The notes under the pieces: model-generated | Told to the model about the DNA's origin: nothing | The model's input: the letters and a program-made list of their open reading frames with translations, nothing else | Databases searched by the model: none | In this document: positions 1 through 64,000 of the stretch, piece after piece | Layout of the letters: every line of letters begins with the position of its first letter | Numbering within the stretch: position 1 is the first letter of the stretch | Position numbers and translations under genes: made by a program | Assembly (NCBI GenBank): GCA_036522515.1 | Contig: DATDFQ010000061.1 | Span: 1-64,000 of the forward strand | From: Bacteroidota bacterium | GTDB lineage: Bacteria > Bacteroidota > Ignavibacteria > UBA10030 > SZUA-254 | Direction of reading: 5' to 3' | DNA length: 64,000 bases

Positions 1-141
1 GAGCCGGATGCGGCGATGGATCAACTCGAGCATCTGCTCTCGATACCTGCGGAAATTTCCGTGCCGTTGGTACGCATCGATCCCAGATGGGCTCCGCTCC
101 GCGGCACCCCCCGGTTTCAGGCAGCCGTGGCGGCGAGATGA
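1..141 (+). CDS. Ser/Thr protein kinase, C-terminal end only (partial)
   Basis: Open from the window edge and stopping at TGA 139-141. The visible 46 residues include IDPRWAPLRGTPRF and end in AAR. A 'DP.W.PLR..PRFQ' ending is characteristic of Ser/Thr kinases that carry C-terminal TPR or TolB/TPR regions, so this is most likely the tail of another kinase of the array that follows. The stop codon overlaps the ATG of the next gene (ATGA at 138-141), which indicates translational coupling. The kinase domain itself lies outside the window, so the assignment rests on the tail motif and the position. Confidence 0.7.
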   Translation, partial: EPDAAMDQLEHLLSIPAEISVPLVRIDPRWAPLRGTPRFQAAVAAR

Positions 142-2819
142 TCGGCAAAACAATCTCGCACTACAAGATCATCGACAAGCTCGGCGAAGGCGGCATGGGC
201 GTGGTGTACAAGGCCGAAGACACCAAACTCGACCGGATCGTTGCGTTGAAATTCCTCCCCCATCACCTGACGGCAAACGACGCCGAGAAGGCGCGCTTTC
301 TCCAGGAAGCGAAGGCGGCATCCTCCCTGAACCATCCCAACGTCTGCACGATTTACGGGATCGAAGAGGCCGACGGGCAGCAATACATCGAAATGGAGTA
401 CGTGGACGGCGTCACCCTCCGCCAGATCATCCCGATCCAGAAGCTCAGCGAGGTGATCGCCTATGCGATTCAGATTGCGGATGCCCTGCAGGAAGCCCAC
501 TCGAAGGGGATCGTCCATCGCGATATCAAAGCCGACAACATCATGCTGAATGCAAAAAAGCAGATCAAGGTGATGGATTTTGGGTTGGCAAAGCTGAAAG
601 GCACCTTGAAACTCACCCGGACTTCCAGCACGGTGGGCACGCTCGCCTACATGGCGCCAGAGCAAATCCAGGGGCAGGATGTCGATCAGCGAAGCGATAT
701 TTTTTCGTTCGGCGTGGTGCTGTTTGAAATGCTGACCGGCAAGCTCCCGTTCAGGGGAGACCATGAAGCCGCAATCATGTATTCGATCGTCAACGAAGAG
801 CCGGAATCCGTGCAAAAATACAAGCCGGATCTCCCTCCGGAATTTCTGCACATCCTCGGCCGCGCGCTCGAGAAGGACCCCGCAGACCGGTATCAGTCCG
901 CGCAGGAAATGCAGATCGATCTTCGCCGGCTGCAGAAGCAATCGACCAAAGTGTCGCGCACGTCGATGGCGGACATGCCCGTTCCGACGCAAGAATCGTT
1001 GAGATCTCCCGGACTCGAAGCGCCCCCGGCGCGGAAAGCGTTTCCCCGGAACAGCATGCTCGCAATCGGTGCGGTACTGCTCCTCGGCGTTGCAATCGCG
1101 ATCTACAGGATGTTCGTCTCGGGGACATTCACCAGTCGTGAGGAGCCCTTCAAGTCCCACGGGATCACCCGCCTTACGACATCCGGGAAGGCGTCCCGGG
1201 CCGTCATCTCCCCGGACGGCAGATACGTCGTTCATCAGGTCGTCGAGGGAGAGCTGAAGAGCCTCTGGGTGCGGCAGGTTGCGACGACAAGCAACGTGAT
1301 GATCGTGCCCCCCGCCGACTTGACGTATCGCGGCATCACCTTCAGCAACGACGGCAACCTGATCTACTACGTCGCGATCGACGACGCCAATCCCAATGGC
1401 GCGCTCTTTGAGATTCCAGTGTTGGGCGGCAGGCCGCGTAAAATACTCAGCGATCTTGCCACCGGCGTGACGTTTTCTCCCGACGGCAAGCGATTCGCAT
1501 TCGTCCGGCAGTACCACACCGCGGGGGAGGAGGCCCTGATGATTGCGAATCTTGATGGATCCGGGGAACGGAAGCTGGCAGGGCGTGTCGGAGACGACTT
1601 CTTCATCACGCAAGCCGGAATGGCGCCCTCCTGGTCGCCGGACGGGAAGATGATCGCAATACCCGCCGCGAGTAACAAGGGCGTGCAACACGTCAACCTG
1701 ATGGGATATTCGGTGGAGGATGGATCGGAAAAGATGCTATCGCCCGAGAATTGGATGTTCGTCGGACGCATCGCCTGGTTTCCCGACGGCAGAGGTCTCG
1801 CCGCTCTGGGGACAAAGGTGGGGTCGACCAACAACCAACTCTGGTATGTGGGCTATCCCGGAGGAACCAGCAGAAATGTCACGAACGATCTTAGCGACTA
1901 CGATATGGCGAGCCTCGGCGTCACGTCGGACGGAAAATCCCTCGTAACGACGAACGTGGAGCTGCATTCGAATATCTGGGTGATGACGAAATCCGAATCG
2001 GGGACGGAAGCCTGGGATGTTCAACGGGCCGTGCAGATTACTTCCGGCGCGGCGACACGCGACGGTTTTTCAGGTATGACCTGGACACCCGATCATAAGA
2101 TAGTCTATTCCTCGCTTTCGAGTGGGACGATGGGCCTCTTCAGCATGGACATGAATGGCTCCAACCCGCATCAGTTGACGCTCGGCCCTCATCGGGAATA
2201 CAGTCCGGCTGTTTCTCCCGACGGAAAATCTATCGTGTATGTAAGCGATAAGGACACGACTGCGCACCTCTGGCGCATGGATATCGACGGCGGAAATCCG
2301 GCCAGGCTGTCTCATTGTGAAGATTATGGGCCAACGGTAACACCCGACGGGAAGTTCGCCGTGTACTCCGGGTGGGCGACCGGGAAGACGCTGCTTTACA
2401 AGATACCTCTGGCTGGTGGCGACTCCGTCAATCTCTCCGCCAATCCGGCCTCCTCTCCGGACATCTCGCCCGATGGCCGGCTGATTGTCTGCAACTACTA
2501 TGATGAAAGGTCCCGGATTTGGGGAACGGGTATTCTCACACTGGCAGGCGGAGTCTTACAGCGGTTCTTCACCCGTTCTCATTCCTCGGACAATTTTGGA
2601 TGGTACCCTGACGGAAAGTCGATCACCTATGTCGAGACTCGAAACGCAGTCTCAAACATCTGGAGCGTGCCGGCATCAGGCGGTGAGCCGAAACAGCTCA
2701 CAAATTTTACGACAGGCCTCATTTACAGGTATTCGTGGTCCAATGACGGCAAGTATCTCGCGCTGGCCCGCGGGCAGCAGGAAACGACTGATGTAGTCCT
2801 GATCACTGAGAGCAAGTAG
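138..2819 (+). CDS. Ser/Thr protein kinase with one membrane anchor and C-terminal PD40/TolB-type beta-propeller
   Basis: The N-terminal Hanks-type kinase domain is about residues 10-270: glycine loop GEGGMG (16-21), Lys38 in VALKFL, HRD 127-129, DFG 147-149 and APE 173-175. All catalytic motifs are intact. A Pro-rich linker leads to one hydrophobic segment at about 306-326. The remaining 560 residues carry repeated 'SPDGK'-type motifs (for example ISPDGRY, FSPDGKR, WSPDGKM, VSPDGKS) typical of PD40/WD40-like propellers. The expected topology is a cytoplasmic kinase with an extracytoplasmic propeller sensor. An ATG at 138 was preferred to one at 87 because it overlaps the preceding stop (ATGA) and gives the same MIGxTISHYKI start as the four kinases downstream. 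The ligand is unknown. Confidence 0.93.
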   Translation: MIGKTISHYKIIDKLGEGGMGVVYKAEDTKLDRIVALKFLPHHLTANDAEKARFLQEAKAASSLNHPNVCTIYGIEEADGQQYIEMEYVDGVTLRQIIPIQKLSEVIAYAIQIADALQEAHSKGIVHRDIKADNIMLNAKKQIKVMDFGLAKLKGTLKLTRTSSTVGTLAYMAPEQIQGQDVDQRSDIFSFGVVLFEMLTGKLPFRGDHEAAIMYSIVNEEPESVQKYKPDLPPEFLHILGRALEKDPADRYQSAQEMQIDLRRLQKQSTKVSRTSMADMPVPTQESLRSPGLEAPPARKAFPRNSMLAIGAVLLLGVAIAIYRMFVSGTFTSREEPFKSHGITRLTTSGKASRAVISPDGRYVVHQVVEGELKSLWVRQVATTSNVMIVPPADLTYRGITFSNDGNLIYYVAIDDANPNGALFEIPVLGGRPRKILSDLATGVTFSPDGKRFAFVRQYHTAGEEALMIANLDGSGERKLAGRVGDDFFITQAGMAPSWSPDGKMIAIPAASNKGVQHVNLMGYSVEDGSEKMLSPENWMFVGRIAWFPDGRGLAALGTKVGSTNNQLWYVGYPGGTSRNVTNDLSDYDMASLGVTSDGKSLVTTNVELHSNIWVMTKSESGTEAWDVQRAVQITSGAATRDGFSGMTWTPDHKIVYSSLSSGTMGLFSMDMNGSNPHQLTLGPHREYSPAVSPDGKSIVYVSDKDTTAHLWRMDIDGGNPARLSHCEDYGPTVTPDGKFAVYSGWATGKTLLYKIPLAGGDSVNLSANPASSPDISPDGRLIVCNYYDERSRIWGTGILTLAGGVLQRFFTRSHSSDNFGWYPDGKSITYVETRNAVSNIWSVPASGGEPKQLTNFTTGLIYRYSWSNDGKYLALARGQQETTDVVLITESK

Positions 2820-2850
2820 CACCCGACACCACCGTATCTTCAACCTGTGA

Positions 2851-2892
2851 TTCTGAGTCCTGCCTGCGCGGGATGAACTTCGCGAAGGATCT
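2851..2892. repeat. dispersed 'cttcgcgaaggatct' intergenic repeat, degenerate copy
   Basis: The spacer between the first and second kinase genes holds a degenerate copy of the repeat found in the other kinase spacers. It begins with a 'gattctgag' edge, has a GC-rich insert, and ends in 'cgcgaaggatct'. The more regular copies are at 5072, 7240, 7329-7391, 9536 and 57030-57139. Confidence 0.55.
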
Positions 2893-2919
2893 CATTCATT
2901 CTGCAATAGATAAAGCATC

Positions 2920-5049
2920 ATGATCGGATCAACAGTATCGCATTACAAGATTCTTGAAAAATTGGGGGAAGGCGGGATGGGCGTCGTCTATAAGGCCCAG
3001 GACCTGAAACTCGACAGGCCTGTCGCGATCAAATTCCTTCCACCACATCTCTCGGCGTCCGAAGAAAACAAAGCGCGGTTCATGCAGGAAGCGCGGGCAA
3101 CCGCTGCGCTGAACCATCCGAACATCCTGAACGTGTACGATATCGACGAGCAGGAGAACCGGATGTTCTTCGTGATGGAATTCATCGAGGGGAAGACGCT
3201 GAAATCCCACATCATGAGCCTGAAAGCGGGGGAGGGCATCCCTGTCCGACAGGCGATCGATTGGACGATGCAGATCGCCCAGGGACTGAAGGCGGCGCAT
3301 GAAAAAGGGATCGTCCACCGGGACATCAAGCCCGAGAATATCATGCTCACGAAGGACGGCCACCCGAAGGTCATGGACTTCGGAATCGCGAAGCTGAAAA
3401 CCGGGACGGGATTGACCAAAACGGGCACTTCGCTCGGAACTCTCGCCTACATGTCCTCCGAGCAGGCGCAGGGCCTGTCGGCGGATCAGCGCTCGGACAT
3501 CTGGTCCCTTGGAGTGGTCCTCTACGAGATGCTCACCGGCGAGCTCCCGTTCAAGGGAGAACACGAGGCGGCGCTCATGTACCTGATCGTGAACGAGGAA
3601 CCGCTTATGCCGAGTTCGCACGACCGGAGAATCCCCCCGGCGGTCGATTCGTTCGTGTTGAAGATGATTACGAAGGACCGGGAGCGGAGATTTCAATCGA
3701 TGGACGAGGTGCTCGCGTCTTCGCGGGCTGTTCTTTCTGACATCGAGAGCGCGGGCCAGGCCGGTAAAGCGAAGGCGATCGCACTCCTTCCGTTCGAGAA
3801 TATCAGCCCTGACAAGGAGAGCGATTATTTTAGCGATGGGCTGACCGAGGAATTGATCCTGAGCCTGTCCAAATTGAAGAACATGAGGGTGGTGTCGCGG
3901 ACAAGCACGATGCAATACAAAGGGACCAAGAAAGACATCAAGACGATCGGCCGGGAACTCGGCGCGAGGTATATCCTCGAGGGGAGTGTGCGGAAGTTTC
4001 AGGAGGATCTGCGCATCACCGTCCAGCTCGTCGATGTGGAAAGCGATGCCCAGCTCTGGGCTGCGAAATACAAGGGAAAACTTGCGGACGTCTTTGACAT
4101 ACAGGAACAGGTCGCCGAGCAGATCGTCGACGCGCTGATGGTGAAATTGTCGCCGTCTGAAAAAGTGGTCCTCACAAAACGCTCGACGGAAAACCCGGAA
4201 GCCTTCGATTATTACATGCGGGCGAGAAACGCCCTCTACCGGAGGACAAAGACGGACATCAACTCTGCCATACAGCTTTTCCAGAGGGCGATCGAGCTCG
4301 ACCGGCGGTATGCGACCGCCTATGCCGGGCTGGGCGAAGCGTACGCGACCCTCTATCAGGATCTCGAACGGCAGGACAGCTATCTCGATAAGGCGGTGGA
4401 AGCATGCCATAAAGCCCTCATGTACGATGCGACGCTTTCGGAGGCGTACGCCGCACTCGGGATCGCCTACTTCAACAAGAAATTGCTGGAAGACGCGCTC
4501 GGATCGGGCCGGAAGGCCCTTGAGCTGGACCCGAATAATTCCACCGCCTATTGGGTGTTGGGGAGGATTTACCACAGCACAGACCAGGACCGGCTGGCAG
4601 TAGATGTCTACAAGAAATGCATCGATCTCAACCCCGATTTTTACTCCGCGCATACCGATCTCTACACCTCCTATGAAAAATTGGGTGAGGTGGAAAAGGC
4701 GAAAGATGCCCTACAGAGAGTCCTTCAGGTGATTCCTCGATATCTTCAGAGCCATCCCGATGACGGGCGCGCACACATGCTCCACGGGATTTTTCTGGTC
4801 TATGCCGGACAAAACGAGGATGCAAAGGTCGAGGCCGCCAAGGCGCTATCGCTCAATCCCACCGATCCTCTCATGCAATACAACGGGGCATGTTTCTACG
4901 CCCGCATCGGAGAAACCGCCCTTGCTGTTGAATCGCTGCGAAATTCAGTGCTCTCCGGCTACCAGAACTACGAATGGATCAAGCGGGACACCGATCTCGA
5001 CAGCATCCGCAATCATCCCGGGTATTTCGAGTTGATGAAGGGAAAGTAA
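2920..5049 (+). CDS. cytosolic Ser/Thr protein kinase with TolB/FlgO-like and TPR domains (paralogue A)
   Basis: 709 residues with no membrane segment. The kinase domain is about 9-270: GEGGMG 16-21, Lys38 in VAIKFL, HRD 133-135, DFG 153-155. The activation-segment APE/SPE motif reads SSE here (YMSSEQAQG), whereas the three paralogues have SPE. The middle region, about 285-405 (IALLPFENISPD, YFSDGLTEEL, GRELGARYILEGSVRK), matches the TolB-N/FlgO-like domain often joined to kinases and adenylate cyclases. TPR-like helices (AYAGLGEAYATL, ALELDPNNSTAYWVLGRIY) fill about 420-690. The protein ends ELMKGK like its paralogues. Gene and domain order are repeated in the next three genes, so this is a tandem duplication. 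Substrates are not evident. Confidence 0.93.
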   Translation: MIGSTVSHYKILEKLGEGGMGVVYKAQDLKLDRPVAIKFLPPHLSASEENKARFMQEARATAALNHPNILNVYDIDEQENRMFFVMEFIEGKTLKSHIMSLKAGEGIPVRQAIDWTMQIAQGLKAAHEKGIVHRDIKPENIMLTKDGHPKVMDFGIAKLKTGTGLTKTGTSLGTLAYMSSEQAQGLSADQRSDIWSLGVVLYEMLTGELPFKGEHEAALMYLIVNEEPLMPSSHDRRIPPAVDSFVLKMITKDRERRFQSMDEVLASSRAVLSDIESAGQAGKAKAIALLPFENISPDKESDYFSDGLTEELILSLSKLKNMRVVSRTSTMQYKGTKKDIKTIGRELGARYILEGSVRKFQEDLRITVQLVDVESDAQLWAAKYKGKLADVFDIQEQVAEQIVDALMVKLSPSEKVVLTKRSTENPEAFDYYMRARNALYRRTKTDINSAIQLFQRAIELDRRYATAYAGLGEAYATLYQDLERQDSYLDKAVEACHKALMYDATLSEAYAALGIAYFNKKLLEDALGSGRKALELDPNNSTAYWVLGRIYHSTDQDRLAVDVYKKCIDLNPDFYSAHTDLYTSYEKLGEVEKAKDALQRVLQVIPRYLQSHPDDGRAHMLHGIFLVYAGQNEDAKVEAAKALSLNPTDPLMQYNGACFYARIGETALAVESLRNSVLSGYQNYEWIKRDTDLDSIRNHPGYFELMKGK

Positions 5050-5071
5050 GAGAGTGATCGGTCAAGATCGT

Positions 5072-5099
5072 AGATTCTTCGCTTCGCTCAGAATGACAA
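5072..5099. repeat. dispersed 28-nt repeat copy
   Basis: A regular copy of the repeat in the 60-bp spacer between kinases A and B ('attcttcgcttcgctcagaa' core). It ends 10 bases before the next start codon, so it lies in the 5' leader of the downstream kinase. Confidence 0.75.
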
Positions 5100-5109
5100 A
5101 AAGGAACCA

Positions 5110-7236
5110 ATGATCGGACAAACAGTTTCACACTACAAAATACTTGAGAAACTAGGCGAAGGCGGGATGGGTGTGGTCTATAAAGCCCAGGATTCAAAAC
5201 TTGACCGCGCCGTCGCAATCAAGTTTCTTCCCCCCCATCTTTCCGCCTCCGCGGAGAACAAGGCGCGGTTCATTCAGGAGGCGCGCGCAACCGCCGCTCT
5301 CAACCATCCGAACATCCTGAACGTGTACGATATCGACGAGCAGGATAATCGAACATTTTTTGTGATGGAGTATATCGACGGGAAAACGCTCAAATCACAC
5401 ATCGCGAGCCTGAAAGCCGGCGAAGGGATCCCCGTCCGCCAGGCGATCGATTGGACCATCCAGATCGCCCAGGGTCTGAGGGCGGCGCACGATAAGAACA
5501 TCGTGCACAGGGATATCAAACCCGAGAACATCATGCTCACGAGGGACGGCCATCCAAAGATCATGGATTTCGGAATCGCCAAGCTCAAAGGGGGATCCGG
5601 GTTCACGAAAACCGGCGCCTCTCTCGGGACGCTCTCGTACATGTCGCCGGAACAGGCACAGGGGTTGCCGGCGGATAACCGGTCCGACATCTGGTCCCTC
5701 GGCATCGTGTTCTACGAATTGCTCACCAGCGAGCTGCCATTTAGGGGCGAACATGAGGCTGCGCTGCTCTACCTGGTTGTCAACGAGCATCCCCCCGCGC
5801 CGAGCCACATCGACCGGAGGGTGCCGCCGCAGGTCGATTCTCTGGCCATGAGAATGCTTGAGAAGGATCCCTCCGCTAGATTTCAAAACGCCGGGGAGTT
5901 GATCAAGGCGCTGCAGGAGGTGCGCGCCGAACTGGACTCTGCGACGGCGGGGAAGACGAAGACCATCGCGGTTCTCCCGTTTGCCAACATGAGCGCAGAT
6001 CAGGAGAACGAGTATTTCAGCGACGGATTGACCGAAGAGATCATCGCAAGCCTCTCCCGGCTCAAGGATATGAAGGTGATCGCGCGGACAACTTCGATGC
6101 AGTACAAAGGGACGAAGAAGGACGTCAAGACGATCGGCAGGGAGCTCGGGGCGCGCTACATGATGGAGGGGAGCGTGAGAAAATTCCAGGACAACCTTCG
6201 CATCACCGCGCAGTTCATCGACGTGGAGGACGGCACGCAGCTCTGGGCCGAAACCTACAAGGGGACGCTCGCGGACGTCTTCGAGTTTCAGGAGAAAGTG
6301 TCCAAGCAGATCGTGGATGCGCTGATGGTCAAGCTTACCCCAACAGAGCAGGTAGTTCTTACCAAACGATCGACGCTCAACCCGGAAGCCTTCGATTGCA
6401 ACCTCCGCGCCAGGAATTTTCTCTATCGCCGGACAAAAGCCAGCCTGCAATTTGCCATCCAGCTCTTCCAGCGTGCAATCGAGCTCGATCCTCGGTATGC
6501 GGGCGCCTATGCGGGATTGGGCGAGGCGTATGCTTCGCTGTTTCAGGACTTTGAACGGAACGACTCCTGGCCGACCAAGGCGATCGAATTCAGTCTCAAG
6601 GCTCTCATGTACGACTCCACACTCTCCGAGGCATACGCGGCGCTCGGTCTTGCCTATCTCAACACGAAAGCCCTCGATGACGCACTCACGGCGGGCCGGA
6701 AAGCGATCGAGCTCGACCCGAACAACTTTACCGGTTACTGGATCATGGGGAGGATCTATCATATGACGGACCGGGATCAGGAAGCGGTTGGCATGTTCGA
6801 GAAGGCGTTCGCGCTCAATCCGGATTTCTATTCCGCCGCCGCCGATCTCTGCATTGCCTATAGCCGCGTCGGCGACAAAGAGAAAGCCACAAGCCAGCTT
6901 CGCTCGAACCTCGAATTATATCCGCGGTATCTCTCTCAACATCCGGATGACGCGAGGGGACATATGTTCTTTGCCACCGACCTCGCCCAGGTACAGAGAA
7001 GGGACGAAGCAAAAGTTGAGGCGGCGAAGGCGCTCGAGCTCAATCCCAGCGATCCCCTGATGCTTTACAACGCGGCATGCTTCTATGCGCAAATGGACGA
7101 GAAACGGCTTGCGATTGAATCGTTCCGGAACGCCATCGCCGCGGGGTATGCAAATTTCGAGTGGGCGAAGCGCGATACCGATCTCGACTCCATCCGAACC
7201 GAACCGGGGTTTGTGGAGTTAATGAAGGGGAAGTAA
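5110..7236 (+). CDS. cytosolic Ser/Thr protein kinase with TolB/FlgO-like and TPR domains (paralogue B)
   Basis: 708 residues, collinear with the kinases on both sides. The kinase domain has GEGGMG, VAIKFLPPHL, IVHRDIKPENIM, MDFGIAKLK and an intact YMSPEQAQG activation-segment motif. The TolB/FlgO-like middle reads IAVLPFANMSADQENEYFSD and then GRELGARYMMEGSVRK. TPR-like repeats follow (AYAGLGEAYASL, AIELDPNNFTGYWIMGRIYH). There is no signal peptide or membrane helix, so it should be cytosolic. The ATG follows 'aaaggaacca', giving a plausible ribosome-binding site. A dispersed repeat in the leader and another after the stop bracket the gene, as for its neighbours. It may phosphorylate partners bound by its TPRs (inference). 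Confidence 0.93.
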   Translation: MIGQTVSHYKILEKLGEGGMGVVYKAQDSKLDRAVAIKFLPPHLSASAENKARFIQEARATAALNHPNILNVYDIDEQDNRTFFVMEYIDGKTLKSHIASLKAGEGIPVRQAIDWTIQIAQGLRAAHDKNIVHRDIKPENIMLTRDGHPKIMDFGIAKLKGGSGFTKTGASLGTLSYMSPEQAQGLPADNRSDIWSLGIVFYELLTSELPFRGEHEAALLYLVVNEHPPAPSHIDRRVPPQVDSLAMRMLEKDPSARFQNAGELIKALQEVRAELDSATAGKTKTIAVLPFANMSADQENEYFSDGLTEEIIASLSRLKDMKVIARTTSMQYKGTKKDVKTIGRELGARYMMEGSVRKFQDNLRITAQFIDVEDGTQLWAETYKGTLADVFEFQEKVSKQIVDALMVKLTPTEQVVLTKRSTLNPEAFDCNLRARNFLYRRTKASLQFAIQLFQRAIELDPRYAGAYAGLGEAYASLFQDFERNDSWPTKAIEFSLKALMYDSTLSEAYAALGLAYLNTKALDDALTAGRKAIELDPNNFTGYWIMGRIYHMTDRDQEAVGMFEKAFALNPDFYSAAADLCIAYSRVGDKEKATSQLRSNLELYPRYLSQHPDDARGHMFFATDLAQVQRRDEAKVEAAKALELNPSDPLMLYNAACFYAQMDEKRLAIESFRNAIAAGYANFEWAKRDTDLDSIRTEPGFVELMKGK

Positions 7237-7239
7237 GAG

Positions 7240-7275
7240 TTGTCATCCTGAGGGAGCGTAGCGACCGAAGGATCT
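7240..7275. repeat. dispersed repeat, 36-nt variant
   Basis: Begins four bases after the stop of kinase B: 'ttgtcatcctgag', an inserted 'ggagcgtagc', then 'gaccgaaggatct'. The same variant with the insert occurs at 57030, 50 kb away. Confidence 0.7.
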
Positions 7276-7302
7276 CACACGCGTGTTAACGCACAAAGGA
7301 CC

Positions 7303-7401
7303 ATGATCGGCCAGACGATATCACATCATTGTCACCCTGAGCGAAGCGAAGGGTCTCAAAGCTAGATTCTTCACTTCGTTCAGAATGACAAAAGGGAATG
7401 T
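7303..7401 (+). repeat. duplicated kinase-gene 5' end interrupted by an inverted pair of 28-nt repeats
   Basis: 7303-7326 starts ATGATCGG and repeats, with two substitutions, the first 24 bases of the kinase gene that properly begins at 7402. After about 26 bases the coding sequence breaks off into two 28-nt repeats in opposite orientation (7329-7356 and 7364-7391, 7-nt spacer). These can form a long imperfect hairpin. The true start codon follows. The false start is preceded by a good Shine-Dalgarno (aaagga), so a short peptide could be translated. The arrangement looks like insertion or recombination of the repeat into the beginning of a kinase gene, with duplication of the flank. Confidence 0.8.
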
Positions 7402-9531
7402 ATGATCGGTCAGACAATATCACACTATAAGATACTCGAGAAATTAGGCGAGGGCGGCATGGGCGTGGTGTACAAGGCCCAGGACCTGAAGCTCGACCGC
7501 TTTGTCGCCATCAAGTTCCTTCCGTCTCATCTTTCCGCTTCGAGCGAGAACAAGACGCGTTTTCTGCAGGAAGCGAAATCCGCGGCGGCGTTGAATCATC
7601 CCAATATCCTCTCCGTCTATGAGATCGATGAGCAGGATGGGTCGTTGTTCCTCGTCATGGAGTTCATCGAAGGGCAAACGCTGAAGAATTATGTTTCGAA
7701 ATTAAAATCGGGCACGGGCGTTCCCCTCCATCAGGCGTTCGAGTGGACTTCCAGGATAGCCCAGGGGTTGAGGGCGGCGCACGAGAAGAACATCGTTCAC
7801 CGGGACATCAAGCCGGAAAACATCATGCTGACAGGCGACGGGCAACTGAAGATCATGGATTTCGGGCTGGCGAAGCTGAAAAGCGCGCGCGGCATCACGA
7901 AGACCGGCACCTCGCTCGGCACGCTCTCCTACATGTCGCCCGAACAGGCGCAGGGCCTCCCGGCCGATGGGCGGTCCGACCTCTGGTCTCTTGGTGTCCT
8001 CTTTTTCGAAATTCTCACCGCCGAGCTTCCCTTCAAGGCCGAGCACGAAGCAGGCCTCCTCTATCTTGTGGTCAATCAGGATCCCCCCGCGCCGAGCGAC
8101 TTCGACAGGACCATCCCGCCGGCCGTCAACGACCTCATGAAGAAAATGCTCGCCAAGGATCCCGCGGATCGCTATCAGAACGCGGACGAATTGATCCGGG
8201 GATTGAAATCGGTGCAGGATGCGCTCAGCGCTGCCCCAGCGGCGGTGGAGAAGAAGGCGATCGCAGTCCTTCCGTTCGCCAACATCGGGGGCGACAAAGA
8301 TAACGAGTATTTCGGGGACGGGCTGACGGAGGAGCTGATCGTCAACCTTTCGCAATTGAAGGATATCGAGGTCATTTCGAGGTCGAACTCGATGCAGTTC
8401 AAGGGGAGCACCAAGGACATCAAGGCGATCGGACGGGAATTGAGGGCGCGCTACATCCTCGAAGGGAGCGTGAGGAAGTTCCAGGATAACCTGAGGATCG
8501 CGGTCCAGCTCATCGACGTCGAGAGCGCCCGCCAGCTCTGGGCCGGATCGTTCAAAGGCACCCTTGCCGACGTGTTCGACATCCAGGAACAGGTCTCCAA
8601 GCAGATCGTCGAGGCACTGATGGTGAAGCTCACCCCGACGGAAAAGACGGTTCTCACGAAACGGACAACCGTGAACGCGGAAGCGTTCGACTGCAATCTC
8701 CGCGCGAGGGATTTCATGAACCGCCGGACGAAGACGAGCGTCAACATGGCGGTGCAGTTTTTTCAGAAGGCGATCGAGCTCGATCCCCGCTATGCCTCTG
8801 CGTACGCCGGATTGGGTGAATGCTACGGAACGCTCTACCGCGATTTCGACCGGAAAGAGATCTGGCTCGACCGGGCGCTCGAAGCGAGCCTCAAGGCGAT
8901 CATGTACGACGCCACGCTTTCGGAGGCCTACGCGTCGCTCGCAATCGCATACTTCGGAAAAAAATCCCTCGGGGAAGCCCTTGAAGCGAGCCAGAAGGCG
9001 ATACTCCTCGACCCGAAGAATTCCAACGCCTACTGGATCCTCGCAAGAATTTATCACACCACCGACAGGGAGAAGGAAGCGGTCGCAGCCCTTGAAAAAG
9101 CGGTGGCGCTTCATCCCGACTTTCTTCAGGCCTATGACGACCTCGTCATGTTTTACGAGCGGCTGGGCGACAAGCAGAAGTATTCCGATCTCATGAGCTA
9201 CGTGCTCGAGGCGTACCCCCGTTATTTATCGCAACATCCCGACGATGCCTACCGCCGCATGGCGTTTGCCGTCCACCTGACCTACGTGCAGCGCAACGAG
9301 GAGGCGAAACGGGAGGGGGAAAAGGCCCTCGAGCTGAGCGTGGGCGACCCGATCATGATGTACTACGGCGCCTGTCTCTATTCCCGGCTGGGGGTGAAAG
9401 GGAGGGCGGTGGAGCTGCTGAAGAGCGCCGTGACAAGCGGATACGAAAACTTCGAATGGATCAAACGCGACCCCGACTTCGACTCCATCCGCAGCGAGCC
9501 GGGATACTCTGAATTGATGGAAGGAAAGTGA
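7402..9531 (+). CDS. cytosolic Ser/Thr protein kinase with TolB/FlgO-like and TPR domains (paralogue C)
   Basis: 709 residues with the same architecture as the flanking paralogues. Kinase motifs: GEGGMGVVYKA, VAIKFLPSHL, IVHRDIKPENIM, MDFGLAKLK, YMSPEQAQG. The TolB/FlgO-like region begins IAVLPFANIGGDKDNEYFGD and includes GRELRARYILEGSVRK. TPR-like repeats (SAYAGLGECYGTLYRDF, AILLDPKNSNAYWILARIYH) run to the ELMEGK end. No membrane segment is seen. The start at 7402 is supported by alignment with the paralogues; an earlier identical-looking ATG at 7303 is out of context (see the duplicated 5' end). The TPR half differs more between paralogues than the kinase half, as expected if copies share activation but bind different partners (inference). 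Confidence 0.93.
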   Translation: MIGQTISHYKILEKLGEGGMGVVYKAQDLKLDRFVAIKFLPSHLSASSENKTRFLQEAKSAAALNHPNILSVYEIDEQDGSLFLVMEFIEGQTLKNYVSKLKSGTGVPLHQAFEWTSRIAQGLRAAHEKNIVHRDIKPENIMLTGDGQLKIMDFGLAKLKSARGITKTGTSLGTLSYMSPEQAQGLPADGRSDLWSLGVLFFEILTAELPFKAEHEAGLLYLVVNQDPPAPSDFDRTIPPAVNDLMKKMLAKDPADRYQNADELIRGLKSVQDALSAAPAAVEKKAIAVLPFANIGGDKDNEYFGDGLTEELIVNLSQLKDIEVISRSNSMQFKGSTKDIKAIGRELRARYILEGSVRKFQDNLRIAVQLIDVESARQLWAGSFKGTLADVFDIQEQVSKQIVEALMVKLTPTEKTVLTKRTTVNAEAFDCNLRARDFMNRRTKTSVNMAVQFFQKAIELDPRYASAYAGLGECYGTLYRDFDRKEIWLDRALEASLKAIMYDATLSEAYASLAIAYFGKKSLGEALEASQKAILLDPKNSNAYWILARIYHTTDREKEAVAALEKAVALHPDFLQAYDDLVMFYERLGDKQKYSDLMSYVLEAYPRYLSQHPDDAYRRMAFAVHLTYVQRNEEAKREGEKALELSVGDPIMMYYGACLYSRLGVKGRAVELLKSAVTSGYENFEWIKRDPDFDSIRSEPGYSELMEGK

Positions 9532-9535
9532 CAAT

Positions 9536-9586
9536 TGTCATCCTGAGCACATTCGCTTCGCTCAGTGTAAACTCCGCGAAGGATCT
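9536..9586. repeat. dispersed repeat, 51-nt composite
   Basis: Lies in the 82-bp spacer between kinases C and D. It starts as 'ttgtcatcctgagc', contains an inverted core ('attcgcttcgctcag'), and ends 'cgcgaaggatct', so it looks like one repeat inserted into another. Confidence 0.65.
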
Positions 9587-9613
9587 CCCTCACTCGGCAT
9601 TGGAAAAAGGACC

Positions 9614-11743
9614 ATGATCGGACAAACGATTTCACACTACAAGATTCTGGAGAAACTGGGCGAAGGCGGCATGGGCGTCGTCTATAAGGCGATCGATTCG
9701 AAGCTCGACCGGACGGTTGCGATCAAGTTCCTGCCCAAAACGCTCTCGGCTTCGGAGGAGAACAAGGCGCGGTTCATGCAGGAGGCGAAGGCCGCGGCTG
9801 CGTTGAATCATCCCAATATCCTCGGGGTCTACGAGATCGACGAAACGGATGGCAACCTCTTCTTCGCGATGGAGTATGTCGAAGGGAAGACGCTCAAGTC
9901 GCATATTTCAAGCTTGAAATCCGCGGCCGGCGTCCCGTTCGAGCAGGCCATGATCTGGGCGAAACAGATCGCGCAGGCGCTGAAGGCTGCGCATGAGAAG
10001 AATATCATCCACCGCGACATCAAGCCGGAAAACGTCATGCTCACGGGCGACGGGCAGGTGAAGATCATGGATTTCGGGATCGCCAAGCTCACGGGCAGCA
10101 CCGGCGTGACGAAGACCGGAGTCTCCCTGGGGACCCTCGCTTACATGTCTCCCGAGCAGGCTCAGGGAGTGGCGGCCGATGTCCGTGTCGATATCTGGTC
10201 TCTCGGCGTGGTTCTGTACGAGATGCTGACGGGCGAGGTGCCCTTCAAGGCCGAGCACGAGGCCGGTCTGCTCTACCTGATCGTGAACGACGTCCCCCCG
10301 CCCCCGAGCGCGATGGACAAGAAATTTCCCCGGCAGATCGATCCCGTCGTGATGAAAATGCTGGAGAAGGATCGTGACAGGAGGTACGCTTCGATGGGAG
10401 AGGTCGTGGTCGCGCTCGACCAGATGAAGAAGGAGTACGAATCTGCGGTCTCCGCGCCGAAGACCAAGGCGATCGCCGTTCTTCCCTTCGGCAACATCAG
10501 CCCGGACAAGGAGAGCGACTATTTCGGCGACGGTCTGACGGAGGAGCTGATCGTCAACCTCTCGAAATTGAAGGAGATCCGGGTCATTCCGCGCGCCACG
10601 TCGATGCAGTACCGGGGCACGACCAAGGACATCAAGACGATCGGAAGGGAGCTTGGCACCCGGCACATTCTTTCGGGCAACGTGCGAAAGTTCCAGGATA
10701 ATCTCCGTATCAGCGTCGAGCTGATCGATAACGAAACGGAGGAGCAGATATGGGCCGAGACGTATAAGGGGAAGCTTGCGGATATCTTCGACATTCAGGA
10801 GCAGGTCTCGAAGCAGATCGTCGAAGCCCTCATGGTGAAGTTGTCCCCGACGGAAAAAGTCGTCCTGACCAAGCGCTCGACGGTCAACCCGGAAGCGTTC
10901 GACTGCTACCTGCGCGCCAGGGACGCCCTTTACCGGTTGACGAAGAACAATGTCCATCTGGCGATCCAGCTCTTCCAGCGCGCCATCGAGCTCGATACCC
11001 GGTATGCCGCCGCCTATGCAGGGCTGGGAGAATCGTACGCGACGATGCACCAGTATTTTGAAGCAAGCGACATCTGGCTCGACAAGGCGATCGAAACCTG
11101 CCTCAAGGCGCTCATGTACGATCCAACTCTGTCGGAGGCGCATTCGGCGCTCGGCCTCGCCTATTTCGACAAGAAGGAGCTCGACGACGGGATCAGGTCG
11201 ACGCTCAAGGCGATCGAGCTGGACCCGAACAACTACGTGGCCTACTGGATCCTCGGAAGGATCTATCATTCTTCCGATCGCGACCGGGATGCGATTGATG
11301 TATTCAAAAAAGCCGTCGCCCTCAACCCCAATTTCTATAACGCGTACAATGATCTATCGATGGTCTACGACGGCCTGGGGGAGAAGGAAAAGTATCAGGA
11401 AATGATCAACACTCTGTTGGGGTTCTACCCCCGCTACCTGTCGCACACCCCCGACGACGCACGCGGTCATATGTACTATGCGATCATCCTCGCGCAGGCG
11501 AACAGATTTGAAGAGGCAAAAGTGGAAGGGAAAAAAGCGCTCGAATTGAATCCGGGCGACTCCCTTATGATGTACAACGCCGCATGCCTCTATGCCCGCC
11601 TGAATGACAAGCGTCTCGCGGTGGAAACGCTCAAGCGCTCGATCGATGCAGGCCAGGAAGACTTCGAGTGGATCAAGCGTGACTCGGATCTGGATTCGAT
11701 CCGCGACGAGCCCGGATACCTCGAATTGATGAAGGGGAAATAG
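9614..11743 (+). CDS. cytosolic Ser/Thr protein kinase with TolB/FlgO-like and TPR domains (paralogue D)
   Basis: 709 residues and the last of the array. Intact kinase motifs: GEGGMGVVYKA, VAIKFLPKTL, IIHRDIKPENVM, MDFGIAKL, YMSPEQAQG. The TolB/FlgO-like domain starts IAVLPFGNISPDKESDYFGD and includes GRELGTRHILSGNVRK. TPR-like helices follow (AYAGLGESYATMHQYF, AIELDPNNYVAYWILGRIYH), and the end is ELMKGK. The start ATG follows 'aaaaaggacc', a reasonable ribosome-binding site. It is only 23 nt ahead of the ATP-grasp gene, so the two could be cotranscribed. No transmembrane helix is present, unlike the first complete kinase of the array. Confidence 0.93.
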   Translation: MIGQTISHYKILEKLGEGGMGVVYKAIDSKLDRTVAIKFLPKTLSASEENKARFMQEAKAAAALNHPNILGVYEIDETDGNLFFAMEYVEGKTLKSHISSLKSAAGVPFEQAMIWAKQIAQALKAAHEKNIIHRDIKPENVMLTGDGQVKIMDFGIAKLTGSTGVTKTGVSLGTLAYMSPEQAQGVAADVRVDIWSLGVVLYEMLTGEVPFKAEHEAGLLYLIVNDVPPPPSAMDKKFPRQIDPVVMKMLEKDRDRRYASMGEVVVALDQMKKEYESAVSAPKTKAIAVLPFGNISPDKESDYFGDGLTEELIVNLSKLKEIRVIPRATSMQYRGTTKDIKTIGRELGTRHILSGNVRKFQDNLRISVELIDNETEEQIWAETYKGKLADIFDIQEQVSKQIVEALMVKLSPTEKVVLTKRSTVNPEAFDCYLRARDALYRLTKNNVHLAIQLFQRAIELDTRYAAAYAGLGESYATMHQYFEASDIWLDKAIETCLKALMYDPTLSEAHSALGLAYFDKKELDDGIRSTLKAIELDPNNYVAYWILGRIYHSSDRDRDAIDVFKKAVALNPNFYNAYNDLSMVYDGLGEKEKYQEMINTLLGFYPRYLSHTPDDARGHMYYAIILAQANRFEEAKVEGKKALELNPGDSLMMYNAACLYARLNDKRLAVETLKRSIDAGQEDFEWIKRDSDLDSIRDEPGYLELMKGK

Positions 11744-11766
11744 CCCCCATCGATTCGCCCCGCCTC

Positions 11767-12657
11767 ATGAGCTTCCGCCTCAACGGCAGCACCCTCGCGT
11801 TTGTTACATCGAACGAGTTCCCCGATCTGACTCCGGGCGACCGGATTGCCTCCGACGCGATTCGCGCGGAAGGCGGTTCCATTCTCCCGGTCCTCTGGGA
11901 TGATCCGCATGCCGATTGGCAGAAGTTCGACGCGATCATCATCCGCTCGACATGGGATTACCACCTACGCCCTGCCGAATTCGCCCTCTGGCTTGACTCG
12001 CTCCAGCGCCGTCAACTCCCTGTGTGGAACCCGGTCAAAACCCTCCGCTGGAATATGGACAAGCATTACCTCCTCGATGTCGGGAAGAAGGGGGTTCCCA
12101 TCCCGAAGACGATGTTTCTCGGTTTAGACGAACCGTTCGAGCCGGCGCGGGTAGGCTCGATCCTTGGAACGGGCGATGTGGTCGTGAAGCCCGTGATTTC
12201 CGCTTCGGCATGGAACACGTGGCACTGTTCTCTGAAAAAGCTATCCGATCGGGACGCCCAACGCTTATTGACCCTGCACGCCCAATCACCCTTGATGGTG
12301 CAGGAATTCATGCCGGAAGTCGGAGCGGAGGGGGAGTGGTCGTTGATATTTTTCGGAGGGCAGTTCAGCCACGCCGTAAGGAAGTACCCTGCCACGGGCG
12401 ATTTCCGCGTCCAGGAAGCGCTCGGCGGGAGGTCCGAACTCGAGCCCGACCCTCCGCAACAACTTATCCGGCAAGCCGCCGGGGCCCTTGCCGCGATCGA
12501 CACCCCTCTCTTATATGCCCGCGTCGACGGCGTCGTGCGCAACGGGACTTTCATTCTCATGGAGCTTGAACTGCTCGAGCCCTCGCTCTTCTTCGAGTTG
12601 AATCCTTCCGCGGCGGGAATGTTCACCCAGCACGTCGCGGCCGTGTTGCGCCGGTAA
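11767..12657 (+). CDS. ATP-grasp family protein (DcsG/RimK-like ligase fold)
   Basis: 296 residues. The N-terminal pre-ATP-grasp part contains WDYHLRPAEF, and KTLRWNMDKHYL and VPIPKTMFLG lead into the ATP-grasp fold. VVVKPVISASAWNTW and MVQEFMPEVGAEGEWSLIFF are typical of nucleotide-binding and metal/ATP-loop segments, and RVDGVVRNGTFILMELELLEPSLFFE is the conserved metal-ligand end of the fold. The closest families I recognise are the DcsG cycloserine-type and prokaryotic glutathione-synthetase-like ATP-grasp proteins, which activate a carboxylate as acyl phosphate and join it to an amine. No cycloserine genes are nearby, so the substrate is unknown. It follows the last kinase by 23 nt and is followed by a separate promoter. 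Confidence 0.8.
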   Translation: MSFRLNGSTLAFVTSNEFPDLTPGDRIASDAIRAEGGSILPVLWDDPHADWQKFDAIIIRSTWDYHLRPAEFALWLDSLQRRQLPVWNPVKTLRWNMDKHYLLDVGKKGVPIPKTMFLGLDEPFEPARVGSILGTGDVVVKPVISASAWNTWHCSLKKLSDRDAQRLLTLHAQSPLMVQEFMPEVGAEGEWSLIFFGGQFSHAVRKYPATGDFRVQEALGGRSELEPDPPQQLIRQAAGALAAIDTPLLYARVDGVVRNGTFILMELELLEPSLFFELNPSAAGMFTQHVAAVLRR

Positions 12658-12658
12658 G

Positions 12659-12687
12659 TTGACGTTTTCCGTTCGTTTTGCTATATT
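12659..12687 (+). promoter_or_regulatory. sigma-70-type promoter for the DUF4398-like lipoprotein gene
   Basis: TTGACG (12659-12664), a 17-nt spacer, then TATATT (12682-12687), located 59 nt before the start codon. The -35 box and following bases (TTGACGTTTTCC) are identical to those in front of the Oar-like gene at 20453. Confidence 0.65.
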
Positions 12688-12745
12688 CACGCAAGTCTTC
12701 ACGGTATCCACGATAGATCGCTCACACTTCTTGAGGATTGAACAT

Positions 12746-13408
12746 ATGAAACAGACCCGGAATATTATCGGATTCATTCTTGTCGGCGCAGCGATGCTCT
12801 TCCTGTTCGGATGCTCTCAACCTCCGAAGGAGGAGGAACAAGCCGCCCGGGTAGCGCTTGATAGCGCACGCACGGCGGAAGCGCCCGCGTACGCCGCGAA
12901 CGAATGGACCGACGCCGATCAGGGCATGACGGCGGCGGAGGCGAAGATGGAAAGCAAGGATTATGACGAAGCCAAGAGGCTCTTCCTCGACGCCCACGCC
13001 AAGGCGGAAATTGCGATCGATGCGGCGGCAAGGGGCAAGGCGCAACTGACGACGGAGGTCGATCAGCTGAAGGAAGCCACGCAGAAAAAGGTGGATGCGG
13101 TGAAAGCAGATCTGAAGAAGGCGCAAAAGAAGCTCCCCAAGAAAACCGCGTCTTCGATCGCCGCGACGCTCGGCGAGGCGGAAACGGACAATGCCGATGC
13201 GAATCAATTAATCTCGACCGGGAAGCTGATTGACGGGAAGGCCAAGCTTGTTATGGCTTCGGGCAAAGCCGATGAGGCGGCCTCGGCGCTCGCAAGCGCG
13301 ATCGCTCCGAAACACCCGGCGAAGAAGGCGGTAAAACATGTTGCGAAGAAAACTTCAAAGAAATCGGCAAAAAAGCCCGTCAAACATACCGTGAAGAAAA
13401 GGAAATAA
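12746..13408 (+). CDS. lipoprotein with DUF4398-like helical domain and Lys-rich tail
   Basis: 220 residues from ATG 12746, chosen because it follows 'ttgagg' and begins a standard lipoprotein signal (MKQTRN, hydrophobic stretch, lipobox LFGC with Cys about residue 23). An upstream in-frame extension to 12659 lies inside the promoter. The mature part is helical (AEAKMESKDYDEAKRLFLDA, AKAEIAIDAAARGKAQ), resembling the DUF4398 family of periplasmic or outer-membrane lipoproteins. It ends in a strongly basic Lys/Ala/Thr tail (KKTSKKSAKKPVKH), which could bind peptidoglycan, lipopolysaccharide or nucleic acid (inference). Its stop is 10 nt from the next gene, with a ribosome-binding site (aaggag) between, so the pair is probably an operon. 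Confidence 0.75.
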   Translation: MKQTRNIIGFILVGAAMLFLFGCSQPPKEEEQAARVALDSARTAEAPAYAANEWTDADQGMTAAEAKMESKDYDEAKRLFLDAHAKAEIAIDAAARGKAQLTTEVDQLKEATQKKVDAVKADLKKAQKKLPKKTASSIAATLGEAETDNADANQLISTGKLIDGKAKLVMASGKADEAASALASAIAPKHPAKKAVKHVAKKTSKKSAKKPVKHTVKKRK

Positions 13409-13418
13409 GGAGAAGCGT

Positions 13419-13913
13419 ATGGATGCCAATTTCCTTCCGGAGCTGATCTCTCTCGTTCCTCTCGGCATCATGCTCTATTTCCTCTGGAGGGAGAGGAGTC
13501 ATTTTCGTGCGATGGTCCCCTTTTTCGCCGCGGTGGCCTGCTTTTTCATTGCCAGATTGTCGGAGATGATGATCGAGATCCCGCTCTCACCCGTCGCCCC
13601 TCTCGTCACGTCTTCAAGCCTCTATTGGAAATCATTCAACGCCGCCGGCGACGCCGCGGACGTTTCTGCCGTTTGTTTCCTGATCTATGGATTCATCAAG
13701 TCTTTGAAGATTCAAAAGACGGAAGAAAAGCATGTCGAAGAGCTTGAAGCCCTGCTTCCCTTGTGCTCGAATTGCAAAAAATATCGCGAGGAAACCGGTC
13801 AATGGAAACCGATAGAGAAATATCTCCTGGAACACGGGGGTTCCAAGCTCACGCACGGACTGTGCCCGGAATGCATTCCAAAATTCTTTCCTAAAGCGGT
13901 CCAACGCAATTAG
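13419..13913 (+). CDS. small membrane protein with C-terminal CxxC...CPEC metal-binding-like tail
   Basis: 164 residues. About three hydrophobic helices occupy the first 100 residues (LISLVPLGIMLYFLW, MVPFFAAVACFFIARL, VSAVCFLIYGFI). The tail reads LLPLCSNCKKYREETGQW and later GLCPEC. This Cys4-type tail is common at the C-termini of PAS/REC sensor proteins, where it is often annotated only as part of a response regulator. Here it is attached to a membrane segment with no kinase or receiver domain. Translation starts 10 nt after the lipoprotein stop with a good Shine-Dalgarno (aaggagaag). The function is unknown; a membrane sensor or adaptor is possible. Confidence 0.7.
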   Translation: MDANFLPELISLVPLGIMLYFLWRERSHFRAMVPFFAAVACFFIARLSEMMIEIPLSPVAPLVTSSSLYWKSFNAAGDAADVSAVCFLIYGFIKSLKIQKTEEKHVEELEALLPLCSNCKKYREETGQWKPIEKYLLEHGGSKLTHGLCPECIPKFFPKAVQRN

Positions 13914-13928
13914 ACCACGCCCCGTCGC

Positions 13929-13970
13929 GGCTTCTCCAGCGATTCGAAGGCTCGTTTACGGTAAGTCCGG
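13929..13970. repeat. 42-bp direct repeat of the LytTR regulator 3' end
   Basis: 42 bases match 14424-14465 at 39 of 42 positions (counted by eye). The downstream copy is the coding 3' end of the LytTR response regulator on the minus strand (YRKRAFQSLEKPL region). The upstream copy is an orphan fragment in the gap between two plus-strand genes. The two copies lie 495 bp apart in the same orientation and flank the small lipoprotein gene at 14036. This suggests that a segment with that gene was inserted at, or duplicated with, the regulator end. Confidence 0.75.
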
Positions 13971-14035
13971 CGTATCAAGACGAAAGAACAAACCACGAAC
14001 TTCATCTATCCCAAGAAATAACGAGCCGTGCCAAC

Positions 14036-14371
14036 ATGAAATCATTTCTCTTTGTGCTGCTTTTCGTTGCCGCCGGCTGTGGCGGTGGCTACCACGAGAT
14101 GATAACCTATCGACCTGCCGGAAGTGCGGAATCGCCGTGGCGTGTGGCCGCTACCAGAATCCGCGACTGGGATCGTGTCGAAGTGGTCATAAACGACTCG
14201 GTGGTTTGTACCGCGAACATCGGAATCATGGGGAAATCCGACGAGGCAAAAGGAGAATACAGAGGACACAAAGTCATAGCCAATCTGCAAAAGACCGAGG
14301 GTTTATCCGGGGAGGGCTTGCGATGTGTTGTGACGATCGACGGAGCGATGGCCGGTAAATTTGAGTGGTAG
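14036..14371 (+). CDS. small hypothetical lipoprotein
   Basis: 111 residues with a short lipoprotein signal (MKSFLFVLLFVAAGC, lipobox VAAGC with Cys15) and a compact mature domain (RDWDRVEVVINDSVVCTANI, VIANLQKTEG, CVVTIDGAMAGKFEW) that looks like a small beta-sandwich. I do not recognise the family. Two further Cys in the mature part could form a disulfide. No strong Shine-Dalgarno precedes the ATG. The gene sits between two copies of a 42-bp repeat derived from the neighbouring regulator and converges with that regulator, which hints at acquisition by duplication or insertion. Confidence 0.6.
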   Translation: MKSFLFVLLFVAAGCGGGYHEMITYRPAGSAESPWRVAATRIRDWDRVEVVINDSVVCTANIGIMGKSDEAKGEYRGHKVIANLQKTEGLSGEGLRCVVTIDGAMAGKFEW

Positions 14372-14410
14372 GAGCAGTTCCAGCGATTTCATCCCCGCCC
14401 CCGCTTCAGC

Positions 14411-15199
14411 TCACCGCCGCAGGGGCTTCTCCAGCGATTGAAAGGCTCGTTTACGGTAGGTCCGGCTCAGGGAGAGCCGAGTCCCGTCCTGCAGATAGAC
14501 CGCATGGTCCCCGTTGAAATGCGGCCGGAGTTCACGGATCCGGTCGATGCGAACGATGCTCGAGCGGTGGATTCGGACGAAGACGGAAGGATCGAGGCTC
14601 TCTTCAAGCGCGGAGATCTTCTCGCGGAGCAGGTGCTTCTTTCCATGGAGTGAGTGCAGTTCCACGTAGTCACCCTCTGCCTGAATCCACTCGACATCCC
14701 CAACCGGAAGCACAGTCACCCTCCCCAACGACCTGATGATGAAACGCTCCGTATAGCGCTCTCCCCGGGGCTTGACGCTCTCGAGAAGATCGAGCATCTT
14801 CGCTCCCAGATCATCCGGCCTGGAAGTCGTAGCCATCCTTCGGGCCCGGTCGAGCGCCTCGCGAAACCGGGCGGCGTTCAGAGGCTTCAACAAGTAGTCG
14901 ATCGCGTGCACCTGAAACGCTCTGAGCGCGTGAAGATCGTAAGCGGTCACAAACACGATCACCGGCATCTTATCCGCTCCGATCGCCTCGATCACCCCGA
15001 ACCCGTCCAACCCCGGCATCTGCACGTCGAGGAAGACCAGATCGGGCCGCTTATTCTGAATTTCCTCCACCGCTTCCAACCCATCGGCACACTCACCGGC
15101 GATTGTAATATCCGGCTCATTCCTCAGTAGCGATCGAATTCCTTTCCGGGCAAGCGGTTCATCGTCTATGATTAACGCTTTCAATCGCGGCTCGCTCAT
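14411..15199 (-). CDS. LytTR-family response regulator
   Basis: 262 residues. The receiver domain is about 7-120 with acidic IDDEPLAR, phosphoacceptor Asp58 in LVFLDVQMPG, VTAYD, and Lys in YLLKPL. The LytTR DNA-binding domain is about 155-255 (EWIQAEGDYVELHS, FVRIHRSSIVRIDRI, SLSRTYRKRAF). The start overlaps the end of the histidine kinase gene by four bases (ATGA), so the two are translationally coupled and form a LytS/LytR-type pair. The regulator probably binds DNA as a dimer after phosphorylation; its targets are unknown. Confidence 0.93.
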   Translation of the reverse strand: MSEPRLKALIIDDEPLARKGIRSLLRNEPDITIAGECADGLEAVEEIQNKRPDLVFLDVQMPGLDGFGVIEAIGADKMPVIVFVTAYDLHALRAFQVHAIDYLLKPLNAARFREALDRARRMATTSRPDDLGAKMLDLLESVKPRGERYTERFIIRSLGRVTVLPVGDVEWIQAEGDYVELHSLHGKKHLLREKISALEESLDPSVFVRIHRSSIVRIDRIRELRPHFNGDHAVYLQDGTRLSLSRTYRKRAFQSLEKPLRR

Positions 15200-16305
15200 G
15201 ATGGGGTTGTCTCCGGCCTCGGTCGGAAAGGTAGGACGATCTCCACCACAAACCCACCCTCATCGAGCGCAGACATGGTCAACGTGTGATCCGATCCGTA
15301 GAGGTGCTGGAGTCGCGCCCGCGTGTTCGTGAGCCCGATTCCCATGCCGGATCCGGCCCGGCTCGTTCCGCGCATTCCGGGGCCGGTGTCCCTCACCGAG
15401 AGTTCGAGCTGCCCGTTGCGGCGGCGGGCGGTGATCCCGATGGTGCCGGGACCCGGCACGGAGGCGATCCCGTGGTGGATCGCGTTCTCGACGAGAGGTT
15501 GGAGGATCAGATAGGGGACGAAGACCTCCAGCGCGCCCGGATCGATTTGCCGTTCGATGGTCAAGCGTCCCCCGTAGCGGGTCCGCTCGATCAGCAGGTA
15601 CCGGTCAAGAAATTCAAGCTCCTGGCGCAGAGGGACCTCCTGTGCGTTCCCGTACTCGAGCACAAACCGGAGAAGGTCGCTCATCTGACCGAGCATTTCT
15701 TTGGCCGACGCCGGATCCTCGTCGATGAGGACGCTCACGGCATTAAGCGCGTTGAAGAGGAAGTGGGGTTGGAGCTGCATTTTCAGCGCCTGAAGTTTCG
15801 CCTCCGCCAGTTCCGCCTCGAGTTCGGCGGTCCTTTTTCCGCGCTCAAGAGCCAGCTGGTAATAGTCGTAGGCATACGCGAGCACCACGATAAAGCCGAA
15901 ACTGAGGAACCTCCAGGCATAGTTGAGGCCCAGCAGCGTTGAGAGGAACTCCTCCGTGTTGCGGATCGTGACTCCCGTGGCGAGGCCCGGGACGAGCAGC
16001 GTAAGGCCGATATAAGCTGCGGCATGGACAAAGGTGAAGACGAGGCCCATCCCCACCAGTTGAAGCGCGACCCCGAAGGAGAGTTTCGTCTTGCTCGAAA
16101 GGAGCAAGGGAGGGATGGCGAGAACGATCCAGATAACGGAGAAAATCAGAAGGTCCAGGAGAGAATCAAAGATCTCGGACGGTTTATTCTGCTGGAGATC
16201 GAGAATCGTCCGCTGAACGGCGAACATCGAGCAGGTCAGCAAATACATGCCGGAGACAAACCGCCAGCGCTGCCAGTTGAATCGTGTAAGAGTCGTCGCG
16301 TTCAT
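15196..16305 (-). CDS. LytS/YehU-type membrane sensor histidine kinase
   Basis: 369 residues. Four hydrophobic segments in the first 150 residues (FVSGMYLLTCSMFAV, FSVIWIVLAIPPLLL, LVGMGLVFTFVHAAAYIGL, FLSFGFIVVLAYAY) form a membrane sensor without an extracytoplasmic domain. A short coiled coil leads to the His_kinase domain with LQPHFLFNALNAVSVL (phospho-acceptor His) and an HATPase domain (LQPLVENAIHHGI, VRDTGPGM, GIGLTNTRARLQHLYG). It is the cognate partner of the overlapping LytTR regulator. A TTGCGA-17-TATCTT promoter lies 12 nt upstream of the start codon, so the leader is very short or leaderless. Confidence 0.93.
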   Translation of the reverse strand: MNATTLTRFNWQRWRFVSGMYLLTCSMFAVQRTILDLQQNKPSEIFDSLLDLLIFSVIWIVLAIPPLLLSSKTKLSFGVALQLVGMGLVFTFVHAAAYIGLTLLVPGLATGVTIRNTEEFLSTLLGLNYAWRFLSFGFIVVLAYAYDYYQLALERGKRTAELEAELAEAKLQALKMQLQPHFLFNALNAVSVLIDEDPASAKEMLGQMSDLLRFVLEYGNAQEVPLRQELEFLDRYLLIERTRYGGRLTIERQIDPGALEVFVPYLILQPLVENAIHHGIASVPGPGTIGITARRRNGQLELSVRDTGPGMRGTSRAGSGMGIGLTNTRARLQHLYGSDHTLTMSALDEGGFVVEIVLPFRPRPETTPS

Positions 16306-16316
16306 GGTGATTGTCG

Positions 16317-16345
16317 AAGATAGGGAGATTCGGGCCGATTCGCAA
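16317..16345 (-). promoter_or_regulatory. sigma-70-type promoter for the LytS/LytTR pair
   Basis: On the minus strand TTGCGA (16345-16340), 17-nt spacer, TATCTT (16322-16317). The -10 box lies 12 nt from the ATG at 16305. The surrounding 342-bp intergenic stretch also holds the dispersed palindrome at 16419; nothing else stands out in it. Confidence 0.55.
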
Positions 16346-16418
16346 CGACCCGTGCGACAAACCGGTGCGCCGGCGCGACGAATCGTCCGTGTTTCACTTC
16401 GGCCAAACTCCTTTCCAC

Positions 16419-16466
16419 CTCGTCATGCTGACATGCTCCTGGTCAGCATCTTTAAACGCTTTTAGA
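16419..16466. repeat. dispersed palindromic repeat ('ctcgtcatgctgacatg' family)
   Basis: About 48 bases: 'ctcgtcatgctgacatg', then 'ctcctggtcagcatct' and 'aaacgcttttag'. The same element in reverse orientation is at 20362-20409, and a shorter direct copy is at 19333-19365. The arms (gctgac...gtcagc) can pair. The copies here and at 20362 lie on either side of the T9SS gene and the repeat mosaic. Confidence 0.75.
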
Positions 16467-16647
16467 AAGATCCCAACCGGGAACATGTCGGGATCTTCGC
16501 AAAATCCTCCCAACCACGCGCCGCATGCCCGACACGCTTCGCCGCATGCCCCAACCCCCCGGCGATTTGTGATCGGATTTTCTCCCGGCTTTCGGTACGT
16601 ATGGAGTGATGTAATTCCATTCGTCCGAGCTCAAAGGAGAAGAACCG

Positions 16648-19278
16648 ATGCAGTTTACCCCCAAGCCCTTGAAGTTTCTCAAGATAATGCCGCTATTCTC
16701 GAGAGCGATAATTCCGGCATCGGCATTCATGTTGTTGGTGCTCGTAATGGCCGCGCGAACCGAAGCCCAGCAATTCACCAGAGTCGAATCGGGTGCGCCT
16801 TCGGAAGACATTGCCGCGTCGCGCAGCGTCAATTGGATCGATTTCAACGGAGACGGCTACCTGGACCTGTTTGTCTCGAGAGGGAAGCAGGGTGGACAGG
16901 ACAACATTCTCTACCGGAACGACGGCCCGCCGCTCTATGGCCTCACGCGCATGGACACGCTCATTGTTTCGCTCGACAACCAGCCCTCGGACGGAAGCAG
17001 CTGGGGAGATTATGACAACGACGGAAATCCCGATCTCTTCGTGGTCAACTGGTACGACCGGAACAATATGCTCTATAAGAATCTCGGGAACGGAACCTTC
17101 GCGCAGATCTTCTCCGGAACCCCGGTGAACGATCACGGGTATTCCGAGACATGTTCCTGGGGCGACTACGACAACGACGGGCTTCTCGATCTCTTCGTGA
17201 CGAACAGCGCAGGCGGGCTGAAGAATTTCCTTTACCGGAACCTCGGGAACGGTCAGTTCGATCGAATCACAACGGGGGTGATTACACAGGATAGCGGACC
17301 CTCCCGGGGAGCGAATTGGATCGATTACGACAATGACGGCGATCTCGATCTGTTCGTGGTCAACGAGAACAAAAAGAGCGAATTTCTTTACAAGAACATG
17401 AGGGTCGAATCGGGGGTCGACACCTTTCAAGCCATCACCGCCGGTCCTCTCGTGACGAGCGGAGGATCGTCCTGGAGCGCAAGCTGGGGGGATTTCGACA
17501 ACGACGGGGATCCGGACGTCTTCATCACGAATTTCGGCGATGCCCCCAGTTTTCTATTTCAGAACGACGGCAACGATTCATTCACCCGTCTCTCGATGGG
17601 AACGCTGACGTCAGACACCGGACATTTTGCCACGGCCTCGTGGGTTGACTTTGATAACGACGGAGACCTCGACCTGTTCGTGACGACCGCTTACTCGGGA
17701 GGCGCCACGACAAACTTCCTTTACATAAACCAGTTGATGGAGACAGGAATACCGGCTCTCGTCAAGGTGACCGGCCAGCCGCTGGTCGAGGAGCTCGGGT
17801 ACTGGTACGGAGTGAGCTGGGGCGACTACGATGAGGACGGAGACCTTGATGTCTTTGTCGCCGGCACCTTCGGCGAGAACAGCAAGAGTATCCTCTACAA
17901 GAATGACGGAAATTCCAACCACTGGCTCACGCTCGACTGCATCGGAACGGTATCGAACCGTTCCGCCATCGGCGCGCGCGTGAGAGTGAAGGCGACCATC
18001 GGAGGGAACCCCGTCTGGCAACTCAGGCAGGTCGAGGGGCAGAGCGGATACTGCGGCCAAAACCTGCAGCTCCATTTCGGGCTCGGGGACGCGCCGGTGA
18101 TCGATTCACTGAAAATTGAGTGGCCCTCAGGTCTGGTGGAAGCTTATAGAACCGTTGGCGCAGACCGGCATCTCACGATTGCGGAGAACGACTCCACACC
18201 TCCGATTCTCTCAGATCCTCCATCGGGTTCTGAGCGTGTCCCGGAAGGGGCGGTCGTCCACTGGCATAAGTCGTACTATCCAGCCCCTTACCGCCTGCAG
18301 GTCTCCACGGAGGCAAGCTTTACGACCGGCCTTGTTGTGGATGATTCCAGCGTTACCGATACGATGAAGCCTCTGCCCGCACTCCCGGACAGGAAACGGT
18401 ATTTCTGGAGGGTCCGGCCGGAGCGCACAATCCACAAGCATGCCTGGTCGGATACATGGTCGTTCGTCCTCGGTGCCTCCTCCTTTCAGTATTCCATGGC
18501 GCAATACTGGAACCTGGTTTCTCTGCCGGGTGTCGTGAATGATTCCTCGCGTGTCTCGGTTCTTCCCCCTTCATCGGGACCGGCATACGGGTATGATGGA
18601 TTATCCTATCTTCCGCAGGATACGCTGACGCGCGGGAGGGGATATTGGATACGTTTTTCTCAGCCGGCCCCGGGCGAGGCTCTCGGGGATCCGTTCGGAG
18701 CTGACACGATCCCCGTGTATGAAGGGTGGAATCTCATCGGTTCGACGAGTACCCCCCTCTCCGTGCTGAACATCGCCTCCGACCCCGGATCGATGGCCAC
18801 ATCGAGATTCTTTGAATACTCCGGCGGCTATCGTCCGGCGGATTCGCTTCGTCCCTGGAGGGGGTATTGGGTCAAGGCGAGCCAGGACGGCAGCTTGATC
18901 CTTTCCGCCTCCCCGGCTGCATCCCAATCAGCGCGGATCAGAATTGTTTCCGCTTCAGAGACTCCACCTTCACCCCCGGGAGGAGCGGATGATGAGGCGG
19001 TGGGGGATCGACCGACAATGTTTGGGCTTCAGCAGAACTATCCCAACCCATTCAATCCTACGACGAGGATCTCCTATAGTCTGGCGCGACGTGTACACGT
19101 CACGCTTGACGTCTACGACATGCTCGGGGTGAAGGTATCGACGATCCGGGAGGGGGATGAGGAGGCAGGCACTCACGATGTCGTTCTGGACGGCAGCGCC
19201 CTATCGAGCGGAGTGTACTATTATAGGTTGCAGGCCGGAGAGTACACGGAAGCGAAGAAACTACTGCTTATTCGCTAA
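16648..19278 (+). CDS. secreted FG-GAP/VCBS-repeat and ASPIC/UnbV protein with T9SS sorting domain
   Basis: 876 residues. The ATG follows a strong Shine-Dalgarno (aaaggagaag). The N-terminal signal region is hydrophobic (IIPASAFMLLVLVMAARTEAQ). About seven FG-GAP/VCBS repeats follow, each with a calcium-binding-like D-x-D/N-x-D-G motif (WGDYDNDGNPDLFVVNW, WIDYDNDGDLDLFVVN, WGDYDEDGDLDVFVAG), together forming a probable beta-propeller. The ASPIC/UnbV module is about 430-520 (GARVRVKA, GYCGQNLQLHFGLG, LKIEWPSG). An FN3-like part comes next. The end is a classic T9SS type-A sorting domain (LQQNYPNPFNPTTRIS ... GVYYYRLQAGEYTEAKKLLL). It should be exported by Sec, passed across the outer membrane by T9SS and attached to the surface. 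The role is probably adhesion or binding. Confidence 0.9.
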   Translation: MQFTPKPLKFLKIMPLFSRAIIPASAFMLLVLVMAARTEAQQFTRVESGAPSEDIAASRSVNWIDFNGDGYLDLFVSRGKQGGQDNILYRNDGPPLYGLTRMDTLIVSLDNQPSDGSSWGDYDNDGNPDLFVVNWYDRNNMLYKNLGNGTFAQIFSGTPVNDHGYSETCSWGDYDNDGLLDLFVTNSAGGLKNFLYRNLGNGQFDRITTGVITQDSGPSRGANWIDYDNDGDLDLFVVNENKKSEFLYKNMRVESGVDTFQAITAGPLVTSGGSSWSASWGDFDNDGDPDVFITNFGDAPSFLFQNDGNDSFTRLSMGTLTSDTGHFATASWVDFDNDGDLDLFVTTAYSGGATTNFLYINQLMETGIPALVKVTGQPLVEELGYWYGVSWGDYDEDGDLDVFVAGTFGENSKSILYKNDGNSNHWLTLDCIGTVSNRSAIGARVRVKATIGGNPVWQLRQVEGQSGYCGQNLQLHFGLGDAPVIDSLKIEWPSGLVEAYRTVGADRHLTIAENDSTPPILSDPPSGSERVPEGAVVHWHKSYYPAPYRLQVSTEASFTTGLVVDDSSVTDTMKPLPALPDRKRYFWRVRPERTIHKHAWSDTWSFVLGASSFQYSMAQYWNLVSLPGVVNDSSRVSVLPPSSGPAYGYDGLSYLPQDTLTRGRGYWIRFSQPAPGEALGDPFGADTIPVYEGWNLIGSTSTPLSVLNIASDPGSMATSRFFEYSGGYRPADSLRPWRGYWVKASQDGSLILSASPAASQSARIRIVSASETPPSPPGGADDEAVGDRPTMFGLQQNYPNPFNPTTRISYSLARRVHVTLDVYDMLGVKVSTIREGDEEAGTHDVVLDGSALSSGVYYYRLQAGEYTEAKKLLLIR

Positions 19279-19332
19279 TTTCCCAAGGGGTGCAAGCTCC
19301 GGCTGTGACTCGGTTTAGTCGTCTCTCTCCAC

Positions 19333-19700
19333 CTCGTCATGCTGACATGCTTTAGGTCAGCATCTTATCTCGTTCCCACGCTCCGCGTGGGAGCGAGCGC
19401 GACCTGAAGGTCGCGCCTACCGACGCTTCGGGCTTGGAGGCCGCAGCCTTCAGGCTGCGTTTGTTCGGTTCGACAGGTCGCCGGACGTAGGGGCGACGCA
19501 TGCGTCGCCCGAAAGGGTCATCGTATCATCTGAGCTTCCGGGCGGGGCATGCCCCGCCCCTACAAGGGCACGCGACCTAAAGGTCGCGCCTACCGACGCT
19601 TCGGCCTCGGTAGCCGCAGCCTTCAGGCTGCGTTTGATCGGTTTGACGGGTCGCCTGACGTAGGGCGAGGCATGCCTCGCCCGTCAAGACGGCTGTGCAA
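19333..19700. repeat. mosaic of distinct short palindromic repeats (left block)
   Basis: At least four palindrome types are interleaved: 'ctcgtcatgctgacatgc..' (19333-19365); 'cgttcccacg ctccg cgtgggagcg' (19371-19395); 'gcgcgacctgaaggtcgcgc' (twice) and 'gcagccttcaggctgc' (twice); and 'gggcgacgcatgcgtcgccc', 'ggcggggcatgccccgcc' and 'gggcgaggcatgcctcgccc'. Each is a near-perfect hairpin with a 4-6 nt loop or none. They resemble REP-type elements. No open frame of note covers the block, so it is noncoding. Confidence 0.8.
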
Positions 19701-19752
19701 ATCAATTAGAGAGTAGATTCGTCAGGTAGGTTCTGGAGTTACAACTGCGAAA

Positions 19753-19782
19753 CAAAAAAGCAGAGCTAAGACCTCTGCTTTT
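19753..19782 (-). terminator. Rho-independent terminator of tRNA-Leu
   Basis: Reading the minus strand: AAAGCAGAG, a 7-nt loop, CTCTGCTTT, then a T-run (TTTTTTG). It lies about 45 nt downstream of the tRNA 3' end in the direction of transcription, so it is the natural end of the tRNA transcript. Confidence 0.85.
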
Positions 19783-19827
19783 GATGAAACCATTAAATAT
19801 CAATACTATTTACTGACCATCTGTCGG

Positions 19828-19911
19828 TGCCCGGAGCAGGACTTGAACCTGTACGCCGTTGCCGGCACTAGACCCTGAATCTAGCGCGTCTGCCAATTCC
19901 GCCATCCGGGC
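19828..19911 (-). tRNA. tRNA-Leu (anticodon CAG)
   Basis: The 84-nt minus-strand gene begins GCCCGGATGGCGGAATTGGC and ends TCCGGGC plus discriminator A. The 7-bp acceptor stem is perfect. The anticodon stem is CTAGA/TCTAG with loop TTCAGGG, giving anticodon CAG. A long variable arm (TGCCGGCAACGGCGT) marks class II tRNA-Leu, and the T arm carries GGTTCAAGTCC. The 3' CCA is not encoded: the genome reads CCG after the discriminator base. Confidence 0.97.
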
Positions 19912-20109
19912 TTGAAACTAAACCTGCTTACACCATCTTCTTCTGCGCCAATTCGTACGTTCGGGGCCAATCCTTGCATGCTGGGTACAAAAAGAGCCGC
20001 GTGGGGTGTACCGGCGTGGTGCAGGAGATTTTTGGTACACAATGGTACCAAATTTTGCGCTCATTATCAACCACCATTGATATTGGGCAGTGGGTGAATT
20101 TCAACCGCC

Positions 20110-20409
20110 GAGCACAAAACCGCAGCCTAAAGGCTGCGGCTACCAAGTCCAAAGCGTCCGAATCCGCCTTCCGCCGCGGAGCGGCGGAACGAGATCCGGG
20201 GTATCGGTAGCCGCAAGCTTTAGCTTGCGGGTTTTTGATCGAGGAGCTGTGGCATGGCGGGAAAAAGACCGCAGCCTGAAGGCTGCGGCTACCAAGAGAA
20301 GGCCGCAGAGGTAACGGTAGGCGCGACCTTTAGGTCGCGTGCCCGCAGCCTAAAGGATGCGGCTAAAAGCGTTGGAAGATGCTGACCAGGAGCATGTCAG
20401 CATGACGAG
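20110..20409. repeat. mosaic of short palindromic repeats (right block)
   Basis: Contains 'ccgcagcctaaaggctgcgg' type hairpins (copies near 20120, 20270 and 20344), 'gccgcaagctttagcttgcggg' (about 20211-20232), 'ggcgcgacctttaggtcgcg' (about 20319-20338) and an inverted copy of the 16419 element at 20362-20409. The cores are the same as in the left block at 19333-19700, so the tRNA gene is embedded in the repeat cluster. 19912-20109 between tRNA and block shows no gene or recognisable signal. Confidence 0.75.
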
Positions 20410-20452
20410 CTGGAGAGATAGACGGCCAAACTGAGGCGCTACCTTTTTCCAC

Positions 20453-20481
20453 TTGACGTTTTCCCCGAAACTCTTTATCTT
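20453..20481 (+). promoter_or_regulatory. sigma-70-type promoter of the Oar-like receptor gene
   Basis: TTGACG (20453-20458), 17-nt spacer, TATCTT (20476-20481), 37 nt before the start codon. The TTGACGTTTTCC stretch is identical to that in front of the DUF4398-like lipoprotein gene (12659). Confidence 0.65.
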
Positions 20482-20517
20482 CCCGCGTTCACCACCCACC
20501 ATCAATCCGGAGGAGCC

Positions 20518-23500
20518 ATGCAGCGATCGATCGTTCTTCTATGCGTTATCCTTCTTGCGGCCGGAACTCTCAGGAGTCAGGGCGTAACGACCGCCTCGAT
20601 GTCCGGCATCGTCACAACCGACCAGGGCGAACCTCTGCCCGGCGCGAATGTCGTGGCTGTCCACGAGCCGACAGGAACACGGTTCGGAACTTCCACGCGT
20701 ATAAACGGACAGTTCGACATACCCAATATGAAGATTGGCGGGCCATACACCCTCACCGTTACTCATATCGGTTACAAGAGCGACAGCAAGAAGGATCTCT
20801 ATCTCAGCCTGGCACAGAGCTTGCGCTCGGATTTCCAGCTCGTCGAGGAAGCCGTCCAAGGGAGGGAGGTCGTCGTCACAGCGGACACCGATGCGGTCCT
20901 CAACAGCGGCAGGACTGGAGCGGCGACATTCATCACTCCCAGCCAGGTGCAGGAGCTGCCTTCGGTCAAGCGCAGCACCCGGGACCTCACGCGGGTCGAT
21001 CCCCGGAGCGACGGAAACTTCAGTTTCGGCGGAAAGAACTGGCTCTATAATAACATCTCCCTCGACGGATCATATTTTAACAATCCGTACGGCCTTGACG
21101 ACCCCGCCCCCGGCGGCCAGACGGGCGCCGAGCCGGTTCCCTTCGATGCCGTCGAGCAGGTTCAGGTGTCTGTGGCTCCCTTCGATGTGCGCGAGGGGGG
21201 ATTTACGGGCGCAGGGATCAACACCGTCACCAAGAGCGGAACAAATGAGATCATGGGTTCGATGTACAACTTTTACAGAAACGCAGACCTCGTCGGGAAT
21301 TCGGTGCGGGGAAACAAGGTATTGGCAAATCCCACACTCGCATTTCATCAGTCCGGCTTTACGCTCAGCGGCCCGATCGTTCCAAACACCCTCTTTTTCT
21401 TCATGAACGGAGAAGTCGTGCGGAGGGAGGACCCCGCATCGGACTTTGCGGCGAATCATGGACAGTCCGGATTCGGCATCTCGCGGGTGCGGGCGTCCAC
21501 CATGGACTCCATTCGCCAACGGATGCTCGACGTCTACGGATACGATCCCGGCCCGTACGAGGGGTACAATCATTCGACCGACAACGACAAGTTCCTCGCC
21601 AAGCTCGACTGGAACCTGAACGAGGACAATAACGTGACGCTCCGTTTTGATTATCTGAACGGGCGGCGCGAGCTCGGCCCCCACCCCTTCGTTCTGAGTT
21701 ACGCCAACACGGGACGCGGACCGAATGAAAACAGCCTCCCGTTCCGGAACTCCGGGTACCGCATCAACAATCATCTCAATTCGTTCGCGCTCGAAACAAA
21801 CAGCCGGTTCGGGACGATGGCGAACAGGTTCTTTGCAAGCTACAACAGGTTCCGGGATTTTCGCGATCCCTTCAGCAGGCCCTTCCCCACGATCGAGATC
21901 GGACAGGACGGTGTCACGTATACGACCCTCGGGCATGAACCCTTTTCGATCGACAACACGCTCGACCAGGATGTCTGGCAGTTTACGGACAATTTTACCT
22001 ATTCCGCCGGCCAGCACGTGTTGACGCTCGGCGGCAACTTTGAGAAGTTCTCGTTTTTCAACTCGTTCAACCTCTTCCGGTACGGAGTCTTCTTTCTCCC
22101 TCCGTCGATAGGGGGTTCGACGTTCGATTCTCCCGCGGAGTTCTTCCAGTATACCGATCCCTCGGACACCTCGAAATTCCTGAACTGGAACGCGCAGACT
22201 GCCGCCGCCGACAAGAGCCCGTTTAAGGGCGAGGATATCAGCGCGGGACAGCTTTCGTTTTACGGACAGGACGAGTTCCTGGCGACGAGGGAGCTTAGCC
22301 TCACTTACGGCCTGAGGGTGGACATACCGATCTACTTCACGACTCCGGTGGACAACCCGTTCTCCCGGTCGCTTCTATCGCTCGACGGAGACGGAAACCC
22401 CGAAACGATCGACCAGAGCAAATTGCCCTCGGCGAAGCCGCTCTTCTCGCCCCGCGTGGGGTTCAATTGGAACGCATCGGGAGACCGGACCACGCAGGTC
22501 CGTGGGGGCACCGGAATCTTCACCGGGCGGATCCCGTTCGTATGGTTCGGCAATAACATCTCCAACCCCGGCTTCAATCCGAATCTTCCTCCCTGGGAGC
22601 AGACCTTCTATGTAAACGCCATGGCGACCGATTTCAAATGGCCGCAAGCGTGGACGAACAACATCGCCGTGGATCACATGCTTCCGGGGGACCTTCTCGG
22701 GACACTCGAATTCCTGTACAGCAAGGACATCAACGCCGTCTACCTGAGAAACGGCAATCTGGGCGCGCCGATCGGAAAAGTTTCGGTTGACGGGCGCCCC
22801 TATTATCCCAGCGCCCAGCTCAATCCGTCGATTGGCGGACTCTTCGTCATCGACAACACGAGCGAGGGATATAACTGGAACGTCACCGGCCAGCTCCGGA
22901 AAACGTTCGATTTCGGACTGCATACCAGCCTCTCCTATACCTATCTCGAGGCGAAGAACCAGATGAAGTCGACCGAGATCGCGAGCGTGCTCTGGAGCGG
23001 GAACCCCGTCCAGGGCAATCCCAACAAGCCCGAGCTGAGCTTCTCGGAGTTCGGCGAGAGACAGAGAATCATCGGCACGGCCACTCTTCGCCACGTCTGG
23101 TCTGAACATCTGGCCACGAGCTTCGGGGTCTTCTTCGAGGTTGCCGAAGGCAACACCTTCGCGGGAGCGGGAGGGAACCGGTATTCGTTTACGTACTCCG
23201 GCGACGTGAACAATGACGGGAGCGGGGGAAACGATCTCATGTACATTCCGAGAGACCAGAGCGAGATAACGTTCGCCCCGTATACGGACAAGAACGGGAA
23301 TACGGTGACCGCCGCCCAGCAGTGGGCTTCCTTCGATGCGTTCATCCGGCAGGACGACTATCTGAACTCGCACAGAGGCCAGATTGCGGAACGCTTCGGC
23401 GCGCTGAATCCCTGGTTCAGCAATGTCGACTTTCGCGTCCTCCAGGATATCACGTTTATGTTCAGCGGTCAGCCCCACACGTTCGAGCTCAGCGCCGACA

Positions 23501-23727
23501 TACTCAATGCCGGCAATCTCCTGAGCTCAAGCTGGGGGGTCCGGAGCGCGGCAAGTGCCGCCGCAACGACTCCCCTCGTCCTGGCGCGTGTCGACAATCC
23601 CTCTCCGGGGGTTTACAATCCCGTATTCAATTATAAGGCCCTTGCCCCGACTACCTTCACGGATGATCCCGGGCTCAACTCCCGGTGGCAGATCCAGCTG
23701 GGGCTCCGGTACATGTTCAATCATTGA
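20518..23727 (+). CDS. Oar-like TonB-dependent outer-membrane receptor
   Basis: 1069 residues with a good ribosome-binding site (ggagg) nine bases before the ATG. A signal peptide of about 20 residues (SIVLLCVILLAAGTLRSQ) precedes a carboxypeptidase-regulatory-like domain at about 25-115 (GIVTTDQGEPLPGANVVAV, ITVTHIGYKS-like turn). A plug-like region follows (TFITPSQVQELPSVKRSTRD, FDAVEQVQVSVAPFDVREGG, GAGINTVTKSGTNE), then a long beta-barrel ending LGLRYMFNH. The INTVTKSGTNE motif and large size are typical of the Oar subfamily. The protein should sit in the outer membrane and take up or handle a large ligand using TonB energy, or help export or adhesion as described for Oar proteins. It is probably monocistronic, followed by a hairpin. 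Confidence 0.9.
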   Translation: MQRSIVLLCVILLAAGTLRSQGVTTASMSGIVTTDQGEPLPGANVVAVHEPTGTRFGTSTRINGQFDIPNMKIGGPYTLTVTHIGYKSDSKKDLYLSLAQSLRSDFQLVEEAVQGREVVVTADTDAVLNSGRTGAATFITPSQVQELPSVKRSTRDLTRVDPRSDGNFSFGGKNWLYNNISLDGSYFNNPYGLDDPAPGGQTGAEPVPFDAVEQVQVSVAPFDVREGGFTGAGINTVTKSGTNEIMGSMYNFYRNADLVGNSVRGNKVLANPTLAFHQSGFTLSGPIVPNTLFFFMNGEVVRREDPASDFAANHGQSGFGISRVRASTMDSIRQRMLDVYGYDPGPYEGYNHSTDNDKFLAKLDWNLNEDNNVTLRFDYLNGRRELGPHPFVLSYANTGRGPNENSLPFRNSGYRINNHLNSFALETNSRFGTMANRFFASYNRFRDFRDPFSRPFPTIEIGQDGVTYTTLGHEPFSIDNTLDQDVWQFTDNFTYSAGQHVLTLGGNFEKFSFFNSFNLFRYGVFFLPPSIGGSTFDSPAEFFQYTDPSDTSKFLNWNAQTAAADKSPFKGEDISAGQLSFYGQDEFLATRELSLTYGLRVDIPIYFTTPVDNPFSRSLLSLDGDGNPETIDQSKLPSAKPLFSPRVGFNWNASGDRTTQVRGGTGIFTGRIPFVWFGNNISNPGFNPNLPPWEQTFYVNAMATDFKWPQAWTNNIAVDHMLPGDLLGTLEFLYSKDINAVYLRNGNLGAPIGKVSVDGRPYYPSAQLNPSIGGLFVIDNTSEGYNWNVTGQLRKTFDFGLHTSLSYTYLEAKNQMKSTEIASVLWSGNPVQGNPNKPELSFSEFGERQRIIGTATLRHVWSEHLATSFGVFFEVAEGNTFAGAGGNRYSFTYSGDVNNDGSGGNDLMYIPRDQSEITFAPYTDKNGNTVTAAQQWASFDAFIRQDDYLNSHRGQIAERFGALNPWFSNVDFRVLQDITFMFSGQPHTFELSADILNAGNLLSSSWGVRSAASAAATTPLVLARVDNPSPGVYNPVFNYKALAPTTFTDDPGLNSRWQIQLGLRYMFNH

Positions 23728-23753
23728 GAATCCTTCAGGTTTTTCGCTTTCGT

Positions 23754-23780
23754 GCGAGGGGGGGGCCTCTCCCCCCTTGC
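23754..23780. terminator. strong hairpin after the Oar-like gene
   Basis: A 10-bp stem GCGAGGGGGG / CCCCCCTTGC with one G-T pair and a 7-nt loop, starting 27 nt after the stop codon. No T-run follows, so intrinsic termination is uncertain. A 3' stabilising or boundary hairpin is as likely. Confidence 0.5.
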
Positions 23781-23880
23781 ATGTGAGCTCACCCCTCCCG
23801 GCCCACCGTAGCCCGGCTACGACAACCAACCTAGAGTAATCGCGGTATCCAAACCCGCATTAATTACATAAATCCTCCTA

Positions 23881-23909
23881 TTGATATTGTGAGGCGTCCT
23901 ATTTATTAT
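23881..23909 (+). promoter_or_regulatory. sigma-70-type promoter of the stressosome operon
   Basis: TTGATA (23881-23886), 17-nt spacer, TATTAT (23904-23909). A start near 23916 would give a leader of about 130 nt before the RsbR start. This is the best -35/-10 match in the 320-bp gap between the Oar-like gene and rsbR. The rest of the gap shows only the hairpin at 23754. Confidence 0.6.
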
Positions 23910-24047
23910 TGATGGGAGCTGCTTTCGGAGAAAAAGTATTCTTCTTCAAACATCCGGCTCCCGGCAACTTCGGACTGGAGTGCCATCCGTTGGCCGACCC
24001 CACCGTGACGCGCGGCGTGTCATTCAAACTTAGGAGGAACATCTCCG

Positions 24048-24968
24048 ATGGCAAAGGATAACGGCAGTAAAAGGCAGCACACCGATACGCAGCCTTTGAG
24101 CGAGTCTACGATCTCCTTGCTCCGCGAGCTGGTGGCGCATCTGAGGGATAACCGCTCCCAACTGCGGCAGGACTGGGCCAGGCGAATCACCGAATCACAA
24201 TTCCTGACGGCAATGTCCCAGGATGAGGTCTTCGCCGAGGCGACCACGGTCTACGACAGCTATATCGGGGTCCTCGAGACGGGGAGCGTCGAATCGCTGC
24301 AAGCGTATGCGCGCGACCTGTCGGAGCGGATCATCCCGCGCGGAGTCGAGACTCATGAAGTGATCGGCATCGTGCTCCTCCTGCGCGACGTTCTGGCCCG
24401 ATTTCTGTTCGCAAAGTATCAGAATGATTTCGCCCTCCTTAACAGGATTCTTGACGTCTACGAGCCCGCTGCCAACCGGGTCGCCAACACCGTCGCGGTC
24501 GGTTTCGTGCAGGAGCGCGAGAGGATTATCAGGCAGCAGCAGGAGGCGATCAGGGAGCTTTCCACGCCGGTTCTCCAGGTGCGTGAGCGGCTCCTTATCC
24601 TGCCCATCATCGGAGTGATCGACTCCCAGCGCGCCAGGCAGCTCACCGAACAGCTGTTGCGGGGGATCCGGGCGAACCGCGCCAAGGTGGTCGTCATCGA
24701 TATTACCGGGGTCCCGTCGGTCGACTCCACGGTCGCCAACCACCTCGTGCAGACCGTCGAGGCGTCGAGACTGATGGGCGCCACTGTGATTGTCACCGGC
24801 CTTTCTTCGGAAATCGCCCAGACACTCGTCACGATCGGCGTCGATCTCGGAAAGATGAAAACCGTCGGAGACCTCCAGGGGGGAATCGAGGAAGCCGAAG
24901 GTCTCCTGGGATACAAAGTCAACTTATCAGATCAGGAACCGTCCGAGACGCTCAAGCAGGAGAACTAG
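24048..24968 (+). CDS. rsbR: RsbR-type stressosome scaffold/sensor (RsbRD-like N-terminus, STAS C-terminus)
   Basis: 306 residues. The N-terminal helical region at about 15-160 (LVAHLRDNRSQLRQDWARRI, YARDLSERIIPRGVETHEVI) looks like the RsbRD N-terminal sensor domain rather than a globin or PAS domain. A linker helix (ERERIIRQQQEAIRELSTPV) leads to a STAS domain at about 180-295. The STAS domain contains VVVIDITGVPSVDSTVANHL and GLSSEIAQTLV, where RsbR proteins have the RsbT-phosphorylated threonines. With the next two genes it should form the stressosome core. The ATG follows 'ttaggagg'. The signal sensed is unknown. Confidence 0.92.
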   Translation: MAKDNGSKRQHTDTQPLSESTISLLRELVAHLRDNRSQLRQDWARRITESQFLTAMSQDEVFAEATTVYDSYIGVLETGSVESLQAYARDLSERIIPRGVETHEVIGIVLLLRDVLARFLFAKYQNDFALLNRILDVYEPAANRVANTVAVGFVQERERIIRQQQEAIRELSTPVLQVRERLLILPIIGVIDSQRARQLTEQLLRGIRANRAKVVVIDITGVPSVDSTVANHLVQTVEASRLMGATVIVTGLSSEIAQTLVTIGVDLGKMKTVGDLQGGIEEAEGLLGYKVNLSDQEPSETLKQEN

Positions 24969-24999
24969 TCCACCCCCATCACAGAGGCAGGGGAACAGA

Positions 25000-25374
25000 A
25001 TGCGGGTTCCGATCCTTAAACAGGGCGAGTATCTCATTGCGATCATTCAGTCAGCCCTGACTGACGAAGACCTGCTGCAGCTCCGGGATGAGTTGACCGG
25101 ACAGGTCGGGAGGTATCGCGCCCGCGGAGTGATCGTCGACCTCACCGCTCTTGACGTCATGGATTCCTTCGCCACCCAGACTCTTCGATCACTGGCTCAT
25201 ATGATCAAACTGCGGGGCGCCGAGATGGTGATTGTCGGGGTTCAGCCCGAGGTGGCGTTTACGATGGTGCAGCTCGGGTTGACACTCGAAGGGATCTCGA
25301 CTGCGTTGGACCTTGAGGAAGGCCTCAGCCAGCTGAACCTTCGGGCAAAGGGAGCCATGGCGCGTGGAAGATGA
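25000..25374 (+). CDS. rsbS: RsbS, single STAS-domain stressosome core protein
   Basis: 124 residues forming one STAS domain. VIVDLTALDVMDSFATQTL carries the conserved D-S pair; Ser56 aligns with the serine phosphorylated by RsbT in Bacillus RsbS (DSF motif). The gene starts 31 nt after rsbR with 'aggggaacag' as ribosome-binding site. The Bacillus family member co-assembles with RsbR and holds RsbT until stress-triggered phosphorylation; the same role is inferred here from gene order and motif. Its 3' end overlaps rsbT by 11 nt. Confidence 0.93.
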   Translation: MRVPILKQGEYLIAIIQSALTDEDLLQLRDELTGQVGRYRARGVIVDLTALDVMDSFATQTLRSLAHMIKLRGAEMVIVGVQPEVAFTMVQLGLTLEGISTALDLEEGLSQLNLRAKGAMARGR

Positions 25375-25774
25375 GGTTCGGGTCTCCATCGGATCGGAGT
25401 CCGACATCGTCACCGCCCGCGAGCAGGGACGGCTGATGGCGCGGGAGATCGGGTTCGATGGAAGCCAGCCCACGGTGATCGCCACGGCTATCTCGGAGGT
25501 GGCGAGAAACATGCTCCAATATGCGGGGGGCGGGGAGCTCGTGATACGGCGGGTCCATCATAGCGTCAACGGAGGGATCATGATCGTGGCGAGAGATCAC
25601 GGGCCGGGGATCAAGGACCTCGACCTCGCCATGCAGGACGGTTTCACCACGGGCAGGGGGCTCGGAATCGGTCTTCCGGGCTCGCGCCGGCTGATGGACG
25701 AGTTTGAGATCTCGTCGGCAGTCGGCGAGGGAACGACGGTCACCATGAAAAAGTGGGTATTGCACGAGCGATGA
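25364..25774 (+). CDS. rsbT: RsbT, switch serine/threonine kinase of the stressosome
   Basis: 136 residues from a GTG at 25364, with 'aaaggga' 10 nt upstream. It is a GHKL-type ATPase: N-box ISEVARNMLQYAGG, G1 box ARDHGPGI, and the RsbT signature GRGLGIGLPGSRRLMDEF. In known modules RsbT phosphorylates RsbR and RsbS, leaves the complex and activates a protein with an RsbU-type N-terminal domain. Such a domain is found two genes downstream. It overlaps rsbS (11 nt) and the next gene (ATGA), so translation is tightly coupled. Confidence 0.93.
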   Translation: MEDEVRVSIGSESDIVTAREQGRLMAREIGFDGSQPTVIATAISEVARNMLQYAGGGELVIRRVHHSVNGGIMIVARDHGPGIKDLDLAMQDGFTTGRGLGIGLPGSRRLMDEFEISSAVGEGTTVTMKKWVLHER

Positions 25775-26382
25775 CCCTCCTCACCGAACACTCCACGCTC
25801 GACTGGGCAATCGCCGAACTTCCTCTCGCAGGGGAAGCCAGGTCGGGCGACCTGCACATCGTCAAACAGTTCGACCACAAATTACTCGTCGGTGTCGTGG
25901 ACGGCCTCGGGCATGGCAGCGCGGCGGCGGACGCTTCCCGGATCGCGGTCGACGTGCTGGAGGAAAACCCGCACGGCACGCTCGAGAGTCTGGTCGCGCG
26001 TTGTCACGGGAAGCTGAAGGGGACGCGCGGAGTGGTCATGAGCCTTGCCTCGATAGATCTTCGTGAGAACACCGCGACCTGGATGAGCGTAGGGAACGTC
26101 GAGGCCGTTGTCCTGCGGAAGGATCGTCCCGGGATCGAACATTTGATGCTCAACGGGGGAGTCGTCGGTTACAACCTCCCGCATCTTCGTCCGGCTCGCC
26201 TCGCTCTCAGCGAGGGCGACGTCCTGGTATTCGCCACCGACGGGGTGGCAGGGGAGTTCGCATCGGCCTTGAGCCCCTCGGAGCACCCTCAGAAAATGGC
26301 GGACAGAATTTGCGCGGATTTTGGGAAAGGGACGGACGACGCTCTCGTGCTGGTTCTCAAATATGGGGGATTGCGGACATGA
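25771..26382 (+). CDS. rsbX: RsbX-like PP2C/SpoIIE-type phosphatase
   Basis: 203 residues from ATG 25771, which overlaps the rsbT stop as ATGA. A GTG at 25753 is possible but less likely. A small PP2C/SpoIIE-type fold is shown by VVDGLGHGSAAADASRIA, GVVMSLASIDL, TWMSVGNVEAVVL, VLVFATDGVAGEF and GTDDALVLVL. The size and lack of extra domains match RsbX, which removes the phosphates placed by RsbT on RsbR/RsbS and so resets the stressosome. The gene order R-S-T-X is canonical. It overlaps the following kinase gene by four bases. Confidence 0.88.
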   Translation: MTLLTEHSTLDWAIAELPLAGEARSGDLHIVKQFDHKLLVGVVDGLGHGSAAADASRIAVDVLEENPHGTLESLVARCHGKLKGTRGVVMSLASIDLRENTATWMSVGNVEAVVLRKDRPGIEHLMLNGGVVGYNLPHLRPARLALSEGDVLVFATDGVAGEFASALSPSEHPQKMADRICADFGKGTDDALVLVLKYGGLRT

Positions 26383-27437
26383 ACGATCAGCACAAGGAAC
26401 TGACGGACGACTACACAAAGGGATTGAGCAATTACGTCTCCGGCGCCGGAGAGTCCGCGCTGCAGCACGCCTACGAACTCGGGCGGCGTGCGATCAAATC
26501 GGGGGTGGGCTGTCTCGACCTTGCCCATGTGCACCAGGAGGCTCTTGTCCAATCAATTCTCGGGGCAGGCTCCGGTCCGGAGGGCGCGCGCATCGCGAGG
26601 CTCGGGGGCGCTTTTTTCGAGGAGAGCCTCTCGCCGTACGAGATGACTCACAGGGGCTACCACGAGGTCATGACGGATTTGAGCCGCAGGGCTGCGGAGC
26701 TCGCGGTGCTCAACACGAGGCTCGAGCGCGAAATCGAGGAGCGCAAGAAGGCCGAGCGAATGCTGCGGGCGCTGCCGGAGCGGATTCTCGACGCGCAGGA
26801 GGCCGAGCGGAGACGCGTCGCCCACGAACTGCACGACGACGTCTGCCAGCGGCTCAGCGCGACAAAGCTCCACATCGGCGCGTTCGAGCAGGAAGTGAAA
26901 CAGAACCCCAGGCTGCGCTCAAAACTGCAGAACATCAAGCGGCAAATCAACATCAACATCAGGGAGGTCCGCCGCATCGCAGCTCATCTCAGGCCCGCGG
27001 CTCTCGACGAGATCGGCCTGCACGTGGCGCTGAGGCTCTTGTGCGAGGATTTTCAGCAAGTCAACCGCGCCACCCGGGCGCAGTTTGAGATGAAGGCGCC
27101 TTCCGCCGCCCGGGTCGGATCGCACGTGGAGCTGGCGCTCTATAGGATCGCCCAGGAGGGCCTCTCCAATGTCGCCAAACACGCGCATGCCAAAAAAGTG
27201 CTGGTCCGGCTCGGCCGCGAAAACGGATTCGTCCGGCTCGATATCCGCGACAACGGCCGCGGCTTCGAAGTCGACAGGCCGTCGGCGAACTCCACGCGCG
27301 GGTACAAGCTCGGACTCCTGAACATGAAGGAAAGGGCGGAGCTTCTCCATGGCTCGTGCAAGATCACATCTGCGCCGGGCAAAGGGACGCACATCCGGAT
27401 CGAAATCCCGGCAGCCACCGGGCCCTCTCATGAATAA
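26379..27437 (+). CDS. histidine kinase with RsbU-like N-terminal domain (candidate stressosome output)
   Basis: 352 residues from ATG 26379, which overlaps the rsbX stop (ATGA). Residues about 8-95 (LTDDYTKGLSNYVSGAGESA, AYELGRRAIKSG, HVHQEALVQ, FFEESLSPYEM) resemble the helical RsbU N-terminal domain, the part of RsbU that binds RsbT. A coiled coil (ERKKAERMLRALPERILDAQ) leads to HisKA_3 (VAHELHDDVCQRLSATK; likely phospho-His152) and an HATPase domain (IAQEGLSNVAKHA, IRDNGRGFE, LGLLNMKERAELLHG). There is no membrane helix. The inference is that released RsbT binds the N-terminus and controls autophosphorylation. Related stressosome/two-component loci are known in other bacteria (for example Vibrio). 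Confidence 0.87.
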   Translation: MNDQHKELTDDYTKGLSNYVSGAGESALQHAYELGRRAIKSGVGCLDLAHVHQEALVQSILGAGSGPEGARIARLGGAFFEESLSPYEMTHRGYHEVMTDLSRRAAELAVLNTRLEREIEERKKAERMLRALPERILDAQEAERRRVAHELHDDVCQRLSATKLHIGAFEQEVKQNPRLRSKLQNIKRQININIREVRRIAAHLRPAALDEIGLHVALRLLCEDFQQVNRATRAQFEMKAPSAARVGSHVELALYRIAQEGLSNVAKHAHAKKVLVRLGRENGFVRLDIRDNGRGFEVDRPSANSTRGYKLGLLNMKERAELLHGSCKITSAPGKGTHIRIEIPAATGPSHE

Positions 27438-28098
27438 GATCAAAGTCCTCTTTGCGGACGATCACGGAGTGGTTCGAAGCGGTCTGCGGGCGCTGTTCCG
27501 GAGTTCCCCGGAGTTTACCGTCGTGGGGGCGGCCCGCGACGGGGAACAGGCGGTTCGTTTGGCCGCGAAAACCAGGCCCGACATCGTCCTTCTCGACATC
27601 TCGATGCCGAAAATCAACGGCATCGAAGCGACCCGCATCATAAAGCGGGACAATCCCGAAAGCAGAATCCTGATCCTGACGATCCACGAGGACGAAGACT
27701 ATCTGTATGAGATCATCCGTGCGGGCGCGAACGGGTACGTCCTGAAAAGCGCCGAGAAGAGAGAGATCTTTGCCGCGGTGCACGCGGTCGCGGCCGGCGA
27801 GAGCTTTTTTAGCCCGGGCATGTCGAAACTCATCCTCGACGGGTTCATCAAAAAGGCGAAGGCCGAAAAACCGCAGCGGGAAACGGCCGGCGATCGCCTG
27901 ACCGCCCGCGAAGCGGAGGTATTACGGCACATCGCGCAGGGACTCTCGGGACCGAAAATCGCCGAAAAACTCTTCCTCAGCGTAAATACGGTGAACACGC
28001 ACCGGAATAACCTCATGCAGAAGCTGAATATTCACGACACCGCCGCGCTCGTCCGCTATGCGTTTGAGAACGGGTATTCCGATCTCACCCCCTCATGA
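27430..28098 (+). CDS. NarL/FixJ-type response regulator, partner of the stressosome-linked kinase
   Basis: 222 residues from ATG 27430, overlapping the kinase gene by 8 nt. The receiver has FADDHGVVRSGL, the phospho-Asp in IVLLDISMPKI, TIHEDEDY, and Lys in GYVLKSAEK. The LuxR-type HTH is about 160-220 (LTAREAEVLRHIAQG, KIAEKLFLSVNTVNTH, LMQKLNIHDTAALVRYA). The cotranslated layout makes it the expected phosphate acceptor of the upstream kinase, and it closes the six-gene operon. Target promoters are unknown. Confidence 0.93.
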   Translation: MNKIKVLFADDHGVVRSGLRALFRSSPEFTVVGAARDGEQAVRLAAKTRPDIVLLDISMPKINGIEATRIIKRDNPESRILILTIHEDEDYLYEIIRAGANGYVLKSAEKREIFAAVHAVAAGESFFSPGMSKLILDGFIKKAKAEKPQRETAGDRLTAREAEVLRHIAQGLSGPKIAEKLFLSVNTVNTHRNNLMQKLNIHDTAALVRYAFENGYSDLTPS

Positions 28099-28168
28099 GA
28101 AATAACTAGAAGGTACGCCCGCCCGACTAGCCTCCATCGGGTAGGCAAAAATTACTCATTTCCGCCGA

Positions 28169-28197
28169 TTGTGGTTCACCGGAAACCGGATTATCTT
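28169..28197 (+). promoter_or_regulatory. sigma-70-type promoter of the sigma-54 activator gene
   Basis: TTGTGG (28169-28174), 17-nt spacer, TATCTT (28192-28197), 29 nt before the start codon. This suggests that the activator is transcribed separately from the stressosome operon. Confidence 0.5.
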
Positions 28198-28226
28198 CCA
28201 TAAAACAGCCGAACTCACTTCGCACC

Positions 28227-29243
28227 ATGAACCTGGATTCTGGAGTTCTCGTTCACGAAGCGTCCCCCTCTGAAGGGGGGTCTCAAGCCCGGACACCGAA
28301 AGGGGTCGAACCGGTGCTCCTGGGACGGAGTGCGTCCATCGGCGAGATCCGGTCGGCGGTTGCGCTGGTCGCGAAATCTCCGACCGCCGTCCTCATCAGC
28401 GGGGAGAGCGGGACCGGCAAAGAGGTTGTCGCACGGCTGATTCATGCGCAGAGCGACCGGGCGAACAAGCCGTTCATCGCCGTAAATTGCGGAGCGCTTC
28501 CCAAGGATGTGATTGAGAATGAGTTGTTCGGCCACGAGAAAGGGGCTTTCACCGGGGCTCTTCCGAAAAAGGCGGGTTGCTTTGAGCTTGCCGAGGGGGG
28601 AACGCTGTTCTTCGATGAGCTCGCCGAAATGCACACGGAGACTCAGGTGAAGCTCCTCCGCGCGATCGAGCTGAAGTGTTTCCGCAGGCTCGGGGGGACT
28701 GAGGAGATACGCGTCGACGTCCGGACACTGGCGGCGACGAACCGGGACGTGTCGGCCGCCCTGAAATCGCGGGACTTGCGGGAAGACCTCTACTACCGTT
28801 TCAGCGTCATTGAAATCTTTATTCCGCCTCTCCGGGAGCGGAGGGAGGATATCCCGATCCTCCTTGAGGCGTTCCTCGGAGTGTTCGGCGAGCGATACGG
28901 GAGAACCGGCCAGTCGTTTTCTCCCGATGCGGTGGAAATGCTGACCGGGTTCGACTGGCCGGGTAACGTGCGCGAGCTGAAAAACGTCGTGGAGAGGGCG
29001 GTCGTCATGTGCCTGGAGGACGTCATCCATCCAAAGTATCTGCCCGAGAAGATCAACGGAAGCAGGAAACCATCCTCCCAGATCAGCATTCCCGTCGGAA
29101 CGTCGCTCAAGGGAGCGGAGAAGGCGATCGTTCTCCAGACGCTCGCCTCGGTGCAGGATAACCGGTCGAAGGCGGCGAGGGTGCTCGGCCTGAGCCGGAG
29201 AGCCCTGCTCTACAAGCTGCACCGGTACGAGAACGGGGTGTGA
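28227..29243 (+). CDS. sigma-54-dependent transcriptional activator without receiver domain
   Basis: 338 residues. After about 30 unstructured residues comes the AAA+ sigma-54 interaction domain: Walker A GESGTGKEV (59-67), the GAFTGA loop that touches sigma-54 (106-111), Walker B TLFFDE (126-131) and FDWPGNVRELKNVVERAV. A Fis-type HTH ends the protein (NRSKAARVLGLSRRALLYKL). There is no receiver, GAF or FHA sensor domain, so activity must be set by expression level or by a partner protein, as in PspF-like activators. It lies 128 nt after the stressosome-linked regulator. A well-matched sigma-54 promoter exists at 53977. Confidence 0.93.
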   Translation: MNLDSGVLVHEASPSEGGSQARTPKGVEPVLLGRSASIGEIRSAVALVAKSPTAVLISGESGTGKEVVARLIHAQSDRANKPFIAVNCGALPKDVIENELFGHEKGAFTGALPKKAGCFELAEGGTLFFDELAEMHTETQVKLLRAIELKCFRRLGGTEEIRVDVRTLAATNRDVSAALKSRDLREDLYYRFSVIEIFIPPLRERREDIPILLEAFLGVFGERYGRTGQSFSPDAVEMLTGFDWPGNVRELKNVVERAVVMCLEDVIHPKYLPEKINGSRKPSSQISIPVGTSLKGAEKAIVLQTLASVQDNRSKAARVLGLSRRALLYKLHRYENGV

Positions 29244-29253
29244 GAATAAAAGC

Positions 29254-29277
29254 AGCATCAGGCTTTCGCCCGATGCT
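29254..29277. terminator. hairpin between convergent genes
   Basis: AGCATCAGGC - TTTC - GCCCGATGCT, a 10-bp stem with one mismatch, 10 nt after the activator's stop codon and about 66 nt from the end of the oppositely oriented chitinase gene. No T-run follows, so it is a candidate bidirectional terminator only. Confidence 0.45.
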
Positions 29278-29343
29278 GGCTGGTGGATTCGCCGGAGAAC
29301 GGCGTGAATGCCCTGTCGCCCCTCTTGTTGCCTGCGACGTTCC

Positions 29344-32300
29344 TTACTTCAGGAGTACAAGTTTCTTGCTCTGCGTGAAGCTGCCGGCATCGAGCCTGTA
29401 GAAATAGGTGCCGCTTGGCATGCCGCCGGCATTCCAGACGGCCTGAAACGTGCCGGCGCCGAGCTCTCCGTCGAGTAGGGTCGCCACTTCCTGGCCGAGC
29501 GAATTATAGACCTTGAGTGTCGCATGCCCCGCCTCCGGAAGCTCGAACCGGATCGTCGTCGATGGGTTGAACGGATTCGGAAAATTCTGGCTGAGGGCGT
29601 ACGATTGCGGAATCCCCTCTTCTACCTGCTGCACCGAAGCAGTTCCATACGCGGAAACAAAAGTCCGCCTGTTTGAAGTCCTGAACGACCAGACCGCGGA
29701 CCACGAGCTCGTCCCGCCGGCGTTCGACGCATTCACCCGCCAGTAGTAGGTTGTGTTGCTTGAGAGGCCGGTCAACGCGAAGGAAGCCGCTGTCAGCGCC
29801 GCCTGATCCGAGACGAGGCCCGAGAAGGCGCTGCTGGCCGAGACCTGCAGATGGTATGAACTCGCTCCCGCCGCCGGGTTCCACGTCAGGGTCGTGCTGC
29901 CGGAGACCTTGCTCGCCCCGTTGCCCGGTGAAACCAGCGTCGGGACGGGCGGCGCATTCGGCGCGGAGGCTTGCGTCGCAAACGAAAACGTGTTCGACCA
30001 ACCGCTCGTTCCCGCGGAATTTGTCGCGTTCACTCGCCAGTAGTAGGTGGTTCCGGTTGCGAGCCCGGGAGCCGTCGCCTGGGTCGCCGCGATGCCGCTC
30101 TGATCGAGTGCGGTTGACGAAAAATCCGTTCGGACCGAAAGCTGCAGCCGGTACGATGATGCCCCCGTGGAGGCACTCCATGCCAGCGTCGGGTTCGTAG
30201 CAACGTTCGAGGCTCCGCTTACCGGGGCGCTGAGTGCCGGGACGGAAGGGACGGAGGCAACAGCCGTTCCCCCGAACCGGACGTCATCCACATAGAAGGT
30301 CTGCGCCGAACCGCTCATGTCCATGATATCCAGACGGCTTACCACTTGCCCGCCCGGATTCAGCTGGCTCATCGGGATCGATACCTGGACCCACTGGCCG
30401 GCCGCCGGTGCTCCGTAGCTGACGCGCGGAAAGGCCGTGCCGAGCTCGTTTTCGAACAGGAGCGATAATGAGACTCCCCCCGAAGGCGAGAAGATCGCAA
30501 GTTTGACGCTCGAATAAGACGAGGTGTTCACGTTGACGGGCGCTCCCCAGTTGCCCGAGTGCACGCTCAACCCTCCCCATGCGCTTTGGACGACCTTCAT
30601 CGAAGTTGCCCCGCTGTAATGCTGCTCGCTGTTCGAAAAATCGACCGTCGCGCCCCATGATGCGTCGATCCATGGCGCAAGCAATCCGTCCTGAGACACC
30701 CAGAGGTCGGATGTCGCCGGTTGGGCTGCGGCGGTCGTGAAACTATTGGCAGTCGACCAACCGCTGGTGCCGGCGCTATTCGTGGCGTTGACCCGCCAGT
30801 AGTAGAGCGTGCTGTTGGCCAGGCCGCTTGCGCTTGAAGCGGTGCCCTGGATTCCGCTCTGGTCCGCCGCTATTGTCGAGAAAGCCGGGCTTGCGGAGAT
30901 CTGGAGACGGTACGAAGACGCGCCCGTTGAAGAATTCCACGAGAGCGAGGGAGTCGTTGGGACGTCTGTCGCCCCGTTTGCCGGCGCGGCCAGGATGGGT
31001 GCTGCGGGTGCGACCGGCGCCGTCGCGGCCGTCGAGAAGCTGTACACACTCGACCATGCGCTCGTTCCGGCGCTATTCGTGGCGTTGACGCGCCAGTAGT
31101 ACGTGGTGGAGTTGGCAAGCCCGCTCACGGCCGATGAGAGCGGAACGAGCCCGGATTGATTCACGATCGCGGGTGCAAAGGACGTGTTGGACGCGACCTG
31201 CAGTCCGTAGGACGAGGCGCCCGTGGAAGCGCTCCAGGAGAGCGTTGCCGCAGTCGCCATTCCGGTGGTACCATTGAGCGGCATGGCGAGCGCCGGGGGA
31301 GCCGGCAGGGCCGGGGTGGGAGTCCCGCCGCCGATCGCCTGCTTCACCGCCTGCAGCAGCCGGTCCCGGTTCGGAAACGTCCCCGGGAGATACCCGCCGC
31401 CGAGCTCCCAGATGATGATTCCGCCGATTCCCTTGCTTCGGGCGTACTCGACTTTTTTCCGGCAGGTGTTCTCGTTGTCATAGGAAATAAACATGTCGCC
31501 GGTCGAACCCGCGTTGTCAAAACTAAGATACGAGGCCTGCGCGCTCGAATCCCACCGCTCGTTCGCGGACTGGTAGTAATTCTGAAGGATCGTGTAGTAC
31601 GGCACATTTGATTGGAGCGAGGGGGCGGCCGACCAGCTCTGGCGCGGAGCCGTAGCTCCTCCTGAAGGCGTTCCCGTGCCTCCACTCCAGACATAGCCGT
31701 AGAAATCGATCCCGATGCCCAGCTTGTTCGCCGCAATTCCGCCGGACACGAAATCGTCCACCATTCCGTTCGCCGAAGGGACGTACCCGCCGGTGCTCGG
31801 GAACTTGAACCCGCCGTCATAGATCGGGGAATTATGCCACGTCACCCAGCCCGGCCAGGGGCCCGACATGTCATAGGTCATGATGTTGACCTGGTCGAGC
31901 TTCGACTGAACCTGCGCGATGATCGCGGGCTGCCATCCGGTTGCCGCGGTGAGCATCGGTCGGGGGCTCACCCCATCCAGGGCAGTCCGGAGAGCGGTGA
32001 TGAATGCGACATACTGGTTTGCGTCGCCCGCATTCAACGGTTCCCAGTCGATGTCGACCCCGTCGTATCCCCGGCTCGTCGTGAACGAGACGATATTCGA
32101 AACAAAGGTGTTCATCGTTCCGCCGCTTGTCGCTCCCAGGAATCCACCCTCGGTGTTCCATCCGCCGATGCAGACCAGCGCCTTCCTGCCGGCGCCATGG
32201 GCCGCCTGCACCAGCGCGGCGGAGTTCGCCGGGCTGATGCTGTTGCTCAGATAATCGAGAGAGCCGTTGGTTTGCGGCACGAGAGCGAAGTGGATAATAT

Positions 32301-32460
32301 CCGTCACGGCGGAGTAGTCGATTTCCGAGGGGGGAAGGTACCCCTGGTTCCAGCCGGCATAGTAAGCGCTGACCCAGGGATTCGACTGGGCATGCGCGGT
32401 GAGAGTCGCGAGGGTTGTTGCGCCCCACACCAGAAGTAAGACGATGATGCGATGTTTCAC
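29344..32460 (-). CDS. secreted GH18 chitinase-like protein with FN3, carbohydrate-binding-like and T9SS domains
   Basis: 1038 residues from a GTG at 32460 (spacing 9 nt after 'aaaggag'; an upstream ATG at 32517 would skip this site). A signal peptide (HRIIVLLLVWGATTLATLTAHAQ) precedes the GH18 barrel at about 27-395. The catalytic DxxDxDxE motif is intact (GYDGVDIDWE, Glu140), with MTYDMSG and IIWELGGGYLPG also present. Two FN3 domains, a beta-sandwich of about 150 residues resembling a carbohydrate-binding module (TSMKVVQSAWGG, VSIPMSQLNPGG, TFYVDDVRFGG), two more FN3 domains and a T9SS sorting domain (NFPNPFNPSTTIRFEL) follow. It should be surface-attached or released and hydrolyse chitin or related N-acetylglucosamine polymers. 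Confidence 0.92.
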   Translation of the reverse strand: MKHRIIVLLLVWGATTLATLTAHAQSNPWVSAYYAGWNQGYLPPSEIDYSAVTDIIHFALVPQTNGSLDYLSNSISPANSAALVQAAHGAGRKALVCIGGWNTEGGFLGATSGGTMNTFVSNIVSFTTSRGYDGVDIDWEPLNAGDANQYVAFITALRTALDGVSPRPMLTAATGWQPAIIAQVQSKLDQVNIMTYDMSGPWPGWVTWHNSPIYDGGFKFPSTGGYVPSANGMVDDFVSGGIAANKLGIGIDFYGYVWSGGTGTPSGGATAPRQSWSAAPSLQSNVPYYTILQNYYQSANERWDSSAQASYLSFDNAGSTGDMFISYDNENTCRKKVEYARSKGIGGIIIWELGGGYLPGTFPNRDRLLQAVKQAIGGGTPTPALPAPPALAMPLNGTTGMATAATLSWSASTGASSYGLQVASNTSFAPAIVNQSGLVPLSSAVSGLANSTTYYWRVNATNSAGTSAWSSVYSFSTAATAPVAPAAPILAAPANGATDVPTTPSLSWNSSTGASSYRLQISASPAFSTIAADQSGIQGTASSASGLANSTLYYWRVNATNSAGTSGWSTANSFTTAAAQPATSDLWVSQDGLLAPWIDASWGATVDFSNSEQHYSGATSMKVVQSAWGGLSVHSGNWGAPVNVNTSSYSSVKLAIFSPSGGVSLSLLFENELGTAFPRVSYGAPAAGQWVQVSIPMSQLNPGGQVVSRLDIMDMSGSAQTFYVDDVRFGGTAVASVPSVPALSAPVSGASNVATNPTLAWSASTGASSYRLQLSVRTDFSSTALDQSGIAATQATAPGLATGTTYYWRVNATNSAGTSGWSNTFSFATQASAPNAPPVPTLVSPGNGASKVSGSTTLTWNPAAGASSYHLQVSASSAFSGLVSDQAALTAASFALTGLSSNTTYYWRVNASNAGGTSSWSAVWSFRTSNRRTFVSAYGTASVQQVEEGIPQSYALSQNFPNPFNPSTTIRFELPEAGHATLKVYNSLGQEVATLLDGELGAGTFQAVWNAGGMPSGTYFYRLDAGSFTQSKKLVLLK

Positions 32461-32513
32461 GATGAAGTTCTCCTTTACGAATGTTGATGATTGATGTTCG
32501 TTGTGCCCGGCAC

Positions 32514-32948
32514 TCAAGCGGGAGGCCTCTCCGGATCGGGATCAAACGGCGCCAGACTCTTCTGACCGGCAATGCGACCGGATTTCGGCTCCTGGGCAAG
32601 ACGCTCGAAGAGCGCCGCCAGCTCGAAGATCTGCGTCGATTTGTCGAAGAAAAAGGCCGCTCCGGCTTCGAGGCAGGTCTTCCGGTACCGCGGATCCGCA
32701 AGATTGGTGAGCATCACCACGACGATACCGGGATGATCCCTCCTGATCTGACGCAGGAAGTCGATCCCGCTCGCTCCCACAAGCTGGATGTCGAGGATGA
32801 CCACATCGGGCTTGAGGCTCGTCACCGAACTGATCACCAACGCGGAATCGGTGGTGTAGCCCGCGATTTCGACCCCTTCGACATCGGATAAGAGGGCTGC
32901 GAGCCGAAGGCAGATGAGAGGTGAATCGTCGACTATCAGTACTTTCAT
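32514..32948 (-). CDS. single-domain response regulator (receiver only)
   Basis: 144 residues from ATG 32948, where the receiver fold begins (MKVLIVDDSPLICLRL). A TTG at 32984 has a better-placed Shine-Dalgarno (aggag), and an ATG at 33005 is also in frame, so the start is uncertain. Phospho-Asp is in VVILDIQLVG, followed by VVVMLTN. The usual Lys is in FFFDKS. No output domain is present; the tail is Pro-rich. It is 53 nt upstream of the GH18 gene in the same direction and may be cotranscribed with it. CheY/Spo0F-like receivers of this kind act by protein contact or phosphotransfer. Confidence 0.85.
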   Translation of the reverse strand: MKVLIVDDSPLICLRLAALLSDVEGVEIAGYTTDSALVISSVTSLKPDVVILDIQLVGASGIDFLRQIRRDHPGIVVVMLTNLADPRYRKTCLEAGAAFFFDKSTQIFELAALFERLAQEPKSGRIAGQKSLAPFDPDPERPPA

Positions 32949-33163
32949 ATCCTCAGGCACCGTTTTTACTCGAGTCGTTTCCAAGCGTATCTCCTGTGGT
33001 GTCATTCTTGCGTCGTGTACAAGGTACGAAGCCGGAGATGCCTGCGGTATCGGTAAAGCGATGAAAACCGTGTAGTAATTTGGGAAGCGGGACTACGGAG
33101 AGGGGAATGAGATCGGCCGTTGGACAAAGTGGAATGGTAATCGGATGGAGGGGAGAACTATAA

Positions 33164-33198
33164 AGATCCCGGCCTGAAACATGCCGGGATGACGAGCA
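33164..33198. repeat. dispersed palindromic repeat, arm-variant copy
   Basis: Reads 'agatcccggcctgaa' and then 'acatgccgggatgacgag': arms CCCGGC/GCCGGG. The end 'atgacgag' and layout are shared with the copies at 16419, 19333 and 20377, but the arms differ with compensating changes. Nothing else stands out in 33006-33276. Confidence 0.6.
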
Positions 33199-33276
33199 GA
33201 GGAGTTTATCCCGCGCAGGCGGGACTCAGGATAACAAGATCAGGGAGGGGGCCTCCCGGAACCTCAAGCCGGTTGC

Positions 33277-34410
33277 TTATCGGTTTGCGGTTGCGGAGAG
33301 GGAGGTACGGCGAGAATCGGAAGGGAGATCTAAGAGATCTCCCGACATCAAACCCCGGAGCCCCAGGAGGCCGGCGGGGAGGACGAACGCGAGCATCTCG
33401 CCGAAAATCCGCACCTCAAGGATGCTTCCCACCAGCATCGCCGCCCCGAGAAAGGGGAGAGCGGCGAGGAACGTGCGTTTCACGAAGCGCTCGCGGATCA
33501 GCCGATACCCGGCCAGCGCGGGAAGCCACCAGATCGCCACGGCGCTCAAAAACAGCGGATAGCTCTTCGGATTCCGGAGAAGAGTCAGGTTCGCGGCAAG
33601 ATGTTCTTCAAACAATGATCCTCCCTCGGTCGGGTTGGAGCCATACATCGTGAAGAGAAGGTATTTTACACCCGCCCAGACGGCGAACTGCGAGAGAGAG
33701 TGCATCGCGATGGTCCTCGTCCGCTCTCTTCCAAACGCGTCGAGAGCATACGCAAGTGTCAGAACCAGCGTGGTCTCCCGATTGAACGTCCCCACCAGGA
33801 AGACGCAGTAATAAGCCGCCCGCCATTTCCTGGAAAGACAGATAAGCCCGAGGATCGTGATCAGGAGCGCGGGAATGTCGTACGGCGCCCAATAGGGCGC
33901 ATACCTGGGCAACAGGTAAACCCAGGGGAGGGCCAGGAAAAGGCTCATCGACATGAGCGATCCGGCAAGTGTATCCCGGATAAACTGGAGGAGATAATAC
34001 CGGAACGCAAGAAGCGCGCCGACCACCGAGGCGAACTCAAGGGCGATGGCCGCCCGGGCGATCCCGGCCGGAACGTTCTGCGTGATCCAGAGCTGTTCCG
34101 CCACATGGAAAGGCGGGATGAACCCCGACAGGAGGTTGATGATCCAGATCGTGAGCACGCGGTACTGGAAGGGAAGATCCGCCCGATAGGTTGTAAGTTG
34201 TGCGAGCGTGCATCTCCCGTATTCGGCGTCGAGCTGGAACCTCAGGATCGTGAAATAATAGGCGAACTGGCACGCGAGAAGGATGAACGCGCCATGGATC
34301 ACCCACGGGGGGAGGGCGTTCCGCCTCACGTCCTCGTGAGATCTGTACCCGCTCCGGGCAAGGGGGGGAGCGGAGAGGAGATCAGTCGAGAAGCTTCTGT
34401 TCAAGCGCAT
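33277..34410 (-). CDS. polytopic membrane protein of unknown function
   Basis: 377 residues with about eight hydrophobic helices (VIHGAFILLACQFAYYF, LLITILGLICLS, AFLVGT-type segments, FLAALPFLGAAMLVG, EMLAFVLPAGLLGLRG). A short loop GTFNRETTLVLTLAYA is conserved-looking in unknown membrane families, and RYAPYWAPYDIPALL resembles loops of GT-C-fold glycosyltransferases. I do not recognise the family with confidence. The start overlaps the LuxR-type regulator gene by 29 nt, so it is translationally coupled to the two-component operon. Confidence 0.6.
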   Translation of the reverse strand: MRLNRSFSTDLLSAPPLARSGYRSHEDVRRNALPPWVIHGAFILLACQFAYYFTILRFQLDAEYGRCTLAQLTTYRADLPFQYRVLTIWIINLLSGFIPPFHVAEQLWITQNVPAGIARAAIALEFASVVGALLAFRYYLLQFIRDTLAGSLMSMSLFLALPWVYLLPRYAPYWAPYDIPALLITILGLICLSRKWRAAYYCVFLVGTFNRETTLVLTLAYALDAFGRERTRTIAMHSLSQFAVWAGVKYLLFTMYGSNPTEGGSLFEEHLAANLTLLRNPKSYPLFLSAVAIWWLPALAGYRLIRERFVKRTFLAALPFLGAAMLVGSILEVRIFGEMLAFVLPAGLLGLRGLMSGDLLDLPSDSRRTSLSATANR

Positions 34411-35014
34411 AGTGAATGAGTTCCGCGGTCGATTTCATATGCATTTTTTGCAGCAGCCGGGTGCGATAGGTATTGACAGTCCTGACGCTCAGCGAGAGCT
34501 GGTGCGCGATTTCTCGGGCCTTCTTGCCCGCCGCGATCATCCGAAGAATCTGAAATTCGCGGTCGGAAAGCGATTCGTGCGGTCGTCTTACCGCACTTGT
34601 GTCGATCTCTTCGGCCAGCTTCTCGGCGAGCGAGTTGCTGACATATTTCCCGCCCCGGTGAACCTTCCGGATGGCTTTCACAAGCTCCTCGGGCGCGCTC
34701 TCTTTCGTGACGTACCCCGAGGCGCCGGTCTTAAGCACCCGCGTGGCGAAACGATCTTCCGGATGCATGCTCAGGATGAGGATGGGAAGCCTGGGGAATT
34801 GCTGCCGAACGTCCTTCAGGGCGTCGAGGCCGCTCGTTCCGGGAAGGGAGATGTCGAGGACCAGGACGTCGACCTCCTTCTCCCGGAGAAGATCAAGCAT
34901 TTCCGCAGCGGTCCTGGCCTCGCCGGCCACCCGCATATCGGATTCCGCCAGGAGGATTTTGGCGACACCTTCCCTCATGAGGGGGTGATCGTCGGTGATG
35001 AGGATTCGAATCAT
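34382..35014 (-). CDS. NarL/FixJ-type response regulator
   Basis: 210 residues. The receiver has ITDDHPLMREGV, the phospho-Asp in VLVLDISLPG, LSMHPED, and Lys in GYVTKESAPEE. The C-terminal LuxR HTH has LSDREFQILRMIAAG, REIAHQLSLSVRTVNTY and LLQKMHMKSTAELIHYA. It overlaps the end of the preceding kinase gene as ATGA with a good ribosome-binding site (ggggagg), so it is the natural partner of that REC-HisKA_3 kinase. The downstream membrane protein overlaps its 3' end. Confidence 0.93.
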   Translation of the reverse strand: MIRILITDDHPLMREGVAKILLAESDMRVAGEARTAAEMLDLLREKEVDVLVLDISLPGTSGLDALKDVRQQFPRLPILILSMHPEDRFATRVLKTGASGYVTKESAPEELVKAIRKVHRGGKYVSNSLAEKLAEEIDTSAVRRPHESLSDREFQILRMIAAGKKAREIAHQLSLSVRTVNTYRTRLLQKMHMKSTAELIHYALEQKLLD

Positions 35015-36123
35015 TGTGCCTCCCCTCGGGAAGAACCCTGGCGGAGGGGGATTGTGACCGTCACGATCGTCCCTTTTTCTTTACCCCGCGCGATCTGGAC
35101 TTCCCCCCCGAAGAGATGGGAGCGTTCCCTCATTCCGAGCAACCCAAGCGAGCCGGGTCCCTGGAGCTCCTCCTCCGTGATCCCCCGCCCGTCATCGGCG
35201 ACGACGAGGAGCAGCTTCCCCTCTTCGGTGCGAAGAGTCACGTCCACTTCGCTTGCTTTGGCGTGGCGGGCGATATTCGTGAGGGTCTCCTGAAAGATCC
35301 GGAACACGGCGATCGACTTCTCCTGATCGAGCTCGAGCGGCGCGTCCGTAAGGTTCAGCCGGGCCGGGATCCCGGTCCGGTGCTCAAACTCCTGTGCCTG
35401 CCATTGCAACGCCTCCAGGAGCCCCAGGTTGTCGAGGACATCGGGTCTCAACTCTGTGGCAATCTTTCGCACCGATTTGATCGTCGTATCGACCATCTTT
35501 TGCATCGCGGCGATCTCCGCCTTCGCCTGGGCGATCAGGCGCTCGCCGTTCCGGCCGGACAACTTCCGGTCCAGCATCGCGAGGTCGATTTTGACCGCGG
35601 TCATCATCTGTCCGAGCTCGTCATGGATCTCCCGCGCGATCTTCTTTCGCTCCTCCTCGCGGGCGTTCTGGAGGCGTGCCGCGAGGGCCCGGAGCTGGCG
35701 GCTCGTGCTCCTCAATCCCTCCTCCGCCTCCCGCTTCTCCCTCTCCGCCCGCTTTTTCGCGAGGACGTTCAGGACGGCCTGAGGGAGCCGCTTGAGACTC
35801 GTCTTGAGAATATAGTCGTCCGCCCCGGCCTTCATGCATTCCACGGCAACTTCCTCGGACTGGCTCCCCGTGACGAGAATAAAGGGGATGCTGAGGCGCA
35901 GGCTTTTCAACAGCCGGAGGGCCTCAAGCGCGCTGAACTGGGGGAGGGTAAAATCCGCGAGAATGATGTCGGGCAGCGGCGTGTTCAGCTCCTGGAGGAA
36001 TCCTTCCTTCGACTCGACCCGTTTCGAGTGAAACGAGATTTGCGACGCCCGCATTTCATGCTCGGCAAGCTCCGCGTCGGAGGGGGTATCCTCCACGAGC
36101 AGTATCCGAAGCGGTTGGTTCAT
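35011..36123 (-). CDS. histidine kinase with N-terminal receiver domain (REC-HisKA_3-HATPase)
   Basis: 370 residues from ATG 36123, chosen because it overlaps the previous stop (ATGA). The N-terminal receiver is about 5-125 ([25 protein letters not shown] with the phospho-Asp, [16 protein letters not shown]). A coiled coil leads to HisKA_3 ([15 protein letters not shown]) and an HATPase domain ([42 protein letters not shown]). There are no membrane helices. A receiver at the N-terminus can accept phosphate from an upstream kinase and control the kinase domain, which suggests a relay with the neighbouring kinase and receiver genes. Confidence 0.9.
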
Positions 36124-36572
36124 CGCAGCGGCGGCGGCTGATTCAATAAGAGCCAGTAGAGGCCGAGATCCTGAACGCATCTGACGAATTTGTCGAAGTC
36201 GACCGGCTTGACGATATAACTGTTGACCCCGAGCCGGTAGCTTTCAATGATATCCCGGTCCTCCTTGGAGGAGGTCAGGACCACGACCGGTATCATCCGG
36301 GTCCTGTCGTCGGCTTTCATCCGCCGGAGCACTTCCAATCCGTCGACCTTCGGCAGTTTCAGGTCGAGCAGCACGACCCGTGGAATGCGGCCGGCGGGCG
36401 GGGGATCTCCCGATTCTTTGCCGAACAAGAATTCCAGCGCTTCCGCTCCATCGCTCACACGAAAGACCTTATTTGCCAGCTTGTTTTTATCGAGAGCCCG
36501 GAGCGTGAGCTCCGCGTCATTTGGATTGTCCTCTACGAGGAGGATCTCTACGATATGTGCTTCAGCGGCCAT
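36120..36572 (-). CDS. single-domain response regulator (Rcp1-like)
   Basis: 150 residues. The receiver has [18 protein letters not shown], the phospho-Asp in [24 protein letters not shown], and Lys in [11 protein letters not shown]. The 'EDNPND' start and long alpha-1 loop are typical of the Rcp1/bacteriophytochrome-partner class. The gene lies 21 nt after the GAF-PAS kinase and overlaps the next kinase by four bases. It probably passes phosphate from the first kinase to another component. Confidence 0.92.
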
Positions 36573-36593
36573 TCGCCCCGCTCCCTCCGGGTG

Positions 36594-38267
36594 TTACCGG
36601 GGAAGTGTGAAATAAAAGGTCGCCCCGCCTCCAACGGTGGCCTCGGCGCTGACCTCCCCGCCGTGCCGGTCTATGATCCGCTTCACGATCGCCAGGCCGA
36701 CCCCCGTTCCCTCAAACTCCTTATCGCTGTGAAGTCGTTGGAAGACTCCGAACAATTTGTTTCGGTACTGCATGTCGAAACCGACGCCGTTGTCCTTGAC
36801 ATAGTAGAGCAGCTTTTCCTGCCGGGCGCATCCTCCGATTTCGACGGCTGGAATCTCCCGCCGCTTACTGAACTTCAGGGCGTTGGAGATGAGGTTCACG
36901 AATACCTGGCGGATCAGCGCGGGATCGCCGCGCGCCTCCGGAAGCGGCCGGATGGTGACCCGGGCTTCCGTCCCGGAATCCGGCTCCTTCAGATCCTCGG
37001 TGACCGACGTTGCAAGCGCGGTCATATCAATTCCGGAATAGCTCAGCGGTTGGCGGCCGATCCGGGAAAATGCCAGCAGATTGTCGATCAACTCTCCCAT
37101 CCTCAGCGCCCCGTTCCTGACGATGTTCAGAAGCCGCTGCGCTTCGGGATCGATCCCTTTGGAGAAATCTTCCACCAGGATTCTCGAAAAACCGACGATG
37201 GCGCGGAGGGGCGCGCGAAGATCGTGGGAGACCGAGTAGGTGAACGCCTCGAGCTCCCTGTTGACCGCCTCCACGCGGCGAAACTGTTCCTGCACGTCTT
37301 TCCGGTCGGTGATGTCCCGGCTGTTCAGAACGATCGCCCGTATGCTGGGGTCCGCGAGGAGGTTCGTCCCGACGCTCTCCAGCCATCTCCACGACCCGTC
37401 CCTGTGCCGAAACCGGTACTGCGCGGTTGCAGATTTCCCCGCCTGGTCGCGGATGCTCGTCACGAGCTCCCTGAGATACTGAGAATCGCCCGGATCGATG
37501 AATTCGAAGACCCCCCGGCCGACGACGTCTTCCGTCGCATACCCGAGTATCCGTTCGGCGGAAGGCGCCATGTAGAGGACTCTGAAATCCGTATCGATCA
37601 GCGCGATCGCATCGCTGCTGTTTTCAATGAGCGCGCGGAAGCGCCTGGCCTGCTCCAAAACCTTCTCCTCGACAGCCTTGCGGTTCAGCATCTCGCCGAT
37701 CTGCTGGCCCAACGCCCCGACCAGCTGCAACAGGTCGTTGTCCGGTTTCCGGTTTTCACGCGAGAAAAGCGTTACGACCCCGACGATCCCCTCATTTGTC
37801 CGGAGCGGAAAGGCCGACAGCGCGTGCAGCCCCATCGCCGCGAGGTTGGGAGCCAGGTCCCAGTTCGCGAACGCCCCGGCTTCGGAAATCCACATCGGTT
37901 TTCCCGAAGCCCAGACCGACCCGGGGAGTCCTGTCCCCTCCGGATAGAACGTCCGGCGGCAGATCGGGACGAGAGTCGAGGCGTCGAGGGACGGGCTGTG
38001 CCACTCGCCGGCCAGGCGGAGATGCCTCTTGTCGCGGTCGACCCGCCAGAGCATTCCCAGATGCCACCGCTCGATGACGCAAATCGATTGCAAGAGCTGA
38101 TGGACCGCGTCCGGCAGGGAGGAGGTCTCGGCCAGCACACGCGTCACCACATACTGCAACCGGAGACGCCGCTCGGTCCTGAGCCACCCAAGGTCCGATC
38201 CCCGGTTCTTGAGTTCATCGAGCTGCTGGCGGAATTCGTTCAGCTCCTTGATAAACTTCGCGCTCAT
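36594..38267 (-). CDS. soluble sensor histidine kinase (GAF-PAS-HisKA-HATPase)
   Basis: 557 residues. GAF-like domain at about 45-205 (ICVIERWHLGMLWRVD, GLPGSVWASGKPMWI, LSAFPLRTNEGIVGVVTLF). PAS domain at about 215-335 (FRALIENSSDAIALIDTDFR, RILGYATEDVVG, FRHRDGSWRWLESVG). HisKA has FTYSVSHDLRAPLRAIVGFS. The HATPase has VNLISNALKFSK, VKDNGVGFDM, LFGVFQRLH, GTGVGLAIVKRII and TFYFTLPR. It resembles the bacteriophytochrome-like kinases without a chromophore domain. It begins 18 nt after isocitrate lyase with ribosome-binding site 'ggaggacgagg', so it appears to belong to the aceBA transcript. Confidence 0.92.
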   Translation of the reverse strand: MSAKFIKELNEFRQQLDELKNRGSDLGWLRTERRLRLQYVVTRVLAETSSLPDAVHQLLQSICVIERWHLGMLWRVDRDKRHLRLAGEWHSPSLDASTLVPICRRTFYPEGTGLPGSVWASGKPMWISEAGAFANWDLAPNLAAMGLHALSAFPLRTNEGIVGVVTLFSRENRKPDNDLLQLVGALGQQIGEMLNRKAVEEKVLEQARRFRALIENSSDAIALIDTDFRVLYMAPSAERILGYATEDVVGRGVFEFIDPGDSQYLRELVTSIRDQAGKSATAQYRFRHRDGSWRWLESVGTNLLADPSIRAIVLNSRDITDRKDVQEQFRRVEAVNRELEAFTYSVSHDLRAPLRAIVGFSRILVEDFSKGIDPEAQRLLNIVRNGALRMGELIDNLLAFSRIGRQPLSYSGIDMTALATSVTEDLKEPDSGTEARVTIRPLPEARGDPALIRQVFVNLISNALKFSKRREIPAVEIGGCARQEKLLYYVKDNGVGFDMQYRNKLFGVFQRLHSDKEFEGTGVGLAIVKRIIDRHGGEVSAEATVGGGATFYFTLPR

Positions 38268-38285
38268 CCTCGTCCTCCGGCGGAT

Positions 38286-39569
38286 TCAACTGCTGAACTG
38301 ATGGGCTTCCGTCGAGTCTTTCAGAGCCACCGTGGAGGCTGTCCCTCCGGTTACCGCAAGCTGAATTTCGTCGAAATAGGCGGCCCCCACGAAATGCTGA
38401 TGACGAACCGCGTCAAAACCGTGCTCCCGCTCGAGTTCGAATTCCTCCTCCTGGAACCTGGAATAGGCCGCCATACCGTCCTCCCGGTATTCCCGGGCCA
38501 GCCTGAACATGCTCGCGTTGAGCGTGTGGAATCCGGCGAGCGTGACAAACTGAAACCTGTAACCCATCGCCCCGAGTTCATTCTGGAATCGCCAGATCGT
38601 TTCGGGACTGAGGTTCCGGCGCCAGTTGAACGACGGCGAACAGTTGTAGGCAAGGGGCTTGTCGGGAAAATCCGAATGGATCTCCCCGGCAAACCTGCGC
38701 GCCTCCTCCAGATCGGGAGTTGACGTCTCACACCAGAGGAGATCGGCGAACGGAGCATACGCCCGGGCTCTGGCGATCGCGCAGTCAAGCCCGCCCGTGA
38801 TGCGGTAGAATCCCTCGCCCGTCCGCTCGCCCGTCAGGAATGGCTCATCGATCGGATCCGCCTCTCCCTGAATCAGCCGGGCCCCGTTGGCATCGGTTCG
38901 CGCGATGAGGACCGTCGGGACTCCAAGCGTGTCGGCGGCGAGCCTCGCCGCCGCAAGTTTTTGGATGAATTCCCCCGGCGAGACGAGCACTTTTCCTCCC
39001 ATGTGCCCGCACTTCTTGGCGGCGGAGAGCTGATCTTCCAGGTGGATTGCCGCAGCACCGCTCTCGATCAGGGCCTTCGTGACCTCGAACGCGTTGAGAG
39101 GGCCCCCGAATCCGGCCTCGGCATCGGCCACGATCGGAGCGAACCAGATCGGTCCGGCGACTCCTTCCATGTGCGCGATCTGATCCGCCCGCCGGAGCGC
39201 GTTGTTAATCCTCCGGACGACGTTCGGAACGCTGCTCGAGGGATAGAGGCTCAGGTCGGGATACATCTGGCCGGCGTCGTTCGAGTCGGCGGCAACCTGC
39301 CACCCGCTGACGTAGACAGCCTCGAGTCCCGCGCGCACCTGTTCCACCGCCTGATTGCCCGTCGAGGCCCCGAGAGCCCGGACGTATCCGTCCCTCTGCA
39401 GCAGCCTCCAGAACCGGGCGGCACCCATTTGTGCCAGCGTCTGTTCGATCCGGATCGATCCCCGCAGGCGGAGGACCGCCTCCGGGGTGTAGGGACGCTG
39501 AATTCCAGTCCAGCGCGGATCGAGCGTCCATGAATTCAGCATTCGTGAAGCCTCGTGATTGGTGTTCAT
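38286..39569 (-). CDS. aceA: isocitrate lyase
   Basis: 427 residues, close to the usual length. It cleaves isocitrate to glyoxylate and succinate in the glyoxylate shunt. The signature [17 protein letters not shown] contains the catalytic Cys of the KKCGH motif. Other landmarks are [39 protein letters not shown] and [14 protein letters not shown] strong Shine-Dalgarno (aaaggaggagg) precedes the ATG, 15 nt after malate synthase ends. Both shunt genes are therefore one operon, and the two-component genes downstream follow without a promoter-sized gap. Confidence 0.97.
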
Positions 39570-39584
39570 ACCTCCTCCTTTCGC

Positions 39585-41204
39585 CTATTCCAGGTATGTG
39601 TACGCGATGCTGGTGAAAAACTCACTGAACATTCTGCCGACGACGAGCTTATCGAGCAATTCTGCCGCCAATCTGAATTTCCTCTGGTCGCTTTCCCCGG
39701 GGACGGATTCGGAGAGGAGTCCGGCCAGTTCCTCAGTCACGATCTTGCGGTAGAGGTCGAGGGTGATCTTGCCGCCGGATGAGAGATGCGTGGTTTGATG
39801 GTGCAGCCACTGCCAGAGTTGCGCCCGCGATATTTCGGCCGTGGCGGCATCTTCCATGAGATTGTTGATGGGGACACACCCGATTCCCCTCAGCCACGAT
39901 TCGAAGTATTCCAGCGCGACCCGGATATTGACCCGCATCCCCTGCTCGGTGATGACAGGTTTCGGGACGGTCAGGAGATCGGCGGCGGAGATATTCACGT
40001 CCTCCCTCTTCCGGTGAATCTGGTTCGGCCCCGGCATGTAGGCGTCGAAGACATCCTTCGCCACCGCGACCAAACCGGGATGCGCCACCCATGTGCCGTC
40101 GTGCCCGTCCTCCGCTTCTCTCATCTTGTCGGCCCTGACTCTCGCAATCGCCTCCTCGTTGAGCCGTTGATCGCCTTTGACAGGTATGTGAGCCGCCATT
40201 CCTCCCATCGCGTGAGCCCCGCGGTTGTGGCATGTCCGGATCAGGGCCAGCGAATAAGAATGGAGGAACCGGGTGCTCATCGCGAGGCGCGAGCGGTCCG
40301 CCAGCACGAACTCCGGGTAGTGGCGGAATTTCTTGATCATGCTGAACAAATAGTCCCACCGTCCGCAATTGAGGCCGGCCGAATGGTCCCGCAGTTCGTA
40401 GAGTATCTCGTCCATCTCGAACGCGGCGGGAACGGTCTCGATCAGCGCGGTGGCGCGGATGGTGCCGGCGGGAAGGCCGAGTTTCTCCTGCGCCATCACG
40501 AAGACGTCGTTCCAGAGCCGCGCCTCAAGATGGCTCTCCATTTTGGGGAGATAAAAGTATGGCCCCGACCCCCTTTCCGTAAGAGCCCTGCCGTTATGGA
40601 ACATGAACAGGCCGAAATCGAAGAGGGCGGCGGAGACCGGCGAGCCGTCGACCGTGACATGCTTTTCCTCCATGTGCCACCCGCGCGGACGGACCATGAG
40701 CGTCGCGATCTCATCCTTCAGCCGGTACTCCTTCCCCTCCGGGCTCCTGAAGCTGATGGTGCGGTCGACCGCTTCGATCACATTGAGTTGCCCCCGGACG
40801 ATGTTGGTCCAGGTCGGGGAATTGGCATCCTCAAAATCAGCGATGAACACGTTTGACCCGGAATTCAGGGCGTTGATGATCATCTTTCGATCCGTGGGGG
40901 CGGTGATTTCCACCCTCCGGTCGAGCAGATCCTTCTTGATCGGCGCGACTTTCCAGTCGCCTTTCCGGATGTTCGCCGTTCCCTGCAGAAAATCGGGCAG
41001 CTTGCCCGCGATAATGTCCACCTGGCGTTCCCATCGTTTCAAAAGGAGGAGTTTGCGCCGCTGGCCAAACTCCCGTTCCAGTCCAGCGACAAAAGCGAGG
41101 GCGTCCGGGGTGAGGACCCTTGAGAATTCAGGCCTCGGGGGGGCGGATATCTCCACCCGTCCGGGCAGCCTAATGGCTGTTTCTTGTTTCGTGAGCGTTT
41201 TCAT
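39585..41204 (-). CDS. aceB: malate synthase A
   Basis: 539 residues, the standard length for malate synthase A. It condenses glyoxylate and acetyl-CoA to malate. Landmarks: FIADFEDANSPTW, RPRGWHMEEKHV, YFYLPKMESHLEARLWNDVF, IRATALIETVPAAFEMDEIL, HSAGLNCGRWDYLFS, MGGMAAHIPVKGD, and the catalytic-loop region near GIGCVPINNLMEDAATAEISR. The ATG follows 'aaggagg' at a rather long spacing, with 'aagggg' closer. It is the first gene of the aceB-aceA operon. The 100-bp upstream gap shows no convincing -35/-10. Confidence 0.97.
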   Translation of the reverse strand: MKTLTKQETAIRLPGRVEISAPPRPEFSRVLTPDALAFVAGLEREFGQRRKLLLLKRWERQVDIIAGKLPDFLQGTANIRKGDWKVAPIKKDLLDRRVEITAPTDRKMIINALNSGSNVFIADFEDANSPTWTNIVRGQLNVIEAVDRTISFRSPEGKEYRLKDEIATLMVRPRGWHMEEKHVTVDGSPVSAALFDFGLFMFHNGRALTERGSGPYFYLPKMESHLEARLWNDVFVMAQEKLGLPAGTIRATALIETVPAAFEMDEILYELRDHSAGLNCGRWDYLFSMIKKFRHYPEFVLADRSRLAMSTRFLHSYSLALIRTCHNRGAHAMGGMAAHIPVKGDQRLNEEAIARVRADKMREAEDGHDGTWVAHPGLVAVAKDVFDAYMPGPNQIHRKREDVNISAADLLTVPKPVITEQGMRVNIRVALEYFESWLRGIGCVPINNLMEDAATAEISRAQLWQWLHHQTTHLSSGGKITLDLYRKIVTEELAGLLSESVPGESDQRKFRLAAELLDKLVVGRMFSEFFTSIAYTYLE

Positions 41205-41304
41205 TCGATAACCCCTTCCACCTCCTTAATGCCGTTACGATGGTACCCTGTCTTGTGATTGATGATCCCCGGCTCCCCCGGACGGAGATAGTGACTCATT
41301 TCGT

Positions 41305-41838
41305 TTACGGCCTTCCCGGCGGCGCCGGGAATCCGGAAGCCGGAGCGGGGGCTGCCGGAGAATCCCCGTGGTTGTTCGCAAGGAGGAGCGTGAGAATTCC
41401 GACGCCCAGAACGGCCGCTCCGGCCCCGATCAACGGGGACATTCCGAACCCGCCGGACGCCACCTCCCGGACGCTGACCGCGAAATAGTAGTCGTTTCCC
41501 GCGAGGCCCGCCGGGAATTCCTTTGCGAAACCCCATTCGATCGTCCTGTTCACGCCCGAGTACCGGCCGGGACCGAAATCTCCGCTCAGATTTTTCGGGC
41601 TATAACTGAAGGAAGAGTCGCTTTCCTTTCGCAGGCTCACGGATACCTCCACCTCGGCGTCCGCCGGAGCGGACAGATCGTAATGGATGAGAATTCTGTC
41701 GCCTGCGGGAACAAAGCGGACGTTCGTAGCGCGGAGTTCGCCGTCCCGGGGAAACCCCGCGGCCGCCGCCGGCTCCAGGGCCAGCAAAAGCGTCAGGAGC
41801 CAGCCGAGGCTACCGGTTCTTCGGACAAATGATTGCAT
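41305..41838 (-). CDS. small secreted or membrane protein of unknown function
   Basis: 177 residues. A signal-like N-terminus (GWLLTLLLALEPAAAAGF) is followed by a beta-sandwich-like domain (VRFVPAGDRILIHYDLSAPA, EVEVSVSLRKES, FGPGRYSGVNRTIEWGF, DYYFAVSVREV), a hydrophobic segment (PLIGAGAAVLGVGILTLLLA) and a Pro/Ala-rich tail. I do not recognise a named family; similar small proteins occur beside T9SS proteins. The start lies inside the previous gene (46-nt overlap) with a strong ribosome-binding site (ggaggga). It is the last gene of the long leftward surface operon. Confidence 0.7.
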   Translation of the reverse strand: MQSFVRRTGSLGWLLTLLLALEPAAAAGFPRDGELRATNVRFVPAGDRILIHYDLSAPADAEVEVSVSLRKESDSSFSYSPKNLSGDFGPGRYSGVNRTIEWGFAKEFPAGLAGNDYYFAVSVREVASGGFGMSPLIGAGAAVLGVGILTLLLANNHGDSPAAPAPASGFPAPPGRP

Positions 41839-42257
41839 ACTCCCTCCATTCCAGGTTGAATCAACACAAACCTTCTGTCGTACACGGAGTCGCCGCTCTG
41901 AAGCCTGAAGATGTAGACTCCGCTCGGAACCTCGCTCGCATCGAACCGGACTGTATGAACGCCGGCAGTCCGGGCGCTCTGCTCGAGGGTGAGCACCTCC
42001 GTTCCGAGAATATTGAACATTTTGAGGCTGACATATTGGTCGTGCGCGAGGACATATTCGATCATGACCGTCAAGTCATTGGAACCCTGGCCCTGCCCGA
42101 TCAGGCGGGCCTTGCGGATCGCACTCCGTTCCGCCACTCCGGAATCTCCGGCCGGAAGCGCTCGCAGGGAGAGGAGCAGGAGGGCCGTCAACCCGAGCGC
42201 CCGGATGCCCGGTCTCTTCGCCCCCCGATTTCCGGTTTGAACCTGCACGCTCATCAC
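41793..42257 (-). CDS. small secreted protein with T9SS-type C-terminal sorting domain
   Basis: 154 residues. GTG 42257 is 7 nt from 'aaggag', and ATG 42254 is the alternative. After a signal peptide (LGLTALLLLSLRALPA) and about 35 residues, the rest is essentially a T9SS type-A sorting domain (YVLAHDQYVSLKMFNILGTE, HTVRFDASEVPSGVYIFRL, RRFVLIQPG). Such domains normally end at the FVLIQ strand; here 20 extra residues follow because the frame runs on into the next gene. The extra tail may interfere with sorting or be trimmed. The missing cargo domain makes this a stand-alone sorting module. Confidence 0.75.
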   Translation of the reverse strand: MMSVQVQTGNRGAKRPGIRALGLTALLLLSLRALPAGDSGVAERSAIRKARLIGQGQGSNDLTVMIEYVLAHDQYVSLKMFNILGTEVLTLEQSARTAGVHTVRFDASEVPSGVYIFRLQSGDSVYDRRFVLIQPGMEGVCNHLSEEPVASAGS

Positions 42258-42268
42258 GAATCATCTCC

Positions 42269-45200
42269 TTATCGAAGCAAGAGCATCTTCCGCGTGATCC
42301 ACAGGCCCCCGTTCGCGATCAACCGCGAGAAATACGTTCCGCTCGGCAAACTGTTCCCCGACCGGTCTCTTCCGTCCCAGGAAAACGTATGCCGGCCCGG
42401 AGTTATTTTCCCCCTGTAGAGTACCTTCACTTCCCGGCCGAGCAGGTCGAAGACTCCGAGCGCAATATCGGATTCAAAGGGGATCCCGATCGAAATATCG
42501 GTCGATGGATTGAACGGATTGGGATAATTGTCGCCGAGGACAAACCCGCCCGGCCTGAGGGATTCCAGTCGCGCTTTCACTGCTTCCTCCTTCCCGGCGA
42601 CGACGCTGAATTTCATGCTCCCGCCGGTGTGAATGAAATTGTATGCGGTGTCTTTGCGAAGGTCGACGGAAACGGCGCCGGTCTCATCGATCAGGACGAG
42701 ACTCAAATCCGGCGGAACCCCCGCGAGCCCCGAGAAAACAAGGCCGAGCCTCTCCCGCTCCGTCGAGAGAACTTCGAAGCGCCATTCCTCCAGGTCCCCG
42801 GTTTCCGGCCGGATGTCGGTGGCGAAGCGCGGGTAGAGAGAATCCCATTCCGGCCTGTCGAAAAAGATGAGCGGGCCGGAGGAAAACCCCGCGGGTTTGC
42901 GGAAGTCGAAGCGGTTAAGCCCGCGATCCGCGCCTCTTGAAACGCCGAATCGGGTCGACCGGTCGGTCACCCCGGGCGAGCTGAGAATAATTCCGACGCG
43001 CCAGTCGCCCCCGTTTTCTCCCGCCGCGACCGTGGAGGCGGGAATCGAGGCGCCGGAAGGATAGGGGATTTTCAGCACCGCCAGATTCGCCGCATTAAAG
43101 AAATAATATCCGGAATAAGGCTGGAGGGCCGGTGACTCGTTGAACGATCCGTTAAAGGCGTAGATCGGATCGGGGGCATTATTCGCGGCCTGTACGGCGC
43201 TCCAGGCCACGGGTATGACAAATGGGTTTGTGATCAGGTTCCACCCCGCATGAAGGGGTATCCCGGCATTCCCTGAATTATCAAGCTGAACGGAGGGGGC
43301 GGTCCCGCTTACGCTCCACGGCCCGTTCTTGATGAGCCAGTAGGCGCTGCCGGCGGAAAATCTGAAGGGTGAAGCAGCGCTGAACTGTCTCATGAAATTT
43401 GAGGGCGATCCGTTATCCCAGTAGAGCTGCCAATCGACGCCGGAGTGTCCTCCGAGGATTGAATCGGCGCGCGCGTTGGTGGCGCCCGGGAGTCCGACAA
43501 TCCGGTAGTCGGCCGGTGTGAACGAGCCCCGATCCGCGTGAGACGGAAATTGGACCGTCGCTCCGAGGCTCAGCGTCGAAGGATAGCCGGGAGACCGGGT
43601 CGTAAAATAGCGGTCCTGCCCGTACGCAATCCCGGAGTCGTTTTGAGCGACGACCCTGTAATGGTACGAGGCGCCCGGGGAGAGCCCGGTGACGACCGCG
43701 CTCACCGGGATCGCGCTTGAGCCGGTGACGGGGCTCTGTGCCGCGGGTATCTCGTATCCGTACGATTGGGTGGCGCCATACTGGAATTTGACGGTCGTCG
43801 CCACCCCGTTTGCATTCACGGTTCCGTTGAACTGCGCGGAGGTCGTGCCGACACCCGAGGTATCACCGGTGGTTGCGACCGGCACGGGCGTAACCCCGGA
43901 AGCGGTCGTGAACTGCCAGACCGACGACCAGTTGCCCCAGCCTCCCGGGTTCCAGGCACAGACCCGCCAGTAACATGTGACATTGTTCTGAAGGGGCCCC
44001 GCCCTGTCGGACGTGAAGGCGAGCGACGAATCGTCGAGCATGTTCGGCGAAAACGATTGGTTTTGAGAGAGCTGGAGCCGGTATGCGGTCGCCGTCGGAG
44101 AGGCGTTCCACTCGAGAGTCACAACCGCCGGTTGCCCGGTCGATCCGTTACCCGGGGTTGCGAGCGCAGGCGGAGGGGGAGCGGGGGGAATTGTGGTGAA
44201 ACTCCAGATCTGAGACCACGCGCTCCGGTTGCCCGGAACGACCGTGCGCACGCGCCAGAAGTAGGCGGTGTTTCGCTGGAGAGGTCCGATCGCTCGCGAC
44301 GTGACCGGGAGCGACGTGTCGTTTTCCACGATTGTCGCGAACGAGGCCGTGCTGGAGACCTGGAGGTCGTACGAATCGGCCCCCGCGGATGCGTTCCAGG
44401 CGAGCGTGGGAGACAGGGGTTGGTTCGTCGCGCCGTCGGGCGGGGACGCGAGGGTCGGCGGAACAGCGGACGTCACGCCGGTCGCGAAGCCCCACGTCTG
44501 CGACCAGTCGCTCCAGCCGCCCACCCCCGCGGCAGCCACCCTCCAGTAATAGATCGTGTTATCGGCCAGCGGCCCGACCTGGCGCGCGGTGGCCGTGATC
44601 AGCGAATCATCCAGGAGCAACGCCGCGAAGGTGACGAGGGTGGAAACCTGCACACGATATCTGACTCCCCCCGGAGAGGGGTTCCAGTCCAGCGTCAACG
44701 TCATGGACTGTCCGGTGGCCCCATTCCCCGGCGATGAGAGGATCGGCGCCGCCGGTGCTGCGACGATCGTCGTAAAGCTCCAGGGCGCCCCCGTTGCGGC
44801 GGTGCTTCCGCCTGCATTCTTCGCCGTCACGCTCCAGTAGTAGGTTGTGCCGTTGGCGAGCGCCGCGTATGCGTAGGAAGTTCCCGATTGATTTGAACTC
44901 ACGTTCGTGGTCGGAGGATTGCTCGTGCCGAGAAAGACGTCGTATCCGGTGGCGCCGGAGGAACTTTGCCAGGCAAGCGTACCGGCCAGCGCCTGGTTCG
45001 CGGCTCCGTTCGCGGGGGAGGAAAGGCTGAAAGCTCCGGGAGGCGAATCACTCGTGGTGAAGTTCCAGACGGCCGACCATGCGCTTGTCCCTCCGCCATT
45101 CTTCGCGTCCACCCGCCAGTAGTAGGTCGTGCCGTTGGAGAGCCCCGTCACCTGGCGGGATGTCCCTGTCAGGGTCGAATCGTCGAGGACGTATGATTGA

Positions 45201-47527
45201 AACGTGGCGCTCGTGGAAACCTGCACATGGTAGCTCGCAGCTCCCGATGAGGAATTCCAGGAGAGCGTTACAGTGGTGGACTGTCCGGTCGCTCCATTCC
45301 CCGGCAATGAGAGGACCGGCGCCCCCGGAGCCCCGACGACTGTCGTGAAGCTCCAGGGTGCGCCCGTTGCGGTCGCGCTTCCGCCGGCGTTCTTCGCCGT
45401 CACGCTCCAGTAATAGGTTGTGCCGGCGGCGAGCGCCGCGTATGCATAGGAGGTTCCCGCCTGATTCGAACCGACGTTCGTGGTCGGAGGATTGCTCGTA
45501 TCGAGAAAGACGTCGTATCCGGTGGCGCCGGAAGAACTTTGCCAGGCAAGCGTACCGGCCAGCGCCTGGTTCGCGGCTCCGTTCGCGGGAGATGACAGGC
45601 TGAACGCTCCAGGAGGCGAAACACTCGTCGTGAAGTTCCAGACGGCCGACCATGGGCTCGTTCCTCCACCGTTCTTCGCATTTACCCGCCAGTAGTAGGT
45701 CGTGCCGTTCGAGAGCCCCGTCACCTGGCGGGATGTCCCTGTCAGGGTCGAATCATCGAGGACGTATGATTGAAACGTGGCGCTCGTGGAAACCTGCAAA
45801 CGGTAGCTCGCAGCTCCCGGTGAGGTGTTCCAGTCGAGCGTCACCGTCGTGGGCTGACCGGTCGCCCCGTTGGCGGGCGATGAGAGGACCGGCGCCCCGG
45901 GAGCCGCGACGATCGTCGCGAAACTCCATGGGGCGCCCGTTGCGGTCGCGCTTCCGCCGGCGTTCTTCGCCGTCACGCTCCAGTAATAGGTTGTGCCGGC
46001 GGCGAGTGCCGCGTATGCGTAGGAGGTTCCCGCTTGATTCGAGCTGACATTCGTGGTCGGAGGATTGCTCGTATCGAGAAAGACGTCGTATCCGGTGGCG
46101 CCGGAGGAACTTTGCCAGGAAAGCGTCCCGGTCGGCGCCTGGTTCGCGGCTCCGTTCGCGGGAGATGTCAGGCTGAACGCTCCGGGAGGCGAAACACTCG
46201 TGGTGAAGTTCCAGGCGCCCGACCACGCGCTCGTTCCGCCGCCGTTCTTCGCATTTACCCGCCAGTAGTAGGTCGTTCCGTTCGAGAGCCCCGTCACCTG
46301 GCGGGAGGTCCCTGTCAGGGTCGAATCATCGAGGAGAAGCGATTGGAACGTGGCACCGGATGAAAGCTGCACACGATAGCTTGCAGCTCCCGGTGAGGCG
46401 TTCCAGTCGAGCGTCACCGTCGTGGGCTGACCGGTTGCGCCGTTGGCGGGCGATGAGAGCGACGGCACCGCAGGTGCTGCGACGATCGTCGTGAAACTCC
46501 ATGGCGCGCCCGTCGCGGTCGCGCTTCCGCCGGCGTTCTTCGCCGTCACGCTCCAGTAGTAGGTTGTGCCGGCGGCGAGCGACGCGTATGCGTACGAAGT
46601 TCCCGCTTGATTCGAGCTGACATTCGTGGTCGGAGGATTGCTCGTATCGAGAAAGATGTCGTATCCGGTGGCGCCTGTGGAACTTTGCCATGAAAGCGTC
46701 CCGGTCAGCGCCTGGTTTGCGGCTCCGTTCGAGGGGACGGTCAAGCTGAAGGCCCCCGGGCCGGAAACGGCTGTCGCGAAGCTCCAGACGCTTGACCAAG
46801 CGCTCGTCCCGCCGCTGTTACTCGCGTTCACCCGCCAGTAGTATGTCGCGCCGTTCGCAAGGCCCGTCACCTGGCGCGCTGTCCCTGTCACGGTCGAATC
46901 ATCGAGGACGTATGTTTGAAACGTGGCGCCAGTGGAGACCTGCACACGGTAGCTCGCAGCTCCCGGTGAGGTGTTCCAGTCGAGCGTCACCGTCGTGGAC
47001 TGTCCGGTCGCCCCATTCGAGGGCGAAGCGAGTCCGGGAGCGCCCGGCGGCGCGACAGCGCTCAGGGAGGACAAAATGTAAATCGCATTTGCGGCATAAA
47101 ACCCGGTGCCCTGAAGGTATGTTACGTTTACGGATGCGAATTCTGTGTTGGTCGACCGCTGCCACACCCGGTAATAAATCCGCTCCCCCGCAGCCATCCC
47201 GTCGATCTGGGGAGTCTGATCGTCATCTCCCCAAACGGTGAGAGCGACATTCGTGTCGCTCCACACAATCGCGCCGGTACAGAGCCCGGCGGGAGTGAAC
47301 GCGCCGATTTCATCGCCCGCTGCGAGCGGCGTGCCGCTGATGTTGGGGTTCAGCGTGAGCGGGGTCGCAACCGTTGCGTTGTTTCCCGTGTTGGCGGTGA
47401 ACCTGAAGTGAGTTTGTCCCGATGCGGAGGAGAGCACCGAGAGGAGCATGAGAATCAAGATCACGGCTGAGCCGGAACCCGGGCAGCCATCACTCTTTCC
47501 GCGCGTATGCATCAGTCGAGGACTCAT
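42269..47527 (-). CDS. giant FN3-repeat surface protein with T9SS sorting domain
   Basis: 1752 residues. The signal (AVILILMLLSVLSSASGQ) leads to an N-terminal domain of about 130 residues (FRFTANTGNNATVATPLTL, GAFTPAGLCTGAIVWSD, YYRVWQRSTNTEFASV). The same domain lies near the C-terminus of the neighbouring protein (47524). Then come four A-B pairs of FN3-like modules with an exact 573-bp period, three more A-type modules and one diverged module. A 'GWNLITNPF' type region and a T9SS sorting domain follow (DNYPNPFNPSTDISIGI ... LPSGTYFSRLIANGG). It overlaps the upstream gene by ATGA. Likely role: a long extended adhesin or stalk on the cell surface. Confidence 0.9.
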   Translation of the reverse strand: MSPRLMHTRGKSDGCPGSGSAVILILMLLSVLSSASGQTHFRFTANTGNNATVATPLTLNPNISGTPLAAGDEIGAFTPAGLCTGAIVWSDTNVALTVWGDDDQTPQIDGMAAGERIYYRVWQRSTNTEFASVNVTYLQGTGFYAANAIYILSSLSAVAPPGAPGLASPSNGATGQSTTVTLDWNTSPGAASYRVQVSTGATFQTYVLDDSTVTGTARQVTGLANGATYYWRVNASNSGGTSAWSSVWSFATAVSGPGAFSLTVPSNGAANQALTGTLSWQSSTGATGYDIFLDTSNPPTTNVSSNQAGTSYAYASLAAGTTYYWSVTAKNAGGSATATGAPWSFTTIVAAPAVPSLSSPANGATGQPTTVTLDWNASPGAASYRVQLSSGATFQSLLLDDSTLTGTSRQVTGLSNGTTYYWRVNAKNGGGTSAWSGAWNFTTSVSPPGAFSLTSPANGAANQAPTGTLSWQSSSGATGYDVFLDTSNPPTTNVSSNQAGTSYAYAALAAGTTYYWSVTAKNAGGSATATGAPWSFATIVAAPGAPVLSSPANGATGQPTTVTLDWNTSPGAASYRLQVSTSATFQSYVLDDSTLTGTSRQVTGLSNGTTYYWRVNAKNGGGTSPWSAVWNFTTSVSPPGAFSLSSPANGAANQALAGTLAWQSSSGATGYDVFLDTSNPPTTNVGSNQAGTSYAYAALAAGTTYYWSVTAKNAGGSATATGAPWSFTTVVGAPGAPVLSLPGNGATGQSTTVTLSWNSSSGAASYHVQVSTSATFQSYVLDDSTLTGTSRQVTGLSNGTTYYWRVDAKNGGGTSAWSAVWNFTTSDSPPGAFSLSSPANGAANQALAGTLAWQSSSGATGYDVFLGTSNPPTTNVSSNQSGTSYAYAALANGTTYYWSVTAKNAGGSTAATGAPWSFTTIVAAPAAPILSSPGNGATGQSMTLTLDWNPSPGGVRYRVQVSTLVTFAALLLDDSLITATARQVGPLADNTIYYWRVAAAGVGGWSDWSQTWGFATGVTSAVPPTLASPPDGATNQPLSPTLAWNASAGADSYDLQVSSTASFATIVENDTSLPVTSRAIGPLQRNTAYFWRVRTVVPGNRSAWSQIWSFTTIPPAPPPPALATPGNGSTGQPAVVTLEWNASPTATAYRLQLSQNQSFSPNMLDDSSLAFTSDRAGPLQNNVTCYWRVCAWNPGGWGNWSSVWQFTTASGVTPVPVATTGDTSGVGTTSAQFNGTVNANGVATTVKFQYGATQSYGYEIPAAQSPVTGSSAIPVSAVVTGLSPGASYHYRVVAQNDSGIAYGQDRYFTTRSPGYPSTLSLGATVQFPSHADRGSFTPADYRIVGLPGATNARADSILGGHSGVDWQLYWDNGSPSNFMRQFSAASPFRFSAGSAYWLIKNGPWSVSGTAPSVQLDNSGNAGIPLHAGWNLITNPFVIPVAWSAVQAANNAPDPIYAFNGSFNESPALQPYSGYYFFNAANLAVLKIPYPSGASIPASTVAAGENGGDWRVGIILSSPGVTDRSTRFGVSRGADRGLNRFDFRKPAGFSSGPLIFFDRPEWDSLYPRFATDIRPETGDLEEWRFEVLSTERERLGLVFSGLAGVPPDLSLVLIDETGAVSVDLRKDTAYNFIHTGGSMKFSVVAGKEEAVKARLESLRPGGFVLGDNYPNPFNPSTDISIGIPFESDIALGVFDLLGREVKVLYRGKITPGRHTFSWDGRDRSGNSLPSGTYFSRLIANGGLWITRKMLLLR
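44740..47032. repeat. four tandem 573-bp repeats inside the FN3 protein gene
   Basis: The anchor 'cgtatccggtggcgcc' (or a near copy) recurs at 44941, 45514, 46087 and 46660, each exactly 573 bp apart. Each unit encodes 191 residues: one A-type FN3 module (GATYYWRVNA..) and one B-type (GATGYDVFLDTSNPPTTN). The block boundaries given are approximate. Near-identity over the unit, compared with the diverged modules outside the block, points to recent tandem amplification. Confidence 0.9.
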
Positions 47528-49980
47528 CGGAGCACCAGCATTTTTCTTACGGAGACGAAGGTCGACGCCTTCAAGCGATAGATATATGTTCCACTCTGAA
47601 GCCCGGAACCCTGAAATGCCACACGGTGGAATCCGGCGGGCTGAGATTCGTTGACAAGCACGGAGACGCGGTTACCGGCAACATCGTACACCTCCAGAGT
47701 CACTCTTGCCCTGAGGGGGAGCCCGTACTCGATCGTGGTCGAGGGGTTAAACGGGTTCGGATAATTCTGGCCGAGGCTGAACTGTGCCGGGAGCCCCTTC
47801 GTATCTTCGACTTTTGCCGTCTGATTGGCGGTCAGGGAAGACAAGACGAAGATTCCGTTCGCCTGGAACGCGCCAGTGCCCGTCGCATAGGTCACAGCAA
47901 CGTTCTGGTATTCGGTGTTCGAGGATTGGCGCCAGAGCCGGTAATAAATCTGTTCCCCCGCCCTTAAGCCGTCGATTCCGGGAGTCTGGTCGTTATCTCC
48001 CCATACGGTGAGAGCGGCATTTGTGTCGCTCCACACGATGGCGCCGGCACAGAGCCCGGCGGGAGTGAAGGCGCCGATCTCATCTCCGGCGATCAAAGTC
48101 GTTCCGCCGATGTTCGGATTCGCCGCAACCGGTACCGCCACCGTGGCGTTGTTGCCGGTATTCGATGTGAACGAAAAATGGACGACTGCTTCGCTCCCCG
48201 ATCCCGAGAGCCCGAAACCTCTGCGGTCCGTTGAGTTTCCCGTGCCCGCCGCACCGGGCGGGGGCAACCCCGGCGCGTTATCCGGGTACGTGAGGACCGA
48301 CGCCCGCGTCATATAGAGCTGGTATCCCTGCCCGGGATTCATTCCTCCCATGGTGTTGATGCCGTAGGAGGGCCAATAGACCTGGCCGGCATTATTCTTG
48401 GCCAGTACAAGGTCGGCGGCGATGCTTGCCAGGCATGAATCCGCCCGCAGGGGAGCGCTCCGGACATAACCCACCATGTTCCACCCCTGGACCAATGAAA
48501 TGGGGGATGCGCCCGGCAAAAGCTCGGCGCCGGTCACCGGCAACGTGTCGGCCGAGCGCATGTAGAGTTGGTAGCCGTCCCGGGAGTTCCAGTTTCCGAT
48601 GGCATTGATGCCGTACGCCGGCCAGTAGACCTGGCCTGCGCCGTTTTTCAAGAGGACCATATTCGCTTTGATGGCCGCGCACATTGAGTCGAGGTTAAGG
48701 CTGGGGGGCTGTATGAAGCTCGAAATCATATTCCACCCCTGCGCGACTGTTATTCGCTGGGTCACCACCCCGGCAATCGTCGTGAAGCTCCAGGGTGCGC
48801 CCGTCGCGGCCGTGCTTCCGCCGGCATTCCTCGCCGTCACGCTCCAGTAGTACGTTGTCCCGTTCGCAGGGACTCTGTAGACATAGGATGTGACGGCCTG
48901 ATTCGAGCTGACAACGGTCGCCGGGGGATTGTTTTGATCCAAATACACGTCGTACCTGGCGTCGACGGAGGAGCTTTGCCAGACGAACGTGCCGGTCAGG
49001 CTCTGGTTTGTGGCTCCGTTCGAGGGAGAAGACAAGCTGAAGGCTGACGGGCCGGAAACGACGGTTGTAAAGCTCCGGACGCTCGACCATGCGCTGACCC
49101 CGCCGGCGTTCTTCGCGCTCACGCGCCAGTAATACGTGGTCCCGTTCGCGAGGCTCGTCACCTGCCGTGATGTCCCCGTCACGGTCGAATCATCAAGGAG
49201 AAGCGATTGGAACGCGGCGCCCGACGACACCTGCACGCGATAGCTTGCCGCTCCGGATGAGGAGTTCCAGGAGAGTGTCAATGTCGTGGCCTGTCCGGTC
49301 GCCCCGTTCGCCGGCAGTGAGAGTACCGGTGCCGCCGGTGCCGCTACGATCGTCGTGAAGCTCCAGACGCTCGACCATGCGCTTGTCCCGCCCGCGTTTG
49401 ACGAGTTGACCCGCCAGTAATACGCCGCGCCGTTCTGGAGGCCCTGAACAGGCAGGCTGGTGCCGGTGATCCCGGAGTCGTCCACCGCCGGGAATTTAAA
49501 CGTCGATGTGGTAGATGCCTGGAGGTGATAGGAAGTCGCTCCCGCGGACGTGGCCCACGAACATGTGAGACTCGTCGATACGCCGGTGGCCCCGTCGGTT
49601 GGGCTCAAGAGAACCGGCGGAGGCGGAGCCGTTGCAACCGTGGTGAATCGCCAGGCCGAAGACCACTCTCCCGCCAGAATCAATGTGAGCGATCTGACCT
49701 TCCAGTAGTATGTAGTCGCATTCAGCAAACCCGGGACCGACGTCGAGTTCCCGGGAATCGTGGAGTCTTCGTACACGACCGCTGTGAAAAGAGAGTCGAG
49801 CGAAACCTGGAGATTGTACGTCGTGGTGCCGAGTACCGTGGTCCACCTGAGGATCGGCGAGGTCGGCTGGTTGATTGCATTGTTGGAGGGGGACAGGAGC
49901 GTCGGCGCCGGGAGAATCTGCGCTCCCGCGAATTCGCAGGTCCCCGCCATTAACAGGACGAGGGCGTAGGAGCGTTTCAT
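47524..49980 (-). CDS. FN3-repeat secreted protein with duplicated 'GWNM' modules and T9SS sorting domain
   Basis: 818 residues with a signal peptide (SYALVLLMAGTCEFAGAQ). Four FN3-like modules (YYWKVRS, YYWRVNSS, YYWRVSAK, YYWSVTARN) are followed by two tandem repeats of about 80 residues, each with 'QGWNM..' and 'GQVYWPAYGIN/GQVYWPSYGIN', then 'GYQLYM'. Next is a domain homologous to the N-terminus of the adjacent giant protein (NTGNNATVAVP, GAFTPAGLCAGAIVWSD). A T9SS sorting domain ends it (GQNYPNPFNPSTTIEYGL, LQSGTYIYRLKASTFVS). The start has ribosome-binding site 'ggagg' and overlaps the WecA-like gene by ATGA, tying it to the polysaccharide genes upstream. Confidence 0.9.
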   Translation of the reverse strand: MKRSYALVLLMAGTCEFAGAQILPAPTLLSPSNNAINQPTSPILRWTTVLGTTTYNLQVSLDSLFTAVVYEDSTIPGNSTSVPGLLNATTYYWKVRSLTLILAGEWSSAWRFTTVATAPPPPVLLSPTDGATGVSTSLTCSWATSAGATSYHLQASTTSTFKFPAVDDSGITGTSLPVQGLQNGAAYYWRVNSSNAGGTSAWSSVWSFTTIVAAPAAPVLSLPANGATGQATTLTLSWNSSSGAASYRVQVSSGAAFQSLLLDDSTVTGTSRQVTSLANGTTYYWRVSAKNAGGVSAWSSVRSFTTVVSGPSAFSLSSPSNGATNQSLTGTFVWQSSSVDARYDVYLDQNNPPATVVSSNQAVTSYVYRVPANGTTYYWSVTARNAGGSTAATGAPWSFTTIAGVVTQRITVAQGWNMISSFIQPPSLNLDSMCAAIKANMVLLKNGAGQVYWPAYGINAIGNWNSRDGYQLYMRSADTLPVTGAELLPGASPISLVQGWNMVGYVRSAPLRADSCLASIAADLVLAKNNAGQVYWPSYGINTMGGMNPGQGYQLYMTRASVLTYPDNAPGLPPPGAAGTGNSTDRRGFGLSGSGSEAVVHFSFTSNTGNNATVAVPVAANPNIGGTTLIAGDEIGAFTPAGLCAGAIVWSDTNAALTVWGDNDQTPGIDGLRAGEQIYYRLWRQSSNTEYQNVAVTYATGTGAFQANGIFVLSSLTANQTAKVEDTKGLPAQFSLGQNYPNPFNPSTTIEYGLPLRARVTLEVYDVAGNRVSVLVNESQPAGFHRVAFQGSGLQSGTYIYRLKASTFVSVRKMLVLR

Positions 49981-51917
49981 ACTTCCTCCACGGCGAGTAT
50001 AGTTTCCGGCCGGGACACCGCCGCTCCCACCTTCTGTTTCTCCGGTTCATGAACTTTCAATTCTTCCAACCGGATCCGGGATTGCCGGACGACGATCCCG
50101 CGCAGGCGGGCCGAGCCTTCGAGCCGCTTCAGAATCGCGGGCTTGATGCTCCGGCTGGCAATCAGGAGTTGATCGATCCTCGTTTTGCGAAGGAGGCTGC
50201 CGAGTTTCCAATGCCCCCCGAAGACCGGGTAGCCGTTCACGGTCTTTCCTTCCAATTCGGGGTCATCGTCGAGAAAGCCGACGGGGACCAGTCCAGGAGT
50301 CTGGTCGTTCAGAATCTTCTGAAGGATGAGGACCCCGTCTGTGCCGGCTCCGTAAATCAGCACGCGTTTGCCCCGGGTCTCCTCGCGGCGCGACAAGTAC
50401 TTGAGAACAGGGAACGAAACCCTTGTCCCCGCGACCATCGAGAAGAGGAAGTAGAAATCAAGGATGAAGCCGGTGAACCCCAGGCCGGCCGCGCGGGGGG
50501 AGAGCGCCGTCGACAGGATCCAGGTCAATCCCACGGCCGCGGCCACCGCCTTGAGGACCTTGAGAAGGTCTCCGACGCCGAAGAGGCGCATGGTTTCCCG
50601 GTAGAGGCCGCAGAGGTAGAACAGGGCCAGCTGCACGAGCCCGAACGCCCCCAGGGAAAGGAGCCCGTCCCCGGAAAAGCACTCCGCCCCGCGGCCCGTC
50701 AACGCGAGCGACGCCCAGTACGAGAGGAGGGTGAAGAGAATATCGAGTATGCCGAGGAACGCCGGCCGGTGCAGGAGCGGCGACTCGTAGATCGGGAGGA
50801 GCGCGCCGTTGCGAAGAATGGCCATCTCGCGGTATTTCAGCTTTTGGACTCCCACGATCGACCCCGCGGCGATGCCCAGGACGATCAGCGAGTTCGCGGC
50901 GCTATTGCTGATCTGGAGCGCGAAGGCGGCGGCCCCGAAGGCGCAGGAGACGCCATACATCACGATCACCGCGCGGCGATGCGGCAGCCCCTGGGAGATA
51001 AGCCGGTGATGGATATGCCGTTTATCGGGAGTTACCACCGCATGCAGCTTTCGAAGGAGAGGGCCGGAGCCGGAGGCGAACGGGGGGAGAGAGCTGAGAA
51101 TCCTCCGGATCGTGGAGACCAGCGTGTCCATGATCGGCAACCCCAGAGCGAGGATCGGGATGAGAATCGTAAATGCGGTCGATCCCTTCGTCGAGCTCTG
51201 GATCGAGAGGAGCGCGAGGGCGAATCCGATGAGGAGGCTCCCGGAGTCGCCGAGAAAGACGCGCGCCGGGTTGAAATTATATCGCAGGAAACCGGCCAGA
51301 GCCCCGGCCAGGCAAATTGAAATGACCGCGATCGCATAGTGGTGCGAGAGAACGGAGATGGCGCAGATCGCCACCGCAGAGATCGCCGCGATTCCCGACG
51401 CCAACCCGTCCAGCCCGTCGATGAGGTTAAAGGCGTTCGTCACGCCGACAATCCAGAGGACGGTCACGGGATAGTCGAGAAACCCCAGCTCGAAGAGATT
51501 CGAGCCAAGAAGATTGGTGAGCGCCGGAATATGGAACCCCGCGAGATAGACGATCGTCGCGGCCAGCACCTGCGCCGCAAACTTGTGCCCGGGGTTCAGC
51601 GGCCGGATGTCGTCCCAGATCCCGGTTCCGAGAATCAGGAGAAACGAGCCCGCGAGCAGGAGGACCTGTTGCGGGTCGAAGCGTGAAATCGAATGGAGCA
51701 TCGGCACGAGCGGATAGAGCGCGAGCAGAGAGAGAAGCAGGCTGGCATAGATCGCCACACCCCCCAGCCTCGGCATCGGTTGGAGATGGATCTTCCGCTC
51801 GCCCGGCGGATCGATCGCCCCGATCCGGTGCGCGATCGTTATGACAATCGGGGTGATCAGGAGCGACAGAACCATGGGGAGGCCGAAACTCAGAACGATA
51901 TCGAAGAGGGTTGGCAT
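49977..51917 (-). CDS. WecA-type polyprenyl-phosphate sugar-phosphate transferase fused to a CapD-like N-terminal domain
   Basis: 646 residues. The first half is a polytopic GlcNAc-1-phosphate-type transferase (WecA/MraY/TagO superfamily): RKIHLQPMPRLGGVAIY, GIWDDIRPL, NAFNLIDGLDGLASG, FLGDSGSLLIGF and the DKRHIHHRL loop. It should start glycan synthesis by loading sugar-phosphate onto undecaprenyl phosphate. The second half has further membrane helices and then a Rossmann part (VLIYGAGTDGVLIL, VGFLDDDPELEGKTVNGYPV, QLLIASRSI), as in the N-terminus of CapD/WbpM-type proteins, but it stops before the dehydratase domain. The fusion is unusual. Ribosome-binding site 'ggagaag'. It lies between the PorV-like and FN3 genes of the same operon. 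Confidence 0.9.
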   Translation of the reverse strand: MPTLFDIVLSFGLPMVLSLLITPIVITIAHRIGAIDPPGERKIHLQPMPRLGGVAIYASLLLSLLALYPLVPMLHSISRFDPQQVLLLAGSFLLILGTGIWDDIRPLNPGHKFAAQVLAATIVYLAGFHIPALTNLLGSNLFELGFLDYPVTVLWIVGVTNAFNLIDGLDGLASGIAAISAVAICAISVLSHHYAIAVISICLAGALAGFLRYNFNPARVFLGDSGSLLIGFALALLSIQSSTKGSTAFTILIPILALGLPIMDTLVSTIRRILSSLPPFASGSGPLLRKLHAVVTPDKRHIHHRLISQGLPHRRAVIVMYGVSCAFGAAAFALQISNSAANSLIVLGIAAGSIVGVQKLKYREMAILRNGALLPIYESPLLHRPAFLGILDILFTLLSYWASLALTGRGAECFSGDGLLSLGAFGLVQLALFYLCGLYRETMRLFGVGDLLKVLKAVAAAVGLTWILSTALSPRAAGLGFTGFILDFYFLFSMVAGTRVSFPVLKYLSRREETRGKRVLIYGAGTDGVLILQKILNDQTPGLVPVGFLDDDPELEGKTVNGYPVFGGHWKLGSLLRKTRIDQLLIASRSIKPAILKRLEGSARLRGIVVRQSRIRLEELKVHEPEKQKVGAAVSRPETILAVEEV

Positions 51918-51938
51918 AATCAGGCTTCTCCTCGGAAA

Positions 51939-52865
51939 TTACAATTCCACCGAGAGCGAAACTTCATGAAATTCCTCGTTGCTGCCGTTCGGTGAGACGG
52001 CATAATCGACCTCGAATCCCTCTGCGCAGACGCCGAAGCCGCATCGCGCAAGGGCGCCGGATGATCCGGTCACATAGCCGATGCGGGCGGCGATGAACCG
52101 GACGGGGTAGAATTCCACCCCCAGATGGTACCATGTCCCTCCTTCGCCGAGAAACTTCGTGTTCTCGAGCGCGAGGACAAACACACGCTCCCTTTTGGAA
52201 GCGGGGAACTGCATCACCGCCCCCACCTTGAGGATCCGGGGAAGCTCCTGCGACTCAATCCGTACTCCGGTTGTCCCGCGGACAACGGCGATGTCCGTGC
52301 CCGTGGAGTAGCTGATCCCGTAGCTGGTGCCGGGATCGGGATAGTAGACTCCCCCTATCGAGAAGGACCGCGACCGGAGCTGAGAAAGCCCGCCCTGGGC
52401 GTTCTCGAATCCGAACCTGCCGCCGAGACTCAGCATCGGGATGATTTCCCTGGCGTAGGCCAGATCGATGCCGTACTCCGAGTAGGGGTACTCGCCGGGG
52501 TTCGGCCTGTTCCCCGGGCCGAGATGATCGACGGAGACTCCGATTCCGAATGTGTTGTACCGGGCAGGGGAATAACGGGCCGCAATCCTCTCGCTCATCC
52601 AGGGAAACCTGATTTCCTGGTGGTGCGTCGCCGCGATCGAAATGTTATCGAGGAACGAGAGCGAGGCCGGGTTTCCGTAGAGGCCGCTCGCATCGAAGAC
52701 CTCCGCGGCCGAGACGTCTCCCAGAGCCGCGTACCTCCCGGATAACCGGGGACGGAACCCGACGGAGTCCTGAGGGAGCGCAAGAATTGGCATCATGACC
52801 ATCATTCCCAACATAATCAGCAGCAGACCGCCCGATCGCGTGGCGCAGATGCTCTCCGGTGTCAT
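51939..52865 (-). CDS. PorV/PorQ-like outer-membrane beta-barrel protein
   Basis: 308 residues from ATG 52865; a TTG at 52877 overlapping the previous stop is possible. The signal is very hydrophobic (LLLIMLGMMVMMPILALPQ). GRYAALGDVSAAEVFDASGLYGNPASLSFL is the N-terminal motif of the PorV/PorQ (UPF0164-like) family, related to FadL barrels. Alternating strands follow (FGIGVSVDHLG, SLGGRFGFENA, SIGGVYYPDPGTSYGISYST, FIAARIGYVTG). In T9SS organisms PorV shuttles cargo at the outer membrane. Its place between the export lipoprotein and T9SS-sorted FN3 proteins fits a cargo- or locus-specific role (inference). Confidence 0.8.
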   Translation of the reverse strand: MTPESICATRSGGLLLIMLGMMVMMPILALPQDSVGFRPRLSGRYAALGDVSAAEVFDASGLYGNPASLSFLDNISIAATHHQEIRFPWMSERIAARYSPARYNTFGIGVSVDHLGPGNRPNPGEYPYSEYGIDLAYAREIIPMLSLGGRFGFENAQGGLSQLRSRSFSIGGVYYPDPGTSYGISYSTGTDIAVVRGTTGVRIESQELPRILKVGAVMQFPASKRERVFVLALENTKFLGEGGTWYHLGVEFYPVRFIAARIGYVTGSSGALARCGFGVCAEGFEVDYAVSPNGSNEEFHEVSLSVEL

Positions 52866-52873
52866 CAGGGTTC

Positions 52874-53611
52874 TCAATGGACCACCGTGAAGAATCCGAA
52901 GATGAGCACGGCATCGCGCAGGAAATCGGAAAACTCCCTGATGACATTTTCATTCTTCGGGACGAAGACCGTATCCCCCGGCCTCACTTTCGGAAGGCGG
53001 TCGACGGTCCCGTTTTCAAGCGCAGCCCCCAGGTCCACTTCAATGGGGTCTTCGCTCTTCCCCGAACGGATGATCTTGACGTGGTGAAGATCGGATTCGG
53101 GCGTCGAGCCCCCCGCGCTTGAGAGCACCTCCACGACGGAGGCCTCCGACATGAGCGGAAAATTGTCCTGCCGGGTGACGGCTCCGATGACCGTCACCCT
53201 CTGGTTGTTGAGGCTCACCACCGAGACGATTATTCTTGCGTCTCCCTTGACATATTCACTCAACCGTTGCTTGATAAGCTTCTGAAACTCCTCCTTCGTC
53301 ATGCCCGCAACCGCGAGTTCGCCGACGAGAGGCACGATGATTATGCCGCCCTCCCGAACGACCGTTTTCGTGCCGAATTCGGGATACCCCCACACTGTCA
53401 CTTCAATCGAGTCGCCCCGTTTGATGGCGTATCCCACCGATTGCGTATCCAATGGCAAGGTTCCGGCCCCCGACCGGGAGTAGGTTCGAAGGCCGTCCTG
53501 AACGTTGCTACTCTGCGAATTGCAGCCGAAACAGAGCATACCCGCCAAAAGCAGGGAGGCGATGTGCAATAGTTGCATAGCGTCCCGCCGCCGGCTGATG
53601 AATAATTGCAT
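52874..53611 (-). CDS. polysaccharide export outer-membrane lipoprotein (Wza/EpsA family)
   Basis: 245 residues from ATG 53611, which follows 'ggggga'; ATG 53578 (MQLLHIASLLLAG) is the alternative. The lipobox is MLCFGC. The polysaccharide biosynthesis/export domain is IKRGDSIEVTVWGYPEFGTK and IIVPLVGELAVAGMTKEEFQ. It is followed by a SLBB-type region (VTVIGAVTRQDNFPLMSEAS, VVEVLSSAGGSTPESDLHHV, LPKVRPGDTVFVPKN) and a final hydrophobic segment (FLRDAVLIFGFFTVVH). It should form the outer-membrane exit channel for the exopolysaccharide. It is the first gene of the leftward operon, divergent from the chain-length and glycosyltransferase operon. Confidence 0.92.
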   Translation of the reverse strand: MQLFISRRRDAMQLLHIASLLLAGMLCFGCNSQSSNVQDGLRTYSRSGAGTLPLDTQSVGYAIKRGDSIEVTVWGYPEFGTKTVVREGGIIIVPLVGELAVAGMTKEEFQKLIKQRLSEYVKGDARIIVSVVSLNNQRVTVIGAVTRQDNFPLMSEASVVEVLSSAGGSTPESDLHHVKIIRSGKSEDPIEVDLGAALENGTVDRLPKVRPGDTVFVPKNENVIREFSDFLRDAVLIFGFFTVVH

Positions 53612-53905
53612 AGAAGGATCCCCCGATCTGAGGATTAAGGCCCCGCGAATCGCAGCCCCATCTCCGCCCGGTCGCAGGCGAACAGGCTGCAACGGGTTTC
53701 TCGGGCGCGAGCGTGGATGATTTGGTCCGTTCATCGGAGGGGGAGGGGACAAGAACCGTACCAATTCCGGCAGGACTTCCGCGCGCCCCGCCCGGTGCGC
53801 TCCGGAGCGCCTCCGGGGGAGGGGGAATGGACGGGGCCGCGCAGTTTGTGCGGGAAGCGCAGGGTCCTCCGGACCGAAGCGCAACAAATCTTGCGCATCG
53901 GTATC

Positions 53906-53944
53906 GCATGACGCCTGAAGAGTCATGCTTCCCACTCTTATAAT
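53906..53944 (+). promoter_or_regulatory. inverted repeat next to a TATAAT box in the divergent regulatory region
   Basis: GCATGAC (53906-53912) and GTCATGC (53922-53928) form a perfect 7-bp inverted repeat with a 9-nt spacer, directly before TATAAT (53939-53944) on the plus strand. The expected -35 position reads TGAAGA, which is weak. The layout suggests an activator or repressor site at a second promoter. 53612-53905 contains nothing I can name; it is GC-rich with no coding frame worth calling. Confidence 0.45.
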
Positions 53945-53976
53945 AGGCCCGGTTGGGGCTGGAATGGGGGAGGGTT

Positions 53977-53991
53977 TGGTATGGGAATTGC
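53977..53991 (+). promoter_or_regulatory. sigma-54 (RpoN) promoter of the polysaccharide operon
   Basis: TGGTATG-GGAA-TTGC matches the TGGYRYR-N4-TTGC consensus at every informative position, with the exact 12-base GG-to-GC spacing and a T after TTGC. Transcription would start near 54003, 38 nt before the chain-length gene at 54041. The match also rules out the longer open frame starting at 53981, which lies within the promoter. Confidence 0.8.
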
Positions 53992-54040
53992 TCGATTCTC
54001 CCTTGCCTGCCGCGGCAGGAAGACTGAATCTCAAGAACAA

Positions 54041-55384
54041 ATGAGGTCAAACGTGATCACTTCTCAATTTTCGATCCGGGATATAAAGAATCTCCTCCGG
54101 CGGAGGAGAAAACTGGTGAAGCTCTCGTTTGGCCTGATCTTCATCATCAGTTCGATCGGGGCGTTCGTTCTTCCGAGAAGGTTTGAATCTTCCATAACGA
54201 TTCTGGTCCAGAGGGACGAAACGCTGAATCCGTTGATCAGCTATGAGATGGCCGTGGCGATGACATCCGAAGACCGGCTCCGGACGTTCAACGAGATCAT
54301 TTACAGCAGGCCGAGCATGGAGTCGCTCATCGACACGATCGGGTTGCGGCCGCAGATCCGTTCGACCGCGCAGGAAGAGGACCTCATCCGCGACCTGCGC
54401 AAGAACGTGAAGACCGAGCGGAAGGGAGACTCCTTCTCGCTGACCTATACCGATGTCTTCCCCCAGCGGGCGCGGCTCGCGGTCTCCGCGCTCTCGAACT
54501 ATTTTATCACCACCCGGCTCCAGGTGGAGCGTCAACGGGATGAGCAAACGGTGGAATTTTTCGAAAAAAAGCTGGAGGAGCTGCGATTGAAATACGAGCA
54601 GAACCAGAAGCAGATGGTCTCCCTCCTGCGCGAGCGGATCCAGGAACTGCCGAAGGAAAACCGCACACTCTATACCCAGATGGAGGACATCGACAAGCAG
54701 ATCGGTGAAATCGACGGGAGAGTCCAGGGCTACCAGCACGATCTCGCCCTCCTCCGCTCGTTCCCGGGAGCGTTTCAGTCCGAGGAGGGAAAGCAGGCGC
54801 TCGACGAACTCCAGCGGTCCGACATCCCCTTTTCCGGCGAGCTCAGGACCCTCTACTCGAAGTACGATGAGTTGTCCCGCAAGTACACCTCCAAATATCC
54901 GGAGGTTGAAAAGCTCCAGGCCCAGCTGCTCGATCTTCTCGAACGGATGCGCAAGGGGGTGGAAACGGAGATGGCGAAGCAGCAGAACGACCGGTGGGAC
55001 CTCGCAAAGCGCCGGGGGCAATCGATCAGCGACCTGAAGCAGGCCTCGGTCGCCCAGCGCGTCGACGGGGATCAGGAATCAAATTTCGGGATCTACCAGA
55101 AACTCTACGACGAGATGAAGGTGAAGCTCGAGCAGGCCCGGACGGCGCGCGACCTCGGGAAGAACGCCGCCGACCAGTTCATCATCATCGACCCGCCTCA
55201 GGTTCCGGTGGAACCGTCCAAGCCCAACCGGACAATGATCGTGGGGGCGGGGATCGGGTTCGGACTCCTGATGGGCCTCCTTTCGGCCGTCGCCGCGGAG
55301 TTGCTCGACACCCGGATCAGGGGCCCGAAGGATGTCGAAGAATACGAGAAACCGATCATTGCTTTCATTCCCGAGAGACTGTGA
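54041..55384 (+). CDS. polysaccharide co-polymerase / chain-length determinant (Wzz/GNVR type)
   Basis: 447 residues from ATG 54041. A frame to 53981 is open but starts inside the sigma-54 promoter. The N-terminal helix (LSFGLIFIISSIGAFVLP) and C-terminal helix (MIVGAGIGFGLLMGLLSAVAA) bracket a long periplasmic coiled-coil region (RQRDEQTVEFFEKKLEELRL, YTSKYPEVEKLQAQLLDLLE), as in Wzc/Wzz chain-length proteins. The segment IDPPQVPVEPSKPNR just before the last helix is the conserved Pro-rich motif of the family. It lacks a fused tyrosine kinase; the ATPase is a separate gene 6 nt downstream. Confidence 0.9.
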   Translation: MRSNVITSQFSIRDIKNLLRRRRKLVKLSFGLIFIISSIGAFVLPRRFESSITILVQRDETLNPLISYEMAVAMTSEDRLRTFNEIIYSRPSMESLIDTIGLRPQIRSTAQEEDLIRDLRKNVKTERKGDSFSLTYTDVFPQRARLAVSALSNYFITTRLQVERQRDEQTVEFFEKKLEELRLKYEQNQKQMVSLLRERIQELPKENRTLYTQMEDIDKQIGEIDGRVQGYQHDLALLRSFPGAFQSEEGKQALDELQRSDIPFSGELRTLYSKYDELSRKYTSKYPEVEKLQAQLLDLLERMRKGVETEMAKQQNDRWDLAKRRGQSISDLKQASVAQRVDGDQESNFGIYQKLYDEMKVKLEQARTARDLGKNAADQFIIIDPPQVPVEPSKPNRTMIVGAGIGFGLLMGLLSAVAAELLDTRIRGPKDVEEYEKPIIAFIPERL

Positions 55385-55390
55385 GAATCC

Positions 55391-56191
55391 ATGCGTGAAG
55401 AACTGAAAGGCCCCGTCGCGGCCGTACCATCGGCCGCGCCGCAACTTATTCCCGGATCTGCTCCGCGGCCCCTGGACCGGCCGTTACGCTCCATTATTAT
55501 GCGTGAGGGAGTGGCCGGCGGGATCGACGGTTCCATGATCGGATTCGAGTACTACAATTGCTTCAATTACTCGCTCCTCACCGGCGCCGACAATTCCCTG
55601 AATCTGACGCTCGGAATCACGAGCGCTAGCCGCGGGGAGGGAAAAACCGTCGTCGCCTGCAACCTGGCCGTCTCACTCGCGCTGGCGTGCGGAAAGGAGA
55701 CCGTGCTGGTAGACCTTAACCTCGAGCATCCCCGGCTGCATGACGCGTTCGGGATCCCCTCCGCCCCCGGGCTCTCCGAGGCGTTGCACCACGGGCCGAT
55801 CCATCTCTCGCGGACCTCCATCGAACACCTCTCCGTTCTCACCGCGGGGGGATTGAACGGTCACGACCGGTCCCCGGAGGCGTCCCGGCGGCGGGCGAGG
55901 GGCGGAGGCGCGCGCGCTTCCGGGGGGCATCTGATCGGGCTTGAGAACATTTCGGAGTTCCGGGAAATCATCCTTGCGCTCGAGGAACGGCACAATTTCG
56001 TCATCGTCGACATGCCCTCGATCGATTCGAACGGATTCCCCATTCTCTACTCGAATGAGCTCAACGGGCTCCTGGTCGTCGTCGACAGCCGGCGAACCAG
56101 GCGCCCCGACATCGAGAAGCTCTTCAGGCTCGTCCACAAACGGCAGGTCCTGGGGTTCGTGTTCAACCGGTTTGAGCACGACGAGTTTTAG
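55391..56191 (+). CDS. CpsD/CapB-like P-loop ATPase without C-terminal tyrosine cluster
   Basis: 266 residues, 6 nt after the chain-length gene. The Walker A is TSASRGEGKTVVACNLA (Lys85). The Walker A' reads TVLVDLNLEHPRLH, where tyrosine kinases of this family usually have a 'D.D.R.P' type motif. Walker B is FVIVDMPSID. The protein ends GFVFNRFEHDEF with no Tyr-rich tail, so the cyclic autophosphorylation known for BY-kinases is not possible in the usual way. An inserted Arg/Gly/Ala-rich stretch (RRRARGGGARASGG) replaces part of the middle. It probably pairs with the co-polymerase to regulate polymer length or export. Confidence 0.82.
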   Translation: MREELKGPVAAVPSAAPQLIPGSAPRPLDRPLRSIIMREGVAGGIDGSMIGFEYYNCFNYSLLTGADNSLNLTLGITSASRGEGKTVVACNLAVSLALACGKETVLVDLNLEHPRLHDAFGIPSAPGLSEALHHGPIHLSRTSIEHLSVLTAGGLNGHDRSPEASRRRARGGGARASGGHLIGLENISEFREIILALEERHNFVIVDMPSIDSNGFPILYSNELNGLLVVVDSRRTRRPDIEKLFRLVHKRQVLGFVFNRFEHDEF

Positions 56192-56193
56192 GG

Positions 56194-57009
56194 ATGGCAG
56201 GAGCTGAAAAAGCCCGCCCGCGCCAACCGACCTTCTTTCTCCTCGGTGTGCGGGTCGATTCGCTTGAGTTCGGGGTTGCCCTGGAGATGCTGGAAGGATT
56301 CGCGGCTCACAGGGATTCCCTCCCGCCCCGGACGGTTCTCTTTGCGCGCCCCTGTACGATCGCGGCCGCGAGGAGAGATCCCCAATTAAAAGAATGCATC
56401 TCCCGCGCGGATCTGGTGCTCCCGTCAGGGGCGTGTGTGGCGGCTGGCGCAAGAATACTCGGAACCCCGCTTCGGGAGGAATTGAAGAGAGATCAAATCT
56501 TGTCCGCGCTTCTCGAGAGCGCGCAGAGATCGGGAAAGACGGTATTCCTGGTGGGCGGGGAGCGGGAGAGGCCCGGAGAACTCCGTGCTCACGTATACAT
56601 CAGTTACCCCCGGCTCAGAATCGTAGGCTCACTCGATCGCTTCGCCTCCTCCCGCAACGACGATCGCGCCGTAAAAGAAATCAATGGGGCCAACCCCGAC
56701 ATCGTCCTTGTGGCGATGGAGACTCCGGAGGCGGAGGAGTGGATTGCCCGGAACGCTCCGCGGCTGAGGGCGGGGGTTTGCATCGCCGCCGGAGGAGAGA
56801 TTGAGCTTCTGCGCGGCCACCTGAAGAATAAGCCCGGTTGGATCGGCCGGATGCGAATCGGGAGACTTTTGCGCTTGTTACGGGGTCCGGCCGCCGCGGG
56901 GGTTCGCCCGTTTCTTCATGCCGTGCGCTTTCTTGCGCTTGTCGCCGCAAGGGCTCTTGTGCCGCGGCGTCTGCGTCTCATCTACCACAGAACGATGGCG
57001 TTGTGGTAA
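56194..57009 (+). CDS. WecG/TagA/CpsF-family glycosyltransferase, divergent active site
   Basis: 271 residues. The overall pattern fits the WecG/TagA family: FLLGVRVDSLEFGVALEML, ADLVLPSGACVAAGARIL, GKTVFLVGG, NPDIVLVAMETPEAEEWI and IGRMRIGRLLRLLRGP. The family normally has 'T.N' and 'PDG.G' near these positions, and the PDG Asp is the proposed catalytic base of TagA. Here the sequence is FARPC and LPSG (Ser78), and the 'G.PKQE' motif is ETPEAEE. Either it is a catalytically changed member or it has lost activity. Last gene of the rightward operon, 2 nt after the ATPase. Confidence 0.75.
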   Translation: MAGAEKARPRQPTFFLLGVRVDSLEFGVALEMLEGFAAHRDSLPPRTVLFARPCTIAAARRDPQLKECISRADLVLPSGACVAAGARILGTPLREELKRDQILSALLESAQRSGKTVFLVGGERERPGELRAHVYISYPRLRIVGSLDRFASSRNDDRAVKEINGANPDIVLVAMETPEAEEWIARNAPRLRAGVCIAAGGEIELLRGHLKNKPGWIGRMRIGRLLRLLRGPAAAGVRPFLHAVRFLALVAARALVPRRLRLIYHRTMALW

Positions 57010-57029
57010 TGCCTCGGCTTCCCGTTGGC

Positions 57030-57146
57030 TGTCATCCTGAGGGAGCGTAGCGACACTTGTCATTCTGAGCTGAACGGAGTGAAGCGAAGAATCTCCGGCC
57101 CCGAAAGAATGAGATCCTTCGCTTCGCTCAGGATGACAAATAAAGC
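57030..57146. repeat. cluster of dispersed repeats between convergent operons
   Basis: Three to four copies of the repeat also found between the kinase genes: 'tgtcatcctgagggagcgt' (57030), 'tgtcattctgagc...gaagcgaagaatct' (57058-57094), the inverted 'gatccttcgcttcgctcagg' (57112-57139) and a short 'gctcaggatgaca' tail. They fill most of the 198-bp gap between two convergent genes and can form long hairpins. Confidence 0.75.
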
Positions 57147-57207
57147 TCAGGATGACAATGAAAGAAAGAGGCACCACCGCCTTTGTAGGAGCGTTGACGC
57201 GTTTCAG

Positions 57208-57612
57208 TCAGTTATTTTCATGCCCGGCAATCCTGGGTGTCGGGGGAGGGGCCACCTTCCTGATCGTCGCCCGGATCTTCCCGATCATCCGCTGAATATC
57301 CGTGCTCTTTTCGATGTACTCGAGCGCTCCGAATCTCATCGCCGCGCTCGCCGCTTCCGAGGATCCGTACCCGGTTACGAGTATCACCCGCGCATCCCGG
57401 TCGAACCTCCTGATTTCCCTGAGCACATCGATCCCGCTCCGGCTCGGCAGCCCCAGGTCGAGGAACACGACCGCGGGCCGGTGGTGCTGGTAGAGAAGGA
57501 CGCCCTGCGGGGCGTCCGCGGTCGATATCACGGAGTACCCTTCCTTTGAAAGGATCCTCGTCAACAGCTCGAGATCCAATTCATCGTCGTCGATGACAAG
57601 TGCCTTGTGCAT
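57208..57612 (-). CDS. single-domain response regulator
   Basis: 134 residues from ATG 57612, preceded by 'caggagg'. The frame is open far upstream, but that part overlaps the glycosyltransferase gene. Receiver fold: ALVIDDDELDLELLTRIL, the phospho-Asp in VVFLDLGLPSRSG, ILVTGYGSSEAAS and Lys in YIEKSTDIQRM. There is no output domain. It closes the leftward polysaccharide-modification operon, so it may link that operon to a two-component relay by protein contact. Confidence 0.88.
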   Translation of the reverse strand: MHKALVIDDDELDLELLTRILSKEGYSVISTADAPQGVLLYQHHRPAVVFLDLGLPSRSGIDVLREIRRFDRDARVILVTGYGSSEAASAAMRFGALEYIEKSTDIQRMIGKIRATIRKVAPPPTPRIAGHENN

Positions 57613-57635
57613 GGAACCTCCTGATGATGTTCGGT

Positions 57636-58874
57636 TCAGTGAGTGCTTCGATGGGAGAAATCGTGAAACCGCGGGTCTCCCGCCTCGCGGGCCGTCCGGA
57701 TCCACCTCTGCGGCGTGCCGCGCAGGATCAGCCTGCCATAGAGCATGAGTTTCCATGCGGCATACCATGGGACGTACAGCAGAGCCCTGTAGAGAGATTT
57801 GTCGGCCCGAACGGCGATGAGGCCGAGGAGCGCATGCGACATTCCGAGCGCCAGGATTCCGAACCACATCAGCGCATAGGGGAGGGCAGCCGTCCACCCC
57901 GCGGCCGCGAGAAGCAGATGGGTTCCGGCCAGAAGAGAAACAAAAGCGAGCATCGTGACGAGCGGCGGCATCAGCAGGTCGAGAAGGGCGTCGAACAGCC
58001 GGAACGATTTTTCCTTCACGATTTCCCGGGCCAGCAGCGGCGCATACCGGCGGATCACGGGCAATCTCCCGGCTTCCCACCGCGCGCGTTGCGATTCGGC
58101 GTGCCTCGCCTCGGCCGGCATCGTGGCGATCACCTGCGCCTCGGGAGCGAATGTCACCGGGACGCCGTGCAGCAACAGGACGATGCCGTATTCGAGATCT
58201 TCCGCGAGCGAATAGGCCGACCAGGGGACCGCGGCGAGGATCTCCCGGGAAAAACACATCCCGTTGCCCCGCAGGCCGGCGGAGCAGCCGATCGATTTTC
58301 TTCCGAGAGGGCGCGCAACATTGTAGAGTGTGAATCCGGCACGGGTGATCTCCGAGCTCCAGATTCCGGGCCGCGGCCGCACGATGTCCGCCGCCTGGAC
58401 GACCCGCGCGCCGTTCTCAAGGTAGAGGTTGAGCACCCGAAAAAAATCGGCGGAAACCTCGCTGTCGGCGTCGACGACAACGAGGGCGTCGTATTCCTCG
58501 CCGGATCCGGCCAGGCGGTCGAAGCACCACCGCAGGGCATGCCCCTTTCCTTTCAGAGCCGTGTCGCGCCGTTCCCAGGCCGCGGCGCCGGCGGAGCGGG
58601 CGACATCCGCCGTTCGATCGGTGCAGTTATCAGCCACTACGATCACCCGGAGCCGGCCGGCCGGGTAATCGCCGGACATGACGCTTCGGACTGTCCGTTC
58701 GAGGACGGTTTCCTCGTTGTGCGCGGGAATGATGCAGACAAATTTCTTCAGCCCCGGGCCCCGGGCTTGCGGCATTCCCCTGTCAAAGAAGGCGAGCCCG
58801 CTCAGGCACACAAGATATCCGAGGAGGAATCCGATCAGGGAGCCGGCCGCCAGTTCGATCACCGCGAGGGCCAT
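57636..58874 (-). CDS. membrane glycosyltransferase family 2
   Basis: 412 residues from ATG 58874 with a perfect 'aaggagg' Shine-Dalgarno. The N-terminal helix (LIGFLLGYLVCLSGLAFF) is followed by the GT2 domain: CIIPAHNEETVLERTVRSV, VVADNCTDRTADVARSAGA, VVVDADSEVSADFFR (DxD metal motif), YSLAEDLEYGIVLLLHG, and ESQRARWEAGRL (QxxRW motif of processive enzymes). Three or more C-terminal helices follow (LMPPLVTMLAFVSLLAG, YALMWFGILALGMSHALLG). It probably adds sugars from a nucleotide donor at the inner membrane. It is 8 nt from the next gene in the leftward operon. Confidence 0.9.
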   Translation of the reverse strand: MALAVIELAAGSLIGFLLGYLVCLSGLAFFDRGMPQARGPGLKKFVCIIPAHNEETVLERTVRSVMSGDYPAGRLRVIVVADNCTDRTADVARSAGAAAWERRDTALKGKGHALRWCFDRLAGSGEEYDALVVVDADSEVSADFFRVLNLYLENGARVVQAADIVRPRPGIWSSEITRAGFTLYNVARPLGRKSIGCSAGLRGNGMCFSREILAAVPWSAYSLAEDLEYGIVLLLHGVPVTFAPEAQVIATMPAEARHAESQRARWEAGRLPVIRRYAPLLAREIVKEKSFRLFDALLDLLMPPLVTMLAFVSLLAGTHLLLAAAGWTAALPYALMWFGILALGMSHALLGLIAVRADKSLYRALLYVPWYAAWKLMLYGRLILRGTPQRWIRTAREAGDPRFHDFSHRSTH

Positions 58875-58882
58875 ACACCTCC

Positions 58883-59734
58883 TTAACAGATTTGCGAGAG
58901 TTTGCCCTCCCTGCCGACCAGAAAATCTCTGATCATCCAGAGAACGATCGAAGGACGATGCCATGCGTCCCTGCCAAGATACGGGAGCGAACCGCATCCG
59001 TACGGGACGTAGAGGCGCTTGGGAATTCCCGGGAGGCCGCCCAACCCGTCCGCAATCGAAGGGAGCCCGAAGAGTTGCTCCAGCTCGCAGGGGGTGCCGG
59101 ATTGCCGGAGCATCGCAAGGGCGTCACGGGCGAGGGATCGGTCATGGGTTGCGATCGAGACGGGCGACTTCCGGCCGGTGAAGATTTGCACCAGCTCGAG
59201 GAATCGTTCCCGGCGGCCGTGATCCCGGACGGAGGAATCGGTCCACTGTCCGCGCACGATCCGCACCGGTATTTCCCGTCTCGCCAGCCGCTCGGCGTCG
59301 GAGAAGCTTCGCTGCCAGCGGGCCGGGAGGGTGCACCAGACGTTGCTGTGGAGCGCGTGCAACTCTTCCACTGCTTCGAGCGTCCGCCCGGCGCCTTCGG
59401 GGTGCTGGGCGTCGAAGCGGAGTTGGAGCCCCGCCGTCCGCGCGAATTCCAGGAGGGGGATCAGGAGCGTGGTCCGGTAGCCCAGCGCCGGGAACTTTAT
59501 GGCGAGCGCGCTTCCCTTCTGGTCGTGGGCGATTGCCCTTGCCGCGATCAGGTATTCGAAGACGGTGTACTTCGGAGGGTCGGAAGGGTTTTCCCACCGG
59601 CTGAGCGTGATCTGCCATCCGCTCCGGGCGGCCTTCCGGCAGGCGCGGAGCGCGTCGCCGAGCTCCGCCCCGGCGATATGGGTCGAGGCGAGCCGGCTCT
59701 CTGCGTTCGTTTTGATCCTGTCGATTGCATCCAT
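58883..59734 (-). CDS. proline-dehydrogenase-like (PRODH-fold) flavoenzyme
   Basis: 283 residues from ATG 59734. The pattern follows PRODH barrels: ALAIKFPALGY, LQLRFDAQHPEGAGRTLEAV, IPVRIVRGQW (family VRLVKGAYW), VSIATHDRSLARDALAML, CELEQLFGLPS (family E-x-Q-x-L-x-G) and KRLYVPYGCGSLPYLGRD. In true PRODH the last motif ends in two Arg that bind the substrate carboxylate; here it reads G-R-D, and the Lys of VKGAYW is Arg. FAD binding may be kept while the substrate differs. A PRODH relative between a GT2 enzyme and acyltransferase-like genes is unexpected, and oxidation of an amino-sugar or amino-acid substituent is one guess. Confidence 0.7.
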   Translation of the reverse strand: MDAIDRIKTNAESRLASTHIAGAELGDALRACRKAARSGWQITLSRWENPSDPPKYTVFEYLIAARAIAHDQKGSALAIKFPALGYRTTLLIPLLEFARTAGLQLRFDAQHPEGAGRTLEAVEELHALHSNVWCTLPARWQRSFSDAERLARREIPVRIVRGQWTDSSVRDHGRRERFLELVQIFTGRKSPVSIATHDRSLARDALAMLRQSGTPCELEQLFGLPSIADGLGGLPGIPKRLYVPYGCGSLPYLGRDAWHRPSIVLWMIRDFLVGREGKLSQIC

Positions 59735-59741
59735 AGTCACC

Positions 59742-60950
59742 TCACCCGCCCCTCCTTCCGCGAAGGATCCTTTCCGCGGCGTGCAGCATTCCGTCGTGCC
59801 CAAGATTCCACAAGCCCGCAGGCGTGGGCGGATAAATCCGGTACGTATTGTAGGAATGCACGCGATCCGTCCAGATCCCGATCCACGGTTCAAGGTCTCC
59901 CAGGAATTCGAAACCCTTCAGACGCCGCTCGAACGAGTGGCGGATCATTTCATGCATGAGCACGATCCCGGGCGAGCAGCGCCGGAACGATTCATTGTAG
60001 CCGATTTTCAGGATCCAGCAGGAGCCCGCGTATTCGACGGCAAGTTGCGCTGCGACCGCCTCGCCGTTGATGCGCATGAACGCAAGGCGCAGGATCCCCG
60101 ACCTCGCGGCCGAGCAAGAGTAAAGGGTAAAGAACCGGCGCAAATCCGAATTGGATCGCATGCTTGTTCCCCGGCGCTCCTTCCAGCCGGTGGCTTCGAC
60201 GCGGAAGATTTCTGGGAGGTATCGCCCGACGGTGGCGGGGGTGGGCGAAACGAACTCGAATTCCACACGCCCGATGCTCTCCGCCCTCCTCCGCGCGCGC
60301 CTCAGGTCGGATCTCCGGCGGGCCGAAAGACTCTCCTCGAACCCGGACCACGAGGCGCCGATAGGCAGCCACTGGGATTGGGAGCGGCCATGGAACGAAA
60401 CAAGGCCCTGCGACCGTGCGACCCTTCTGACGAGCGAGGGGTCCAGGTGCTCCGCGGGAATGCGTCCGAGGAAGATGGTCGCGCCCGTCGAGCAGATCGC
60501 CTCGAGGAGCCGGAGCCGGGATTCCGCGTCGCGGCAGATCAGGCCGCAGGGTTCCCCGAGAAGGGAAGAGCCGATAAGCTCCGTTCGTTCGAGCCCGCCC
60601 CGCCGGGTGACCGCGAGGGGAGCGAGAGCCGCAAGCTCGCTGTCCCGGCGAAGCGCGATCACCGAGAGCAGAGCAGCGGCGGGAAGCACGGCTGCAGCCG
60701 CCTCAAACCATTCGTACCTCAAAAGCGGAGTTTCGAAACGCTCCGCCAGCCCGTTCCATTCATCCTGCAGCGAAGAGAGATCCGCGGGGTTCCTGAGAAG
60801 AGTAACTGTCCACCGGTGAGTGGACCGATCCGCCCCATCCGGGGCGGACTCCGGGCGCCCGGGGGCGATGCGCTCGCCCGCGGCCGGGTTCTGAGGGGCG
60901 GCGACATTTGTTCCGTACGGATGTAGAAGCATTGTATCTCTCACAGGCAT
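59742..60950 (-). CDS. CelD/BcsL-type GNAT-fold acyltransferase (first of two)
   Basis: 402 residues; the ATG at 60950 has a close 'gagg', and ATG 60932 is an alternative. Recognisable CelD/BcsL-type features are LQDEWNGLAERFETPLLRYEWFEA near residue 60, SWSGFEESLSARRRSDLRRA (substrate-binding stretch) and a GNAT-like C-terminal half (FFTLYSCSAARSGILRLAFM, NGEAVAAQLAVEYAGSCWIL, CSPGIVLMHEMIRHSFERRL, EFLGDLEPW). Proteins of this type occur in polysaccharide loci and are thought to acylate sugars or amino groups. The substrate is unknown. A second copy lies two genes upstream in the same operon. Confidence 0.8.
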   Translation of the reverse strand: MPVRDTMLLHPYGTNVAAPQNPAAGERIAPGRPESAPDGADRSTHRWTVTLLRNPADLSSLQDEWNGLAERFETPLLRYEWFEAAAAVLPAAALLSVIALRRDSELAALAPLAVTRRGGLERTELIGSSLLGEPCGLICRDAESRLRLLEAICSTGATIFLGRIPAEHLDPSLVRRVARSQGLVSFHGRSQSQWLPIGASWSGFEESLSARRRSDLRRARRRAESIGRVEFEFVSPTPATVGRYLPEIFRVEATGWKERRGTSMRSNSDLRRFFTLYSCSAARSGILRLAFMRINGEAVAAQLAVEYAGSCWILKIGYNESFRRCSPGIVLMHEMIRHSFERRLKGFEFLGDLEPWIGIWTDRVHSYNTYRIYPPTPAGLWNLGHDGMLHAAERILRGRRGG

Positions 60951-60960
60951 CCACCTCTTT

Positions 60961-62298
60961 TCATTGGTTGTCCTCCAGGACGGCCTGCTCAGCCCTCTTC
61001 AGGGGAGGGCTCTTCAGCCGATCCTCCCGGACGGGCGCCGGCGACCCGGCGTCCCGTGGAAGAATCCGCATCGCATTCCGTCTGAGAAGCTTTCGTTTCA
61101 GAAACCCGAGCGCCGAAACAAGAAAAGGGACCGGATCGCGTGGGTCGAACACCCCGTACTGTTTTTTCGTCATGAGCGAGCGGAGGTATGCGCGGAGAGT
61201 CCACTCCTTCGTCTTCCTGTAGCCCCCGAAGAAGGCCCGCAGGTCCTGTTTGACGTAGAGAAGCCGCGTGCCGGCGCGGTAGGAAACCTGAGGAGTATTC
61301 GAAAGTCCGTTCTGGTGGCGGTACGCGATGTAGGAAAGGTTCGCCCCCGCGTAGGCGCCGAGGAGCTCCCAGAGATTGTAGCGGGGGTTGATCTCCAGGA
61401 TCTTGAATTCGGCGTCGTCCGGGTCCCACTTATAGTCGATCTTGACGATCCCCTGGAAGGCGATGCGGCGGAGGTAATCGATGCTGCGATCGGCAAGCGC
61501 TTGTTGATGCAGGGTTTCGATATAGACGCTGCCGCCGGTGTGCGGGGGATACGTCCGGATTTTTCTGCCGATAAAATAGCCCAGGCAGCGGGATTGCTCA
61601 TCGAAGTAGCCGTGAAAGCTCACGATCGCCTCGTCCCGCCCTTCGATGTATGATTGGATAAGGAACCCTGAAGCGCGCTCGGGGAGGGCCGCGCAGAAGT
61701 CGGCGAGAGCGCCCGGCGATTCAAAACGGCGGAGCGCTTTTTTGTACGGCCCGAACCTCGCCTGCTGTTCTTCCGTCTCCCATACCCAATCCTGGCTGAA
61801 TGCGGGCTTGACGATGCACGGAAACTTGACGAGAGGGAGCATCACGAGCAGTTCCGACTTGTCCGCCACAATCCGGGTCGCCGGCGCGGGAAGATTGTGA
61901 AGCCGCGCGAACTCCGCAAAACGGACCTTATTGCAGAGCGCCTCCATCGTCGCATCGGAAGGGAGGAGAAAACGATAGACCTCCTGAAGTTGTCGCCGGA
62001 AGCGCCAGACAAACGTCAGCTCGGCGTCGGAGGCGTAGTACAGGACCGAACCCTCGCCGACCGACTTTCCGAAATCGAGCATCAGTCGCAATAACTCCTC
62101 TTCGCGGCCGGCGTTAAACCCCGGAACCACGAGCCGCCGTGCGCAGTAGCTCGAATGGAATGCGATCTCATCCGGCTGTGCAGACGCGACGTGGGACCCG
62201 ATCCCGGCGATGCCGAGCGACCGCACGATGTCATACGCCGCAGGAGATCCCCCGGCCGAGAGGACAACGGCCTCTTTTCGTCTATTGTTTTCCGGCAT
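60961..62298 (-). CDS. ATP-grasp ligase of the surface-glycan operon
   Basis: 445 residues from ATG 62298 (ribosome-binding site 'gaggag'). The N-terminal domain has EAVVLSAGGSPAAYDIVRSL. The ATP-grasp region shows FPCIVKPAFSQDW, GFLIQSYIEGRDEAIVSFHG, GIVKIDYKWDPDDAEFKILE and INPRYNLWELLGAYAG, where the acidic E-x-N pair is the metal site. Such enzymes join a carboxylate to an amine or to another nucleophile via an acyl phosphate; carbamoyl-phosphate-synthetase-like and D-aspartate-ligase-like members are the nearest types. The gene overlaps the upstream GNAT gene by 17 nt. With the acyltransferase-like neighbours it suggests addition of an amino acid or similar group to the glycan. Confidence 0.85.
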   Translation of the reverse strand: MPENNRRKEAVVLSAGGSPAAYDIVRSLGIAGIGSHVASAQPDEIAFHSSYCARRLVVPGFNAGREEELLRLMLDFGKSVGEGSVLYYASDAELTFVWRFRRQLQEVYRFLLPSDATMEALCNKVRFAEFARLHNLPAPATRIVADKSELLVMLPLVKFPCIVKPAFSQDWVWETEEQQARFGPYKKALRRFESPGALADFCAALPERASGFLIQSYIEGRDEAIVSFHGYFDEQSRCLGYFIGRKIRTYPPHTGGSVYIETLHQQALADRSIDYLRRIAFQGIVKIDYKWDPDDAEFKILEINPRYNLWELLGAYAGANLSYIAYRHQNGLSNTPQVSYRAGTRLLYVKQDLRAFFGGYRKTKEWTLRAYLRSLMTKKQYGVFDPRDPVPFLVSALGFLKRKLLRRNAMRILPRDAGSPAPVREDRLKSPPLKRAEQAVLEDNQ

Positions 62299-63763
62299 GT
62301 TGCACTCCTCGCAGTGATTCCCGGTGGTGATCTTCCCTGATGCCGTTCCCGGACTCGTCCGCGTCATCGGTGCGGTGTCCGGATGGTCCTTTCGTCCCCT
62401 TTATTGGCGGGAGGTGAAACTTTGCACGCAGGGTCTTCAGCCTGAAGCGAACATACGCCAGGACGGCAGGAAGCGGGACGTCCTGGATGCGGCGCTGGAC
62501 GTCGAGAAGAGAACGCTCGATGGAAAGCTGCCTCCGGACTGCGAGCATCCCCCCGATGATCCCCCGGACCAGGCGCCGGTAGCTCCGCCGCGAGCCCGGC
62601 CGGATCGCCCAAAGCGTGGAATTGCGCGTGGACCGGGATGTCATCTCGAATTTGTACTCCTCCGTTCCTCGGAGGAATTCGAGGCTGGAGAGAGATCGCT
62701 GGACCGAGTACTCAACCATCGAAAGAAGAAGCGCGAGGCCCGGCCGCGATTTTGACCATGGCGGGCGGTCGTCAAAGCCCGAGAGATAGTCGTAGAGCCG
62801 GCCGTGGAAGACGAACCCGAGGCGGACGGCGCGGAGTTTTCCCTCGAGCCGGACGCCTTCGCACCAGATCCACCCCCGGTTCCAGAATTCGCGGAGCACC
62901 GCCTCCTGAAATTCGCCGAATCCCGGCAAGAAAAACAACCCCGGGTATCCGAGATGGTTCCATCGCGCCTGGTGGAGCGCCACGAGCTCGCGGAACAGGC
63001 GGTTGAGCGACTCAAGGGAGTCCGCCCGTTCGATCGATCCTCCCGGCGTCTCCGAGATCGCCCTCCTTGCCTGATTCAACTTGCGGCGCACGTGGGGGCG
63101 GAGGCCTTCGAGGTAGTCCGGGAGAGTCGCCGGCGGCTCGAGCCTGGGTGCGGTCTCGGTGAGCCGCGCGCTGCAGCGGATCTTCCGCGCGTGAAGCTCG
63201 GCGGGGAGTCCGGCCAGAACGCTGCTCTCCGCGGGGAGATGCTCCAATTCGATGTCGTCATAGACGGAAGGATGTTCGTCGAGGTAGCGGGCGAATTCCC
63301 GCGGGACGACCGACCGGTACGAGGGATGGATGATGGAGTCAAGAAAATCGCTCGGCCCGGCTTTCGACAGTGCGCCCCGGGAATACCTCCCCGTCACCCC
63401 GCAACCCATGAACCGCAGCCGACTCCAAACCCGCTTGCCGAGGAGATCGGTGACCTCGAGAAAGAGCGGAACGATCCCGGCAAGCGTCCGGCGATCCCTG
63501 AAAAGAAGGATGTGCGGCGTGCGCGCATGGTCTTCGCCGAAATAATTCCACCAGTGAAAAAGCCATTCGAACGTTTGGAAGGGGGTGACCTCGGCCTGGA
63601 AGGCGAGCGCGTTCCACTCGTCCCGGAGAAGGGAGAACGCCGCCGCATCCCGAATCGCCTCGACGGAGAGCCGGGTCGCCCCGCGTTCGTTGCGTCCGTC
63701 CCCGGCCGCCGTCCGGCGCGGCCGGCCCGGGGCGACCGCGCTCACGTATCTTAACGTCTGCAT
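62282..63763 (-). CDS. CelD/BcsL-type GNAT-fold acyltransferase (second of two)
   Basis: 493 residues, with 'ctggagg' before the ATG. It aligns in outline with the first CelD-like protein: FSLLRDEWNALAFQAEVTPFQTFEWL, LPDYLEGLRPHVRRKLNQAR, a GNAT-like half (LHQARWNHLGYPGLFFLPGF, RLEGKLRAVRLGFVFHGRLY, YLSGFDDRPPWSKSRPGLAL) and SLEFLRGTEEYKFEM. It carries an extra C-terminal region of about 80 residues (RRQLSIERSLLDVQRRIQD and following) rich in Arg and polar residues. It starts inside the 3' end of the previous, partly visible gene and its 3' end overlaps the ATP-grasp gene, so the operon is tightly coupled. Confidence 0.8.
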   Translation of the reverse strand: MQTLRYVSAVAPGRPRRTAAGDGRNERGATRLSVEAIRDAAAFSLLRDEWNALAFQAEVTPFQTFEWLFHWWNYFGEDHARTPHILLFRDRRTLAGIVPLFLEVTDLLGKRVWSRLRFMGCGVTGRYSRGALSKAGPSDFLDSIIHPSYRSVVPREFARYLDEHPSVYDDIELEHLPAESSVLAGLPAELHARKIRCSARLTETAPRLEPPATLPDYLEGLRPHVRRKLNQARRAISETPGGSIERADSLESLNRLFRELVALHQARWNHLGYPGLFFLPGFGEFQEAVLREFWNRGWIWCEGVRLEGKLRAVRLGFVFHGRLYDYLSGFDDRPPWSKSRPGLALLLSMVEYSVQRSLSSLEFLRGTEEYKFEMTSRSTRNSTLWAIRPGSRRSYRRLVRGIIGGMLAVRRQLSIERSLLDVQRRIQDVPLPAVLAYVRFRLKTLRAKFHLPPIKGTKGPSGHRTDDADESGNGIREDHHRESLRGVQHAGKQ

Positions 63764-64000
63764 GAGGCCTCCAGAGTTCGGGGCGGTTCCGTCTCCGCCG
63801 TCGCGTCTTTTCCGGGCCCGGCGCCGTTATCATGTTGCCGGCCGTAGAGGACGCATCCCGCCTTCCACCGCGCCCATCCGTAGTACTGGAACGGGGTCAG
63901 GAGCCGGAGTGCGAATCCGCTCGTGGTTGTCGTATTGAGGATTGTGATCCGGCGTATCTCGTAGGGGTCCTCGCCGAAATTCGCCGGACCCGTTGAGACG
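63751..64000 (-). CDS. C-terminal part of a gene continuing beyond the window (possibly polysaccharide deacetylase)
   Basis: Open from the window edge to TAA at 63753-63751, about 82 residues. Visible pieces: STGPANFGEDPYEIRRITI, FALRLLTPFQYYGWARWKAG, and an unstructured charged end. A 'GP....DPY..RRI' stretch is seen near the C-terminus of some polysaccharide deacetylases, which would fit the operon, but the catalytic part is outside the window, so this is only a suggestion. It overlaps the start of the GNAT gene by 13 nt. Confidence 0.4.
   Translation of the reverse strand, partial: VSTGPANFGEDPYEIRRITILNTTTTSGFALRLLTPFQYYGWARWKAGCVLYGRQHDNGAGPGKDATAETEPPRTLEASCRR

Follow-up and report, generated by a model that had tools for sequence, protein, structure and literature searches.

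An RsbRSTX stressosome gene set in an Ignavibacteria genome is followed by a histidine kinase carrying RsbU_N, the probable target of RsbT

The window, i.e., the whole stretch of 64,000 nucleotides analysed in this study, carries a row of six genes on the plus strand (24048-28098), which encode RsbR, RsbS, RsbT, RsbX, a histidine kinase and a NarL-type response regulator. With refined start positions, rsbR (24048-24968) is separated from rsbS (25000-25374) by a gap of 31 bases, and the last four junctions are overlaps: 11 bases between rsbS and rsbT (25364-25774, GTG start), 4 bases between rsbT and rsbX (25771-26382, with an ATG start overlapping the rsbT stop), 4 bases between rsbX and the kinase gene (26379-27437, ATG start), and 8 bases between the kinase gene and the regulator gene (27430-28098, ATG start). 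Two of these four overlaps are ATGA. The initial annotation, which was made from this DNA alone, had described six genes with overlapping codons, and all six were found where it had placed them. Dozens of further genomes share this gene order, which excludes chance as its origin. A good ribosome-binding site (AGGAGG) lies ahead of rsbR, and a consensus scan detected a tentative promoter-like site upstream of this gene (TTGATA-17-TATTAT, positions 23881-23909 on the plus strand, 10 of 12 matches), albeit a weak one, with two such sites found in the region against 1.1 expected by chance. The claim that the window is devoid of sigma-B switch genes also held, as it carries no further STAS gene, no sigma70-family gene and no stand-alone gene for RsbW, and no rsbU-rsbV-rsbW-sigB row was found in it.

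RsbR comprises a weakly matching RsbRD_N domain (below the Pfam cut-off) and a C-terminal STAS domain, while RsbS, the putative scaffold, is a single STAS domain. RsbT, a GHKL-type switch kinase, was assigned to HATPase_c, and RsbX, encoded directly after RsbT, is a single-domain phosphatase of the SpoIIE/PP2C type that would serve in feedback. RsbR, RsbS and RsbX match solved stressosome homologues of Listeria, Moorella and Bacillus (for RsbX, 3w40 and Moorella 3zt9), and RsbT matches solved anti-sigma F (SpoIIAB-type) proteins. Both the N and G1 boxes of RsbT are intact, with E45, N49 and D78 present, and so are the metal-binding residues D33, D50, D163 and D196 of RsbX (numbering of the open reading frame from 25753) as well as the catalytic residues of the kinase (H152) and the regulator (D56). 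The conserved phosphoserine of RsbS, S56, aligns with S56 of the Listeria protein and is invariant in 89 of 89 relatives. At the first phosphosite position of RsbR (S193 in the window), by contrast, 66 of the 89 relatives have Pro, and the second (S227) is Ser or Thr in 54 of them. Given the variable phosphosites of RsbR, the first of which is mostly Pro, and the invariant S56 of RsbS, switching in this RsbR-related group probably rests on RsbS. Judging from the sequence, the window encodes a complete minimal stressosome set, namely RsbR, RsbS, RsbT and RsbX, and RsbR and RsbS would be expected to form a megadalton assembly holding RsbT.

The sensor of RsbR is predicted to be globin-like (best Foldseek E value, 0.007). 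We sought an F-helix His in this sensor and found none within residues 82-98, the predicted helix; H103, which is nearly invariant, sits at the start of the helix that follows. A heme-globin of the Vibrio type was rejected as a candidate for this RsbR, since the putative F helix of the model appears to lack a proximal His.

The histidine kinase (352 residues) begins with an RsbU_N domain (PF08673, residues ~11-58), detected by Pfam at 28.8 bits against a cut-off of 25.5, which is followed by HisKA_3, containing H152, and HATPase_c. RsbU_N is the only input domain recognised in this protein by Pfam; the kinases of its relatives often have PAS or GAF domains inserted. The homology to RsbU_N reaches to about residue 127, and the coding region for the docking domain and the start of the linker corresponds to positions 26379-26789 on the plus strand. 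Two profile analyses agree with Pfam: (i) the top four PDB matches of a profile built from the N-termini of 25 relatives were 2j70, 2j6z, 2j6y and 1w53 (E values, 7e-8 to 5e-6), which are all four solved structures of the RsbU N-terminus, and (ii) comparison of the kinase N-terminus with Bacillus RsbU gave an E value of 7.6e-8, at a low identity of about 19%. The catalytic part of the kinase resembles DesK and VraS. An AF2 model of the monomer (mean pLDDT, 85.7; pTM, 0.49) shows four helices and then a single long helix (85-173) that contains H152, so that a helical linker running from RsbU_N to the effector part is predicted; the link between the domains is unsure, because the model is that of a monomer with a pTM of 0.49. 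The regulator, a NarL/FixJ-type protein, consists of a receiver with D56 and a GerE domain (LuxR-type HTH).

In Bacillus, RsbT binds and activates RsbU through RsbU_N and the linker (PMC12143880). As the kinase bears this docking domain for RsbT, the stress signal is probably passed to the two-component system instead of to a sigma factor, and the two-component output claimed in the initial annotation stands on firmer ground than it was first given. Across the contigs of the genome, Pfam detected RsbU_N only once, in the kinase of the window, which is therefore the only recognisable target of RsbT. The locus thus names a concrete candidate for RsbT contact in Gram-negative stressosomes, a kinase with RsbU_N as its sole recognised input.

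An RsbR alignment scan with one genome per species yielded 244 relatives, the best 80 of which were examined; they belong to the Acidobacteriota, Gemmatimonadota, Verrucomicrobiota, Nitrospirota, Planctomycetota, Bacteroidota/Ignavibacteria, Rokubacteria, Proteobacteria, Actinomycetota and Latescibacterota. We tallied the loci with a complete rsbR-rsbS-rsbT-rsbX set (RSTX) and at least 3.5 Kbp beyond it (57 loci, i.e., 56 relatives and the window), a sample defined by similarity to RsbR, not a census, with members that are not independent of one another. RSTX is followed by an RsbU_N kinase and a regulator in 43 of the 57 loci. The search for the same gene order in related genomes, which the initial annotation had proposed, thus found it in 42 of the 56 relatives among the best 80 of 244, with representatives in the Verrucomicrobiota, Acidobacteriota, Bacteroidota/Ignavibacteria, Rokubacteria, Proteobacteria and Nitrospirota. 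In a seventh phylum, the Planctomycetota, RsbU_N occurs after RSTX in one locus (L118), within a PAS protein. Nine of the 57 loci, from the Gemmatimonadota and Planctomycetota, have a sigma-54 activator directly after RSTX, and the remaining five show other arrangements. On this comparison, the six-gene layout is not unusual, and the tally suggests that an RsbU_N kinase is a common output of stressosomes in several phyla.

The co-occurrence of RsbT and RsbU_N extends to whole genomes. RsbU_N was present in 39 of the 45 genomes behind the sampled loci (once in 35, twice in 4), and the six genomes lacking it are exactly those with a sigma-54 activator or a PPM phosphatase after RSTX. Within the phylum of the host, RsbU_N scored above the cut-off in 8 of 396 genomes, all of which are among the 18 genomes with RsbT; if relatedness is ignored, random placement would produce this pattern with a probability of 3e-12 (7e-11 without the window). 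Two genomes of the same family as the host are in the sample, and they have neither RsbT nor RsbU_N. A weak RsbU_N match in another genome (G009; 21.1 bits, below the cut-off) was discarded, because the protein failed to align with the kinases. In G378 and G211 (98% complete), rsbT adjoins genes for an RsbU_N kinase and a regulator, accompanied in G378 by a sigma-54 activator gene, and unrelated genes occupy the place of rsbR and rsbS. RsbR was not found elsewhere in these two genomes by a search that was positive in two control genomes, and neither was RsbS by a search run without a control genome. As rsbT is kept with the kinase gene where RsbR and RsbS were not found, RsbT and the kinase appear to be a functional pair, and the two genomes offer strong comparative evidence that these proteins work together.

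On these grounds we propose, as the probable reading of the locus as a whole, a minimal stressosome in which RsbT, as the messenger, targets a histidine kinase. In the unstressed cell, RsbR and RsbS would hold RsbT. A signal arriving at the globin-like domain of RsbR would cause RsbT to phosphorylate S56 of RsbS and to leave the complex. Free RsbT would then dock on RsbU_N of the kinase and order the adjoining helical linker, which runs into the H152 helix, and this ordering would change, most likely raise, autophosphorylation of the kinase and transfer to D56 of the regulator. Changes in transcription would be brought about by the regulator, probably in concert with the sigma-54 activator whose gene follows, and RsbX would strip the phosphate from RsbS and thereby reset the complex. 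The kinase route as the output of RsbT is very likely; the docking itself, the direction of its effect, the signal, the regulon and the position of the sigma-54 activator in the pathway are parts that we infer.

The sigma-54-dependent activator (28227-29243, plus strand) has AAA+ and Fis-type HTH domains and no receiver of its own, and its gene starts 128 bases after that of the regulator. No terminator-like site was found on the plus strand between the two genes. The six genes of the proposed operon are all present, but its extent needs revision, as the operon likely has seven members with the activator gene last, which holds the same place in most of the related Ignavibacteria/Bacteroidota loci. 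Of the 12 loci of this group having an RsbU_N kinase and a regulator, 10 have an activator after the regulator, as do 6 of 16 Acidobacteriota loci and 17 of all 43 loci with the six-gene order, which suggests that sigma-54 activators are a recurrent further partner of stressosome loci. The host genome encodes sigma-54 and only about 13 clear sigma-54 activators. The main output might be sigma-54 transcription driven by this activator, which the kinase and regulator would mainly serve to switch on or steer, and the nine loci with an activator directly after RSTX would fit such a role. Nevertheless, no activator gene lies nearby in 26 of the 43 loci, the 128-base gap precedes the activator gene in the window, and a sigma-54 promoter scan of the window gave 16 matches against 17.8 expected by chance, none of them lying ahead of either rsbR or the activator gene. 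We therefore consider a predominantly sigma-54 output rather unlikely. A broader scheme is somewhat easier to entertain, yet still doubtful: stressosomes of these phyla would feed sigma-54 transcription in general, in the group of the window via an RsbT-controlled kinase, a regulator and a receiver-less activator, and in the RsbU_N-less Gemmatimonadota and Planctomycetota via RsbT acting directly on the N-terminal domain of the activator (a domain without a Pfam match, receiver-like by eye), with RsbT and the kinase also forming a stressosome-free switch in the two relatives described above. The sigma-54 arm is possibly unreported so far, as an incomplete literature search for stressosomes in connection with sigma-54 activators, Acidobacteria or Gemmatimonadetes returned nothing relevant.

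Instead of docking allosterically on RsbU_N, RsbT could phosphorylate the kinase or the regulator on Ser/Thr, as Heinz et al. propose for the outputs of Vibrio, which lack RsbU_N (PMC9237108). The intact kinase residues of RsbT are compatible with such a reaction. However, the kinase of the window does have RsbU_N, and activation of RsbU in Bacillus reportedly needs no kinase activity of RsbT, if we follow the title of Kang 1998; phosphorylation of the output by RsbT thus seems very unlikely here.

The initial annotation had named a sigma-B-type switch elsewhere in the genome, acting as the real target of RsbT, as the finding that would speak against the kinase. We searched the genome for STAS, HATPase_c_2, SpoIIE, sigma70 and RsbU_N and found no SigB-type sigma factor among the seven sigma70-family genes classified (of 12 in the genome, the other five being short, with frames of about 160-195 amino acids); these seven comprise one RpoD-like and six ECF-type factors. 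A partner-switching sigma module does exist, so the annotation's point applies in the letter: contig C49 carries an rsbV-rsbW-STAS-ECF operon on its minus strand (6005-7704), and a GAF-phosphatase cluster was found on contig C62. But the sigma factor of the former is ECF-type, not SigB-type, and nothing found ties RsbT to either of them. On such a reading, the real target of RsbT would be a PPM phosphatase feeding one of these modules, with the kinase as a side branch. The genome encodes six other PPM phosphatases, with GAF, receiver or no recognised inputs; neither Pfam nor a profile built on 66 relatives detected RsbU_N in any of them, and we regard this route as slightly less probable still than Ser/Thr phosphorylation. 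Finally, an independent two-component system that merely adjoins the stressosome genes is a highly improbable reading of the kinase and regulator: the kinase has RsbU_N as its only input domain, several phyla preserve the gene order, and rsbT remains beside the kinase gene where RsbR and RsbS were not found.

In Proteobacteria, the outputs encoded after RSTX modules include kinases, cyclases and phosphatases, some of them with RsbU_N (Heinz et al. 2022, PMC9237108), and a histidine kinase with this domain, NreB (MBI3545564.1), has been modelled, with the proposal that RsbT orders its linker (eLife 2025, PMC12143880). As RSTX modules with RsbU_N kinases have been published, the system of the window belongs to a kind already described, sharing with those modules the RSTX order, RsbX directly after RsbT, and then the gene for an output kinase that bears RsbU_N and is predicted to be controlled by RsbT. 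It differs in its host, a member of the class Ignavibacteria, in the sigma-54 activator encoded next, and in its globin-like RsbR without an F-helix His, the modules of Heinz et al. having been collected by a heme-globin RsbR. The initial annotation had cited no description of this exact layout in a T9SS-bearing bacterium; the T9SS is supported, but the layout is not rare, and in principle not new, given its presence in 42 of 56 related loci and the published RsbU_N kinases.

The rsbRSTUVW-sigB-rsbX operon of Bacillus subtilis and Listeria shares with the window homologues of RsbR, RsbS, RsbT and RsbX and the use of RsbU_N as the acceptor of RsbT. In the window, however, a histidine kinase stands in place of the phosphatase domain of RsbU, rsbV, rsbW and sigB are absent from the row, RsbX comes after RsbT, and the first phosphosite of RsbR is Ser (Pro in most relatives). 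Vibrio vulnificus (VvD1 and VvD2) likewise has RSTX followed by two-component genes and no SigB. In contrast to the window, the output of this best-studied Gram-negative case lacks RsbU_N, its RsbR binds heme, and contact between RsbT and the output could not be demonstrated (PMC9237108). A parallel in domain use is MtG of Moorella thermoacetica, in which RsbU_N has also moved onto a non-phosphatase effector under the control of RsbT, although that effector is a GGDEF diguanylate cyclase and not a kinase (as cited in PMC12143880).

The proteins of the locus differ greatly in conservation. Median pairwise identities across 54 complete loci were 91% for the STAS domain and 83% for the sensor of RsbR, 74% for RsbS, 58% for RsbT, 47% for RsbX, 37% for RsbU_N and 36% for the kinase core; the parts of RsbR are thus far more conserved than the outputs (about 36%). 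In a tree of RsbS, RsbT and RsbX combined, the window groups with 15 Ignavibacteria/Bacteroidota sequences with a support of 90. Recent horizontal transfer was rejected as the main cause of the RsbR identity of about 80%, because this tree mostly follows phyla and divergence is far greater in the adjacent genes; the tree speaks for old inheritance accompanied by losses, not recent spread, as the likely history of the locus. As a separate observation, a sorting domain on a neighbouring chitinase supports the presence of a T9SS in the host.

The genome from which the window derives carries two partner-switch modules on other contigs. On the minus strand of contig C49, an rsbV-rsbW-STAS-ECF sigma operon (positions 6005-7704, locus L072), which adjoins a UPRTase gene, constitutes a partner-switch module with an ECF-type sigma factor. 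The second module, on contig C62 (positions 3384-8149, locus L073), is a cluster in which a STAS gene and a HATPase gene are flanked on either side by a gene for a GAF-containing PPM phosphatase.

Both RsbR phosphosites, which correspond to S193 and S227 in the window, are eroded in this RsbR group (89 relatives), while S56 of RsbS is invariant. The first phosphosite, at which the window retains S193, is occupied by proline in 66 of the 89.

In two genomes, rsbT adjoins a gene for a kinase bearing the RsbT-docking domain RsbU_N, together with a regulator gene (L080, positions 6658-9272, in G378; L081, positions 5403-8418, in G211). Genome-wide searches of G378 and G211 found neither RsbR nor RsbS, and these pairs may represent an RsbT-kinase switch free of the stressosome. 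Two RsbU_N kinases lie on a single contig in L154 (positions 2565-2912 and 12472-12885), and likewise in genome G428 (L142), one being within the stressosome row and the other ~10 kb away. Other stressosomes of the same phylum as the window (L083, L085 and L088) encode RsbT, then a fused RsbT-like and RsbX-like protein of ~337 aa, and next a HisKA kinase (HisKA by Pfam in L083 and L085) without RsbU_N.

A sigma-54 activator gene immediately follows rsbR-rsbS-rsbT-rsbX in seven Gemmatimonadota loci (L120, L122, L125, L127, L135, L136 and L144) and two Planctomycetota loci (L112 and L150). These activators are ~470 aa long, with an N-terminus that appeared receiver-like by eye and had no Pfam match. 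RsbU_N was absent from the whole genome in all five genomes searched from this set. Such loci possibly provide a direct output from the stressosome to sigma-54.

Downstream of the window operon, a terminator-like hairpin lies on the minus strand (29253-29278), a position fitting the 3' end of the gene at 29344-32517, which encodes a GH18 chitinase that carries a T9SS sorting domain.
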